The translations under genes and the position numbers were made by a program. Shown here piece by piece: positions 1-64,000 of a stretch of DNA of 64,000 nt; the first letter of the stretch is position 1; every line of letters begins with the position of its first letter. The notes below the pieces were generated by a model. The model ran no database searches, was not told where the DNA came from, and worked only from the letters and a program-made list of their open reading frames with translations. The stretch lies in the NCBI GenBank assembly GCA_963971425.1, contig OZ020514.1:40399158-40463157 (forward strand). The letters are read 5' to 3'. This DNA comes from Bryoerythrophyllum caledonicum. Taxonomy: Eukaryota > Streptophyta > Bryopsida > Pottiales > Pottiaceae.

Positions 1-2
1 AC

Positions 3-1104
3 CTAGGCTGCAACGTGAAGCTCGGAATCATCGACTTGTGGAACATCCCTGGTTTCTCTGGGAAGGCAAGGTCGTCATTAGAAAAGTCGTTCTTCGACGA
101 GTTCATGACGATGTTCGCAATGAAAGGGCAGCCCTTCCTCACCAACCTTCCAGCATGGCTCTTCATTTGCGGCGAGGTGCAGTCCCTTCTTCAAGTGAAG
201 GCGTTTGCAGAGGGCCCATCGTTGTGCCATGTGTACAATGTGCTGCAGTCGATGTACGTTCCCTACGAGAACGAGCGTTTGGGGGGATTTGCTCCAAAGA
301 GCAACAATGCTCTGGAACCTATTGGCCTCCTTTTCCTCTTCAAAAGAGAGCTCATGCAGATCCCACCCGTGAGAAAGACCTACGCAGCTCTTGAGCATTT
401 GTTGCACACAAAGCTTTGGAAGTACAACAAGTTGGCGTACGCGATGAACATGAACAAGCTGAGGATGGAGTTCTTCATCAAGGTCCTCAAACTCTTCTGC
501 AAGAGGGGGAAGATAGTTGTCCAACTATTTGGCGAGACGAAATTACTAACGGTGAGCGTGGTAAGTTTACCTGCAGTTAGCTCAAGTCGAGCTAAACTGT
601 AGATCCCTTGATGACTTGTGCATGAATTGTTTCAGAGAAGACGTTCTTCTTCTAAATGTAGAGAAGCACTTAAGCTCCAGTCGAACTAAAGTGTCGGCTT
701 AGACTTGTATGCTTTTGTATAGGTGTCAACAGTTGCATTGTATCCCTTGAAGTTTAAATAGCTCACTTTTGGTATTTGTATGCCTTAACATTCACTTAAG
801 CTCGATTCAACCTAAAGTGTGACTTGTCTAATCCATTGGTGTGTAGATGTTGGATCTGGAGGCATTCTGAATCTCGCACAACACCGATGAGTCGGACCTC
901 GACAAAGCCGCTGAGGTCGCATTGACGTTGGACCGGGCCGATTTCGTCATTGGTGCATATCACGTCAACGGGGAGATCTTCCCCGAGCTTGGCAAGGTCG
1001 TTGCCAAAGGGAAGGGAATAGATACTATTGACCTTGTCGATGAGGAGGGAGTGTACCCGAGCCCTATGAGTGTGTGCCCAAGCTCGAGCAGCTCCATTTT
1101 GTAA
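3..1104 (+). pseudogene. Two-exon gene relic at window start, methylase-like motif (tentative)
   Basis: The reading frame is open from the left edge, so the 5' part lies outside the window. Exon 1 runs to about 551, where the frame meets a splice donor (CGGTGAGC). A matching acceptor (GGTGTGTAG) stands at 847 and exon 2 reads to a stop at 1104. The join is phase 0. Exon 1 ends in a strand-turn segment (GKIVVQLFGETKLLT) that resembles motif I of N4/N6 DNA methylases. Exon 2 (SDLDKAAEVALTLDRADF, one early in-frame stop) resembles the end of the relic at 13.1-13.4 kb (TSDLFKAIDQLMRVEF). Codon third positions are GC-richer than in the flanks, which supports past coding. No product is recognised with certainty; the methylase reading is inference from short motifs. 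Confidence 0.4.
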
Positions 1105-1397
1105 AATTTGTTGGATCATATTTTGTGAATATATATTTTTTGATAATACAAATCAAGATGTTTCACCACTTTGTTTGTTTTGCAGATTGGATATCTACTA
1201 CTGATTCAATGTCATCATGTTTTGAATGTTTGGAATTTTTATTATTGTTTTGAGGTATGTGAGCGTCACTTAGGTTGAAATTTCTACAGGACTGTGATTG
1301 TCGGGCGTCCGTAAATTCCTTGTTGGGCCTAGAGGAGTTTGCTCTTTCCCTTAAGAGTAAAAGGCTTTTGTTGCACTGTGCAGCAACTGCGTAGTCA

Positions 1398-1903
1398 ACT
1401 ATGGATTATTTGACGATGGCAGTGGACAACAGAGTTGTTGAAAGCCCTATTGCGCGGGAGCCAATTTATAATAGGATCAATCTCCCTTCGCCACAGTGGC
1501 CTCGTTCAGTTCCAGGGTCTCTACGTCTGAATCGTGATAATTGAACTCTTGCAAAGCATATTCTTTATATTTAAGGGATGCTCCTTACCCACTCTCGCTC
1601 ACGGTTTAGTGTTAAAGTGTATTTGTTTAGATTGTATGTGGCACCTATTGTGCAAGAACCATTTGGGAAACGTCTCTGCCCTCGCATTCTCTCAAAAAAT
1701 ATTGCTGGAAACAAATGCTTTCCTTCAGCTTCCACCCGCCGCCACTCGCTTCCCAAATCAAACATTGACGAGGTGCATTGGCGAAGTTTGCAACGTCTTC
1801 TAGACAGTCCATTAATGGAAGAGAATGGCGCAACATGGACTAAGCAACGTCAAAGGGCTTTTTTGAAGACGCATATAGAGGCTTATGGAGGAACTCCCTA
1901 GAC
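1398..1903 (+). pseudogene. Unknown ORF fragment, possibly a 3' exon
   Basis: Two stretches read as protein in the plus direction: one starting near 1402 (MDYLTMAVDNRVVESP) and one of about 107 codons ending at 1901, whose last part is hydrophilic and charged (EENGATWTKQRQRAFLKTH). There is no family I recognise. It follows the two-exon relic at 1-1104 in the same orientation and may be a later exon of it, but no unambiguous splice pair links them. The competing minus-strand frames are shorter and show no motif. Confidence 0.2.
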
Positions 1904-2317
1904 AATTTAATTAGTGATGAGACGATTGTGTTTTGCCTCGGGGTAAATGAGTGTTGTTTGTGACTTTCTTTCATAAAGTTTTAAATAAAGCTTGGATTAA
2001 TGGTATATGCTTCTTTTACCGTTATCAATTTTTTGGACATTCGGCTAATTTGGTCCCTCCATGAAATGAAATTTAGTATTCTCGGTACATTGTCATTATG
2101 CTTTTCACCTACAAATGTCTATATATATTGATATTTCAAAGATCATATATCTTCAAAGTCATGGAAATTTTACGTTGGAGCTGCTCAACTAGGATGTGTC
2201 ACCCGTTGTTTATGCTCCAAAGATGAAGGGTATCTATAAAGCATAGGGCTTATTTGGTTGAGTCGCCCCATTCTCAATCTAGAGGCTTGAAAGGAGACCA
2301 ACTTCACACTGAGAAAG

Positions 2318-3500
2318 ACCCTCTTTGCGGTAGTTGTCCATGAAACGGTGTTGGAAAAGGTTTACAATCAAGCAGAAGGAGAAGAGGACGCAATCCTACC
2401 ATTGGCGGATGGGAAAGAACTTTCTTGACGAGTTTGAAGAAAGTGATATACCAACTCTGCAAAAAGGTCGCATCAATCATAATTTGATTAAAAAGTCATG
2501 GCTTCGTGATATGGAGGTAAAGAATAAGAGATAAGGCAATTATTGGATACCACAATTACCATTAAAAAAATTGACTTCAAGAGAGAGTTCACCATGTGGT
2601 GTAAACTCGAGAAGTCTTTTAATCCTAATTTCACCCCTTACATGGTTTGGAGAGCACTGATTGGGTGCCTACATGGAGCTTCATTAACTAATAATGGAGA
2701 ATTCTAAGAGGCTCTCCTTCCAAAAGTCCTATCATGGATGGATTTCTATGCACCAAATTGTGATGATGTGTTTAGAAAGCACCAAGGGTGCCATCACTCA
2801 TGGTTGAAGAAGAAAGAAAGAAGAAGACACAAGTAGTGTTGTGGAAGAATTGATTGAAGCTATTGAGGTTCAAGAATCAAAAGAAGTAGAGAAATGATTG
2901 TACAAGCAAATGAAACACACAAGGTACTACAAACAATGCTTGGAGTGAGATATGGCTTTCTTTCGAAGGCTATTACTTATAGTACCAATTGGTAACAACC
3001 CTTGCTCATACATATGGAACTACTTTAAATTTGTATCACCTCTCTCCATTTTCTCTTCTTTACTTTCTCTTATAAATCTACCTCAACTATTTACAATATC
3101 ATAATAACAACGAGCAACTCTAATCTCTAACAAAAGCTTCAATCAAATTGAAGCCTATTAGAGGCAAGGAAACCAAAGTAAGAGCCAAGGCAGATAGCAA
3201 GAAAAAGTAGTGAAAAGCCTTTGGAGAAGAGAAGAAGTATTGGAAGGCTAAGTTTGCAGAGTTGTAGGCCAACATAGAAGCCATGAGTATGAACGCGGCT
3301 TTAGTAAGTGATAAGCCTCAAGTCACTCCTAGTTTTTATTTAGGGGTTGGGTTTAGACCCGATGATGATGAATTTGAAGATGACATGCCAAGTTGCATAG
3401 CACTTGCTACCACGAAAAGCTCGCGAGGGACGTATGCCTTGAATCGGAGTCAGACATCGAGGGCAAGGAAGCTCCACCTAGAGCAAGCCTAATTGTAGAT
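2318..3500 (+). pseudogene. gag: Decayed gag of gypsy-methyltransferase element, copy 1
   Basis: Translating in two frames gives clear similarity to the gag of the other element: TVLEKV then EGEEDAILPLADGKEL, a frameshift to FEESDIPTLQ, then FKREFTMWCKLEKS, NPNFTPYMVWRALIGC and LPK at about 2735. After the inserted repeat the match resumes from about 3134 and includes an acidic stretch DDDEFEDDMPSC (about 3360-3400) equal in place to DDEFGDSMLSG in the other copy. The zinc-knuckle segment present in the other copy (about 49.6 kb) is missing here, its place being taken by the repeat at 2885-3131. Gag would form the particle shell that packages element RNA. Confidence 0.65.
2885..3131. repeat. 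247-bp dispersed repeat, second copy at 63,371
   Basis: From AGTAGAGAAATGATTGTACA to CTAATCTCTAAC this segment matches 63,371-63,616 at roughly 80 to 85 percent by eye, in the same orientation. The first part reads as protein in both copies (VQANET.K.LQTMLGV.YG.LSK); the rest is T-rich. Here it sits inside gag of the gypsy copy, between the gag core and the later gag block. It could be an insertion, or a gag segment of a related element whose 63-kb copy is an isolated fragment. Confidence 0.7.
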
Positions 3501-4379
3501 CCTCAACATGGGAAGGACATCAGCAAGCTTTGTTGCCAGGATGTTTCACTTTAGAGGAGATGATGTTGTCATCCTCCATGGTGCCTCCAATTTGACGGGC
3601 AACGCCATCAACTCGCCCTAAGGTTGGAATTAAAGAGCCAACGAACGATGTGGTAATCAAAGCCACAAATGTAATTTGCTAGGCTTCATTGTTGTTCTCT
3701 AAATGGTGTGACAAGTAGGCTTTGGTTCATCCATTACACTTGTTGTGGTGGTTGATAACGCAGAAGGCAATTTCTAACTAATTGAGCCAATAGGGAGGGT
3801 TGAAGTGTCCATGGACAATTAGCGAGTCTATGAGGATTACAGAAGCGGAGTTGATGTTGAGACTCAATGAAGATGATGTTGAGGATACAAGTTTTTTTTT
3901 AAATGAAGGCTATTGTAATAGAGGCCAAGTGATACGATGTCATGGTGGATTTGGTTGTGCTATCCATAATGGGGTTCAACTTGGATTTCTGGAGAAAAAG
4001 AACAAGCTATAGATCGGAATGGCAAGCAAGGAATGGGCAAAATGCCTAGCTGCTAGCTTGATTTGTTTCAGTTCTTACTAGTACCATTGCTTATGTGTTT
4101 TCCTTGTCTAGAAGTATGAATGTGAAATCACCATGGTTTCAAACGAATGTTGAAGATTTCACAATGGCTACTCACTCATTTGATGAAGTAGATGCCCACA
4201 TCGGTGATACAAATGTTGGAGATACAAACATGTATGAACTTGGCATTGAAACATTATGATGGGCTAGAACTTAGCTTTAGAAGATTGCAAAACAAATAAT
4301 CAAAGATCCTTAGCAACATTTGATGCTTCGACAAGTTGAAGAAGAATCTAGAGAAGGAAAAGACTTAGGACCGCCCCTG

Positions 4380-5190
4380 AACACTCACATCATTCACTTG
4401 AAGGCACCAATAAATAATATTGCCTTAATGGAATTATTCTAAGAACTAGAAAGTGGCTTAGAGGCAATTTTGCAAGCGGGCATCAAGGTCAAACGCGACA
4501 TTTATGTGGATGTTGATGAAGGAGCAATGCATGTGGCCAAGCGACACTCACAACAATTGAAGACACCATTTCTGGACTTCTTGGCCACTTATGCCACCAA
4601 GACTTTCCTTTCCACGCTTGTTAGTGATATTGTCTTGCTTTCAGGCGAGGACATTCACCGTGTTGGTCGTGTAGACCTTGTCATTGCAGAATGGCCTTGT
4701 CAAGATATGTTAATGGCTGACACCAAAATGGGTTGAAAGACACTCGTTCAGCACAATTTTACAACATGATTTTACAACGCATATTGCAATTGTTTCAGAC
4801 ATCTCAAAAGCATCGACAAAGCTACATCGTGGAGAACGTGCCAAACGTGAGTAATTCAAGGTTGAGGACCTTGGAAGAAATGCACGCTATAAACTAGACT
4901 ATGAGTTTGCCAATGTTGCTAGATGCGGCTACGGTGGGATCGCATGTACATTGGCTATGTTAGTGGAGGACACATATGACATTTCGAGAGTTGCTACAGT
5001 TCACGTTGGGTTGTATCAAAGTGTCATATGTCCTTGAGTGATATTTTTTATTTTGACAGTGGACCTCGGCACCTTTACCATGACGACAAAGCACCTTTAG
5101 CGGTGGTTAACCGCAAGGGAGAATTGCATAGGGCATTGGCCACGTTGTTCAGTTTTCCAAGCTTGTATGCCTTTTGGAACAATGGTAGGG
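4380..5190 (+). pseudogene. Retrotransposon-borne cytosine-5 DNA methyltransferase, copy 1 (broken)
   Basis: The segment reads HIIHLKAPINNIALMELF, then LQAGIKVKRDIYVDVDEGA, then DLVIAEWPCQ with the motif IV cysteine codon at 4698-4700, then after a frameshift YIVENVPN (motif VI glutamate codon at 4832-4834), then LLDAATVGS and a target-recognition-like part (APLAVVNRKGELHRALATL). Order and spacing match a DNMT3/DRM-type C5 methyltransferase, which transfers a methyl group from S-adenosylmethionine to cytosine. The glycine-rich motif I present in copy 2 (LLELLGGIGT) has decayed here, and the motif VIII arginines are lost. It has several stops and cannot be active. It sits downstream of gag with no reverse transcriptase after it. 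Confidence 0.7.
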
Positions 5191-5203
5191 AGTGCTATTT
5201 TGT

Positions 5204-5262
5204 GAGCAATGAGTAGTGAGCAGTGAGCAATGAGCGATGAGTAATGAGAAGAGAGCAGGAAA
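5204..5262. repeat. Short degenerate tandem repeat GTGAGCAATGA
   Basis: The unit GTGAGCAATGA and variants (GTAGTGAGCAGTGAGC, GCGATGAGTAATGAG) repeat about six times directly after the methyltransferase fragment. The same motif in reverse complement occurs at 31,149-31,190, and the DNA next to both blocks is also similar (GGAACAATGGTAG, GCTATTTTG). Confidence 0.6.
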
Positions 5263-6815
5263 AAGATTTGAGCTCTAATTGTGTGCGGATTGATTACTTT
5301 ATTATCAAGTTCACACAATATTGACCAAAGAATTATAACAATAGACAATATTAACAATAAAAAGATTGAATTCATAATTATGATGCATAAAATATCCCAT
5401 GGCCTTGGATATTAGGTTGCTCTTCATCCAATTTTAGATCAATTATATTAGTATATGCGTTTGATGTACTTTACAATGCACATATTAGTAAGTAGCAATA
5501 GTAGGATTCACATATTTTATATTATGAGGACTGTGAAAGAAATCTCAAAAGAAACTACCGTAATCTCTAAATAATTCTAACAATTTCAAATTCATAATCC
5601 TTGAATATTTTCTATTCTAGTGCAATGAATAAGGCAAGAAACATAAACTTCTCAGCTTTATGCATCATTTAGCTAAATGTGGAAAATTCAGTGAATTCTG
5701 GACTTTAGACTGAACGCATCATCGGGAGATGTGATCAACGGTCATGATTTTTGGACTTTGCATAGTCCAATTTTAGTTACATAAGTCATCTTTTAAAGCA
5801 GATTCCACTACGGCTAGTACCTTACTCAACTATGTTTAACAAGGTTTAATATGATGTTTTTCATTGAAGACAAGAGTTATATTTTGATTTAAATGAATGG
5901 AAATAATACTACTTCCTAGGACCATGACATTAAGTTGTAATATCAACTCCTAAATGAAAAAAGTCTTAAGGTGGGCTTTTGCAAATCTTCGGCCGTTTCC
6001 ATGGTTTCATTTTAAATTTACAATTCTTAAAATTCTATACAAAGATGCAAGTAGACAAGAGCTACACCAAAATATCATTTTAATTTTCATCTGACCTATA
6101 AAAATAAAGTTATGCCATCTGAAAGAAAAACTTCTTCAATGCGTGCACATCTGGAAACTCTAAAAATCTATGCTCGGACACTCTATCAAATGTACGATAT
6201 TTAATAAAAGAAAAGATTATTAAACCTTTCACACTATAAAATGGCATTGATTGTCTTTAGTGAAAAAAACATGTTTAATCTTTTGACAAAGAGGTCCAAA
6301 TTTATGAAATTTAGAGAGTATGTTACCGATTAAGTCTGTATTGAGATCCTTTACTTTTTTTTAGAAATTAATAACCTCTTTTCTTCCGGTGGATTGCACT
6401 AGAATCAACGGTCTTGAAGTGATTTTTGTTTGAAACATATACAAAAAGTGACAAAAAATGGGTCGTAGACATTGTACCTTTGTCAATTCTCTTAGATAGA
6501 ATGAGCCATTGATTCAAAGTTCTTATCATGCACCATTATACATTCCTACCGTTATTAAGATTTGTAGTGTGTTCTTTTGTTGCATATTTTCTTCTCATTT
6601 GGATTGATAGAAAATCAATACTAGTTAATGGAATTTTCTTCAATTTCAGCCAAACCTCTTATTTTTGCATTATTGTTGATTTATTAATTTTAATTAAACA
6701 ATATTAAAATTGTGAATAGTTATTAAATACAAAATTGAAAAAATTTAGAAGTAATTGAAATTGCATGTTAATATGTGCATGCCATATTCCAAAAATAAGC
6801 AAGTCGGAAGATCAC
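5263..6815. other. AT-rich stretch without recognisable gene
   Basis: No reading frame of interest, splice-linked exons, RNA gene or tandem repeat was seen. Composition is strongly AT-rich with many short homopolymer runs. Confidence 0.6.
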
Positions 6816-6819
6816 CCAC

Positions 6820-9800
6820 GCCAAATTTTTATCTTTTGTTCATCCAAATGTCGAACAACCTTCCGCTTTTGACATATGTAGATGGAAAATGACTCAAGAA
6901 TCAGTGGGGCCATTAGTAATTGAAAAATCTTTGAGTCTTCTTGAAAATCAAGTATTTGTCTACCAAGTGACTCACAACCTCGGATGAAAGGTCCTACAAA
7001 CAATTGGAATTTGTTGATATGTTATTGAAACTAGAGACTAGAAAATTTATTTTTTAATCAAAGTATACTGAAGAAAACTCACCGGTAAAGGCATTCCAAT
7101 CAAGAATTATGTCCCCAACTATGGTAAGCAATTCAATCATTGTCTATATCAAATCATCAGATCTCTCCTGAGCACCGCACCATGGTGGTTCTTCACACAA
7201 ATGCTGAATTGAAGCGTTAACCGCATTAAACAATGACTAAGCTCTCTCAATGGTGCTCCAATGAAGAACTTCGATACAATCAGAGTGTCTCATATAAATA
7301 ATTGGACACAAAAACGCATACCCTAATAAAAAGTACAATTTCATATAGTATCATATTAGAAAGCATTGAAGAGAATGATACACTAATAGCACTTGAAAAT
7401 TTCATGTAGAGAAAAGATACAATTACCGGGGTAGAAGGATCTTGAGGAATAGCTAGTTGGAGCTCGTTTAAAGCGCACCAATTGGTTAGTACTTTGAAAT
7501 CCTATCTTATTGCGCATTCTTCAATCTCCAATTCCAACTCTTAGTCATTGGCATGAAATAGAAGCAATGCTGCAGAAACATGGAAATAATTGTTAGCAAA
7601 CTTTAAAATGGTATCAATGTACTTTTCCGGCCTGACATTACACAAGACAATGTCTAAATTGTCGCCCAAGATGCCTGGAACATGTAAATTTATCAAAATG
7701 TCTGCAATGACAAGAACTAATCTAGTGTGCTTGCATTTTTCACTTGAAACCTACCGTGATTGATCTAAACAAACCTGAGAAGCAAATGATGTCAGCCACG
7801 TAGATGCGATGTCTACTAGAGTCCTAAGAGATTAAAATGAAGTTAAAGAAAGGAAATCTTGGATATGATATCATAGAGTTGGATCCAAGGCTAGGATAGT
7901 CCATCGAGTTTAGAAGGAAAATCCATAAGATATAAAAGAGAAGAGTTCTTCATTAAAGATTCAAAAGAGATAACATGCGATATCCTAATAAATGATTCAG
8001 CCTATTGAGATTGTCGTTGCGATCGTTGCTGAACCTCCAAAAGTGTGGCTTTAACATAGTTGAATCCAAGAGCTTACATGGAAGCCATGAATGGAGAGAA
8101 ATTTCAACCAAGTTCCTCTTCTCTGGTCACATTTGTACGACTTGGCAATAGTGATTTATTGCTTTTTTCCTTTTCTGCTAGAAGTGCAGCAAGAGCCTTT
8201 TCAATCTTGGTATTTGGAATGGCCAGTGCCTTCAGTGCCTCCTCCCAACTTGAGCTTTGCCTTTTAAGCCTTTGTCAAACACTTCTTTTTACTCAAATTT
8301 TCATCTTGTACAATGGTTGGCAATAATGGGGATTGCCCAGCCTCTTCATTATCCTCGTTCTTAACATCAAGTGAATTTGGAAGAGGTGCAAAATCAAGAA
8401 GTTGATTGCAGAAGCATGTCTCTTTGTCAATAATGAAATTTGGAATACATTCTAGATACCATTCACCACCGTGAGGAGGAGTGAAGTGCTTACTTAAGTG
8501 AAATTTTGTGAATTTTCACACCGTGGAAGAGGTTTGGATCCACCTGGACAGAAACGGAAGACATGGTACTTGTCCAAGCGCATTCTTTGGAATCAATTCC
8601 TTGAGAACGTACCTAGGTAAAGAAAGTAGACGCTCAAAAGATATTAGTGAATAATACTTAAATTCATTATAATGAGAGAAATTGAGAGATAATTAGAAAG
8701 AAACTATAGGTTCTTTCTAATTATAGATGATTGATAACAAGGCTTTTAAAGCTCCTTGATAAGAAGGTTGGCTCCTAGCATATCATCGAGGTTTGAGCCC
8801 TTCAAAAATGTTGGCTTCACATATGAATGAACAAAAGGCATAAAAGTCTTCCTTGACAATATCATTTGCCACTTTTCAACGTAGTTGGAAGGACGCACAA
8901 GTCCAGGTGAGGCATTTCAATCCATTTTTAATGTACCCGAGGTACAAATCTCTTCATAATGAGCTAAAAATTTGTCCTCAAGCTCACCAAATAAAAAATT
9001 TATATTAGCAACAATATTAAGCAAAAGCAAAATAAACAAACATAATTGGTCACATTGAGTACCTCGGCCAAAAATGTAGCACAATTGAGGAACGCATCAA
9101 GCGTATGGTCTTTGAAGTTAGCACTTGAAAATCAAAAGAGAGAGCAAAGAAGAGCTAGAGAATTTTATTGATGCAACCATCTTGACTTGAAATAGGGCTC
9201 AACATAGAATGTTGTCATTTATTATAGGCTAATAGCAAATCTAGAAGGACCGTGTGAAGATTTGCATTTAAATTTCACAGAGTCGTATCAGATTGACCTA
9301 CACATTGAAACCGAGTGATGTTATATAAAAATTTCTTATTAAAGGACAAAAAATTAAAAATGATTTATCAGACAACGAATAAAACATCCTATTCATGAAA
9401 TTGGGAGATTTTCAAGACTTTAAAAGTATGAATGGTTTTTCCAATAGTGGTTGCTTGTGCACATTCACGTTGATTTAAGCTAAACATGCACCCCTTTTCT
9501 TCAACTTTTACAATTTCAAGAATAATTTAAGATACTCAACAAATTGCATTGTGCATTTTCACTAAATATTTGCATTTTTTGTTCAACTTAAGCTTTAAAT
9601 ATTATTTGGAAGGCTTTCAATCTTTCAATTTGATGAATTTGATGTTATAAATGTTAGGGTTTTTTCCCAATTTACATCGAACATTCAATTAAGTAAGATC
9701 AAGATTCAACCTTTAAAATTAAAAATAACACTTGAAACCCAATGCACGCACTATCATTAAGATGCACTTCATTGATTAAGCGCCCTAGGCACTCAATTGG

Positions 9801-10400
9801 TGGTTACCGTCCCATACAAAGAACATTTTTCCACGAAAGGTTTCATATTCTGGATTTGACTATAGAAATTCTTTAAACTTTGCATTGGCAGAATGGCAAT
9901 GAGAATTCCAAATTGCCATTATCTTAGGAGAGACTTCTTTTGTCATCTTACAATCATCAAAGTATAAGATGTAGAAAGATTAATCACTGTCAATGTATCC
10001 GCCCACAGATTGCTTATGAATAGCAAATACGACGACCTTTAGAAGTGGACGTACTTGTGGCAAAAATACCATCATGCAAAGAGGTACATTAAAAAGGCCT
10101 TTGGTCACATGCATGCTCTCCAAGGCGGTCACAAAATTAGACTTCTTATGAAGTTTTCTTGCTCTTTGCCCTTCTTGATTGTTGGTCAAATCACTCGGAC
10201 ATTTCAAAGAGCCATCTTCTAAGTTAGATGAAGAAACATTCTACATTTAAAAGTGGTAAATGTAGGGTAGAAGCACTTGAAAAAGTTCTTCAATGCAATA
10301 TTAAACGCTAAGAAAGAAGAATTGAACGCAATTGAGGACCAATGTTTCAATTGAGTTTCAATTGGGTCCTCCAATCTCAAGCTTTGATATTTTGTCAATT
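6820..10400 (-). pseudogene. Multi-exon relic with ParB-like and N4/N6 DNA-methylase-like motifs
   Basis: Read on the minus strand, exon-like blocks follow one another. At 10,207-9,790 is a block ending MFFVWDGNH, a ParB/sulfiredoxin-type signature. At 8,990-8,745 is a block with PSNYVEKWQMILSRKT. At 8,618-8,110, after an acceptor CTTTACCTAG, a block passes into a coiled-coil run (KIEKALAALLAEKEKS). At 7,701-7,427 is a block flanked by CATTGCAG and CCGGTAATT (HVPGILGDNLDIVL). A block from about 7,300 to 7,083 ends VGDIILDWNAFTG at donor CCGGTGAGT; one starting at 6,993 after TTTGTAG continues PFIRGCESLGRQILDF. That last join is phase 1 and rebuilds a methylase-like strand, loop and LGR segment. 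Stops are scattered, so the gene is dead. The function call is inference from motifs; the exon structure is seen directly. Confidence 0.45.
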
Positions 10401-10955
10401 CTCAACACATATTTGCATTGTAGGAATTTCAAGGACATGTGACAAATATGATCACTTTTAAGCTTAGATAGAATGGAGTCATAATTTGTTGAAATGGTTT
10501 AGTATAACATCAACAAGAGTTCAAAGGCTTGGTATAACTTCAAAGGTGCTTAAAATGACTTCAAAGGCTAACTTCTGTAAATCCAATTGGTCAAACTAAA
10601 CAAAAAATTCACAACACACACTTATCCAATCCTAGTAGAAGATCTCTAGATTAGATATGTAGAGGAATTAATTGCATTTTGTATTGAATGCATTGAAACT
10701 GATAGTTTTGAATGAGTTTTGGTGCTAAAATGTTATGGTCATTTAGGGGATATGAAACAACAATAAAAACGAAAGGGAGGAACCAACATACTTGAATTTT
10801 AGAGTTCTTCCTCAGAAAGAGCGTCCATGTCATCCTAAACTTATATACACAGTAAAGCTTGGGATCAAAATATGAAATTAGAACAAATGGAATAAGCCAT
10901 TTTATAGTAGGAATGAAATTGCATCAAACAATAGACTCCTATAAGAAGGTTTTAC
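10401..10955. other. AT-rich spacer, nothing recognised
   Basis: Apart from an exon-like segment at its left edge (WSSIAFNSSFLAFN on the minus strand, about 10,300-10,380), which may be the first part of the neighbouring relic, nothing in this stretch can be supported. Confidence 0.4.
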
Positions 10956-10959
10956 ATTA

Positions 10960-12350
10960 TTATCTAATAAGCCTTGGTAAGAAGCCTATGTCAACAAAGT
11001 CTTCTAACGAGAGCTATGACAATATATTTCTGATAGACAAATAATATCACTATAGTTCCAATGAAGAGCCTTTGTTGTCAAAGCCATCTATTCAAGGTCT
11101 TGACATCAAGATTCTACCTCACTAATAATCTGTGTATAGGACCTCATAAGAAGGTTTCTTTGACCAAGCCTTCTTACGAAGACCTTAATTTTGCAAGACA
11201 AATAATGCGAGTAGAACATTATCTCAAAAAGCTTTGTCGACAAAGCCTTCTTTTCGGGTCGTATAATGAGAAATTATGCAAGAAAATGAACCACTTTAAA
11301 TTGAGAAAAACAACCAACACTTGTTTTTAAATGAACTATAGAAAAGTCGTAATGTGGTCAAATTTTTGGCTTCATTATAAAGTTTCTCAAAAAAGATTGT
11401 AAAATGGAAATATGGAGTAAATCACATGTAATTTACACCCAAAGTAGAATAAATGATAGCCATGCATATGGTCGTACACCCACATTATCCCGCAGTTTAG
11501 AGTTTAAGGATTGTGGCAGAATCTCATCTTAAATTTGAAGGACTTGAGCTTACTTCTTGGTTGATTGCCAACGACGTTATGTAAGTTAAATCTATTGTCC
11601 GCCATATTGAGAATATAAGCTCCATTTCTATGTTTTGGAATGCCTTGCACTCATTCCTAAGAGGTTCTTTTAACAAAGGATCATATAAGAAGGTTTAAGT
11701 ATGATATTTTATATAGGATCTTTTGAGCAAGGCTTGTTTGGGTTTCATTGGGGGTCATGTGGATCATGTGCGCCAAGTCTCAAAATACCGCGTTACTCAA
11801 TGCATGCATTGATTTGGGTACTTACACTATAATATATGCGAAGCTAAGTATTCTAATGAGACTGAACAATTTTTGACAACAAAGCCTTGTAACAAGATTA
11901 CAAATATACAATGAAACTAAATTAGCGAGTATTGCTCCGAGCCTCCAATGTCTGGTTAGTTTCCTCCGGTGTTGCCTTGATCAGGAATATGTTGGGATAC
12001 ATGTCAAAAATGCTCACGCTTTAACCATGCTTTTGGTCGCCATTTAGACTATTCCAATGTTGCCGTGATTATAAGATCCTTTATGATGGAACAAGCATCA
12101 AACACGATGCGTTCATAGAAGATCATCGTTGACTTTCAGGCCCCATATCAAAGCTCACCCAATCAACTTTCATCGGAGTCAACCAAGATAAGAAGATCAT
12201 AAGATCTAACGATCAAAAGATTTTGGTTGGTACATGGTTTAATAACGAAGGCTCTTGAGTCATTCTTGTCACTATGTCTAAACAGGACAACGATCTGATG
12301 TGCTCTTCATAGAAGGTTTGTCAACAAACCTTCTTATGTCAAATCCATAG
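10960..12350. repeat. Dispersed palindromic motif AGAAGG...CCTTCT
   Basis: A short palindrome recurs irregularly: AGAAGGTTTGTCAACAAACC followed by TTCT at 12,313-12,336; TAAGAAGGTTT...AAGCCTTCTTA near 11,145-11,175; and related halves near 10,972, 11,238, 11,678 and 11,888. Each can fold into a 10-11 bp stem with a short loop. The units are not regularly spaced, so this is not a CRISPR-type array. A half-site also occurs near 8,759. No coding sequence is recognised across this interval. Confidence 0.45.
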
Positions 12351-13120
12351 GTTTTTAATAGCCATGCTTACAATCAAACGGTTCACAGAAGATCAAGATC
12401 ATTTGGTGATGTAAGCTAGAAATATTAGGGTTTTCTACTCTCACCTATAAACTAGATATGCTTACACTCGAACCTTGGCAGAAGATTGACGTTGCATCCT
12501 ACTTTGACAAGGGTTTTAACTTTTAACTTCTACGAGAATGCTCTCACTTGAATGTTTCAATGCAGATCACTATTGCCCGATGATGCACCCTCAAGCACAT
12601 AGCTATCAAATGATGATGCACCGACAACTTACTAAGACTCTCAACTCACATTTTGCAACAAATATGCTTATATTCAAACCTTTAACACCTTGTTTGCTAG
12701 CTATTGGTCCCTTGAACCTCAACATCCAAATCTAGATTTGAATACCGCCACCATAGTTTCAACTTAGGTTCAAAGGCACGCGCTCACAAATAATTCATTA
12801 TCTCTTGGTCCAATCAGATCTGCTAACTTGATCCGGTCCTATAGAATTTGCTAACTTGATCCTTTCTCAAAAGATATATTCTAAAATAACAAAGGTTCCA
12901 CCTACAACTTCTGACATGTATGCTCATGCTCAAACCTTGTTTAGAATATCATGACTGACCATCAAAGCGTGTGTTGTAAAGAGAACACCTCTACCGTCTA
13001 CTTAAACCAGTATAACACGAGTTATTCTACTTGTGAGCAACTCTCCACCTTCCTAGTCCCGCCTTCAAATTAGATTATGGTCTTGAAACTTTTCAACATC
13101 CAAATTTGAATGTAATTCCT
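12351..13120. other. No recognisable gene
   Basis: The longest plus frame here (12,538-12,735) shows no motif, no splice context and no relation to any other block of the window. I see nothing else that can be supported. Confidence 0.5.
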
Positions 13121-13123
13121 TGT

Positions 13124-13400
13124 CTATTTATTTCTAATTAGACCCAAGAACTCTACACGCATCAACTGATCAATAGCCTTAAACAAATCAGAAGTATCTC
13201 CGTGATTTTGGTTACCAATCCTAAGTGGCATGACTCCCTCACCCACTCTACTTGTATAAAAACCAATCAGAGAGAAAAATTTACGTCCAAGTTGGAAATT
13301 GCTCATGCCTCCGGTGAAGTTGATTGCGCCATCTTTGGTTCTGGAGTATATTTCAATTAGGCTGGTGGGGAGTAGATTCCACCACATTGTGAGTATTTAC
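13124..13400 (-). pseudogene. Methylase-like relic fragment, related to the relic at 1-1.1 kb
   Basis: One minus frame of about 87 codons contains IEIYSRTKDGAINFTGGMSN followed by FQLGRKFFSLIGFY. The strand-glycine-loop-LGR pattern resembles motif I of amino-DNA methylases (a hydrophobic strand, then FTGG, then LGR) and the exon ends near 7.1 and 59.2 kb. The tail (TSDLFKAIDQLMRVEF) resembles the second exon at the window start. It lies 2.7 kb upstream of the larger minus-strand relic and could be a separate copy or a displaced exon. I cannot tell which, and the function is inferred. Confidence 0.4.
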
Positions 13401-16320
13401 GTCCCTCCCATCTCTGACCTTGCCGTGGCATATACATGAGGTATTAGAATCAATTGTTATTAGAAGAACTTACTAGGTCAGCCATGGAAGGTGGCGCAAG
13501 GGCAACAAGGTCGCGCAAGCTATGGAAAAGATACTAAAGTGTTGTCTTTGCTACTCAATGAAGATATTATTCTATAAGTATGTAATCTAACAAGAGAATA
13601 CACTATGATTAGTCTTACACTTGTACCTCAATTATTTTCTAATATGTGGAGAAGTGCACCCGTAGATCCATGCTTTGTTAAATCATAGAACAACACCTTT
13701 GTAGTATCATATGTGTCAACTTCAGTAATATTTGCCTTTATCCTACCCATTCTACCCATTTGTAAATGCTTAGGAGTTGAAGATCTTAAACCACGCCTTT
13801 CTCACTTTTGCTTCCTCTCAATTGCTAAAGTAAAAGAATACTTTGTAGCTTTCTTAGTCATTTGGAAAAGGCCTCTTCTAATGACCTAAGGGTGTAAACA
13901 AAGTTGAAGTCTTCTTAGTTTTATCTTAGGTTACATGTTTAAGAGATGCTACTTAATAGAATACATTGGACTCCAAATGAGAGTACCAAAACTCTATATT
14001 TTGATGATCACAGTTGCTACATCAATTAGGATACATGCCAGCAGAATCATGATAGCTTACTTCAAGACATGTTATTAATTCATTTATATTATGTACCTTT
14101 ATTAGCCATATGATAAACCTATAAGGTGCGATTAACTCTAATATTGACTATTATTTAGTATACATCTCAAAAATTATTGTTCCACTCTAATTTCCAAATC
14201 CCATCCACCTAAGTTAATATATATTAGCCTTTTGCATTAATATGCATAGTTGTAAAGGCCGACACACTTTGTCTTATGGCAAAAACACCTCATATGTGTT
14301 TTTTACTCTATTTCTAAATTTAATGGTTTTCAATTCTAATTAATAAGGCAAATTAATTTTGCAAGCTTCCTTGCTAAGATTTTGAATATCTTTGAATTCC
14401 GTATTTTGCTGACACTAATACGGCGTAATAATTCTTTCCTTAGATACAAAAAGAATTTTTCATTTATTCACATGATTTTCTACCAAAATTCGTCAAAACA
14501 AAATATAATGCGGCGCTCTTTTGTATGTAACTCTTAAGATAACTCAATTTAGTTCTCCTATCTAATTCTTCAACTTATAGAGTTTCCTATAATGGCATAT
14601 GTTGAATTGGGTACGCTTGGTATAGTTGCAATCCACGGCGATGGTCCAAAATTTCGATCACGTTCCGTGTATCTAAAGATGTTCATTGCGCTGTGAGTGG
14701 TATTAGACTTTTGTCTTGTTTCTAAATATTGGAGGGTTCAATATATATTGATGAAGAAGTGCGAGGTTTAGAGTTCACAATACTTACACACACCATTGGT
14801 CAGGATGCGATTGCTTCTGACGAAGAAAAATCTTGGCTACTCAAGTGTGGTACTTATACAATATATGGTGTTCAAGATAGTCTTCACAATTCATGTACTC
14901 AGATATCAGAGGCTAGTGTATCTACTACTAGCAATCAGCTAGAAACCATTCTTATATCCCAATATCTTAATGTCCCAATATCAAAATTGAACTATGTTGT
15001 GAGACAATTCACATTCTGAGTAATGACTCTGACACGGATATTCTAGTTCCAATTCAACTAGATAAACCAGTCTCTTGTCATCTTCTATCAGTCTTGACTC
15101 TGCAATAAGTCAATCCACTCAAGTCAACCTATGTCTTGGTATAAAACCTCCACTTGCACCATCTATATCATCTTTATCTTCTATCGAGGATTGCATTAGG
15201 AAATTGGGTGCAAGAAAAGGATAGAAGTCTTCTAAGTCGAGAGTTTTGTTAAGAGATGATTTTCCAATGGTCCCAATTTGTACTGTTGACTGATTGCCTT
15301 TAAGCTTTCATGAGAATGAAATTTATATGCTACCTCTATCCACAATGTTGTCTTTGCAGTTTCAAGCTAAGCTACTATAGGGCATGGACAAACATTATGA
15401 TGGTCATGCCTAGACTTGTACGATTACAATCCACTTTATAAATCACATGGGACTTTTTTTTAGATGTCATCTGCCAAAGACATTTTCCTTGCATCAATGA
15501 CAAGTGTTACTACCTCGATAAAATTCATAGATCAAATCTAACTAATGAGATGGAGTGGAATGTGGCATCATACTCATTAGAGAAGTTTTGAGGTCATGAA
15601 AAGCCCCTCCATGCAAATTTGGGGCATGGTACTTTTCGTGGATTTTGTGCTTGGACAGGGTGATTTGAGCTTTGGCAACCTTAGAGGGCATCACCATTGT
15701 CCAAGCAAAAAACACACCATGTGTGTATAAGGCCTTGATTTATCACCAAACAATATTGATGTGGAAAAAAACATGCATTTGTCGCTTCTTCAAGTTTAAA
15801 AACTAAGTACATCATCATGCTATGGTCTCATTGTACAATACCCTCCAACATGTCTTGCAACCATTTTGTGAACTCTTGAAATTCTCTCATTCATTTTCAA
15901 TATGGGAGGATTTTATCAAATTTATCCTATTAAATCTTTTGTGTTACGGACCCTTCACGTGTTCATAAAATGTCAATGTCAAAAAATGAAATCTCTATTT
16001 TTGGTGAATTATTTTATCTTATTCACTTAATTTCAAAAAAAATTAACTGAGAAATATATATGATGATTTTTTAAAATTTGATTGCACCAATTTATAGGAT
16101 ATATCATTGTTCACATTCTTGGTATTACAAAGATGCACACTATGTAGGTAAAATTCTCCTCTATGTGGCTCTAGAGTATTTTCATAATTTCCATTCATTC
16201 ATATTCTAGGCTAAGGAAATCAAATTCATATATTAAATCAAAATTTGATCAAATAAAGTCAAATAAGGTATCATTACAAAGCTATAGTAGTATAGAAGCC
16301 TAATATGATATGAAGTTTAC
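13401..16320. other. Long AT-rich interval without recognised genes
   Basis: A plus frame at 14,729-15,019 (96 codons) has no motif I know and no splice context, so it is not called as a gene. Around 15,560-15,730 is a short GC-richer patch (TTTGGGGCATGGTACTTTTC) with no coding sense that I can see. Otherwise the stretch is AT-rich spacer. Confidence 0.5.
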
Positions 16321-16328
16321 AATATGTC

Positions 16329-17333
16329 TTACTCACTTACAGCTTTCATCTGGGTTGGCATTGTTGAAATCAACTTCTTGATGCTTTCTTGAGGTATATC
16401 CTCCCAAGCCAGATTGACTGATGTCCACATTTCGTCTTTGTTTCGTGGTCTATTTCTCTGTTGCACTTGATCTTTAACTTGCTTCCAGACATTCTCTATA
16501 GGATTAAGGTCGGGAGAATTTGGTGGCCATTCAAGCTTTTTCAATCCAAGTTGCTCTCTCCAATCTTTTTGTATATTACTATCATGTATTGGAGCACCAT
16601 CCTCCATTAAAATGTGGTGCTCATAGTGGTCATGGTGCCAATAATAATGCTCTAATGTTCCTTGAGATACTATCTCTACAAAGTCTTTGACAGTGCATCT
16701 ATTAGGAGGAATTAACACCAAATAAGACTTAGAAGAGCTAGTGATAGCACCCCATACCATAATTGAAGTCCTTCCGGATTTGAATGTAGGTGCTAAGCAA
16801 TTGTAGTTGTAGCGTTCATGTGCTTTTCGCTAGACACGAATTTGGCGTGATGGTTTTCCAACTTCAAAGGATGACTCATCGGTCCAAATCACATTACTCC
16901 AATCGTCAATCGTCCAATGCAAGTGCTCCTTTGCAAAAGCCAACCTCTTTGCCTTGTGTATGTCACTCAAGAATGGTTTCTTCACTGCAATGCAACTTTT
17001 AACACCAAGCTCATGAAGCTCTTTACGTAAAGTTGACATGCCCACGGAAGATGTCACATTGCTGCACAATTCTGCAAAAGGAGCACGACGACTACTACTA
17101 AGATCTCTATGGAGCTTTCTCCTATCTCCATCACTCATGTTTCGCGGCCTACCGGACCTACTTGCTGGCAATACAGAGCCACTAATTCTAAATCGCTTGA
17201 GAATCCTTGAAATAGTCGATTTTGGCCTTCCTACAATGTTTCCAATTTCACTCACTGACATGTGAGTTTTCTGCATATCAACTATCATGTGTCGTATATC
17301 ATTTGATACATAACTCCCTGTCATGGTGCACAA
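16329..17333 (-). mobile_element. Tc1/mariner transposase, DD34E type, one nonsense codon
   Basis: A single minus frame of 334 codons reads from an ATG at 17,333 to a stop at 16,329, broken only by one TAG at codon 168 (after RQIRV, where this family often has tryptophan). The N-terminal third has helix-turn-helix features (VSEIGNIVGRPKSTISRIL) and a GRPR linker (SRSGRPRNMS). The catalytic triad is visible: D152 in IWTDESS, D245 in LMEDGAP, E280 in WPPNSPDLNPIENVW, with 34 residues between the last two. These are Tc1-family hallmarks; plant mariner transposases usually have DD39D instead. The protein would cut and paste its element at TA sites. No terminal inverted repeats were identified next to it. 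Confidence 0.9.
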
Positions 17334-17906
17334 TCCTCAAACAACACTTACATCCACAAAAAGTTTGATAAAAAAGGTCCTAACAACAACACAGAAACGA
17401 TATGTTTGACAAACACGACTTGTTGCACACAATTTTTCTAAGAAATGTGTACCATCAAGATGACTTGCAAACATGTATGTGTATCTCTGGACCTTCCCAA
17501 GCTCAAACATACTCAAAATCTGATATCCCAGAGAAGAAGTGATCACATTAGGAAGGGTACCCTTTTCCAAGATTTTTAAGCATAATGGCAATTTTGGTAG
17601 ACACATGGCAATGGATGCCTCTTTATATTTAGAAAATGCATGGTGTATGAAGGTAACTAGAACACCTTCCATGATGCAAAAAATCTCATGGAGATGTGAT
17701 GATTATCATGCCAACACCATCATTCTAAATCAGGCCATGGGATATGTTTTAAGTGAAAAAACAGAGTGTGTTGCAACACTTGTTACATGGTACTGTACAT
17801 AGTCAACACATGTCTTATTAATGAGTCGACGTCTTGTTCTAATGAGAAACAATATAGTATTCAACATACCAAGTATATAAATTGATAAAATATGCGGACA
17901 AGGTGC

Positions 17907-18546
17907 TACACCAATAATGTTCATTAGTGTTATGGCACCAATAGTGTAACTACCCCTATGACCTGACCTTCACTAAATGTCAATTTGTTTACATTTAGTG
18001 TTCAATGTCAAAAAAATCTGCCTAACAAAATTGCTCATAACTTTTGCATCACAACGAATTTGAAGATGTACCATATACCGATGGAATCTCCTTGAAAAAA
18101 CACATAAGCTGGTCACCTCACTCGATAGAATTGGTGCTAAACTGATAAAGATATGCCTCCTCAAACTTTCAACCAAAACTCAAGAAATCTGCCCAAAAAT
18201 ATTCGCTATAACTTTTTATTTAAGACGAATTTGAAGATGGGTAAGGTGCCATTGGAAGCGTCTTTTCAAATCAGTTCAGATAGGCACAAAAAAATCTCAA
18301 ATTGGACAAAAATTGCCCCCGAAATCATCATTTGGCATGTGGCAAGATTTGGGTGACTTGCAATGAATTGTTACATAACCAACACTAAATGTCAATATGT
18401 TAAAAATGTAACAAGGGCAAAAGTTAGAGAAATTGGCAATTAGTGTTTAAATTGACATATAATGTAGTTACATTTGTAGGGTAATTGACATTTAGCGTTT
18501 ATGTTCGTAAATAGTGTTGCGAACACTAATGAACATTATTGGTATA
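17907..18546. mobile_element. MITE with about 25-bp terminal inverted repeats, TA-flanked
   Basis: The left end reads TACACCAATAATGTTCATTA and continues GTGTT; the right end, reverse-complemented, reads TATACCAATAATGTTCATTA and continues GTGTT. TA lies at both boundaries, as in Tc1/mariner-type insertions. Subterminal sequence is also repeated in inverted orientation (ACTAAATGTCAATT near 17,972 and its complement near 18,484). Inside, two imperfect copies of a segment with ACGAATTTGAAGATG lie about 175 bp apart (18,054 and 18,221). No transposase is encoded. The neighbouring Tc1 gene could be a helper, but no shared ends were seen. Confidence 0.75.
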
Positions 18547-19700
18547 GCGTAGAAAGTAATTAGTATTATTAAATGCCAAGATGGCGTTAGTGTACTAGGT
18601 ATGTATCAGTATAGTATGCCAACAAGGCGCGGAAGGAGCAAAATAAAGTAGTGGGAAGGCTTGTGAAATGTGGCATGTGGCATGTATTTGGAGGAGCCAA
18701 GTCTTCTTTAACTATCAGTTTGCTCCGTGAATCTAGTTGCAACACAGCCTCTTTGCTTGAAGCAAGTCTTATTTTCATGTCGTCTATAGTTTAGTAGTTT
18801 ACTTGTCTTCCTTCATTATCACCTTCACTTTTGATACACATGACATTTGTTGTTCTTAGACAAGTTTTTAATGAGGATACATTGACGTATTGTTACCTTG
18901 AATTTTGTTGTACTTCACAATCTCTCTGCATGAATCCGAGTTCTTGTATATTAATTGTTGTATAAAGCCAGTTATATTGTTTTGCTTGGTGATTTGTATC
19001 TTGCACTGTAAAATTAGTAACTTTTAGGATTTCTCTTCAAATCACTAGAAAAAGTGAAAAAGAATTTGTGTTTTTCCGCAATATTATGTATCCTAGATTC
19101 ACTATCCAATGAAACATTTTTTTGAGCTTTACCAATGTACTTTTTGTAACGTCCCTTCAACATGGCGCTGAAGAACGTTACAAATACCAATACTTACAAT
19201 CCGCAGTGGAAGATCCTATCAATGGCTGTTCTAATTCTTGACTTGGCAAAATACTCACCAACTTGTATGGTTTGTTAATTCAATATGGGTTGAACAACTT
19301 GCATTGATTTAATGATGATAAATGGATACATAGAGAATAAATTTTTGAGGATAAAACTACACAAGCATGCTAATGGTACCATCTAACAGTTCCATGTCAA
19401 CGGACATGGCTCTATGGTGATTTGTCCGAATAGATGGTATGGCACTAATAGTGTTGTCAGACCTGCGTATTCAACTGTATTCCCGGCATGCTTCAACAGC
19501 TACCCACCAAAGGCCTTCTTCTAATACCAAAAAGTTCTCTATTGTTATGTTTAATCCAGATTCTAAACCTTCAAAAGGCTCTACGGTTGTCTGAAAGTCT
19601 ATCAAACTCCTATGTCTTGTTTGAAGGTTAGATGTGCCAAGATCTACAATATCTTAAGTCCCCCTCCAATGTCTCGTGTTTATATCTATATTGGTACTCA
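18547..19700. other. Spacer without recognised gene
   Basis: No coding block, RNA gene or ordered repeat was recognised. A small echo of the MITE end occurs near 19,438 (TATGGCACTAATAGTGTT). Confidence 0.5.
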
Positions 19701-19704
19701 CTCA

Positions 19705-21690
19705 AATACTGTCAAGACTGGTGATGACTCATTGGTTGAGGAGCAATTGACGACCCTCCCTAGCGATTAAGTTGAGAGAACTCCCTTCGCTACAAATTCA
19801 GCTATAGTCTTGGAGGTCGGCAAAAAATTTGTAGTAAGACTTTTACTAAATCCTGAAGGGGCATCTGAATAGATCCCATCTAAGGAGTAGTTAGTGCTCG
19901 TGCTTGAGAGATGCAAGAACTTAATATCTCCAAATTTGCAAAACAAGGTCGTATCCTTCCATTATCTTAGAGACTATGGAGTCATGGACAGTATTACAAA
20001 GTTCAGAGGATCCAGCAAATAAACATATTAGCTAAATAATATGTTTTTTGGGCAAGGTTTTCAATCAATCAAGGTATTTATTTTAAAAAAGTCAGAAGTT
20101 GGACCAGGCCTTGTTCTCTTGGACCATTAGCTTGTATTTGGCAATTTTGTTGCCACAAATGGGGTGAATTAATGTAGGTGATAAGTAACATCTTTCATTA
20201 ACATTTCAATTTCACCCTACTTACAACTCAAAAATGTTATCTCACTTATAGTCTTCCATCATAGACATGCCTCCATCTAGGAGAATCTACGAAAGAGAAA
20301 TGCCCTCATGCAACCTTTACAAGATGGAGTACAACCAATAGCTCTAACAATCCCAAAAGAGGGAAAATGATATGTATGTGGCGACACTCAACAACTACGC
20401 TAAAGCATTCGCACTAGGCCTTGTATACTACTAGTTATTTTAGAATAAAAGAGCAACCATGAGACCGGGTAAAAAAGATCTTTGTCAACGCATTGCCCAA
20501 ATCAATGCCAAGAGCACAAGAGACCCCAAGAAGTTGCATGCTACTTTAGAAATATTTTATGGTACTTCACAACTTTCCACAAAAGAGTTACATTTTGAGG
20601 GTGAGGAGGTATTCATTGAGGCAAACATCTCTATTGGATCAAAGTATGACTCTCATTGGACAAGATTAACATGTCTCGCCACGTGAAGAATATACGATGT
20701 ACTAAAACCAAACTTTGATTTTGAATTTGCGGTGAAGATTTCATCATCTAAAGAGACAACAACCATATCAACTCCGCATGATACAAAGGTGGTCCTTGAG
20801 ACGACTTATAATGAGACGGACAAGCACAAAGCACAGCTTTCAAAGACATCACCAAATGCTTAGTGTTGCATAAGAAGCTATTACTAAGTAAAAATGCGTA
20901 GCCAAGATTGTTTAGTTCAACAAATCTATAGCCGCTCCTACATATACAGACATGATGACAAATGATGACAAATGCAATTTTTTGTGCAACGACGATATTG
21001 AACATTGTATAAAGGGCATAAGGCACAAGTAGGTTGTTACAAAATTGCCCGTACTTGCAATTTGCCTTATCAAGCTTTGCACCAACTTTACTCAGCAAGA
21101 AGTTTTTGTTTTGGAGCATGCACAATTTTGATTAGAAAGATGCCCTACGTTGGCTCTACAGAAGTTGTTCGGTAAGTTTGGAAAACTTATTAGTTTTGAT
21201 GACTATTAAGCACCAGATTGGCCTAGCAAGTAAAGAAAGTGCAGATTTCGTAAGAACATTTGGTGCAATCCTAGGTCTCCAACAACAAAACACTCCAACA
21301 GCTATGGGACTGCTCTTTCTATCACCGGTAGAGTTCTAAAGTCAATATGCTTGCCTCTCTAGGATAGGGATCAATTATAAACTTTGAATCCTGCCATGGA
21401 TCCAATGCAAATAAATATTTGATCACGGTTGGACAATCTGCAAACTATGGCTGTCCATCTTTCAAGGATATGGAAACAAAATACCTTGGTAAGTGTTGTA
21501 AGATGATAAATTGCAAACATCTGTGTAATATATTTACTCAGCTTTGTGTTTTGTTCCTGAAGTAGATCAGTTAATCCATGCACCTAGTTTCAGCTCTAGC
21601 AAAATCAAGCGCATGTTGGAAATCCTTCTATCCAAGTGCCAAACCATTAGGACGGCTTAACAGTTGATTATATTGTATTGAATTTTTTAT
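19705..21690 (+). pseudogene. Intron-containing gene relic of unknown function
   Basis: Plus-strand blocks with protein-like composition follow one another: LVEEQLTTLPSD and VGKKFVVRLLLNPEGASE (about 19,725-19,875), NKVVSFHYLRDYGVMDS (about 19,940), a 75-codon block at 20,459-20,686 (MRPGKKDLCQRIAQINAKST), and a long stretch at about 20,940-21,488 with isolated stops (KLFGKFGKLISFDDY, ITGRVLKSICLPL, LDNLQTMAVHLSRIWKQN). The last ends at a good donor (CTTGGTAAGTGTT at 21,489), with an acceptor-like GAAGTAG near 21,565 and further coding-like sequence (NQAHVGNPSIQV). The stops look like single-base decay of an older frame. I recognise no family. The minus frames over the same DNA are judged shadows. 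Confidence 0.35.
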
Positions 21691-21699
21691 ATTTAAGTG

Positions 21700-22760
21700 A
21701 AATAGTGCTGAGAATAAAAGGGCCACCACTTTATTTTTTGCTACATGCCTCTTCTCTAGTTTCTTCTTACTGTATTTGATATTTTTTTAGTAGTACCATC
21801 AATTCCATCTTATACTACGTATAAATTTCTCGAAGCAATTATTGTAATTACTAGGTTTTCCTTGTGCACTTTAAGTTTCCCACTGTAGGTCTTTCATTAT
21901 TGGTGACTATTTGATCTTTGCATATTTTTAGATTGTGACCATATTGAACATGAGAGTAAGGAGAATAACTCTTTGAAAATTATACTATCTATGCTATAAT
22001 GTTAAAATGTCATATTTAAGTAGATTTAGACTTTTAAAAGTCAAGATTGGTTAAAGTCTAGACTAAGTCAAGTTTCACCCACAAAATATGGCATAGAGGT
22101 GCTTTGGAAGATCCCTCAAAGCAGTCAAAGATGGTGAATAAATATTGATAATACGGAGATCAATGCTAGAAATAATTCATAAATTCAATGAATTTAATGA
22201 TGTAGCATGTGACCTTGTATTAACAGATAGGAGGATCCACCAATGGGACTAAATCTATGTACTAAAAGAAAGAAGTGGACAACTTATAGTATCAGTTACA
22301 AGTGAGCAGTGCACTCGAGATCAAGTTCATGGAAAATCGAATGATTTATAAGGATGGGTGAATCCTCCAATGCAACAATACAATAATATACAAAGTATTT
22401 GATGATGTTGAAGAGCAAAAAGGCTAATAATATAATTGTAGTAAAAGTAAGGAGGAATATTGAATATATAGCATCATACGGTAAGATGCACATATAGTTT
22501 ATAGGCAGTTCTAGTAGAAAAAAAATATTCAAGACGAGTTGATACATTGTAGACAGTTTATTGCAAGGTCAAATTGTATGAATATACTCTTATCAAAGAT
22601 GCCAATTCTTACACAATTGGTCTAGAAGAACAAGGATTGAAAGATCCTTCAATATTGCTGGAAAACCAATACGCAATAATGAAATCGTTGCGTTTGTTGA
22701 AAGCCATAGATAGGGAGCTAAAAGGTAAATGACCGACAAATTTGCCAATCTTGCATATTG
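21700..22760. other. AT-rich spacer
   Basis: No gene or ordered repeat recognised. A minus frame at 22,296-22,547 is hydrophobic because of AT-rich codons and has no other support. Confidence 0.5.
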
Positions 22761-22764
22761 AATT

Positions 22765-25700
22765 TCTCTAAGGTCAAGGGTCTACGACGTTTGGAGCTTT
22801 AAGGTTGGTCATTGCTGCAATTTGGTCCCTTTGTAGAATGGTCCGAGTCTAAGACTTTGGTGTACTTGACCAAGAGGCAAATATGACGGCCTAAACATGA
22901 ACATATACTGAACTTTGATTTTTTGGAACCCATGTTGCTATCGAACAATCCTCATACTTCTTCTTGTGGTCTTTGTACCCTCTTGACTCCCGGAATTGGG
23001 TAATGAACTTTCCATAGTACTCACGTCCACCTTCTCTTTCGGCTGCTGAAATCCCTCTTCCTAACTAGACATCATATACTTTGGGGTCTGAAGGACGGAA
23101 TAGAATCGATAATCTCAATATGACATCTCACCATGAGTTCAAGACATCTTTCGATTTCTCCTTCCGTGGGCCATAGTAAAGTTTAGGTTCGTCATATTCA
23201 AGTGTGACATCGTCTCTTGTATTGAGGTTTAAGGAAGCTGGAACTGTTGCACTCCAAATATGAATTGGCCAAAAGCCTTCTACCAAGGCCGCAGGGATGG
23301 GAGGTAGAGCTCTGTCTAGTTGTGCAAGTTTTGTTGTCTAGTAAGTGGTGTAAGGTGGAAAATACTTTCAAAAGCACTTGCATTTCTCCATTCCTTGTTT
23401 CCAGAAATCTATATCATCTTAATTTCTAGACTCAATGAAGGACCTCTTAGTAAGCCTTCTCTCTTGTCTCGACTTGATTGCAAGTTGAAGAAGGATCTTT
23501 GGCTCTCCACAATTGCTTGAAATGTACTAGCTTTGGAATGCCAGAAGGAATGATGGTTTTCTCGTGGTCATCTTCCATTCAAAGACGTTAAGTAGGCTTG
23601 TTTCAGGGCAGCCGTTGCCCATCAAATGATGATGCCTTGTAGCGCATGATGGGTCAACCATCTTTGCCTACGTAGAAGTTGAAGAGGTGCATCTCTCCCA
23701 AGCCAACAAGTCTATCTGCATCATCACATACATAGTCTTGGACAAAATATTTGAAATTTGCAACCTCTTGAACAAACTTGGGCATAAAACTCATCTCCGG
23801 CGATTCCATGAAGAACATCATCAATTCCACAACTACATAAGTATTTTGATTCTTCACGATCTTAAACGAGTGTCTAAAGTAAGCATCATTATACTCATGC
23901 GTATGCCCTACTAATAAAAATCCAACTTGGATTTCCTTGAACACCCTTTGATACGTCAATATAGATAAGAACGCCATAAGAAGCTCGTTCTTAATGTCCT
24001 TTGCAGAGTTTATCCAACTGCAAATACAAATTGTTTGGAAGGAGGTGGGCTGCAATTGAGTGCCTCGGTATCACCCGAGGTAAGAATTCTATACCTTTGA
24101 ACTTCCCTTTGGGTTAGTTTTTCGGCTCAAAGATAAAGTTGGCCGGCTCGTAATGAAAAAGTCTACTTGTAATACAATTGGGTGGCTCCTCAAGATGCCG
24201 AAGCAATCTTGTAATGGATGAAATAGTGTAATTTGAGTTCCCTGCCCACAAGTCACTGGAGCAGTGAACATAGGCATCATCTCCATGTCCATACAAATAT
24301 TATACATTGAGAGTTGACCAAGAGATCAAGTGAGCTTGTAGAAACTCGCATACAAGGGATAGCAATCTTGGTTATATCAATTTTGATGTAGATTATGCAG
24401 ATAATATCCCCCTTGTTGCATTTAGACTCCTCTCTCACGCTATGGTACACACCGGTACACAAAGCTTGGTGGTTCAAGTGTCAAGTCCGTTGTTTCATGA
24501 ATAACACATATTTGACAAAGGCCTCAACGGATTTGGTGATAAATTGTTGCAGAGTGTCAGAAGTGGTGCACTCTGCAAATGAAATGCCTATAAATTTAAC
24601 CACTACAATGTTGAAGGACTCGTTGATTTGACTAATAGCAGATTGCAAAACCTTATGCAATCGACTTTCTAGATTTGTCTACAAATATAGGCAAACAAAA
24701 GGTATCAAAAACTTTGACATTGTGGCTAGAACAGATCCTTTGATCTCAAAAGAGAAGCTATGGCTTACTATAAGGTGAGTATTGGCACCAAGTTCCCCTT
24801 GATTCCTTACTTTCATTCAAAACTTAGAATACCAAAGGAATGAAAAATTGAAGGATACTTTGATTATTTGATCTATCATTGTAATATTTAACAAAGCAAA
24901 CACCAACGAGATGTACCATGTAATGAGGCAAAGTGAGATATGAGGTGGACTTTGAAGGATGATGCATCTCTGGTGTCAACTTTGAGCTATGACTTGACGG
25001 CAAAATTTTTAATATGTCCATTCATCCTTGTATGGCCGTCCGCATATAATGAAGCATGTGATCAGCGTTCTTATTGATGATAACTATAATAGTACCTATT
25101 ACTTGCACAATTCCAAGGCGGGGTTGTTTGACGACTTTGTTTGCGTGCATTGATAAAATGATGCCCTCTTTGCATTGGTTGATATATGTGTGGAACGTTG
25201 ACTTTAATATGGCATGAATTTTGTACCATGTTGTTGCGCAGACATCTTGACCAAGCGAAATGACATATTTTCTTTTAGGATTATTACCTAGGTAACGTGG
25301 TTGTCCATCCATACTACATAGTTTTCTTGTAATCTGGGCGGTTGTCAAGGTCCTTGAGCCAATACTTCTGCCGTATTGAGAAGGTATCATGGGGCATAAT
25401 TAATCAAACGCATTGGTTAGGACAACATGACAGCAAACTAACCAATTGAACCACATCTGGCATAGTCTTTTTGGCGTATGCGGTAAGCTTTTCTTTTGAC
25501 TGTGGCAGTCGTCAAACAAAGCGGTATGGTGCTTTACGCTGATTTACAAGGTGTGCATTTGGATCACCTGCTAAAGAAAGTTGGATAAAGTGATTGAGCA
25601 TCTCACTAAGAACACGCCCCCCTTCAAAAGTACATTCAGGGATGGGCCACCTCAAATGACTTATGGTATTATTATGGAACCGGATAATATTGTCAAACAC

Positions 25701-26206
25701 ATTGACGCCAATGTTCTCTTCCTCCTACATATTTTTATTGAAAGGCTCACCCAGCATAGAGCAATTGACAGAACGAGAGGTCATGAGATCACCGTCATAG
25801 TTAAAGCGCTTTACTACCTTCTCTACACATTCCGCCAAAGGCACATAAAGAGGAGTGTTTGTGGTTTAGGAAGTGGCGTCTACTTCAGGTTAATTGAAAG
25901 ATCCTACAATGTTAAAGCAATGCATGCAATCTCCCTAAGAACCGTTCTACCAATAGAATTAGACAAGACAAAGAAGCCCTCTTGAATTGGATGAATGAGA
26001 AGACTACGCGCCTTTGGACGTATCTCTGTTGGTCTAAGCAAAGTCATCTCGGCCATGGTGAGATTGATGTTAACGTCAAGTCCATGCTCATTCAACATGG
26101 AGCAATTGACAGAACCTAAAATCCTCTTTTTTTCCTTTTCGGGAGGATTTGCGGCTTTTGGTTGAGTATCAAAGACAGTTGGTATCTGATCTACTTCCTT
26201 AATCAT
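22765..26206 (-). pseudogene. DUF7869-like gene relic, copy 1
   Basis: Minus-strand blocks run in the order known to me for large proteins of the DUF7869 type. An N-terminal part (SNSIGRTVLREIACI, about 25,940) is followed by a middle part (RYLGNNPKRKYVISLGQDVC and ADHMLHYMRT, 25,390-25,022; LKILPSSHSSK, about 25,000). Next come GHGDDAYVHCSSDL and ISSITRLLRHLEEPPN (24,296-24,190), and the conserved core (VFKEIQVGFLLVGHTHEYND) followed by QNTYVVVELM and FVQEVANFKYFVQDYV (24,055-23,654). Frames change repeatedly, so it is inactive. The family is usually found in many copies and looks transposon-associated; its biochemical role is not known to me. The same order with the same blocks recurs at 32.5-35.9 kb. 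Confidence 0.65.
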
Positions 26207-26910
26207 TCAAAAAGGTTATAAATTTCCCCGGCATTGATGACAAAGACATGGACGACAATGCAATGGGTCTCGACTTGCTTTCAAAGAAGGACAGGGCCAT
26301 ATAGAAACAAATTTGGCATTGGCGGCACTTCCTTGGAGGGGGCGCTAGGGCAACACTCGAGTTCCTCTATTAGAATGTGTTGACAAAAACATTCAACTTC
26401 AACATATCTAAAGTGACCCTTGAATTTTCAACATATTCAATATCTTCAAAAATTGTTTGACTTTTACATATATAGGGTGTCTTTATTTCTGTTTTTTTTG
26501 GTCATTTCTTCAAATCAAATCACTACTTGCTTCATGTATTAAAACTCGATTTGACATTAAAATAAACCCCACTCCTTGATTTGATTTTAAAAATTTAGTT
26601 CATGGTTATTTATCTAATTTCAACTCTTCATGATCCGTACTTCACTTGCTGGGTCCGACATTAAATCAGAGCCATCTTCATAAGCTAATTTCAATCTCCT
26701 TTGTACAAATTGGTTTAGCATTTGCTTGATTTTTTCTAATTTGGTTCAAATTTTGATTAGAGCCCTCTTCATTATCAAAGTTTACTCCTCTATGTTCAAT
26801 ATTAGAGTAGACCCTTCTACTTTAGCTGAAGATGGTCCCTTTTATTTAAAACAAGTCATAATCCAAAAATTATATCAATTTTCAACTTTGTTGAGATCAT
26901 ACTGAGTTGT
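26207..26910. other. Spacer without recognised gene
   Basis: AT-rich, no supported feature. This is the 5' side of the DUF7869-like copy 1; no terminal repeat or minisatellite is visible here, unlike the second copy. Confidence 0.5.
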
Positions 26911-26912
26911 TT

Positions 26913-27525
26913 TTAATATGAATTGTTGTGATTATATTGAATTTTCCAATTGTTGAGATCACCTTGGACATGTAGATTGTTGAGCAATATAGTCTTCATG
27001 TAGCGACTAGGGTTGATATGACACGACAGAAATTTCAACTTAACACCATCACTATAGTGGAGACCTCTTGTAAGGTGCACCAGCTTTAAATGTTGAATAG
27101 CCGCCCGGCCTTCTCTAACCAAGATTCAATGATCACATTGGTTACCTTGAGTTTTTGGGTTGTTGTAGCATACTCCGCCTTTGTATAAGAGGCTTCCTTT
27201 TGGGTCTTAAACCTTAGCGGCTTCTCCTTGATGTAGTGCATAAATTCATTTTTTATGAATCTATGCTTCTCGGCGCCTCTTAAGAAGAAGACAAGAGTAC
27301 TGCCTGAGAACTCCTTGCCAGGGGGTGCCGCCAATGGTAGCCACCATGTAGTCCTCTTCAACTTTTTGAGAGAGCACTCCAAGGGGGGGTCTCTTGGAAG
27401 CATCCCTTGCAAGCCCGATAAAGTCTGATACCATTTTGAAAAGCTCTTGGAATGTTCTAGAGCGTGGAAGGTGTCTCAAGGGAGTTTTCAATGAGAGCAC
27501 CCTTTTGAAATCCCCTCTCATTTTC
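26913..27525 (-). pseudogene. Unknown minus-strand coding relic
   Basis: Three overlapping minus frames share a coherent path when read with frameshifts: FKRVLSLKTPLRHLP (about 27,500), VEEDYMVATIGGTPWQGVL (about 27,360), then FIKNEFMHYIKEKPLRFKTQ and YATTTQKLKVTNVI (27,260-27,130), then HLTRGLHYSDGVKLKFLSC (about 27,080). The middle part is lysine-rich and hydrophilic. No family is recognised. It adjoins an imperfect repeat at 27,424-28,205. Confidence 0.25.
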
Positions 27526-28205
27526 TTGAAGACAATACCAATGACAGTCCCCTCAGTAGCACCACCTGAGAGAAGGGGTGGAGCGTTGTCTCACTGCCTT
27601 TACTCTATGGGTGCTACCAGTGGCATCGTCTCTAATACCCCCTTCCTTTGTTTTTAAGAGATGACTTCTAGTGGATGATACCTACGGCACCTCATGAGAG
27701 CGGGCCCATAGTATTGTCTCAATGGCCCCTCCCAAGAGATGCTGCTTGCACCACCCTTTGAAAATAGAGGCTCAAGTATTGTCTTAGTGCGCCCTTCAAG
27801 GGCAAGCACCCCCTTGGATCCCCTTCCATTTTGTCAATTTTTCCTATCTACAAAACATATACGATAAGTGTAGTCACTTAGTTGGAAATGCAAGTCATTT
27901 TTGCAATTGTACTTTTTAATTTTCTCTCGTTGTTGGGCTTGGAATTTGGAGCCCATAGATATTTTGAAGTGTTTTTTTGGTACCAGACAGATATCTCAAC
28001 TATGAATGAAGTAACCAAAACTTCATCCATATATATCTAAATTGTAAAACATTGGGTGTTGAATTGTGTTACCATTTTGGAAAGCTCTTAGAATGGTCTA
28101 GAGCAAGGGACAAGACTCTATGGAAGGTGTTGCTTGTTGTGTCTTCTAGGAAAGGGCCTTGGGGCAGCTTTTCTAGCACCTTCTTTTGAATCCCTTTTAA
28201 TTTTG
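27424..28205. repeat. Duplicated segment with degenerate tandem units
   Basis: The sequence ATACCATTTTGAAAAGCTCT with the following AATGTTCTAGAGC (27,428) recurs as TACCATTTTGGAAAGCTCTT with AATGGTCTAGAGC (28,069), and both are followed by similar GAAGGTGT and TTTTGAATCCC/TTTTGAAATCC stretches. Between them, 27,540-27,820 holds degenerate units built around ATTGTCTCAATGGCCCCTCC and GCACCACC. GC content is above that of the flanks. No gene is seen from 27.6 to 28.2 kb. Confidence 0.4.
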
Positions 28206-29325
28206 CTCCACTAACTTCTCACATTTATTCTAGAACCCCCTCTTTCTAGACAAAACTTTGGTAATTGATCCTTACTCTCAAGACTTCTATAGTCATTGTC
28301 CCTGAGACGCATTTTGGAATTGTATTTAGAGATGTGTTGTATTGTTATGAGGATTACGGAGGATTTGAAAAATCTTCAACCCATAAATGCTCTGTAGAAT
28401 AGCTCTAGTGATTTGGTTGTGAAAAGGTCTAGGTCAACTCCAATTTCCAAGAAAAAATCCCACGGAGAAGTCTCCTCTCTAGGATTGTCAATAGTGATTT
28501 TGTATTGATATTGTGATGCCACGTCATTTTATTCCATGCCAAACCCTCTAGTCACAACAAAATAGAGTCTTCACCCTATGTAGAGTAACTTAATTACCTC
28601 GTTGTTGGCTCAATGACACCCTAAGAGTACATAGAATATTTTTACACACAACGTACATGATTTTTGAATTTTTAAATTCCAACTTCAATGTAGTTGACAC
28701 ATGGTGTTTATTATCCTTGTTTATAATATCTAGTCTTTCTAGGACTTCTTTGTGTTTTTAGAGTGTTTCTAAAAAAATTCTAGCATATTAGCAATCTCAA
28801 GAGGGCAATTATTATCAAATTTTTATGTCTTGCAAGCACACTAGCAACCTCAAGAGGGCAATTATTAATTGTTGAATTTTTTTTGTCCTCTTAATTATAT
28901 ATTGTAAGCTTGTCTTCTATAGTTTCTACAAAGTGAATAAAATTAAAAAGTAGTGTTAAGACTCACCTATTTCATATTAGAAGAGAATGTAAAAAGATTT
29001 CTCATTAGAAACTCATTTAAAAGAAGAAGAAGATAAGATATATTGTTACAGTGATTGATGTGCAAATATGAGGTCAAATTCAAAAGCAAATCTTCTAAAT
29101 AAAACATGTGCCATCACTATAGGTTGCTATAATGATTTCCTCTTGGCTTTTCACCAATGTCATCATATCTTTTCTTCTCAATGCTTTAATGAGCAAACAT
29201 CTACTCTTTGTAGAGAAAAAATCATCCACTAAATTGGCTTTTGATTCCTTTAGACAAAGGGTGGATATCTCCCATCTACTTAATGTTATGTAACAACTTT
29301 TGTTGCTAGAAATTTTTGGCTTCAA
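28206..29325. other. Spacer, nothing firmly supported
   Basis: A minus frame at 29,095-29,325 is free of stops but has no motif or splice context. A short repeat (AGCAATCTCAAGAGGGCAAT near 28,790; AGCAACCTCAAGAGGGCAAT near 28,850) is the only ordered structure. Confidence 0.45.
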
Positions 29326-29329
29326 GAGA

Positions 29330-30380
29330 GCAATGGCGAACTGTCAAAATGACGTCGTTATTGTCTTTGAGGTTGCAAAGGCATTTTTTTCACGCTAAAG
29401 ATCATTGTCTCTAGAGAGAAAAAAAATCTTGTAAGTAGCTAAAGCTTTACACCTTGAAATCCTTTCACTGCCTAAAATATGTCAAGTACGTGGTTGTATG
29501 CATTACCTATTGCTTGGTAATTCTCATATCAGGGCTTCTTTAACATGCTTTTCTTTTTTGAATATTGCTAATGCAATTTCTACGACTCCCATTTGTCGCA
29601 ATTATCATTTTCTTTACTTTTTGAAATATTTTTCATCATGTTTGGATTTTCCTCAATTAAAATAACTATATGTACAAGCTATCAATTGTGTTAGTTAAGA
29701 AGCATGTCAAGGAGCTATATGCCAACACTTATTTGATGGAATCCATTGGAGGTCCTTAGTTCATGCTAAAATTAGTGGATGTTACCGATTACTCTTCTGA
29801 CAAGTTTTCTGTGGTTTCTACTTTTTCTAGGTGGAAGGACTTCATAAAGTTGTACTCTATTGCCGCTGAGGAATCCTAGTCTTTGAGCTAGTTCACATGG
29901 CCTTTATAATGGTGCACGGTTATCCCTAAGACGACAACATCTTGCTTATTGATATATTTCAAAAGACTTTGCGTCTTTTGCATGGCCCAAAGTGCAAATC
30001 AATTAAGTTGGTAAGCTTCCTTTTCTCATGCACACAACCGATTTGTTTCCTTTGCTTTGTAGTATTTGTAGAGAACGTATGATTGTTGTTCCACTACAAA
30101 TTATTGCTAATACATTTGGCGTTTTGTTTTAAACAAGATATTAGAGCCTCCTTGTGGTGCTCTAATGGCATTGTAAACTTTGACAATGTCATGTATACAC
30201 TTTGTGGATCTATAATAAAAGCAAAGATGAAGGTTGTTGTCTACCGCAAGATACGCCAAATAAGCGTTCATTTCTTAACGAGGTCAACGACTTTCTACAA
30301 GGCTAACAACGTCAAGACTAACAACACCCTTTCTTTCACGCTTGTAGAAGACTATGAATTTGATGTTATAATTGTGTAGG
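29330..30380 (+). pseudogene. Intron-containing gene relic of unknown function
   Basis: Plus-strand protein-like blocks occur at about 29,336-29,396 (CQNDVVIVFEVAKAF), 29,695-29,880 (KKHVKELYANTYLMESIGGP, FMLKLVDVTDYSSDKFSVVS, FSRWKDFIKLYSIAAEES) and 29,930-30,009 (IFQKTLRLLHGPKCKSIKL) ending at a donor TTGGTAAGC. An acceptor-like TTTGTAG lies at about 30,056-30,062, and the next block ends at 30,379. Only a few single stops interrupt the second block. I do not recognise the product. The organisation (short exons, plus orientation, scattered stops) is like the other relics of this window. Confidence 0.3.
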
Positions 30381-31145
30381 TTGTGTTCCTAATGTTGTTG
30401 TAAGCGTCATGTTTCCGTAGTGTAATGCTTGTAGTTCCTCCACTTATAATGTAGGTTAAAAGTGTATATGATTCAAATGTTTTTTTTTAATAGGTCTTTA
30501 AAATTCTACGCATTGACAATTCATGTTTATGAATCATGTAATTTATACCAATTATTGTAATTTACGTGTACTTTCTATAGACATAAATTTGTTCAGCTAA
30601 CCAAGTCCTAGTTAAAATTAGGGAAAAACAAGATTGATATGATAACAACAAAAATACCCGAAATAATATTGCGTCAGTCAAGATGTTTAATGCAATTTAT
30701 ATTGTTGTATGCTTTATTCGCTTAGTATCGACAGCCAGCTACGCATTTTCTTTGTCATTGGTGGCGTAATTTTATATATTGATTTCATAGTCATAAATGG
30801 TGATGCATTACTATGGTTAATCCATCACCACTGCTATGACAAAAATTGCACTATCATTCATTTAATTTACATTGTATCCTTGCAATTGTGATGCACAAAT
30901 TGTACATATTCTACAAAAAAATTCACTTCCTGAAAATATTCCAATAGTACAAAACAATAGTCATAGGCCAACGGCTTCTACTCTCGCATCATTTTTAGAC
31001 TCTATAGTACGGGTATTGACAAGATATTAGGATTTGAACAAGAATTTGTGTTGCCTTATCCACGGTCATACGTCTATTCTTTGATGTTTAAAAATTATCC
31101 TTTCATCATCCATTTTTGGTAAACTCCATAAAGATTTCAGCATTT
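30381..31145. other. AT-rich spacer
   Basis: No supported gene, RNA or ordered repeat was seen in this interval. Confidence 0.5.
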
Positions 31146-31148
31146 TTG

Positions 31149-31190
31149 AGCTTGCTGCTCATTGCTCACTGCTCGTCGCTCTAGGCATGC
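31149..31190. repeat. Second copy of the GTGAGCAATGA-type motif (reverse complement)
   Basis: GCTGCTCATTGCTCACTGCT is the complement of the tandem motif at 5,204-5,262, and the following DNA (CCATTTTGGAATAGTGGTAG, complement side) resembles the DNA before that block. This suggests a shared ancient insertion rather than chance. Confidence 0.45.
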
Positions 31191-31929
31191 AAAATAGCGA
31201 TTCCCGGGAAAAGGCAAAGCTACCATTTTGGAATAGTGGTAGTGACAAATATATGAAAGAAATCTTTAGCTTTTCCTTTAGGATGCTTCTTTTGTAACAA
31301 AAGACATCACGCTTTTAAAGAAGAGTGCATGCTTTAAATTGTTGTGTAGTAACCAAGCTAATTCAACAAAGCCCAATATTTTGGTTATTCTCCTTGCTTA
31401 TAATTCACTGCCTTATCCTTGCTTGAGATTCCTAACATTCCTATGTATTCCATTGCACTTTGTCTATTTTGCATAGTAGTCGCATACATAATTAAACGTC
31501 TTTTTTGCATGTTTCATATCATCTTTGCTTATCAAGCAATATCCAAATGATTTCTTCATATGGTAGATATTCGTTGAATTTCAAGAGATTTATTATCAAG
31601 AGATTTACGGATGATTTCCTTTGAATTTCCACTTCAAAATCTAGTGATGCCTCCATTTCTATTTTCAATGCATGAATGAGACATTTAACAAAATCTGGAC
31701 CTTCAAAAGTCCAGATTGATCAAAGTCTGTATTTTGTTTGAGAATATACCATGTAGGCTACTTCATCGCATAGAAAAAGCACCCAATCCAACGGGCTATT
31801 CCTTGAGATTATGTAGATGACTTAATTATTAAACATGAAATACCTATTAGAAGATGATAGTAGTGGATGCAATTGGAAGAATGAAACACACAACACGATA
31901 GCATTGTACATGCATTTTAAACTACAACA

Positions 31930-32530
31930 TAGGAGGCGCAGACAATCCGGGCGGGGAGATTTGGAGAGAATGCTAGGAGGACTGGGAGATTGGAGGAGCA
32001 TCCAAACCACGCGAGGAGATTGGGGGAGCATCTAATACCCCTATGTCCTTGTCGGATTTAGGTGTTTCCTCAATCTCCACATTTGGAATGCGAGTTCGTG
32101 GGAGCACCCAAATCAAACTTGAAGATCATGAGAGCAATCGGTCGGAAGTAAAAGCATGACACATTCTTAGCATACAAGTTGTTCTTGAGGAACAAAAAGT
32201 ATTTGAAAAGTCATAATTTTTTTGGATGCAATGTAAGTCAATGGTGAAAATGTGTACAATAAAAGTATCACTTATGTGAATTTTGGATAAAGTCTTTTAG
32301 GTACAAGATAAACGTTTAAGGTCCTCCGACATGCTAGAAACCACCACGTTGAAGAAATCCTAGTAGAGGTAGGCTAAAAGACGACAAAACTAGGGATCCT
32401 CTAATCTTGCTAGGAAACAACTACGCCAATCAAAGATCGGCTGCATTTACGTCCAATCATCTGTAGGAGATCAAAAGCGCACCCGATCCGCACACTAGAG
32501 ATCGAAAGCGCACCAATCAAGGATCATTTG
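31930..32530. repeat. Degenerate GC-rich minisatellite, GATTGGG...CCCAATC type (block 1)
   Basis: Units such as GGAGATTGGGGGAGCATC, GGGAGCACCCAAATC, GAGATCAAAAGCGCACCCGA and GAGATCGAAAGCGCACCAAT recur with spacing of about 35 bp, in two patches (31,945-32,130 and 32,430-32,530). The same unit forms the arrays at 36.0-36.5, 40.9-41.2 and 63.8-64.0 kb. The idealised core GATTGGGAGCGCACCCAATC is nearly palindromic. This block abuts the 3' side of DUF7869-like copy 2. Confidence 0.55.
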
Positions 32531-33709
32531 CATTTGCAGCATCAAGGTTAACGAGCGCTGCAATTTGGTCCATTTATGGAATTGTCCGTGTCTTCAGATT
32601 TGCCTTAGTTGACCAAGAGGCATATACAACGTAGTTACAATTCTAAAGACATGGACAAAGACCGGGCGCCGGTATCCATGTTGCTTCCCAACATTCCGCA
32701 TACTTCTACTTGTGCTCATTTATGGCGTTTCTTGGCTCCGAGAATTGAATGATAAATATCTTGCACTCCTTAAGACCTCGCTCATTATTTATAGTTGAAC
32801 ATGCTCTCTCCATTTTGAAAAGATATATATCACGTCAGACGGACGGAGGAGGTCCCATGATCTTGCTATGATAGGCCGCCATGGATTCAAAGCTTCCTTC
32901 GGCCTCTCCTTGAATGACCCGCAAAATACTTCAAGTGCCCGATCTTCAGGTGAAGCATCTTCATTGATAATGAGGCACAAGGAAGCTGGAACCGTCGCTC
33001 TTCAATCATGTTTTGGCGAGGATCCTTCTGCCAACACGTCTCGAGTGGGAAAAAGGGATTTATCAAGTTTTTTCAAGTATTGCTTTTCAATAAGCAATAG
33101 AAGGCAGCATAGCCGTTCTCCATCCTGCGCACTTAATCATCCTTCCTTTCCAGAATGCTATATATGCACGAATTCTAGACTGAATCATAGACTTCTTATC
33201 CAGCGCTTATGCAGCCTTCTCTTTGGCCTTGACTTAACTGCCACGTTTTAACGGCTCTTTGTCTCCCCACAACTGCTTGAAAGGCACGGGCTTTGAAAAG
33301 CCAAAAGGTATCATGGATCTTTTTCAACATCTTCCTCCCAAAGCCAACTTCAAGGTTGGTTTCTAGGGAGCCAATGCGCATCATTTTCCATATATCGCGT
33401 GACAGGCCAATTGTCTTCTTGTACGTAGAACTTAATTAGGTATTTATCTTTTGTGCCAAAAAGTTTGTCTCCGAAATCATGTATAAAGCCCTCTACAAAT
33501 GATTTGAAATTGGCAACCTTTTAAACAAATACAAGCATGCAACTCAAATCCTACAACTTCATGAAGGACGCATCAAATCAACAACTACATAGGTATTCTA
33601 ATTCTTCAACTTCTTGAACAAGTGGCTGAAGTAAGCATCTATATCCTCATGCGTGTGCTCAGCCAACAAGAATCCAACCTCGATTTCCTAAAACACCCCT
33701 CAGTAATTC

Positions 33710-33985
33710 GGCGCGGACAGGAAACCCCCCAAGCTCGGGCTTATCCGAGGTGGAGCCCCGTCTTAATTGCATGGGCTCATTTTTCTGGCCCTCCCATTTT
33801 AGGGGGGTCGGAGGCTTTTTTTGGCTTTTTTTTTAACGAAATTGGGGCCTACGGCCCCAATTTAGTCTATAGGTCCCCCTTTGGCTAAATTTAGGGCTCC
33901 ATCCAAAAATAGGGGCCAGGTTTTGGCCCCACCACCTCCTCCCCCACCTGGTAAGTCTGAGCGTGGGGGGTTTCCTGTCGAATCG
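33710..33985. mobile_element. 276-bp MITE with 9-bp target duplication
   Basis: The ends are inverted repeats: left inner end GACAGGAAACCCCCCAAGCT, right end reverse-complemented GACAGGAAACCCCCCACGCT, each preceded by five to six less similar bases. The 9-bp sequence CAGTAATTC flanks the element at 33,701-33,709 and 33,986-33,994, and removing the element and one copy restores continuity with the DUF7869-like relic. A 9-bp duplication suggests a Mutator-like element, though the termini were not matched to a known family. The interior is GC-rich and has its own palindrome (TTGGGGCCTACGGCCCCAA near 33,842-33,860). No protein is encoded. Confidence 0.85.
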
Positions 33986-35031
33986 CAGTAATTCAACATG
34001 GAACGCGAAGAGTTACTGGTTTTTATTATCCTTCGCAAAGCTGTCCAACTGCAAGTACAAATTCGTTGGAAGAGGGACCGCCAAAGAGAAGTGCTTTGTA
34101 TCCACTTGAGGTAGGAGGTCCATATATTTGGAGTGCCCTCTTAGCATTGCAACAGCCATCAAGTTTGCTGGCTCGTAAGAGAAAAGTTTTTTCTGTTACA
34201 CAAATGGGTGGTTCTTTGAGACGTTGAAGCAATCTTGCAATGGATGAGATAGTATAGTTTGAGTCTCATGGCCACAAGTCAGTGAAGTAATGAGCATACG
34301 CGCTTTCCTCATGACCTTGAGTGACCATGCCAGTGATGTTCATTATAAGCTGGTCAAGAGCTGCAGTGAACTTCGTGGCAACTCGCATACGTGGGATTGC
34401 AGTCTTCGTTGTATCCATCTTTTGCTCGATTATGTAAAGAATCTCTCCCTTATTGCGCTTAGACTCCTCTCTCTAGCTATGGTACATGCCTAGACTATGC
34501 TTGAAGATTTTGGTCCTTTATTTGTTGTTTTACGAAAGAAACATTATCCGCAGGGCCCTCTAATAACTTGTTAAGAAACTACTGTAGGATGTTGCAAACG
34601 GTGCACTTCGCAAAAAAACTACCAATTGGCTTTACCGCAACATTGTAGAAGAGATTCTTCTTCATTCTACTACCAATTATCTTTGATATCATAGGCAATC
34701 CCAACTTCATATTTGCTTGCAACAATGTCCAGTATTTACTAATAAAAAATATTGGCAACCCAAGCATTCCTACTTGTGAAATCCATGAAGTCATCATACA
34801 CAAAAAAATTCAACAAAATGATAGCTTAAATATCCCTTAGGACATAGGACCGGAGTCAAGAGACCGTGTGCACACCCAATGTCTTGCTCTTACTAAAAAG
34901 AGTAGCGTGAATACAATGCAATACCTTGTTGGCATCGGCCCAAATCTATTTACAGCTGTGTCCGGATGGCGGAAACTTGAGTGTGTCCATCCGCCTTGGG
35001 ACAGTCAATCGCATTTGATGAGACATCTGAT

Positions 35032-35153
35032 CAGGATTCTCGTTGGTATCTGTTGTAATTGAATTCATTGCCTACACAGTACGATGTAAGAAGCTCGCCA
35101 TCGTACTGTGTAGGCAATGAGTTCAATTACAACAGATACCAATGAGAATCCTG
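35032..35153. repeat. 53-bp inverted repeat with 16-nt loop
   Basis: Arms 35,032-35,084 and 35,101-35,153 are reverse complements with two mismatches (CGTTGG against CATTGG, and ATTCATTG against ACTCATTG). The loop is 35,085-35,100. Just after the right arm, TGGCGAGCTTCTTA repeats the loop sequence in inverse. The corresponding place in DUF7869-like copy 1 has no such duplication, so it arose in this copy. Confidence 0.9.
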
Positions 35154-36008
35154 GTACAGTACGAGTGGCGAGCTTCTTATCAGCTTGCTTCTGGCAACAG
35201 ATTAATTTGATACAGTGCTTTTAGACAACCACCTTGGTGCGCATTTGGGTCCGCTTGTTTTGGAAGTCAAATGAAGTGATCAAGTGTGTCGCTTAGACCA
35301 CGCCCACCTTCAAATCCACACTCTGGAATTGGCCACCTCTAATGACTCATGATGTTACCACGATCCCCAATGAAAACATCCAACACTCTAATGCCAACAT
35401 TTCTCCCTCCTAGGAAGATATTTTGGAATGGCTAAATAGCTATGGAGAAGTTGATCCGGCGAGTAGCCGCTAGAATATCGTCGTTGTTGTAGCGCTTTAC
35501 TACCTCACCCACCCACTCCATCTGAGGTAAGAAAGACAAGAGGGATTTGAGATTCAAAAGAAGGATCTCCAAGAAGATCAACAGGAACATTCTCCGATGG
35601 AAGGACTAAGCACTCTGCCATACAAAGGATCGTCCTACCAATAGAATCTGCCAAGACGGAGATGTCGTCCTGTTGGGGGTGCATGAGAAGATAAAGGGCC
35701 TCCACAATGATCTCGGACACGCTAATTAGCATTAGAACCGCAAGGTGAAGATGAATGTCGACACGAGATGTGTAACCAATTGGAACAACCTCAATGACAA
35801 CGCTCTGTCCAACCACACCATGATGGGAGCAGACAAGAGAGACTGCCATGCCAGGAACAAATTTGAAGCACAGCTTGGGGAAGATTTGTGAAATCAAAAG
35901 GGGCATAGGAGAAGTAGTCATCAATTTTGGTCAGCTTGTATTAACACTTTTGCATGATTCAATTATCCCTATGGAAGAACAAGAGTAAAAGGTGAAGAGA
36001 ATATGAGT

Positions 36009-36465
36009 TCACAACAAAGATGAGAGACAAGAAGCGAATATAGTGACCACTAGAAGATTGAGATTGCATCTGAGCCCTACTAAGAGATTGGGAGCATACC
36101 TGATGACCACCAAGAGATTAGGAGCGCACCCAATTATCATCAAAAGATTGCGAGCCCAATCGATGACCATCGGGAGATTAGGAGCGCACTTGATAACCAA
36201 AGGGGGATAAAAAGCGCATTTGATCCTCCAGTCGCGATTGCAAGCGCACTCTATTACCACCGTGAGATCAGAAGCTCAGTCAATCCTCCACTCACGCCCA
36301 AGAGCGGACTTAGTTGCCACTAGAAGATTTGGAGGGTACCCTGTCCCCTAAAGAAGATTGGAAGCGCACCCAATCTCCCACACAAGATTGAAAGCACACT
36401 CGATCTTCCTCAAGAGATTGGGAGCACAATTGCTCTCTACTGCTCGATCGGGTGAGCACCCAATC
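36009..36465. repeat. GATTGGG...CCCAATC minisatellite (block 2)
   Basis: About a dozen degenerate units of 35-40 bp such as AGATTGGGAGCATACC, AGATTAGGAGCGCACCCAAT, AGATTAGGAGCGCACTTGAT and AGATTGGAAGCGCACCCAAT. It borders the 5' side of DUF7869-like copy 2. A minus frame across it is an artefact of the repeat (repeated APNL..VI). Confidence 0.75.
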
Positions 36466-37470
36466 TAATCATTCTTAGAACACCAAAGACGTACGGCTAT
36501 ATTGATATGAAGGATATAGAATCTACGGTTATGAACCAAGTCCATGCAACATACGACTATGGACAAACTCGTCAGTCATATAGTGTGCTTGTGCACGAGG
36601 TTAAAAAAGAAGATTGAATAAGAAGAGTTTGAACAAGAAAATCTAAAGGAGACAATCGAAGAGACCTTGATGAATACAATGCCTGATGAGGGCCAAGTGC
36701 AAAAATGGGACCACACCTTCAATTGCGAAGCACCGAGGATTGTCTTTTACCTTCGAAACACAATTGGATGCTATAGTTCAAAGCGGCCAACTACAGTAGT
36801 AAAGAATGACGAGAGCAATCTCTACGCTTTAGTGCTCCATGCTCACCGGCAACCATGCTCATGGCATTTAGTTGTTTGGATTCTTCGCTCGGGTACTTCA
36901 CACTCACCAACTTCTACGCTCAATCACACCACATTTAATTCTAACAACACGCACTATATCAAACACGCAACTCAAAACACGTTCACAGATTGCAACCACA
37001 TAAGAACTTCCAACGCAAAAAGATAGCAACCTAGTCTTTGAGAAATGGTGCGGAAATATGAACACTAAATTGAACTCTCATGTCGGCGATAACAAATTTC
37101 ATCATGACTTTTGGCCTATAAGAAATTGTCACATCAATTTCAATAGCTAAATGATGGAAGTCTGACATCGTAACTAAAATCATCTTCCTTTGTCTTTGAA
37201 CAAGATGGGGAAAAATTAGTTACCCCTAGTAAAACATAATGAACCAGTATAGTTTAACTCTCAAATGACCAATTGTCCCTATTTGAAACAATTTCAATTT
37301 TGGGCATGACCCAAAAAAAAATTTAAATCATTTTCAATTGAATCATATTCCAAGATTGTATTTGATAAGAGCTTTGTGAAGGTACTTTTCTTATTTTCTT
37401 TAAATTCATGGTTTGAAAGTTAATACAAGTCAAATTAAAAATAGGGACTCCAGGCAACTTCAAAAGTTTT
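36466..37470. other. Spacer, no gene called
   Basis: A plus frame at 36,667-37,026 is rich in serine, threonine, histidine and asparagine and has no motif or related block elsewhere. It is left uncalled. Nothing else was recognised. Confidence 0.45.
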
Positions 37471-37479
37471 GCTAAAGAG

Positions 37480-38740
37480 TGGCCACTACCATAATTGTTT
37501 GTGTGAATAAAATCGTTGATTGTGTGCTTGGACAAAGAAAACCTTTCATTGTTAAAAAAAATAATCGTGGCTTATTTTTAAAAATGCTTTGTGTATGTAG
37601 AAAAAAAACCCCTTTGCCTGCTTGCTTGTTCTTTTTAGGCGATAGCATATGTTATATCAAATCCAACTTAAGGAATTTAATGTTTTTCCAATGAAAATTG
37701 AATTAGATATGACTTTCCAATTGAGCCGGTGGTAACGAGATATAAGTTGTATGGATTTACCCCCATTTGTAAAGGCTTTGGAATAAATATGTGGCAATAA
37801 AATGAAAATAATATGTTTGTGAATGTAAAAATTAAATTACCTTTGCTTGTGTGTAAAAAAACAAAAACAAAGTGTCTGTCATTGTATTTTAACAACAATG
37901 ATTAAATACCTTTTCTGAAAAGAAAAACACTATGCATATTACAATTTTTTCGTCATGGCAATATTAAGAATTAGCAAATCCAACCAAAGTAATTTCATAT
38001 TATTTCAATAAAAATTGAATTAGTTATGAACTTTCAATTGAGACGGTGGTAATATGATGTAAATGGTATGGATTTATCCCAAAATTTTAGGCTTTGGAAT
38101 AATTAGATAGCACTCTTGAGTGATGACCCATGATAGTAAATTTCAGGGCCATCTGGATAGGGTTTACGGGTCTAGGATTTAGGATCAAGGGTTTCAAGTC
38201 TAGGATATAGAGTCGATGTTTTAGGGTCCAGGGTTTAGCGTCCAGGGTTTTGAGTCCAGGATTAAGGGATGAGAATTTGGATTGAGGGTTTTGAGTCCAG
38301 GGTTTAATGTCTATGGTTTTGCGTCCAAGGTTTATGGTTTGAGAATTCTAGGGTTCAAAAATGCTTGGACTATCGTGTTTTTCTTTACAGAAATTTTCCT
38401 TTGTCTGAAATTTAAATGATTTATTTTCGAAGTTGAATCGCAATTATATTAGATCCTATAACTAGAACACAAAAAGATCAGCCACTACCTTTGTTTGTGC
38501 CTTTACAAAAAGTTCTTGTTGTTTGTGTAATGGTGCTTGAAAGAAAATAACATTTGCTTGCTTAATCCGTGTTTGAAATAAAAAAACGCCTTTGGTTGTA
38601 AAATTAACAAAAAAAACCAAATATCGCTTTGGAAACATACATTGGATGATGAGTATTAGCCTAAGGTACAGAGAAGGAAGGGGGTTGGATATACCCGAAC
38701 TGATTCGGCTTTGGAATAATAAAATAAAAAATATCATTGA
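37480..38740. repeat. Degenerate long tandem repeat
   Basis: The segment TTGAATTAGATATGACTTTC (37,698) with the following GGTGGTAA and TGTATGGATTTACCCC is repeated as TTGAATTAGTTATGAACTTT (38,017) with GGTGGTAA and GGTATGGATTTATCCC, and both end in GGCTTTGGAATAA. The ending recurs near 38,706. The part GCCACTACC...TTGTTTGTG at 37,482 recurs at 38,480. Units are diverged and of unequal length. No gene lies here. Confidence 0.5.
38150..38360. repeat. Telomere-like degenerate repeat, GGGTCCAGGGTTT type
   Basis: About a dozen units of 13-15 bp such as GGTTTAGCGTCCAGGGTTTT and GAGTCCAGGGTTTAATGTC. The AGGGTTT core equals the plant telomere heptamer, but most units carry an extra GTCCAG, so this is a minisatellite related to or convergent with telomeric repeats rather than a telomere. 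Confidence 0.6.
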
Positions 38741-38799
38741 TTGGATCAATGTCCTTGAAAATAAAGAATTTGGATTGTTGACAAATATAGCCTTTTCTA

Positions 38800-39990
38800 G
38801 TGTCAATTGAAAAAGCACATGTTTTAACCCCATTAAGGCCTGTGACAATTTCACACTACAAACTCTTCAAAATTGTTGATTCTAGTACAGTGAGTGAGGA
38901 AGGAAATAAAACCATATATTCTCTACTTTGACCAAAGGGATCTCTATAAAGACTTATTGTGTTTCATCTTCACAAAATTTCATACTCTTTGACCGCAGAG
39001 ATAGAAAGATTATAGTATTTGAAGTCAAGAAAATGGTTCATTTTCTTCCCTGCATTGACTAAATCAGCAGTCTTTGACTTCACTTGGTATCAATCTTTTG
39101 CATTACAGAAGGTCTTAATCTTTTTCCACTGTGTTAAACATGATTTTAGTTCCGTATACACCAATTTGTAGAAGTAGAGAAGACGTGAAGCATAATCAAA
39201 ACAAGTGTGCAAGGAGTGAAGGAATAACAACTGTCAATTCACAATCTATTTCTTTGAGAATTAAATATATTTTAGATGATAATCAAAATTGTCAATAAGA
39301 AGGTTTACACCACATATTGTTGTAGAAAAAATAGAAAGTAAAAAATATGAAGATCTCTAGGTTTTATGCGGAAAAGATGAAGTTTTTTTTCTCGCTTGCA
39401 CGAAAAGTGTAAAAATGTTTGACTTGAGTTAAAATGTTTTTCTACACTAAAGACGAGAATTTTTTTTGACGACTTCAAATAACATAATATTCTCTACATG
39501 TATGTAAAATCTCAATGTTAATTGAGACTTCTAGCAAAATTTCTAAGCTGCCTAGAGTCCCCATTTCTAACCGTAAGTAGTACTGACTTTCAAACCATGA
39601 ATCTAAAAATAATAATAAAAAAATCTCCATGGAGCTCTTACCAAAGAGAATCTAGTATAAGAGTTTAAGGAAAAAATACTTTTTGTCTAATTTTTGGAAC
39701 TTGGCCAAAATCCAAAACGTATGCCCCACGTACACTTTGGCCTTAAGGGATTAATTTCTTTCCACCAATTTTTTAAAATATAAAAGTAATGCATGGTCTG
39801 CATGACGAGTACTATGCATTTTTGGATTATGGATTTCACGTAATGTCATGAGTATCTACTTATATTTAAGTCCATTCAATTTATTTACTGGCTCATCATT
39901 TGAATAGGTATTTCTCACTACCATTAGTAAGCGCAAGACGTCAGTTTTAGCCAACAACAATCAAAGGATAGTCTATCCTCCCTCTCACTT
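38800..39990. other. AT-rich spacer
   Basis: No coding block, RNA gene or repeat is supported in this interval. Confidence 0.5.
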
Positions 39991-39994
39991 GCCA

Positions 39995-40470
39995 CGCACA
40001 CCTTCCTCTTTCCCATTTACATTCTTAAATTCTCCTCCCTTGCTCGAGCTCGCCATAGCTGATTTTCGCGGCCATCCTCTTCGCCATAGATGTTTTTCAC
40101 TGTCATAGCTATTTGTCGCTGTCATCCACTTCGCATTTGGTCTTTATCTTTGTCTTTTTTTTGTGTTTGCTCTTTAGTTTTTCTTCTTTCTGGGTTCGCT
40201 GTCCTTTTATCTTTGAGCCTTCATCATCGTGATCCTTGTGCTCGCTTACGTATTTACTAGAGAGCGCTACGTAGGAGAAGAAGAGTGACTAGAAGTTGCA
40301 CTAGTAAGGCGCAATGAAGAGGTGCGTATGGGTGGAAGGAGGAGCAATCAAGTGCGATCTTGTGTGATCTACTTTCAGCTTTAAAGTAAGCACTGTGATT
40401 TTCTTGAAGCTAGTATGTAGTAAATACCGTCTAGACTTGGTGAAAAGGTATGTTAAATTTTCCATTTCTC
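39995..40470 (+). promoter_or_regulatory. Putative 5' leader of a spliced gene (pyrimidine-rich)
   Basis: A marked C/T-rich stretch (40,000-40,240) is followed by a purine-rich transcribed-like segment and two donor-like sites (TTTAAAGTAAGC near 40,384 and AAAAGGTATGTT near 40,448). This resembles a plant 5' untranslated region with introns. It lies 0.9 kb before the first clear exon of the relic at 41.3-43.2 kb in the same orientation. No TATA box can be singled out with confidence. Confidence 0.25.
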
Positions 40471-40857
40471 TTTCAAAACTATGTTAGTTGATTGGTTAGG
40501 ATTAAGTGAAGTCCTATTAGGTTTCACTCAGTTCATTTTAAGGAAATTGCCTAGGTTTTTCTTAGATTTTATTAAGTCGATGGCTTGCATGCAGCAAATT
40601 TGCAAGCCGTCCAGATAAACTGAGAAGGAGTGTTGAAATTTTGAATTTTGGTCAATACTTTGTAAGTTGAATTGTTAAAATGAAGTGAACTGCTTTTAGA
40701 TTTCTCTAAGTTCATTCTAAAAAAAATGCTTTGGTTTCTCCTAGATTGAATCTTTAGATGGTTTCAAAGTTTAGTGTTTAAGATTTGTTATTTGAATCTC
40801 AAATCATCATTTATGAGAGAACCTTATGAATCACATTTATATTCCATTGAACTACGG

Positions 40858-41240
40858 AGGCATGTAATCCACGAGGATGGTAGTGCTCCAAATCGCCACG
40901 TACGGATACAAAGCCGGCCGGATCACTTCGTGGGGATTAGGAGTGCGCCCAATCTTTGAGTTGAGATTGGAGCGCACCTAATTTTCCATTGGACATCATA
41001 TGTTATTTTGATCTCCTAATGATGATTCAAAGTGCGCTCGATTCTCCACGAGATCGACCACGCCCGATTTTCCCCAGAATTGATTGCGTCCTAGATCTCT
41101 CATTGGAAAACATCTGTGTGCCAGATATTATTGTAGAGATCGTGAGTGGGTCTAGACTCCTAGTAAAGATTGGAAGAGCATGCAATCCCCAATTTGATCA
41201 GGAGCAACCACGTTGTCTTGTTTGTGATCAGGTATGCTCT
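40858..41240. repeat. GATTGGG...CCCAATC minisatellite (block 3)
   Basis: Units GATTAGGAGTGCGCCCAATC (40,936), GAGATTGGAGCGCACCTAAT (40,963), CAAAGTGCGCTCGATTCTCC (41,028) and GATTGGAAGAGCATGCAATC recur with irregular spacing. It is more degenerate than the block at 36.0 kb. It lies between the putative leader and the exons of the relic that follows. Confidence 0.6.
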
Positions 41241-41326
41241 TGATCTCTCAATGTCTTGATTTCAAATTTCAGTTTCAAAAATGAGTGACTAGTTCTCAAT
41301 TCCCTTGTATTTTGTCATTTATTGCA

Positions 41327-43170
41327 GAGCTAACCCTGAAGCATTAAAGAATGTGCGGAAGAAGTTGCTCTCGGTGAAGCTTAAATCTAGGATCAATTGT
41401 AGATTTTTCACAATGCCGTGCGAGGGAGATCAAGAATTACAGCCTATTGCCTTTTTCCTTGCCAACCTAATCAAGGAAAGGGATTGGAATTGGAGAAGGA
41501 AGAGGCTTATGGAGGAACATTTGTCCTACTAGTCATCACGATTGAGGACAAGTAACAGAGAAACAACAATCATGTTTATAACCGACAAATGAATGTCAAG
41601 TGCTCAGACTTTACCAAATTCATCCGGAAGATCACCTCCTTGCAATCGTCACCAAATTTGTTGCGTGAGCAAACGCTGCTAAAATGTTTGGTATAGTTCT
41701 ATCCACTGTGCAATTGAATCAATTGCTTTGCAAGAATGTAGAGGAGTTGGGATTCTTTCTCATTGGTGGCAGTGTTGACCTACAGAACTTGCGTGATATC
41801 AAGGCTGAGTTGAGGGTAGGTCTCATTGCCATAAATGCCTGTGAAGTACGCCAGTGAGATACGGCTAACGCCGATCACCTCACCAAAGCAAAAGAGAGTT
41901 GCACCGGGTGATGGTCCGGTGTGGTAGAGGAAACGATTATGAAGAAGTCGATGAGGAAGAAACCCTTTGCCAAAACGGCTGACGGTTTGACATTGGCCAA
42001 AGTAGTGAACCTTATCCACTCCGGTATTGTAAACTATTTTTCAAAGGAGCTACTACAGTTGCGTGACTTTTTTCAAATAGGGTTTGCCCTACTACACATA
42101 TTTGGCAAGCGCCCATTCAAGATCAAGGACAAACCAAATGAATTGGACGTCCTCATTGACATGGATCGCTTGCAGAGGGCGCCGACATCAACAATTGTGT
42201 ATCGGTATCTTTTACTAGTCGTGAATTAAAGCTTTAATCACAAAGAAGAGGACAATTCCTACCTTTTATGCAGTGCCGCAACATGTCTTTGAGATGCCAA
42301 TACGGGGACCTCCAACTTGAGTTGGTGAATCAAATACAAAAGACAAAACTCTAGAATTCTTTGAAGAAGAGCCAAGACGGAATGATATCAACATGAATAC
42401 ACACTTCTATATTATCAAAGGCCAACATGGTGTCGCAACTTACAAACAACTCCTTGCAAAAGCTAGTCGCAACAAGCGCGACGCCGCAAGTACTCGTGAG
42501 TATTTTGTCACGATCTTGTGGACCAAGAAAGAGTCGTGTAACCAGCTAATATACTTTAGCAAGTGTTGAACCGAGTCCTTACTGGTACTTGGAAGGAGGG
42601 CAATTATTTTAATCAGATGCAAATAGCTCGGAGGTGTTGGAATGAGCTTGGCAATTTGTTGCCCAAACAAAATGGTGCCTTGAACCCCAAGGAATTTAAT
42701 GTAAGTTGTACTTTGCCTTCCAGAAACTTGTGGTTCATAATTTCCCTTACAGTCTAACAATTCTTTCAATTCAATGTTTTTGCTTTACCTCAGGATTGGG
42801 TGTTCACCTGGTCTTTTCCCTTGATCAACTCTCCTAAGTGCTTCTCATCCTTTCAGGCGTTTGCAAAGAAATAGAATGCATGTTTCTTCAAAAACAAACC
42901 AAGTACTTTGGATCTGGATAAAGGCGATAGGGTGCCAAAATTGTTGTTGCTGTACGGTCCGAATACTCTCTTCCAACAATGAGTCTTAATTGAGGAATTG
43001 TACATCAACAACATACTTCTCAATCCGTGGAACAATTTTGTTGGAGTCCTTTTTGTGAGAGTTGATGACAATGATGACGATGGATCAACTTTGATATCGA
43101 CAGCATCAAAGACTTGCGTGTCGTGCACAACCGCAACGTGCCAAGATAACATTGTGCTAATCAGGTGAGG
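41327..43170 (+). pseudogene. Spliced gene relic with ParB-like GQH motif (tentative)
   Basis: Exon 1 begins at 41,327 after an acceptor ATTTATTGCAG and reads ANPEALKNVRKKLLSVKLKS onward to a stop at 41,530. Later plus-strand blocks are FLIGGSVDLQNLRDIKAELR (about 41,755), KTADGLTLAKVVNLIHSGIV to LDVLIDMDRLQRAPTSTIV (41,970-42,200), HFYIIKGQHGVATYKQLL (about 42,400-42,455), and RCWNELGNLLPKQNGALNPK ending at donor AATGTAAGTTG (42,700). The intron ends at TTACCTCAG (42,794), and the next exon reads DWVFTWSFPLINSPKCFSSF and then VPKLLLLYGPNTLFQQ and ILLNPWNNFVGVLFVRVDDN. FYIIKGQH resembles the active-site segment of ParB/sulfiredoxin domains. Several stops show decay. No product can be named. 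Confidence 0.4.
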
Positions 43171-43552
43171 GCGCATAGTTAGAGAAATCCAAGGTAACAG
43201 TGGCAAACCCACCATCGTTACCCTTATTAAACAATAAAACAACATACACTTACACACTATCAACAATCTAGACTTAGGGAAAAGAAATAAATGATTCATA
43301 ACCCGATACACCAAGAAGTAGTAAGCAGTCTACACGTACCCCATTACTCGCCCCCTTGACCCGTACTGAAGCCCCTTCACACTGGCGAATCACATTGTTA
43401 TATCAACGGAATGGGGGCCGTGAATGAAAACCTCTCAAGACCATAGAAACAATGTGGTTCACATGAAGTGATGCTAAAAGACTTTATAAACAAAGGATAG
43501 GCCGGGTGCAAGTAAAGTCCCATCGTGAATCGCCTTTTACACATTTTATATG

Positions 43553-44890
43553 CTAGACTTTGTCCAGGTAGACCCTCAACGTGCTAAACACTCTTGACAA
43601 GACCATTGACCCACTGATATCTCTAAAAGAGGTGGAGTTAAGCATTCCAAATGCCATCTTAGAGAACATAAGTCTTAAATAAGCATTGTAGCTACTCGTT
43701 TTGGCACTATCACATAATCGACAACGCAATCCAGCAGAGATGTGAGAGAGTTCAGGGTGTACAACCCCATCAATGTGTAGCAAGTGGCAAGGTGCGCAAT
43801 TGCGCGTGTAATCAATCCACATCTAACCATCACCATCCTTCAACAGTAACACCCCTGAATTCTTCACCTCACAAACTCTCAAAATTACCTATCCTGCTGT
43901 CACATCCAAGGTGGTGGGCGCTGTTTGCTGCAAATATATATAGTCTCTAGGTGTGAAATGCCGCACTTGCAATCGATAACGACCTCCCCGTATTGTCGCA
44001 TAGCGCAATGTATCCCGATGTTGAAAATTGGAGAGGTTGTCCAATGCCATAGGCATCACCCTTTTGAACAAATCTGCACATTGCTCACACACTTAAGCCC
44101 ACGTGTCTGGATTGTCTATGTTAGCCAACACAATGTCAGCAACTGCTTCAATGGCCTTTAGTAAAACCGGGTGCCTTCCAATCAATGAGAATAAGCTGAA
44201 TTAGAAGCCAAGGATGCTTGTTTGCTGAACCGATAGCCCATTGCTATCCAAGGTAACTGCAAATCCCAATCCTGGATTCCTAGTGATGTCCTTTCTTCAA
44301 GCTGTACTTCCGAAGCCCCTTCTTGACGGTTTGCACCATGCGCTCCGCTAATCCATCTGCTTCAAAATGATCACTCAAAGTAGTGCAATGATCAATCATC
44401 ACCTGCTCGCAACAAACTCACCCAAGAATTCTCTACCTTGGTCTGTGAGTACCTCTGCTAGAGCTCCAAAGCGATTCAAAACACAATCAAGAAAAAAATA
44501 AGCAATTCCCTCACTAAATTTATTAGGCAATGCCACCAACTCTATCCATTTTGAGAAATGTTTGATGATCACCACAGATACTTGTTGTGTCGAGGTGTCA
44601 CTGGCAATAGTCCTCCAAAATCCAAGCTACACTTGTATTCTAAGCCCATAATTGGCAATGGTTGTAATTGTGGCATTGGAGCGTTAAAAGACACTCGCAC
44701 ACGATCACACACCATACACTTGGAAACCAATGCTTAGACTTGTGACTGCATCCCTCGCCACCAATAGTAAATTTGTAGTAAATTGTAGGTCCTCCTAATT
44801 GTCTAAGATCCTCATGTGCATGCTTGATTAGCTTCACCTCTTTGTTAGAGCCGGCACCACCTTCTTGGTATTGTTAGGCCACATCCTAAC
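43553..44890 (-). pseudogene. int: Integrase of the gypsy element
   Basis: A zinc-binding segment (VSKCMVCDRVRVSFNAPMPQ, about 44,740) precedes the catalytic core: LEYKCSLDFGGLLPVT (first D, about 44,610), ALAEVLTDQGREFLGEFV (second D, about 44,440) and DHFEADGLAERMVQT (the E, about 44,360). A C-terminal part follows, with ADLFKRVMPMALDNLSNFQH, YRLQVRHFTPRDYIYLQQ, GVLLLKDGDG and YTRNCAPCHLLHIDGVVHPE. No chromodomain is recognisable. Frame breaks occur near 44,640, 44,330 and 44,170. Integrase would insert the DNA copy into the genome. Confidence 0.8.
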
Positions 44891-44994
44891 AAAGTGAGTC
44901 CTCTCCCACACAAACGATTTGGCTCGTTGTAAGACCCGATCTCTCTCCTTAGCTCACCATGTTGACACTGCTTCTCCATCCTTTAGAAATAGCA

Positions 44995-45560
44995 TCACAT
45001 TTGTGTCTTCAAAGATGTCTTTGGCGTCCCAAACTCCTCACCTCTATCTTCATCCACTGTGGCCACAATAATTTCTTTGGTGGGATCTCTATGCATTGCC
45101 AACACTCCTAAAAACGCCGAACAATGCCACCATGGCAACAAATCGGCCTTTCCCTCACTGTGCCACCTAGCACGTGTGACATCCTCATCGTTTGGAACTG
45201 GTTTACAGCTAAGGCCGTTAGCATCCATATTCACCAACCCCGCCTTGTGAACTACCTTGGAGCAATAATCCATCAACATCAAGGCCCACCGCGTTTGTTT
45301 CTTTGATAGCTTGTCAGTTTCCATCAACCACTTCAACAATTGATGTTCTGTCACCAACAAAAACTCGTTACCATGAAGATATCATTTGAAATGAGCAATT
45401 GTCCATGTGGCAGCCAAACACTCTCCTTCATACGAGCTATACTCAGCCTCCACATTGTTGTTGGACCGACTGGCGTACGCAATCACGAACTCCTTCCCAT
45501 CGTCATCCATTTGCGTTAACACCGCGCCAATTCCCAACGCGCTCCAATCTGTGTGTAGCT
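44995..45560 (-). pseudogene. pol: RNase H region of the gypsy element
   Basis: The frame reads GIGAVLTQMDDDGKEFVIAY, ASRSNNNVEAEYSSYEGECL, AATWTIAHFK, one stop, YLHGNEFLLVTEHQLLKWL, MDYCSKVVHKAGLVNMDANG and LSCKPV. This matches the usual gypsy RNase H order (ASR...E..Y...E.E..A......F..YL.G..F...TDH..L). TEH stands where TDH is typical, which removes one catalytic acid. The domain degrades the RNA strand of the RNA-DNA hybrid. Confidence 0.8.
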
Positions 45561-45599
45561 GGTAAGTCCTCCTTGCTACTTGCCTTCAAAGTATTTATG

Positions 45600-46500
45600 T
45601 TGATGCCAAACGTTCTTCAATTGTTGAAAGGCCGTCTCACTTTCATCTCACCACATCCAAGGTTGATCATTCTTTGTCAACATGGTCAATGGCTTTGCAA
45701 GAGCATTGAAAGTCTTTACAAACTTTCTATAATAGTTATACAACCTCAAAAATATCCGTAGCCTACTAACATCTTGTGGTCTACAAATAGACATCACCAC
45801 TTCCACCTTACTAGCTACCACACCCAATCCGCTGGATAAATCATGTAACCTAAATACTCGATACGATCAAAGAAGAATTTGCACTTACCAAGGTGGATTT
45901 CAAACCGTGGGGTCTTAATCTAGTAATTACCTCCATCAAGTGTAGTCTATGCTGCCTTTGATTCTTGCTAAAGATAATCATATCATCGATGTAGCATCTC
46001 GCAAAGTCCAAGCCCGAGAAAACCCGGTCCAAAACCCTCTGGCATTCTTCAATTCAAATGGCAAGAACTTCCACTGGAACAACCGATTCTTCCCATTTTT
46101 AGCAATGCTCCAGAACGCAATCTTCTCCTTGTCCTCATCTTTTAGTCCTATCTGGTGGTATCTTAAGTATAAATCCAACGTACTAAATACCCTGGCATGA
46201 CCAATGGCCTCAAAATTCTCCTCCGGAATTGGCATGGCATAACGATCTGACTTAGTGAATTTATTAATCCTCGTATAATCACCTCACATCCTTTATTTAG
46301 TCCAATTATCATAGATATCCTTCTTATATGGCATAATCGTTGCCGATGTATACTCACAATCTGGTGGAGCCAATTATACTAGCCTACAACCACCAATTAT
46401 TCTGTACGAGCGCGAATCAATCTTTGTTCCACATTGCTATACTTGTATGGCTTCCAATAAATAGGTACTTCATCTATCAAGTTAATACATACCTCTTGTC
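45600..46500 (-). pseudogene. pol: Reverse transcriptase of the gypsy element
   Basis: The lead-in (IYWKPYKYSNVEQRLIRART, about 46,460) is followed by RISMIIGLNKG, MPIPEENFEAIGHARVFSTL, DLYLRYHQIGLKDEDKEKIA (46,235-46,120) and FQWKFLPFELKNA. After a frame change comes the polymerase core ARCYIDDMIIFSKN (about 46,000), with both aspartates of the YxDD box present. Together these are the fingers and palm of a Ty3/gypsy reverse transcriptase. Frame breaks near 46,300 and 46,000 make it non-functional. It follows the methyltransferase after a linker of about 650 bp with acidic and charged sequence (MFMNEQSAFLMEEIGKLCEL). Confidence 0.85.
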
Positions 46501-47179
46501 CCTTCAACACTCCCAAATCATGCAAACTAAATGGAGAGCAATCCATATACTCCTTGAAAAACTCCTATTCCTCTACTTCTACTCCTCCATCTGCCAGGCC
46601 AACTATGGGTTTTCAAGTTTCCTTGGTCACCTCCTCCAACGGTTCCTTTGGAGCAGGCTTCTTCACCTTTGGTTGCTATTGAATGCCAACTGGAAAAGAT
46701 TCATCTTCTCCCACACCCATCATGCTTCCAAGTCCCTCCAACTCGCAAAGCTTGCCAATTTCCTCCATCAGAAAGGCCGACTGTTCGTTCATAAACATCT
46801 TCACCACAACCTTCTCCAAATCCATCCTCTTCTGAGCCAATCTCACTCCTTAGTGAAGATCCTTTGCCATGGGCATTGCAAAAATATCTGCCGTATCCCA
46901 CATGTTCAATGGATGAAGTGCCAAGGCCCTCTCACCTCCAACTACTTTGCTTGTCACCTTCACAGAGGCAAGTGGTTTCCTGCCGCTCAAAACTCATAAT
47001 AGCCCATGTAACCAATCAAGCTAGAAGCTAAACGCTTTTGCTTGGCAATTACTAACGATACAATTCAAGTCAAGCAATTTAAATCCATGGCCTGACCAAG
47101 TAATAATCGGCGTTGTGGCTATGAAATCCCAGGCAAATCGGTGGTGCCAGTGGGAAAGTCCATGGCTGTCTCCGTCTTA

Positions 47180-48300
47180 TCTAGTTAGGCTCCACCATCT
47201 TCTGTGACTATGAATCCCATACAAGCTCTGGTCCATTATCCTTGAAAGCATGAGACCATGCAAACTTAACCAACGCGGGCAAGGCCCTATGTGGTTTTCC
47301 CTTTTGATTAACCACCGCCGGGGGTGCCTGGTAATTGTGATACACGCACCGTGGTGTCTTGTAAGGATCCTGAATTTCACTCACATACACATCCGGCCAT
47401 TAAATGCGACCCATCGCGGATTGTAGCAACTCTGCCAGTGCAAGGTTTGTCTACCGCAAGCGTGGTCGATGTGCTCTTGACCCCACTGCAGCTGCATCGG
47501 TTAATACTGGAAAATCCATGATCCGAGGGATGCGGTGCATACTTTCCAATGTCCCGGACCTCAAATTGCGTACCACCGACAAATTTTCCACAATATAACA
47601 CGACGGTTGCTTTTGAGAAGTCTCAAGCAAACGTAGCAGTGAAATCATGTCGTAGAGACTGGAAGAACGAGAGTCCTTCAACCCGTTCTGATTGCTTGCC
47701 ATAGATATGCCTTGGCAAGGCCACCTTGCAATGACAAGGTTTTCATGACCCACATGTTGAATGTCATTGACTGATAGCAAGGAAATATCATCCACAAGTG
47801 TAGAAAAGGAAGTTTTTATGGCACTAGTGGCCAATAATTTTGAGAATTGTGTTCTCAATCTCTATGACTCTCGTTTGGCCACATGCCTTGTTGCTTCATC
47901 CACATCCATGTAGACGTAGCGCTTGACTTTGATCATGCTTGTAAAACAATTGCCAATCTTGTGCCAATGCCTCCTAAAAGCTCCAATAACATGATGCCAT
48001 CCGTTGGTGCGTTCCAATGGATGGTAGACATGTCCAAAGGAGGCCCTAGGTCTTGCTCAACTCCGGGCCTGTGTTGCATTTGTGGTAGCATAGAATGTTG
48101 CCATGCTTCTTCCATTGCTAAGTCTGCGGCTTCCCTCAACAAGATGGCGTTGTTCCATGCTGCTTTGATCCCAGGTCGATATCCTTCTGCCTCTCAATCA
48201 CTCGTGTTGCCCATATGGACATCCACTCCCTTTGAAGGGTGGGTAGCTATAATAGAATCTTCAAAACCTGCCTCCAACCATGAATATTCCATATACATAG
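47180..48300 (-). pseudogene. Retrotransposon-borne cytosine-5 DNA methyltransferase, copy 2
   Basis: Motifs appear in canonical C5-methyltransferase order: motif I LLELLGGIGTRLAIVL (about 47,990-47,945), motif II IKVKRYVYMDVDE, motif IV ENLVIARWPCQGISMA with the catalytic cysteine codon at 47,715-47,717, motif VI CYIVENL with glutamate at 47,586-47,588, motif VIII-like AAAVGSRAHRPRLR, then a recognition region (PPAVVNQKGKPHRALPAL, AFKDNGPELVWDS). Order and sequence feel closest to DNMT3/DRM rather than DNMT1 or chromomethylases. A one-base deletion near 47,932 splits motifs I and II, and TAG replaces a likely tryptophan after RPRLR. The domain would methylate cytosine, perhaps at new element copies. 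Its neighbours are protease upstream and reverse transcriptase downstream. Confidence 0.85.
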
Positions 48301-48405
48301 ATCTAGAGAACGCAAATCCATTAGCCAGGTTACTAGTAAAAACTCAAACAAATCAAGCTGGCAGCTGAGCCATTCGTCCATTGGATACAGCACCGCCGAG
48401 CCCAC

Positions 48406-48786
48406 CTAGACATCATATGACTTGGCCTCCGTGACTATTGCCTTCACCTTCATCGAATTTGCATCCGCCACATCACCTTGACTGAGTTGCAACACCAACT
48501 CAGTTCTTGTGATGCATGTAGCGTGCTCTGTATCCCCCATCGATGTGATAATTTTCGATGGACATTTCTCCAAAGTATCCCCAATCAAATCCAACCTTTC
48601 AATAGCGGATGCTTTGAGCATCAAAGGTTGAGCTCTTGAATCCAAAAGCACACGTTGAGGTAGAAAAATCCTCCCCTTAGGCCCAACAAGTTTGAAAATA
48701 TCTAAAAAATTGTGAACTACCACCTCACCAGGTGTGATGGATGACCTCTTGATCGTAGGTCTGTCGGCCATTTTTTTCACACGCAT
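48406..48786 (-). pseudogene. pro: Aspartic protease of the gypsy element
   Basis: A frame of 126 codons includes RVLLDSRAQPLMLKASAIER, the retropepsin-type active-site strand. The usual DSG or DTG is here DSR, a change expected to cripple the enzyme. It would cut the polyprotein. It lies between gag and the methyltransferase, separated from the latter by about 120 bp of sequence with frame changes. The upstream frame at 49,032-48,820 (LWKQQPQFCEAYLIFTKVL) probably belongs to the gag-protease linker. Confidence 0.7.
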
Positions 48787-49103
48787 GGCTGCTGAAAACA
48801 GCCTTTTTACATTGATACTCTAGCTCTCCTCTGCCTCTACCTCGATCACCTCTATTTTCAACACATTGACATCCGTGGAGTTGCACAACACACACATTGA
48901 GGCCGCCAATTTGAAAACCTCTGCCACGCCAAAGCCATAATGTGACAACACTTTAGTAAAAATCAAATAAGCTTCACAAAACTGAGGTTGCTGCTTCCAT
49001 AATCGCCTTATGAACTCCCGTTTTTCCTCCAACTAGCGGTTAGGATTGTTTGAGTGTCGCCACCGATTGTTGTTGAGGCACCGTGGACAACGTGGGCACC
49101 ATC

Positions 49104-51422
49104 TTACCAACGTAAAGGACTCAACCAACCATGCTTGCCAGTTATCCTTTCCATGCTAAGGATCCAGAGTTGGACTAGCTCCACCTGAAACCTCCTTGGA
49201 AAGTGTGACTCGCTTCTTCTGACGGCATAGGCCTCCCTTAAGGCATCCTTAATGGCAAGTGCCAAGCCACTCAACATAGAGTCTCCAAATTCATCATCCA
49301 CAAAACTAAAGCCACCCCAACATGAAAACAAGGAGTTACATGAAAATTGCCATCTTTCACGGTAGTATTGACACTCATTGGTTTGATCTTTGCCTCCAAT
49401 TCCGCAAACTTTGCCTTCCAACTTTTTTTTTTCCCTCCAATGGCCTAAGGCTCCTTCTCCTTGCCTCCTACTTTGGCTCTCTTGCTCGAGAAAGGCTTCA
49501 ACTCAAAATGAAGCTTCCAATAATTGGCCTTTACATACCCTTTGGCACCACAACCAGAGCGGAAACCTCTTGCATGAGGTGTGGAAGTCTTACCTTCCTT
49601 ACAATCTTTTCTCTAATGACATGGCTTCCTACACTTGAAGCACAAGGCACCCAGTCAGCGATATAGGAAGGAACAACTACCGTGACCACCTTAACCTTCT
49701 CTGGGACCTTCTCTTTACGTTTGAGAAATTCCATGGCTGCCTTTTTTTCTAGTAAATTGATTCCAATCCGCTTCGAGGTTTCAAAAACAAATTGTAGTGT
49801 AGTAGGCACCTCCAATCGCAATGCCTCATTGCAAACCAAAGTCTTCAATTCCTTGTCCAAGACATCTTACCAATGTTGCACTGCCTATTGTTTTGTAACT
49901 CCGTGACTGGCTGAAATTAGTCTCCTTAGCTTGGCGGGAGCCTCTCTCACTGACTCGTCACCTCCATGTACAAAGGAACAAAGGGCCTTCATCTTATCCG
50001 CCCTTTGCTTTTTATAGTCTCTGTTGAGTCGCATAAAGAACCTAGCTGTGGGATTAAATGGAGGTGGATGGTTTACCATCTCCCCTGGTTGCATCGTCTC
50101 CTCTACAGTGCTCGTGCCTTCCTCTATCTTCTTCTTAGAGAAGAGTGGTGGTGTCACCGTCAATGCTCCATCAAATACGTCCAAGTAGTTTGGTGCGTTG
50201 AAATCTCTCTAGGCCATAATTTTTGGAAGATGAGCCTCCTCAAATTCTCCATAATCTGCTAGTGGAGCCCCCTCAAAACACCCAAACAATGCCCTCCAAA
50301 CCATGTATGGATTGAAGTTGGGATTACGGGACTTCTGAAGTTCACACCACATGGTGAACTCCCTCTTGAAGTCATCGACTGCGATGGTGCCCATAGCATC
50401 CAAAAATCTTAGTACCCCTCGTACTCCACTTCCATATGATAAAGCCATGTCTTCCCAATCAAAATATGATTGTTGTGACCTCCTGAGCAAATATGGTGCT
50501 ATAATATCCACCTCACGCTTGTCAAAGAGTTCTTCCTCTTCCACCAATGGTAAGACCAGATCTTCTACCTCTTCCGGGTGAGGGACAATCTCTTCCAACA
50601 CCTTATCTTGAACACCTATCGCAAAGGTGGTGTTTCTCCAAGTGAAACTAGGCCCCTTCCACGTATCCAAGTTGGGAATGAAGAGATTCACTCAAAGAAG
50701 CCCCATGCTTCATAGGTGCCCTTGATCTCTGGTGCGTAGAGAGTAGACGACACTTCCCGGTCGAGCAATTCCAAGGTAAGCGTGTGCCACACACTGTTAG
50801 CCCATTTCCTCCAAGTGCCTACCTTCCACTGCCACGTGGTGTGAAACAAAAAGCCTTCACTCTCAAACTCAGTGAAAATCAGGGAAAATGGGGGTAGTTT
50901 GATACTTCCAGCAAAAGCTTCTACCTCTACAATGGATCTCGACCCCGAATGTGTCAAAACAACCGCCCTACCACGTATCACCAAGTCCTGAACATCCACT
51001 TCACCTCGAGCACAAAACAAAAGTGCAAGAATACCCTCCTTCATCCTAAGTGCCCAAATCTTACAAACTCCACTAAGTGTGGTCCAGTACTTCACAGATT
51101 CCACAGTTAAGACCTTGGTGCCACATTTGTGCAAATCCTGGGAGCCCATGCAAGACTTGGCTATGGAAGAGGGCTTAAAGTCCCCGCCACTACAACTTGC
51201 CTTGGAGTGAGAGCCTTTCACTTGTAGGCTTTGCAAACACGAGATCAAGGTGTCCAACACCTCCCCACTAATTTCCACCTTTGATACACTAGCCTCCTTC
51301 GATTCCTTAGTCTTACCTCTTCCATCCATGGTCAAGGTTGTTCTGGCGTTCGTCCGTACGGTAGTGTCCGTCTGTCCGGTTGTCCGTCTAATAAAGGTTG
51401 TTGTCTGACCGATAAGGGTCAA
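49104..51422 (-). pseudogene. gag: gag of gypsy-methyltransferase element, with zinc knuckle
   Basis: A 244-codon frame from 51,422 holds a long N-terminal region (EISGEVLDTLISCLQSLQVK). A frameshift near 50,690 leads to the core, FKREFTMWCELQKSRNPNF and PYMVWRALFGCFEGAPL (to 50,209), followed after one stop by RRLISASHGV (about 49,900). A zinc knuckle CFKCRKPCH..KDC with one stop inside reads at about 49,650-49,605. The last part has an acidic DDEFGDSM block at about 49,290. Gag would form virus-like particles and bind RNA through the knuckle. Frame changes near 50,690, 49,880 and 49,430 break it. Confidence 0.75.
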
Positions 51423-51504
51423 CGCAAGTTTGACAAAGTCACAAGGTAAATCAGTTTATCCTTTGCCACGAAGGCAACTACGTGGCTGACACATAGACTA
51501 GAGA

Positions 51505-53215
51505 TTACGCGCGTACTAAGAAGGGGCGTGCGCGTGAAGGCGTGGGCACATACTGTTCGAGCAATCTAAGTTCAAAAATAGGTCGAGCGCGTATCCAAAG
51601 GGGTCGGACGCATACCTGAAAGGTCGCGCACGTTCCTAAAGAGGCCGGACGCGAACCTAATGGGGCGGGGTACGTACCTAAAGGGCGGAGGGCGTATTTA
51701 AAGGGTTGGGCGCATACCTAAATGGTCATGCACGTATCTAAAGGGGCCATACGGGTACATACAAACGTTGGGCGCGTACAATTTTAATTTTTAATTTTTA
51801 ATTTTCTTTGTACGTGCCCAGCCCTTGTACGCATGCGCCCAACCTTTTGGATCGAGCGCGTATGAACAAGGGTTGGGCGCGTATGCCCAAAACAAAATTT
51901 AAAAAATAGTTTTGTACTTGCCTTGCCCTTAGAAGCATGCGCTTGACCTTTCAATTCAGGCGCGTATGTACAAGGGCTTGGTAGGTACACCCAAAAAATA
52001 AAATTAAAAAAATTAAAATTTTGGGCGTATGCGCCCACCCTTGTACGTACGTGCCTTGCCCCTTGAGGTACATGCCCGGCCCCTTGAGGTACGCGTTCAA
52101 TCCCTTTAGAGACGCGCACGACCCCTTTAGGGACGCGCCCAACCCCTTTACGGACACGCCCGACTCCTTTAGGGACTCGCGTGATTCCTTTCGGAACACA
52201 AGTGACCCCTTTAGCAATGTGCCTGACCCCTTTAAGTATGCCCCCTACCCCTTTAAGTACGCGCCCAACCCTTTTAAGTTCGCACCCAATCTTTTTGAGT
52301 ATGCGCCCTACCTTTTTAGGTAACCACAAAACCTCTTTAGATACGCGCCCAACTCTTTTAAGTATAGGCACAACCCTTGTAAGCATGCGCCTAATTTTTT
52401 GGATGGGGCGCATATGTACAGGGGTTACGGGCGTGCAATTTTTGTTTTGTTTTAGGTATGTGCCTAGCACTTCTAAGCATGCGCCTGATCTTTTGGATCG
52501 GGCGCATACTTGCAAGGGCTGGGCGCATGCACCAAAATTTATTTATTTATTTATATACTTGGACGCGCCCAGCTTTTGTACGTATGCGCCCAGTTTTTGT
52601 ACGTACGCGCCCGGCCCTTTTGAGGAACACGCTCAACCCCTTTAAGTACGCGCCCGACCCTTTTCAGTACGTACGCGCCCGGCCCTTTTGAGGAACACGC
52701 TCAACCCATTTAAGTACGCGCCCGACCCTTTTCAGTACGCGCCCGACCCTTTTCAGTACGCGCCCGGCCCCTTTAGGTACACGCTATTTCCCATTTCATA
52801 CACGCCGAACCCTTTCAGGTACGCGCTTGACCCCTTCAAGTACGCGCCCGACCCTTTTTATTACGCGCTCGACTCCTTTAGGTACTCGCCCAACCCCTTT
52901 TAATACGCGCACGATCTCCATTTAGCAAATGCGCCCACCCCCCAGCACACGCCCGACAAAATGGGTACGCGTGCGAGATTATGGGGCTAGCAATCGAAGG
53001 AGGATCGCACAATAAAGGGTCAAGCCCACAAGTTGCAGGGTCGCGCGTGCGAGCTCTTGAGGGCCGCACACTCTTTTAAGTTTTTTAATTGAATCTTTTA
53101 TAAAATTTGAGTATAAGCGCCTCTACTACACGCGCGACCCTCCACCGTACGTGCGCAACCCTCAAATTGGCAAACTCGACTCTCTAGTGTGCGATCCTTT
53201 TTGAATTGCTTGCCC
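51505..53215. repeat. GC-rich 21-bp satellite in two orientations with hairpin units
   Basis: The consensus unit is ACGCGCCCGACCCCTTTAGG plus T. From about 52,020 to 52,930 dozens of units run in this orientation; from 51,505 to 51,770 they run as reverse complement (AAAGGGGTCGGACGCATACC). The two arms face each other across a centre rich in A/T tracts. Four longer units (near 51,815, 51,920, 52,375 and 52,475) contain a self-complementary core such as AAGCATGCGCCTGATCTTTT followed by GGATCGGGCGCATAC. At 52,603-52,740 a block of about 70 bp is duplicated almost exactly. All long frames over this region are repeat artefacts. Confidence 0.9.
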
Positions 53216-54540
53216 CATAATCCCACCCTTCTTTCTTCCCTCCCTTTTCACTGACTCCCCTCACTCCTTGTGTATTCGCCCGCTCTTCTTTTGTAGTGAC
53301 CCGCCCCTCTTACAAAGTTGCATGCCTCCTTGGACACTTATTAATCTCCTTTGCATACATATCCATACTCAACACGAATACAACTCGTCCTCTACTATTT
53401 TGTGTTTTTAAATTCTTTAATCTCGTTGAATTCTTGCTAGTGCCATAATGAAGATGTGGACCATGTATAAGCCTCTTTCCTTCTTGTGCCCACCTTTCTT
53501 AAGCTCTTGTCCACCCCTTATGTGTATAATGTTGATTCCTTTTCACCTATATCATCTATTGTCTTTCTTTGATTAAAAGTGTCGTCATTAATTTTTATTG
53601 ATTTCAAAGATTGTCAAGGTGTGTGTATTTTTTATTTACTTTTGGCAATTATTTACACAAAATCATTTATACTTGGCCATAGGCTACGACCTTTTTAATT
53701 GAGAAGGGCTGCAACAGTTGTTCATGTAATAATTGAATCAAATATTGTAAATGCCATTATAGACTCTAATTTCTTTTTATCCATAGAATGTGTCATGTAT
53801 TCTTGCTTTTTTATTAAGCCAATTGACACAAACTTAATTGTAATGATACTAAGAAGAAGGTGAGGCGTTCATATGTTTCATATGTTTCTACTTTTCACAA
53901 TTTTATCATCTCCGACAGAGGATGAAATTGTGAAAAGTCAACGAGGTTTTATCCAACCACCCCACATGAATTTACCTTCCATCACTTGTTCTTGATCTTA
54001 TCCACAAGTTTCATCCATTCTAGCCAAGCATACTTGAAGTTTTGCAACAACGGATCCGCACAAACAACATAGTTCTAAAAACACCCTATACACAAGATTT
54101 TGAGGGTTTTAAGTGTTAAAAATCATCTAAGACCACTCATATCAAAGTGGTCATCTTTCTCAAGTAAGAAGCAAAATGAAACCCACTTGTAAACATACAA
54201 CAAAGTCAAATCAATGCCATTCTTAAAGAATAATAGCAAAATAACAATGAAGCTAATGAAGTGCACACACGCATACACTCCCTCACTCCATCACGTTGGA
54301 GACTCAACTTGAGAAAGATGAGTCTCCTTCAACTATATGTGGAGGTCATTTGGACTCTTAGTCCCAAATGAGGTGTCAAAAGACACCACCAATGCCCTAA
54401 AAGTCAAAAGACTCTAAAACTAACTCTCATTATCAACTAGAGCTAGAATCTAGGTCTTCTCTTGGCCGCGTAACCTCCTAGTTGGCTTACAACACATAAA
54501 TCAACCTCCGTAGATTCTCCAACGCGCTGAACCTGACATG
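53216..54540. other. Spacer with one hairpin
   Basis: No gene recognised. At 53,891-53,937 the arms CTTTTCACAATTTTATCATC and GATGAAATTGTGAAAAG can pair around a 10-nt loop. The rest is AT-rich unique-looking sequence. Confidence 0.5.
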
Positions 54541-54544
54541 CGCT

Positions 54545-54870
54545 TGAAAGCTGGCAAAAAACAGCAAGTCCCAAGCGTTGACAAAGTTCAATCTACGGGA
54601 TCCGTATGGGTTGACAGACAAAGAGTGTTAAAGATGGCCAACATGTTGATGTAGAAAGAAATTTCCGTGAAATCCTCTAAGGGACAAAAGAAGCTTGTTG
54701 ATTCCAAAAGTCTCAAAGACCTCTGCTTCATTGAGAAGATGTTGAGAGTGTTGAAGAACAAGCTCATGCACAACTTTGAGGAGAAGCCGCTTCCATAGTA
54801 GACAGTAGAAGAACCATTGTTGCAAGTCGTCGGGTTAGTATTCCTCAAGAAGTCACTCAATTGTCATTAA
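54545..54870 (+). pseudogene. Lysine-rich plus-strand coding relic, unknown
   Basis: The plus strand reads GKKQQVPSVDKVQSTGSVWV, then KEISVKSSKGQKKLVDSKSL, then KDLCFIEKMLRVLKNKLMHN and EEPLLQVVGLVFLKKSLN, with three stops in about 108 codons. The lysine-rich, hydrophilic composition is protein-like; the minus frame over the same DNA (cysteine, serine and phenylalanine rich) looks like its shadow, but this is not certain. No family recognised. LTR-like sequence follows at once. Confidence 0.25.
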
Positions 54871-54884
54871 ATGCTTTCAAAGTG

Positions 54885-55700
54885 AACCGCTTCGGTGTCG
54901 TTCCCACATAGACTTATTGTTTTAATTTTAATGAACTACAAAAACTAAACTACCAAACATTACTCCGTAGGTTAGCTTTTCAACTCATTCTTTTACTCAA
55001 CATCCAGATCCTTCCGAATTCTAGACTTCTTATAATAGCTTTCGGAACTAATTTTTGACCAACTGGAAGGGAGTTTTATTTATCTCTGTTCCTCCCCAGA
55101 GAATCTTTGGGACGATTTAAACGAGTGACCGGAAGGCCACTGATCATGTTGGTGTAAGTGGCCGGATTTCCCACTGTCTTGTGTCTTAAAGTAGATAGAC
55201 ATCCACTGCCTCGTATCTTAAAGTGGCGAGATACCCACTCTCTCTACTCCGCTAACAAGTGGACAGTTATTGTTGCTAGATCCACACCCTCACAGCATCC
55301 AGATGGCTATCTGGACGCGGTCACGCAGAGGCGAATTCGGACAAAACGACATTATAGCGAGTACTCTGGTGGTTCTATTGAGTGAGCTTTACAGTTTGCA
55401 AAGAGAATTTCCTTCTAGACATATACATTAGGCTTTTTTTCTATCGTAGGGATAGATTCCGGCCTCAACCAGGATCTGGGTTCTCACGGAGTTTCTGTGC
55501 CCTAGAGACTACCAAGCATGCCTCTGCTATACGTTTCTTCTCCTCCTAGCTACCTTCGGACCCTGAGAGCGTCAAGCCTCTCCCTAAGCTCTTCTCTAGC
55601 TCTTCCGGGCGTTCTCCCGATGCAAGTTCCAACCGATCACCTCAAGTGCAAACACTCCAACACTTAACTTGAAAGAACTTAATCACCACACCATAAACCA
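54885..55700. other. Possible LTR or leader of the minus-strand gag-like element
   Basis: The start contains GCTTCGGTGTCGTTCCCACA, a phrase that I associate with plant retrotransposon ends. The stretch is CCGGA-rich like the pseudogene at 56.5-58.0 kb and unlike the AT-rich flank before it. No second copy was found in the window to prove an LTR, so the call rests on composition and position. Confidence 0.25.
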
Positions 55701-56529
55701 CAATCATGGATCCGTTCCTCACAAGAAAACACTCAATACTACAAGGATTTTGACATGCCAAAATAGTGATAGGTTGAAAACGTTCCCAACGAGAGAAACG
55801 AGATTATGAGCTTTCTAAAACTCACCCATTAAATACAAGCTAATTTTCCTAATTTTAAATCTACCTCATTCGCAAGAAATCCAGAAAATCTTATCGTGAC
55901 ATCAAAAAGGCCCTACCTCTCAAAGTCTGATGATTCTGGGCTCAGATCCAAAATTTTTGGATATCAGACCCCGATTCATCGTCATCTAAATCCGAGGAGT
56001 CCACAAAATTCCTAACTCGAAATCCAAGTCTAACTAAGAAGTGTTCTGAGCACCCTTGAGCCTAGGGCTCCTACTCCTGGGAGACTCTACTACTTCCTTT
56101 CCGGTCGGCTTCAGTTGCTTCGACCCGGATCTAGAAACTGGTTCTAGAAGTTCATCCGGAGACTGTACATGTGCGGGTTCTCCAGTTGCACCGATCTGCT
56201 TTCCAATCAGGTCCCAAAAACTTCAACTCGGGCTTGGAGTTGCCTCCATGGGTTGCACCATTACCGATGAGGATGACCAGCGGCAAATGTCAAGAGGTGA
56301 TGCTGAGGAGAGCCAAAAGATCAGAAGTGTCTCTTGCGAGAGTGTCTCCAAAAGCAAGTTCTTCCAGGTCTTGACTGTTTCCGTATTGGGGAGAGGCATC
56401 ATGCTCCTGCTCATAGGGAGGCAAGGTTAGAGTTGCCAACGTCCCCTCCTACTACCCAGAACTCCGAGGATTTTTGGGCAGCCTATCACATCCGGAATGG
56501 TGGGGACTAATACCATAGTGGTTGGCAAT

Positions 56530-58016
56530 TAGGTAGACTTAGTTTCCCGAGTCGCTTGTGTTGGCGAAAGCAGGTTCCTCACTAGCTCCTAAATTCGCCC
56601 CAAAGTCCGCTCCATCCTCTGGCCGTGATCTAGGAGAAGTTGGATAATCTCTCTACGGTTCACCTTCCCCTCATTCTTCAGTACTTCCCTAAAGAGGAGG
56701 CTCTGGTTAACCGTGTCGATCAAAAAGCTGAGCGCCGTCCGGACTTCCATTCATGCCCGTACAGAAGCATCAACTCGCTCCTGGGCCTTCTTCCGCACTA
56801 CCACCGTGGCTGCCAAGGCTGCCTTCACCTCATCGTGCTGCTCTTGGAGTCTTGCCCGGTCCTGGATGAGTGGAGCCTGTTGGTCTTCCTACACCTTCAT
56901 CCGAATCTCGTTAGTCCGGAGCTCTTTCACTCGTAGGAGGTTGTCCACAATCTCCTTGGCTCCCACATCATGCAAGACCTCCTTGATGACCTCAATGTCG
57001 TCTACATTTGCCTGGTTAAGTAGGGCAGTCCGGTACACCGTCTGAGTGAGCAACTCGATGATATCTATTCTGGGATCTCCGGTGAGTTCCGGAAGCTCAG
57101 TCGGAGGTATCTCGTAGGTATCTCGTAGGTTGCTGTTGCCGGAAGGCACTGATCCGGATCGGTGTACTCCTCGTCCGGTTGGCTGTGCTTGGGAGGATCC
57201 GGTTCCGGCTCCGGCTCCTTCGTAACTGACCTACTCCTCTTCCGGGTGTTGGCGACTTGAGGGGAAGGTGGTCAGTCGGGTGTATTTTGATCTTCTCTGG
57301 ACTCAACTTTCGGTCCTCCATACTCTTGAATATTTAGGAGCACCTCGTAAACGTCATGTTCCGCTAGGGTGAGGACCTCATGCTTGGCATATAAACGGAT
57401 CACGTATGAGGGCAACAATGTTCCGGCTTTCTTCCCTTTCCGGAGGTTTGTGATCATTTGGTTGACCTGGTTGTTCACTAGAGTGGCCCAGTCAACCAAG
57501 AGTTTTCCCCTCACGGCGCTCAGAAATGTGCATGCCCAATTGGAAACCACCCTCTTTGGCTTTTTTGGATGGAAGATGGGGTTCAAAAACCCTACTACTA
57601 GCCGAGCATGGGGGTCGTGAAGGTCGTTCGTGTTGTATCCGTCCTTCGGTCGGCATTCCGAAAGAAATCCCTTCTAGCAATTCGTCTTTTCGCTCTACTA
57701 GCTCCACTTCCCCGTCTCGGAAGTTTAAGGTTCGCTGCCATTCCAACTCAACCTAGTGCTCCGGATGTGCTTTGAGGCTGCGATCGGACTGGTTGTCCAG
57801 ACTACCCATAAGTTTCGTAACTACGGGCTCGTCCTTGATCCCTTAGGCCACCTACATCAGACCGACGCACCCCATCATCTCCAGGTAGTTTGCTAAAACC
57901 TTGATGTCCTCCTCCTCCGCTGGGTAGGCCGACATCACCTTCTGTATGGTTGGAGCTCTAGCGGTGGCACTAGAGGTTTTCAGATTCTTAGTAGCTCGGT
58001 CCTCTGCTCCTACCAT
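56530..58016 (-). pseudogene. Gag-like coiled-coil protein relic (unknown element)
   Basis: From an ATG at 58,016 the minus strand reads MVGAEDRATKNLKTSSATAR, a short helical part (EEEDIKVLANYLEMMG), three isolated stops, then LEWQRTLNFRDGEVELVERK. A frameshift near 57,660 leads to YNTNDLHDPHARLVVGFLNP, the basic block HPKKPKRVVSNWACTFLSAV, and VNQMITNLRKGKKAGTLLPS followed by YVIRLYAKHEVLTL. A proline/glutamate-rich linker (TKEPEPEPDPPKHSQPDEE) and a long coiled coil (IIELLTQTVYRTALLNQANV to EIIQLLLDHGQRMERTL) end near 56,600. The plan (helical domain, basic block, linker, coiled coil) suits a retrotransposon gag, but no zinc knuckle or polymerase is seen, so the assignment is open. Confidence 0.4.
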
Positions 58017-58129
58017 GATGCCGGACTAGCTACTGAAAACCTTCTCTAATTCCTGTAGGCTATTATCACAAAAGCTCTTACTATCGAAGTACTTCCGATC
58101 AAAATATAGCAATAGACGGTTGGAGGTGA

Positions 58130-58160
58130 AGAAGAGAGAGAGAGATAGAGAGAGAAAGCA
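58130..58160. repeat. GA microsatellite
   Basis: GAGAGAGAGAGATAGAGAGA tract just upstream (minus orientation) of the gag-like pseudogene start, in the position of a 5' leader. Confidence 0.85.
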
Positions 58161-58434
58161 GAAGATGACAAAGGAGAATGGTGCCACCTTCCTTTCTCTG
58201 ACCCCATTTATAAATGACACGATGTGCGAACATCCATCAATGATGTCGGGCTCATGATATTGTTTCTAGATTCTAGATGTTATCCAAAATATTCCAGACC
58301 CTTTCCGGATGCTCCGAACGTCCGATTACTAGAAAAGTGCTTAAGATAACGCAATTGAACAATTCCAATTAGGCTTGTAATCCTTATTACTTATTTTTAT
58401 CCAGTTGTATTATTTTGAGGACATCGCATCCTAG

Positions 58435-59517
58435 TTGAAGACTATTTTTCAGCAGCTCAAGGATAGTGAGAAGGATAATGTAGGTAGTCGTGGCTCATCC
58501 GGACAAGAGCCAGAAGAGCACATGAAAGACTACCATCGAGTTAGGATAGTGAATAAGAAAAATAGTGATTTGAAGACAATTTTAACAGATAAGTCCTCGA
58601 GAAACTTCAATGCAAGAATTTGAGGTAGATCTACATTTAACTGAAGACAATTTTAACAGATAAGTCCTCGAGAAACTTCGTCAACCAAGGGCAACACAAA
58701 TTGGGAGAACCAACCGTCTTGAAGCAAGAGATGGTGAAATGCTTCACGGCAATAGAGAGCAGGTATAAACAAAATTTTAAAAGACTGCATAGTCCATGTG
58801 TGTTTATTACTCTTGCGTTGGGTTGGTTATGCTGATGAAGTAGCTCAATGATATAGACTGGAATTATCTTCAAGGCCCTGTCTGGGATTACACGTCCATG
58901 GTTTACCACACTTCTCCGGTCGAGCAGTTCAAAAAACCATTATCGGTTGAGCTAACCTTACCCCTATACTTTAATTTTGTATATGCAAAGATCCAAGACA
59001 ACTGAGCCGAGGCAAACTTCCAAGACTACTTTGGATCTAATATGCAGTTTCATCCTCCATTGAAAGCAAATGAGCTTGATAGCAGTCCGTCGATGTGCAA
59101 TCAGTTCAGGTGTGCAAATTTCAACGTTGACGTGAAGGACATATCGATTGGTGTACTTTGCCGTCACAACGTTATTATTATCAATGTTGGAGTTGATTCA
59201 GCAATTACCTACATATCCCTGGTAAGATTGATGTCATCATTTGCATTATCCTTCTTGCTACCGAAGTCATTATCGAAGTACTTCATTGTTAGATCTTGAA
59301 CCTTCCGTTTAACAAAGGTCTTTCCTTGCAGACCAGAGGCGCTAGAGTCATACAGGTTGTATTCTCAGCACCCGACAAACTCTTTGCTGCTAAGAATGCA
59401 AAGAAATTTTGGGATGTTGTTCAGGTTCTAGCCATTGCTTAGTATGAAGCTCCGCGCACTAAAAAGAGGTTTTCTAAGGCAGAGAAAACAAGAAAGAAGT
59501 CCCACTCATTTTTGAAA
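58435..59517 (+). pseudogene. Spliced methylase-like gene relic (tentative)
   Basis: Plus-strand exon blocks are IFQQLKDSEKDNVGSRGSSG to KTILTDKSSRNF, then HKLGEPTVLKQEMVKCFTAI, then NYLQGPVWDYTSMVYHTSPV and LPLYFNFVYAKIQDN with one stop, then ANFQDYFGSNMQFHPPL and DISIGVLCRHNVIIINVGVD to TYISL. A donor (CTGGTAAGATT) stands at 59,222 and an acceptor (TTCCTTGCAG) at 59,330; the join is phase 0 and continues TRGARVIQVVFSAPDKLFAA. The joined strand-loop-RGARV pattern parallels the relic near 7.0 kb (IILDWNAFTG...LGRQIL) and suggests the SAM-binding motif of an N4/N6 DNA methylase. The frame ends at 59,517, where copia sequence in the opposite sense begins. Function is inferred. Confidence 0.4.
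58571..58679. repeat. 38-bp perfect direct repeat, 33 bp apart
   Basis: The 38 bases starting TGAAGACAATTTTAACAGAT occur at 58,571-58,608 and again at 58,642-58,679 without a mismatch. The second copy continues the coding frame of the surrounding relic (SSRNFVNQGQ), so the first copy with its 33-bp tail looks like a recent local tandem duplication. Confidence 0.9.
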
Positions 59518-60309
59518 GCTACAACAACTTGACATTCACATCAAGAGGGGTTTCAATGGGCTTGCACTTCTCCATATTGAGGTGCTTGAGTACCTCCTCA
59601 ACATACTTCTTCTGGCTCATGGTGATGGTGCGTACCTTGTGGTCTCTTACAAATTTGACTCCAAGACAATACTTTAACTCACCAAGATTGTTCATCTCAA
59701 ACTCCGTGTTGAGCTATCCATCGAGCCAACCTAACTTAGCCAAAAGGCTAGCCAAGATTATCAAGTCATCTACATAGATGAGGACTATCAACAAGTACTC
59801 ACCTATTTCATTGATGTACAAGGAATGGTCCGTTTGGTTCCTTGTAAAACCTTCCTTGGTGAAGAAAGCATCGATGCGGGGGTTCCATGCTCTTGGTGAT
59901 TGCTTGATTCCATACAATGACTTCTTAGGCTTGTACAAAAGCCTAAGAAGTCAACGTATTCGTGTTTAAAACCTTGGGATTGGTCAATGTAAATGTCCTC
60001 CTCCAACTCACTATTTAAGAATGTTGTCTTTACATCCATTTGGTGGATCTCCAAGTCCAAGGCCGCTCCAAGTGCAAGAATGCACCGAATGGTGATGAAC
60101 TTGGCAACTGGAGCAATCGTCTCAAGAAAGTTGACTCCCGCAACTTGAGAGTACCCCTTGGCAACTAATCTTGCCTTGTGGCACACCACTCGACCCGAAG
60201 CATGCTTCTTTGTACAAAACATCCACTTGCATCCAACGCTCTTGTGACCCTTTGGAGGAGCCAACTCCCACGTGTCATTCGCCATGAGCGAGTCGTACAC
60301 CTCTTGCAT
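59518..60309 (-). pseudogene. pol: copia reverse transcriptase, interrupted and truncated
   Basis: NDTWELAPPKGHKSVGCKWM, ARLVAKGYSQVAGVNFLETI, IHQMDVKTTFLNSELEEDIY, then a break at a small hairpin (59,919-59,952), then PKKSLYGIKQSPRAWNPRID, SLYINEIGEYLLIVLIYVDD (the catalytic YVDD box) and, after another frame change, LGELKYCLGV to about 59,530. RNase H is absent. The usual APVA..TTIR is APVAKFITIR here. Confidence 0.88.
59919..59952. repeat. Perfect 14-bp hairpin inside copia reverse transcriptase
   Basis: GACTTCTTAGGCTT at 59,919-59,932 and its exact complement at 59,939-59,952 flank the loop GTACAA. The hairpin sits just before PKKSLYGIK and breaks the frame. It looks like a snap-back duplication, as at 35,032. 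Confidence 0.85.
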
Positions 60310-61434
60310 GGCTGACGCCTACTTGCTCGCATCTTTTGATGCATATCTCAAACATGTTTAAAGGATCGTCCATTGACGCCATATTGGCACGCTCTATCTG
60401 ATGTTGAAGCAAAATGTAGCTCTTCTTCCATACACCGGGCGCGCGACACTCTCTTCTTGGATACCACAGCTCTTGTAAGTTCTCCAAGTCCTCATTGCTT
60501 GGTGAAGATGTTGGTGAAGATGCTACACCTCCTTCCGCATCCAATCTCTCTTGTGTCTTGGTATTGCCATCGCACTCTTTCAGGGGTGGTCGTTTGACAG
60601 ATTTGTCCATCAAGGTAGGGGTCTTGCTTCTCCCACTTGGACTCATGTCCAAAACATCACCAATATTAGTAGTATCTTCAACAAATAGTACATCACAACT
60701 CTCAATGACCTTTGTCTCAATGCACATGAGTCGATATGCAGTAGTGTCCTCACAATAGCCAAGAAACAAACACTTTGAGCCTTCTACATCAAGCTTACGC
60801 TTCTTTGTATCCGGCACCATCGCATATGCATTGCATCCAAACACACGCATATGCGCAATGCATGGCTTGCGGCCACTCCCACCTTCTTGCGGTGTGATGG
60901 TGACGAAAGCCCTAGTTGGACATTGATTGCGGATGTAGACCACATTCACCACCGCTTCCACCCAAAATTCAAGCTGTAGGCATTGCGCATGGATCATGCT
61001 CCTTGCCATTTCCACAATGGTACGATTTGCACGTTCTATGACTTCATTTTGCTCTGGCGTGTAAGGTGTTGACGTGTGCGTCTCAATGCCATGCTTCTTC
61101 AAAAACTTCGAAAGCCTTCGGATATGAACTCCCCACCATTGTCCGATTGAAACACCTTGATTTTGTGTTCCAATTGCTTCTCCTTGACGGCCTTGAACTC
61201 CTTGAAATTTTCAAGGCATTCCTCCTTTATCTTCAAGATGCACACCCACACCCTCTTCGAAAAGTCATCAATGAAGGTCAAAAAACACCTTCCACCACCT
61301 ATGGAAGTCGTCCTCATAGGGCCGCACACATCCAAATGCACAATCTCCAAAGGCTTTGTTGCACACATCGCTCCATCCTTCGGAAATAGTTCCCTATGTT
61401 GCTTGCCTTGCACGCACCCTTCACAAAATGACAT
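60275..61434 (-). pseudogene. int: copia integrase
   Basis: CEGCVQGKQHRELF is followed by the core LEIVHLDVCGPM (first D), CFLTFIDDFSKRVWVCILK, KVFQSDNGGEFISEGF (second D) and, after a frameshift near 61,105, STPYTPEQNEVIERANRTIV with the catalytic E. The family landmark VFGCNAYAMVPDTKKRKLD and the linker before reverse transcriptase (about 60,700-60,350) follow. Apart from the frameshift the core is intact. Confidence 0.88.
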
Positions 61435-61956
61435 TGATTATTCATCTTTGCCAAGAGTCATGCCACTTACCATGCTTTAAAGTAAATGCACACTTCCAAC
61501 GTTCAAATGACCAAGACGACGATGCCAAAGCTCTGATGCACTGCTCTTTGTTGATGATTGTGCCACGTTGGCCGAATCCGCCTTAAATACTTTCATGAAA
61601 GTCGATTGATACAAATTGCCTTCACAAGGTGCTATCACAAGAACATCTTTGTTTGGTGCCTTCAAGACACATCCATCCACGTTGAATTGCACCTTCATAC
61701 CACTTGTCACAAGTTTGCTCACCAAGAGCAAGTTTGCTTGCAACTTGGGCACATGGAGAACGTCCTTGATTCTAAACCTCTTAGAGCAACCCCTCACAAG
61801 TACATCAACAACAATAGATCCAACGCCAAAGGCTTCCACAAAACTATCATAATTTAAATGCACATTCCGTGGAGTAATTACCTCATACGTGTCAAATGCC
61901 GCCTTATGAGGTGTTATGTGTTTTGTAGTGCCCGAATCCATGATCCACTTACACAT
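61435..61956 (-). pseudogene. pro: copia protease and GAG-pre-integrase region
   Basis: The protease active site reads KWIMDSGTTKHITPHKAAFD with DSG intact. It is followed by FRIKDVLHVPKLQANLLLVS, a conserved copia segment, and by the pre-integrase part ELWHRRLGHLNVGSVHLL. A stop near 61,477 separates this from CEGCVQGKQH, which completes the zinc-binding HHCC domain of integrase. Confidence 0.85.
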
Positions 61957-61959
61957 GGA

Positions 61960-62828
61960 CTTGGAATGTGGTCCACCTTGAGTTGAAATGCGTAGTCATC
62001 TTCCTCCTTTGCATGATTGGCGTTCTCTTTTTCTCTTGCTTGGTTCGCGTTGTCCTACTCCCACTTCTTTGGCTTATAGCAATTTTGTGCAATGTGGTCT
62101 GGTTTGACACAATTGTAACATACCTTGGGCTCACCACGTGTTGAAGAGGAGCCTCCTCACTTGTTTTATTTTGACACCAAGGTCGCATCATCGCCATTGG
62201 GCTCCTTCTCCTTGCGCTTGGATACTTTGTGGATCAACCGCAGCGTCACAAACTGCATGGTGAGCTCCTTCATTGCCAAGGTCTCCAAGGCCGTGATCAA
62301 GTGTTTTAATGAAGGCAACAAACTCTCAAGCAAGATCATGAACACATCTTCATCTCTCACCAGGACATCTAACCAAGTGGATTGATCCGCGAGTGCCTTC
62401 ACTTTGTTGACATGATTCAATAAATCATCTCCCTCTTACATCTTGATTGTAAAGAACTTGCGTCGAATGAAGAGGATGTTGGACAAGCTCCTCGTTTTGT
62501 GAATGTTGCACAAAGTCTTCCATGCTTCCGCGGGTCCTTTGGAATTCTTGATGTGGGCAAGTTGATTGTCCACCAAATTGAAGCCAATGACGGACATGGC
62601 CTTCTCCATACGCCAACTATAATCCTTCTTCACCTTTGGATCATCGTCTTCGGATGAAGGCTCCTCGGAGTCATCCACAATCTCCCAAAGGTCCATGGAT
62701 GCCAACACCATCTCCATCTTGAACCTCCAAAGGTTGAAATTCTTACCTTTGAACTTGTCAATGACTCTAGCACTCTCACCATCATATGTTGCCATATTTG
62801 CACTCCAACACTGACTTCTAACTTCCAA
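61960..62828 (-). pseudogene. gag: copia gag with zinc knuckle
   Basis: From about the methionine of NMATYDGESARVIDKFKGKN the frame runs through NLWRFKMEMVLASMDLW, a typical copia gag opening, and ALETLAMKELTMQFVTLRLI. One TAA lies at about 62,438 (after FFTIKM). After a frame change the zinc knuckle CYNCVKPDHIAQNC (CX2CX4HX4C intact) reads at about 62,135-62,090. Gag forms the particle and packages RNA. Confidence 0.8.
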
Positions 62829-62869
62829 TGTGCACTAGTGCACCTCAATCACTCAAATGAGTCATTTTT

Positions 62870-63295
62870 AGACTTCAATGTGCACTTTTGCACCTACGGC
62901 ACTCAAAATTCAGGGCTACCCATACAGAGTATAGATTATGTGGATTGGCAAAGTGCACACACTCTTAGAACACTCAAATTTCAAGGCTACCCATATGGAT
63001 TGTATACAATGTCTAGGGGCGAAGTGAGAATGTACAAAAGTGCAAGTGTAAACACTTACAAAGTCGATATCCTTGAATGTGCACCTCCAATGCTCCTAGA
63101 AACTCAATAGGTCATCTTGAATCACTTCCAATGCTTGCAACGGCCTTGAATCAATACTTGTGCACCTTCAATGCTTCAAATTGAACCTTGTACACCTCCA
63201 ATGCTCCAACAACCTTGAGTCAACTCTTGTACACCTCCAATGCTCCAAATTGGATCTTGTGCACCTCTAACACTCAAAGACTCTCAAGATCTCCT
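62870..63295. repeat. Tandem repeats in the copia 5' region
   Basis: Two units of about 70 bp (TTCAGGGCTACCCATACAGA near 62,909; TTCAAGGCTACCCATATGGA near 62,979) are followed by three to four units of 30-45 bp built on CTTGTACACCTCCAATGCTC and variants (63,155-63,270). They lie where the leader or LTR of the copia element is expected. Confidence 0.7.
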
Positions 63296-63370
63296 TCTAA
63301 TCAATTTGCACCAAAACTCTACACATGCAACTCACAAGAGTGGGCCCATATCCTATTGATGTTCAATACA

Positions 63371-63616
63371 AGTAGAGAAATGATTGTACAAGCAAATGAA
63401 ACATATAAGGAATTACAAACAATGCTTGGAGTCAAATATGGCCTTCTTTCAAAGGTCTTCACTCATTGTATCGATTGTTTTAACTTTTGCCAATACATAT
63501 GGGACTACTTTAGGTTCGTATCAGCTCTTTCTATTTTCTCCCCTTTACTTTTCCTTCTAAATCTACTTCAACTATTTACAATATCATAATAACAACAAGC
63601 AACTCTTATCTCTAAC
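63371..63616. repeat. Second copy of the 247-bp repeat found at 2,885
   Basis: It matches 2,885-3,131 over its whole length in the same orientation. Here the coding-like part (IVQANETYKELQTMLGVKYG) is free of stops for about 70 codons. The flanks are unrelated to the gypsy gag that surrounds the other copy. Confidence 0.7.
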
Positions 63617-63761
63617 TGTAGGCATCACGGGGTGTCAATGCCTATCACACAAGTAGATTGTTTTCCTCGAATATCAGTGGATTGTTGTCCTCCCAATCTT
63701 TGTCTATGACCACGTCTATTACTCTTATTATGGCTCCGTTTGAATACACTATACTTCTTGT

Positions 63762-63990
63762 ATATAAGGATCGTGTGCACCCTCGATCTCTTTGACTGGA
63801 TAGGATGCACCCCCAATCTCTTCGACAGGATCGGATACGCCTTTGTTGTCGTAGTTTGAATCTGGTGCGCATCCAATCACCAAGCTCGGATCAAGCGCAA
63901 CCCCAATTTCTTTGTTTGGATTGGGTGCGCACTCAATCTTTTGGTTCAATCTCTTGTGGACTTGAGGTATGATAGTTAACTTCACTTTGT
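63762..63990. repeat. GATTGGG...CCCAATC minisatellite (block 4)
   Basis: Units GATAGGATGCACCCCCAATC (63,800), GGATCGGATACGCC, GAATCTGGTGCGCATCCAAT (63,858), GATCAAGCGCAACCCCAATT (63,888) and GATTGGGTGCGCACTCAATC (63,919) repeat every 28-36 bp. The last is close to a perfect palindrome. The array may run past the window edge. Confidence 0.75.
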
Positions 63991-64000
63991 CACACTTGCG

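Follow-up and report, generated by a model that had tools for sequence, protein, structure and literature searches.

A DNMT3-type DNA methyltransferase domain within the remains of a gypsy-order retrotransposon in Bryoerythrophyllum caledonicum

Hosts rely heavily on cytosine methylation to keep transposons in check; the locus described here raises the question of whether a plant retrotransposon carries a cytosine methyltransferase of its own and, if so, what it would use it for. The window, i.e., the whole 64,000-nucleotide stretch of Bryoerythrophyllum caledonicum DNA that was analyzed (contig OZ020514.1, positions 40,399,158 to 40,463,157), had been described in an earlier note as encoding a C5 DNA methyltransferase inside a gypsy polyprotein, between protease and reverse transcriptase (RT) on the same strand. 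Our analysis bore this out. The Pfam model PF00145 (DNA_methylase) matched the minus strand above cut-off (largest piece 47454-47861, E = 4e-6, 26.9 bits, cut-off 22), so that the significant match on which the earlier note had staked its reading does lie within 47.2-48.3 kb. A profile of our own, built from relatives that had themselves been found with the window piece, matched the same domain with E = 1.5e-48 and gave no match at E ≤ 0.01 when the window was shuffled 20 times by dinucleotide blocks; its pieces span profile positions 2-314 of 319, with gaps (e.g., 184-204). The range first given, 47180 to 48300, is slightly off, as the domain extends from 47068 to 48001 (Table 1); the stretch above 48001 is the linker between protease and methyltransferase (DNMT). 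Downstream on the same strand lie Pfam RVT_1, RT_RNaseH, and rve pieces arranged as in gypsy elements, and the protease lies on the other side of the domain; the earlier note had likewise placed the domain between protease and RT. The domain is thus almost certainly a component of a gypsy-order retrotransposon polyprotein.

The earlier note had called the enzyme DNMT3/DRM-like; the first half of that label stands and the second does not. By profile comparison with solved structures, METHYLTRANSFERASE is of the DNMT3 type and not of the DRM type: DNMT3A scored 71.7 bits, as compared to 31.4 for 4onj (entry title only "DNA methyltransferase", which we take to be a tobacco DRM), 31.4 for HaeIII, 26.9 for HhaI, and 23.7 for DRM2. 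We favor DNMT3 over DRM because DNMT3A aligns in order over motifs I-VIII and then, in a second, weak stretch (5.4 bits, ERERAMGFP), over IX/X, while alignment to the DRM chains is confined to the first part of the profile; the motif numbers are those that we presume for the aligned blocks. In a single frame of one relative (P0047), motif I lies ahead of IV, VI, VIII, and IX/X, unlike the rearranged order of DRM. Judged by these alignments, the enzyme is of the DNMT3 type with motifs I-X in ordinary order, and a DRM origin was rejected on both motif order and structure scores. AlphaFold models presented a pLDDT of 47 for P0047 (15 alignment rows) and of 76.2, with a pTM of 0.80, for a 313-aa domain from a genomic copy (L001; 41 rows).

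The domain belongs to a whole element, copy B, of the form A-coding-B, in which A and B denote terminal repeats; the parts of a young genomic copy, from repeat A through ORF0, ORF1, and ORF2 to repeat B, match it in order at 72-83% DNA identity. Its ends read CCTGACA at 54538 and TGTCGTG at 43119. ORF0 is presumed to encode the N-terminal part of gag, and a Pfam scan of the ORF0 of the young copy gave no match; the gag zinc knuckles of ORF1 are present in relatives. The protease motif reads LLDSRAQ in copy B as compared to LLDSGAQ in relatives, in which the Pfam aspartyl protease match is weak and under cut-off. RVT_1 matched two pieces on the minus strand, 45853-46053 (E = 5.4e-6) and, weakly, 45981-46283 (E = 0.0029). 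Translation of the methyltransferase domain gives the catalytic and motif residues PCQ, ENL, and LLGGIG; because this domain is frame-broken, copy B is dead, and the minus strand of 43-51.5 kb presents short broken frames only. Compared to an open copy, the DNMT has acquired two frameshifting indels and five stop codons, the rest of ORF1 11 and 17, and ORF2 16 and 17, respectively; CpG cytosines have turned to T somewhat more often than other cytosines (23% vs. 15%). Copy B is therefore a complete but dead LTR-type element of gypsy order. Its leader contains a 21-bp tandem repeat at 51.8-52.96 kb, and past its first 187 bases presented no alignment to the leader of the young copy.

Table 1. 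Coordinates of element features in the window (DNMT, cytosine methyltransferase; C2, young genomic copy used for comparison).
Feature	Position	Strand	Basis
Copy A, truncated second element, gag to DNMT	2170-5213	+	62-71% to copy B
Copy B, whole element, form A-coding-B	43119-54538	-	Parts of young copy align in order
Target-site duplication TGCG, one side	43115-43118	.	Flank comparison
Terminal repeat B	43118-43348	-	83% over 234 columns vs. young C2 copy
ORF2 remains: RT, RNase H, integrase, PHD finger region	43579-46675	-	Alignment to C2 copy (see text)
Integrase core part	44402-44626	-	rve 5.6e-5, under cut-off
RNase H part	44998-45381	-	RT_RNaseH 2.9e-7, above cut-off
Reverse transcriptase, YIDD	45853-46283	-	Two RVT_1 pieces, both under cut-off
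In-frame TAG separating ORF1 and ORF2, context CAA-TAG-CAA-CCA	46676-46678	-	
ORF1 remains: gag, protease, DNMT	46679-50708	-	77-81% DNA identity to open young ORF1s
DNMT3-type cytosine methyltransferase domain, broken	47068-48001	-	Six profile pieces
Protease region, LLDSRAQ	48409-48819	-	Translation; resembles P0050/P0049 by eye
ORF0, presumed N-terminal gag	50691-51333	-	72% DNA identity to young copy
Terminal repeat A	54165-54538	-	81% over 374 columns vs. A of young C2 copy
Target-site duplication TGCG, opposite side	54539-54542	.	Flank comparison

The earlier note had passed over the death of this copy, the stop codon between DNMT and RT, and a second copy at 2.2-5.2 kb. In a self-comparison of the window, this copy A matched copy B from gag to DNMT (2170-5185), with no match to the RT part of copy B beyond about 5186; its DNMT was recovered as four profile pieces at 4443-5213 on the plus strand (weakest E = 0.22). 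A 255-bp stretch at 2877-3131 recurs at 63363-63616 with 84% identity and, as the alignment of copy A has a gap there, is probably an insertion in copy A. Other repeats were also seen in the window. A Tc1/mariner-type transposase, a type unusual in land plants, lies in two frames at 16332-17336 on the minus strand (DDE_3 1.7e-17, HTH_Tnp_Tc3_2 1.3e-14); another old repeat is represented by two stretches (22790-25819 and 32533-35505) that are 65-70% alike, the first of which includes a DUF7869 match (23657-24070); and copia-like remains were recognized by eye at 59806-62834 on the minus strand, with SH3_retrovirus and weak rve_3 matches at 60278-61210.

A search of the B. caledonicum genome (437,360,962 bp, 894 contigs) with P0047 as query yielded 79 scored matches out of 2432 first-look candidates, 69-72% identical to the query; all 79 reach its residues 1-546 or fall at most four short, and 37 (counted by eye) are without internal stop. 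All copies examined came through DNMT-containing queries, so that they sample the DNMT-bearing part of the family, beside which siblings lacking the domain may exist. A young copy (C2:18.87M) encodes an ORF0 of 216 aa, an ORF1 of 1371 aa, a stop, and an open ORF2 of 1041 aa, to which ORF2 of copy B is 81% identical over 3133 columns. In the 1270-aa part of its ORF1 that was scanned, Pfam matched zf-CCHC (3.2e-5), a weak protease below cut-off (0.0022), and PF00145 (5.8e-14, 52.7 bits); its ORF2 matched RVT_1 (5.6e-32), RT_RNaseH (8.5e-35), an integrase zinc domain (3e-15), rve (3.5e-13), and PHD (2.3e-9). This is the Ty3/gypsy order of protease, RT, RNase H, and an rve-type integrase, with the protease weak and below cut-off. 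ORF0 (L009:5561-6208) and ORF1 (6190-9999) share 19 bases, with ORF0 in the -1 frame, and ORF0 may be joined to gag through a frameshift or have a separate start. Just past this copy, what is left of another, more distant element with a DNMT was seen by eye (L010:7701-9994). Several distant clades share the genome: the DNMTs of L043 and L046 are 49-50% identical to that of the main clade, with L045 near them, and the DNMT of L044 is 54% identical to the main clade and 88% identical to a metagenome protein (P0101).

Comparison of window positions 38000-44300 with 50600-60000 identified no ordinary LTRs, because the repeats of this family are split into A and B. Instead of the like direct LTRs at both ends that characterize Ty3/gypsy elements, genomic copies begin with A on the 5′ side and close with B-A-B, or B, on the 3′ side. 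Among 13 copies, the 3′ repeats were BAB in eight and a single B in two, one copy of another subfamily presented at least BABABA, and two had no 3′ repeat within the stretch fetched. In three of the four copies first fetched, the A repeats were 100, 99.7, and 99.5% identical to each other within a copy, and the B repeats 99.2, 100, and 98.7%; the fourth (C1:30.82M) is without a second A. With ends defined as TGTCAGG and CACGACA, all nine copies with both outer ends (13 examined) were flanked by a 4-bp target duplication, and none of the nine by a 5-base duplication; the count leaves out C9:22.32M, where the junction was internal, and three copies without one end. Copy B closes with a single B and is flanked by TGCG at either end. 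DIRS elements carry a tyrosine recombinase and leave no target duplication, whereas these elements encode an rve integrase and leave 4-bp duplications, and no recombinase model gave a match in the frames of the C2 copy scanned with Pfam. The inner B/A junction of a C6 copy reads GCACGACA-GC-TGTCAGG, suggesting that the A/B arrangement would arise if LTR units (LTR = B+A), joined in a circle or in tandem, were opened at this palindrome.

The coding regions of these copies clearly presented evidence for constraint on the enzyme, as estimated from codon comparisons. For L047 vs. L040, dN/dS was 0.04 in the DNMT (dN 0.070, dS 1.67), 0.05 in ORF2, i.e., RT to integrase (dS 0.85), and 0.13 in gag-protease (dS 1.24), ratios that are rough, as dS between subfamilies is near saturation and unequal over the domains of one pair. 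Because dS differs between domains within this pair, recombination is possible. Within subfamilies, DNMT dN/dS was 0.23 and 0.13, and for L043 vs. L046 it was 0.14; one close pair presented a dS of 0 and a dN of 0.006. Between the two dead window copies, dN/dS was 0.34 in both the DNMT (244 codons) and gag/protease (248 codons), values that may be lowered by protein-similarity anchoring, as codons were aligned via tblastn to a relative; the domain was therefore constrained before the copies died. Purifying selection would mean that a successful transposon keeps a methyltransferase of de novo type under selection about as strict as that on its polymerase.

Taken together, the window quite probably holds a dead copy of a DNMT-carrying family whose Gag-protease-DNMT product would be packaged and would methylate cDNA. 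Read from the sequences, the family has the domain order gag-protease-DNMT-(UAG)-RT-RNase H-integrase-PHD, young open copies, split A-coding-(BA)n-B repeats, and TG...CA ends with 4-bp target duplications, with purifying selection on the enzyme. In the proposed mechanism, the UAG would stop most ribosomes to give a Gag-protease-DNMT product, and a minority would read through it and add RT and integrase. The DNMT, made at the gag level, would be packaged in the particle and would methylate the new double-stranded cDNA prior to insertion by the integrase; the pre-methylated copy would then arrive marked like host heterochromatin, or escape a check on unmethylated DNA, and the PHD finger may steer insertion to certain chromatin. 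That cDNA methylation is the role for which the DNMT was selected is a reading that we hold with reserve. De Mendoza et al. 2018 (PMC5890265) made the same proposal for DIRS elements and report de novo CG methylation in yeast by both SymbioDIRS-Dnmt3 enzymes. It is conceivable, if somewhat doubtful, that the DNMT instead acts on genomic element DNA, thus lessening harm to the host, or on RNA, or serves for binding only. De Mendoza et al. 2018 (PMC5890265) consider both a benefit to the host and methylation of RNA, and describe KnitGypsy-Dnmt3, the nearest enzyme, and SymbioLINE-Dnmt as giving no methylation in yeast, a negative that they treat with caution because human DNMT3B also failed there; a role in binding only is at odds with the catalytic residues, which are largely kept among alignment rows without a gap at the site (PCQ in 96/111, ENV in 106/122). 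Motif I among such rows reads LFGGIG in 39 of 77 and LFGGIS in 11.

If readthrough at the UAG works, the DNMT would be as abundant as gag, and RT-integrase would be made in smaller amounts. TAG followed by CAA closes ORF1 in 12 of 13 loci inspected, parting gag-protease-DNMT from the RT frame; these loci are related copies rather than independent events, and most had been chosen for open frames near 1360-1371 aa and hence lean toward copies with the stop. The context is CAA-TAG-CAA-CCA in eight loci, TAG-CAA-CTA in one, and TAG-CAA-TCA in one, so that the full UAG-CARYYA is found in 10/13; two loci have TAG-CAA-CGA, which is not CARYYA, and L042 has lost the UAG, its frame being open through. 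In the unselected list, two of 79 open frames are longer than 1371 aa, i.e., run past the UAG. A count of the codon at this position over the loci collected (18 TAG and three others once each) is set aside, as it includes overlapping loci with frames unchecked. In plant viruses such as tobamoviruses, UAG-CARYYA serves as the type I readthrough signal and lies in the replicase gene of these RNA viruses (PMC5382211, available text). The UAG-CAA between DNMT and RT is thus likely to be a readthrough signal, as judged from its sequence context. It is unlikely that the UAG is instead a true end, with ORF2 translated from its own mRNA or after reinitiation: two loci (L044 and L048) have no frame of at least 300 aa directly after the UAG, as such expression would allow, but ORF2 begins in frame at the very next codon in 10/13 loci, and UAG-CAA is kept between clades that share about 50% identity in the DNMT.

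Relatives of the enzyme were found well beyond this genome. A search with a 136-aa window piece identified 46 proteins at E ≤ 0.001 among 70 candidates, mostly from JGI metagenomes, the closest with up to 70% identity over 99% of the query; a padded query added five longer proteins. One protein (P0050) holds zinc knuckles, an LLDSGAQ protease, and the start of the DNMT in one frame, and P0047 the protease end and the whole DNMT. The profile search scored at least 561 proteins at E ≤ 0.01 among 8000, and the 120 matches listed include proteins from Marchantia polymorpha (P0102, P0128, P0131, and P0153), Calypogeia fissa (P0074 and P0093), and Sphagnum troendelagicum (P0109 and P0118). The Marchantia models read gag-protease-DNMT by eye, with a Pfam DNMT match in 4/4 and gag weak in one (E = 0.018). 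Databases name the Marchantia relatives hypothetical or uncharacterized, and one Sphagnum relative DNA (cytosine-5-)-methyltransferase. The best match in the B. caledonicum genome to a S. troendelagicum copy was 55% identical, a comparison between different element clades. For Marchantia, Schmid et al. 2018 (PMC5784723) count five DNA methyltransferases (MET, two CMT, and two DRM); the available main text does not use the term DNMT3. Given bryophyte relatives of this kind, DNMT counts in bryophyte genomes may include transposon proteins. In a tree of 53 rows (46 of 152 with enough columns, four shorter, two window pieces, and one human outgroup), the window pieces group with P0056, P0058, P0070, and P0085 (99/95), both on long branches; the rows include no host plant DNMT3, and the tree fits one capture as well as several. 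One protein filed under a bacterial MAG (P0097; Candidatus Obscuribacterales) groups with the plant-type element clade and is probably a plant sequence in a bacterial bin. A viral or prokaryotic origin was unsupported: pattern scans and tblastn with P0008 found no relative in viral_contigs or genome_contigs, and the window piece found none among phages, searches that reach close relatives only.

De Mendoza et al. 2018 (PMC5890265) is the only detailed report on such elements that we found in the open PMC literature, as distinct from subscription papers and preprints; the available text of PMC12344493 again places DNMT3 members in streptophyte and dinoflagellate retrotransposons, and that of PMC11105155 and PMC8616336 holds nothing on DNMT-bearing elements. 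The parallel that the earlier note drew with the elements of de Mendoza et al. is apt. Their text describes KnitGypsy-Dnmt3 as having the repeat structure of DIRS elements, A-coding-B-A-B, with Gypsy domains (PMC5890265), and the elements described here present the same combination of Gypsy domains, Dnmt3, and DIRS-like repeats. By comparison with this published description rather than with Klebsormidium sequence, we favor a lineage shared with KnitGypsy-Dnmt3, because the Gypsy domain set, the Dnmt3 type, and the A-coding-B-A-B repeats match. Separate acquisition of DNMT3 by the bryophyte elements and KnitGypsy-Dnmt3 appears rather improbable: de Mendoza et al. 2018 (PMC5890265) do call capture recurrent, but superfamily, non-rearranged Dnmt3 type, and the unusual repeats are the same, and the linker between protease and DNMT looks homologous (partly by eye) in metagenome, Marchantia, and Calypogeia sequences. 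That a host DNMT3 gene or retrocopy adjoins an unrelated gypsy element, or that a gypsy element inserted into a host gene, in either case with no fusion, is extremely improbable and was rejected since open fused copies exist: a lone broken copy could mislead, and the database name of the Sphagnum relative would suit a host gene, but the arrangement is repeated in two window copies and 79 scored genomic matches, with open frames that include the protease inside repeats with target duplications.

We tentatively suggest that these elements represent an old gypsy lineage of non-vascular plants, self-methylating and with permuted ends, in which the DNMT lies on the gag side, upstream of a leaky UAG, and would be produced for each particle, and the cDNA would integrate from an intermediate, either circular or tandem, that opens at the palindromic B/A junction (GACAGCTGTC) rather than from ordinary LTR ends. 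With relatives in liverworts and Sphagnum, land plants would join the algal and dinoflagellate hosts of DNMT-carrying retrotransposons, and bryophytes, including Marchantia, would offer experimentally handled hosts for testing the purpose of the enzyme.

Among known systems, animal DNMT3A/B are the closest solved structures and share the motif order but are host genes outside any polyprotein; the moss P. patens likewise has a host DNMT3 that is not in a polyprotein (PMC10952607, available text), likened here by name only. SymbioDIRS-Dnmt3 and SymbioLINE-Dnmt of Symbiodinium are also retrotransposons with cytosine DNMTs, but differ in being DIRS elements with a tyrosine recombinase or LINEs, in dinoflagellate hosts (PMC5890265). 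Compared to KnitGypsy-Dnmt3, the elements described here occur in other hosts, with several clades in one genome, and they present a DNMT before a conserved UAG, variable BA units, 4-bp duplications, and a PHD finger, on which the available KnitGypsy-Dnmt3 text (PMC5890265) is silent. KnitGypsy-Dnmt3 of Klebsormidium nitens is nevertheless alike in its Gypsy domains, non-rearranged Dnmt3, DIRS-like repeats, and polyprotein (PMC5890265), and both show evidence for purifying selection, with a Ka/Ks < 0.2 reported for KnitGypsy-Dnmt3 (PMC5890265) and a DNMT dN/dS of 0.04-0.23 here.
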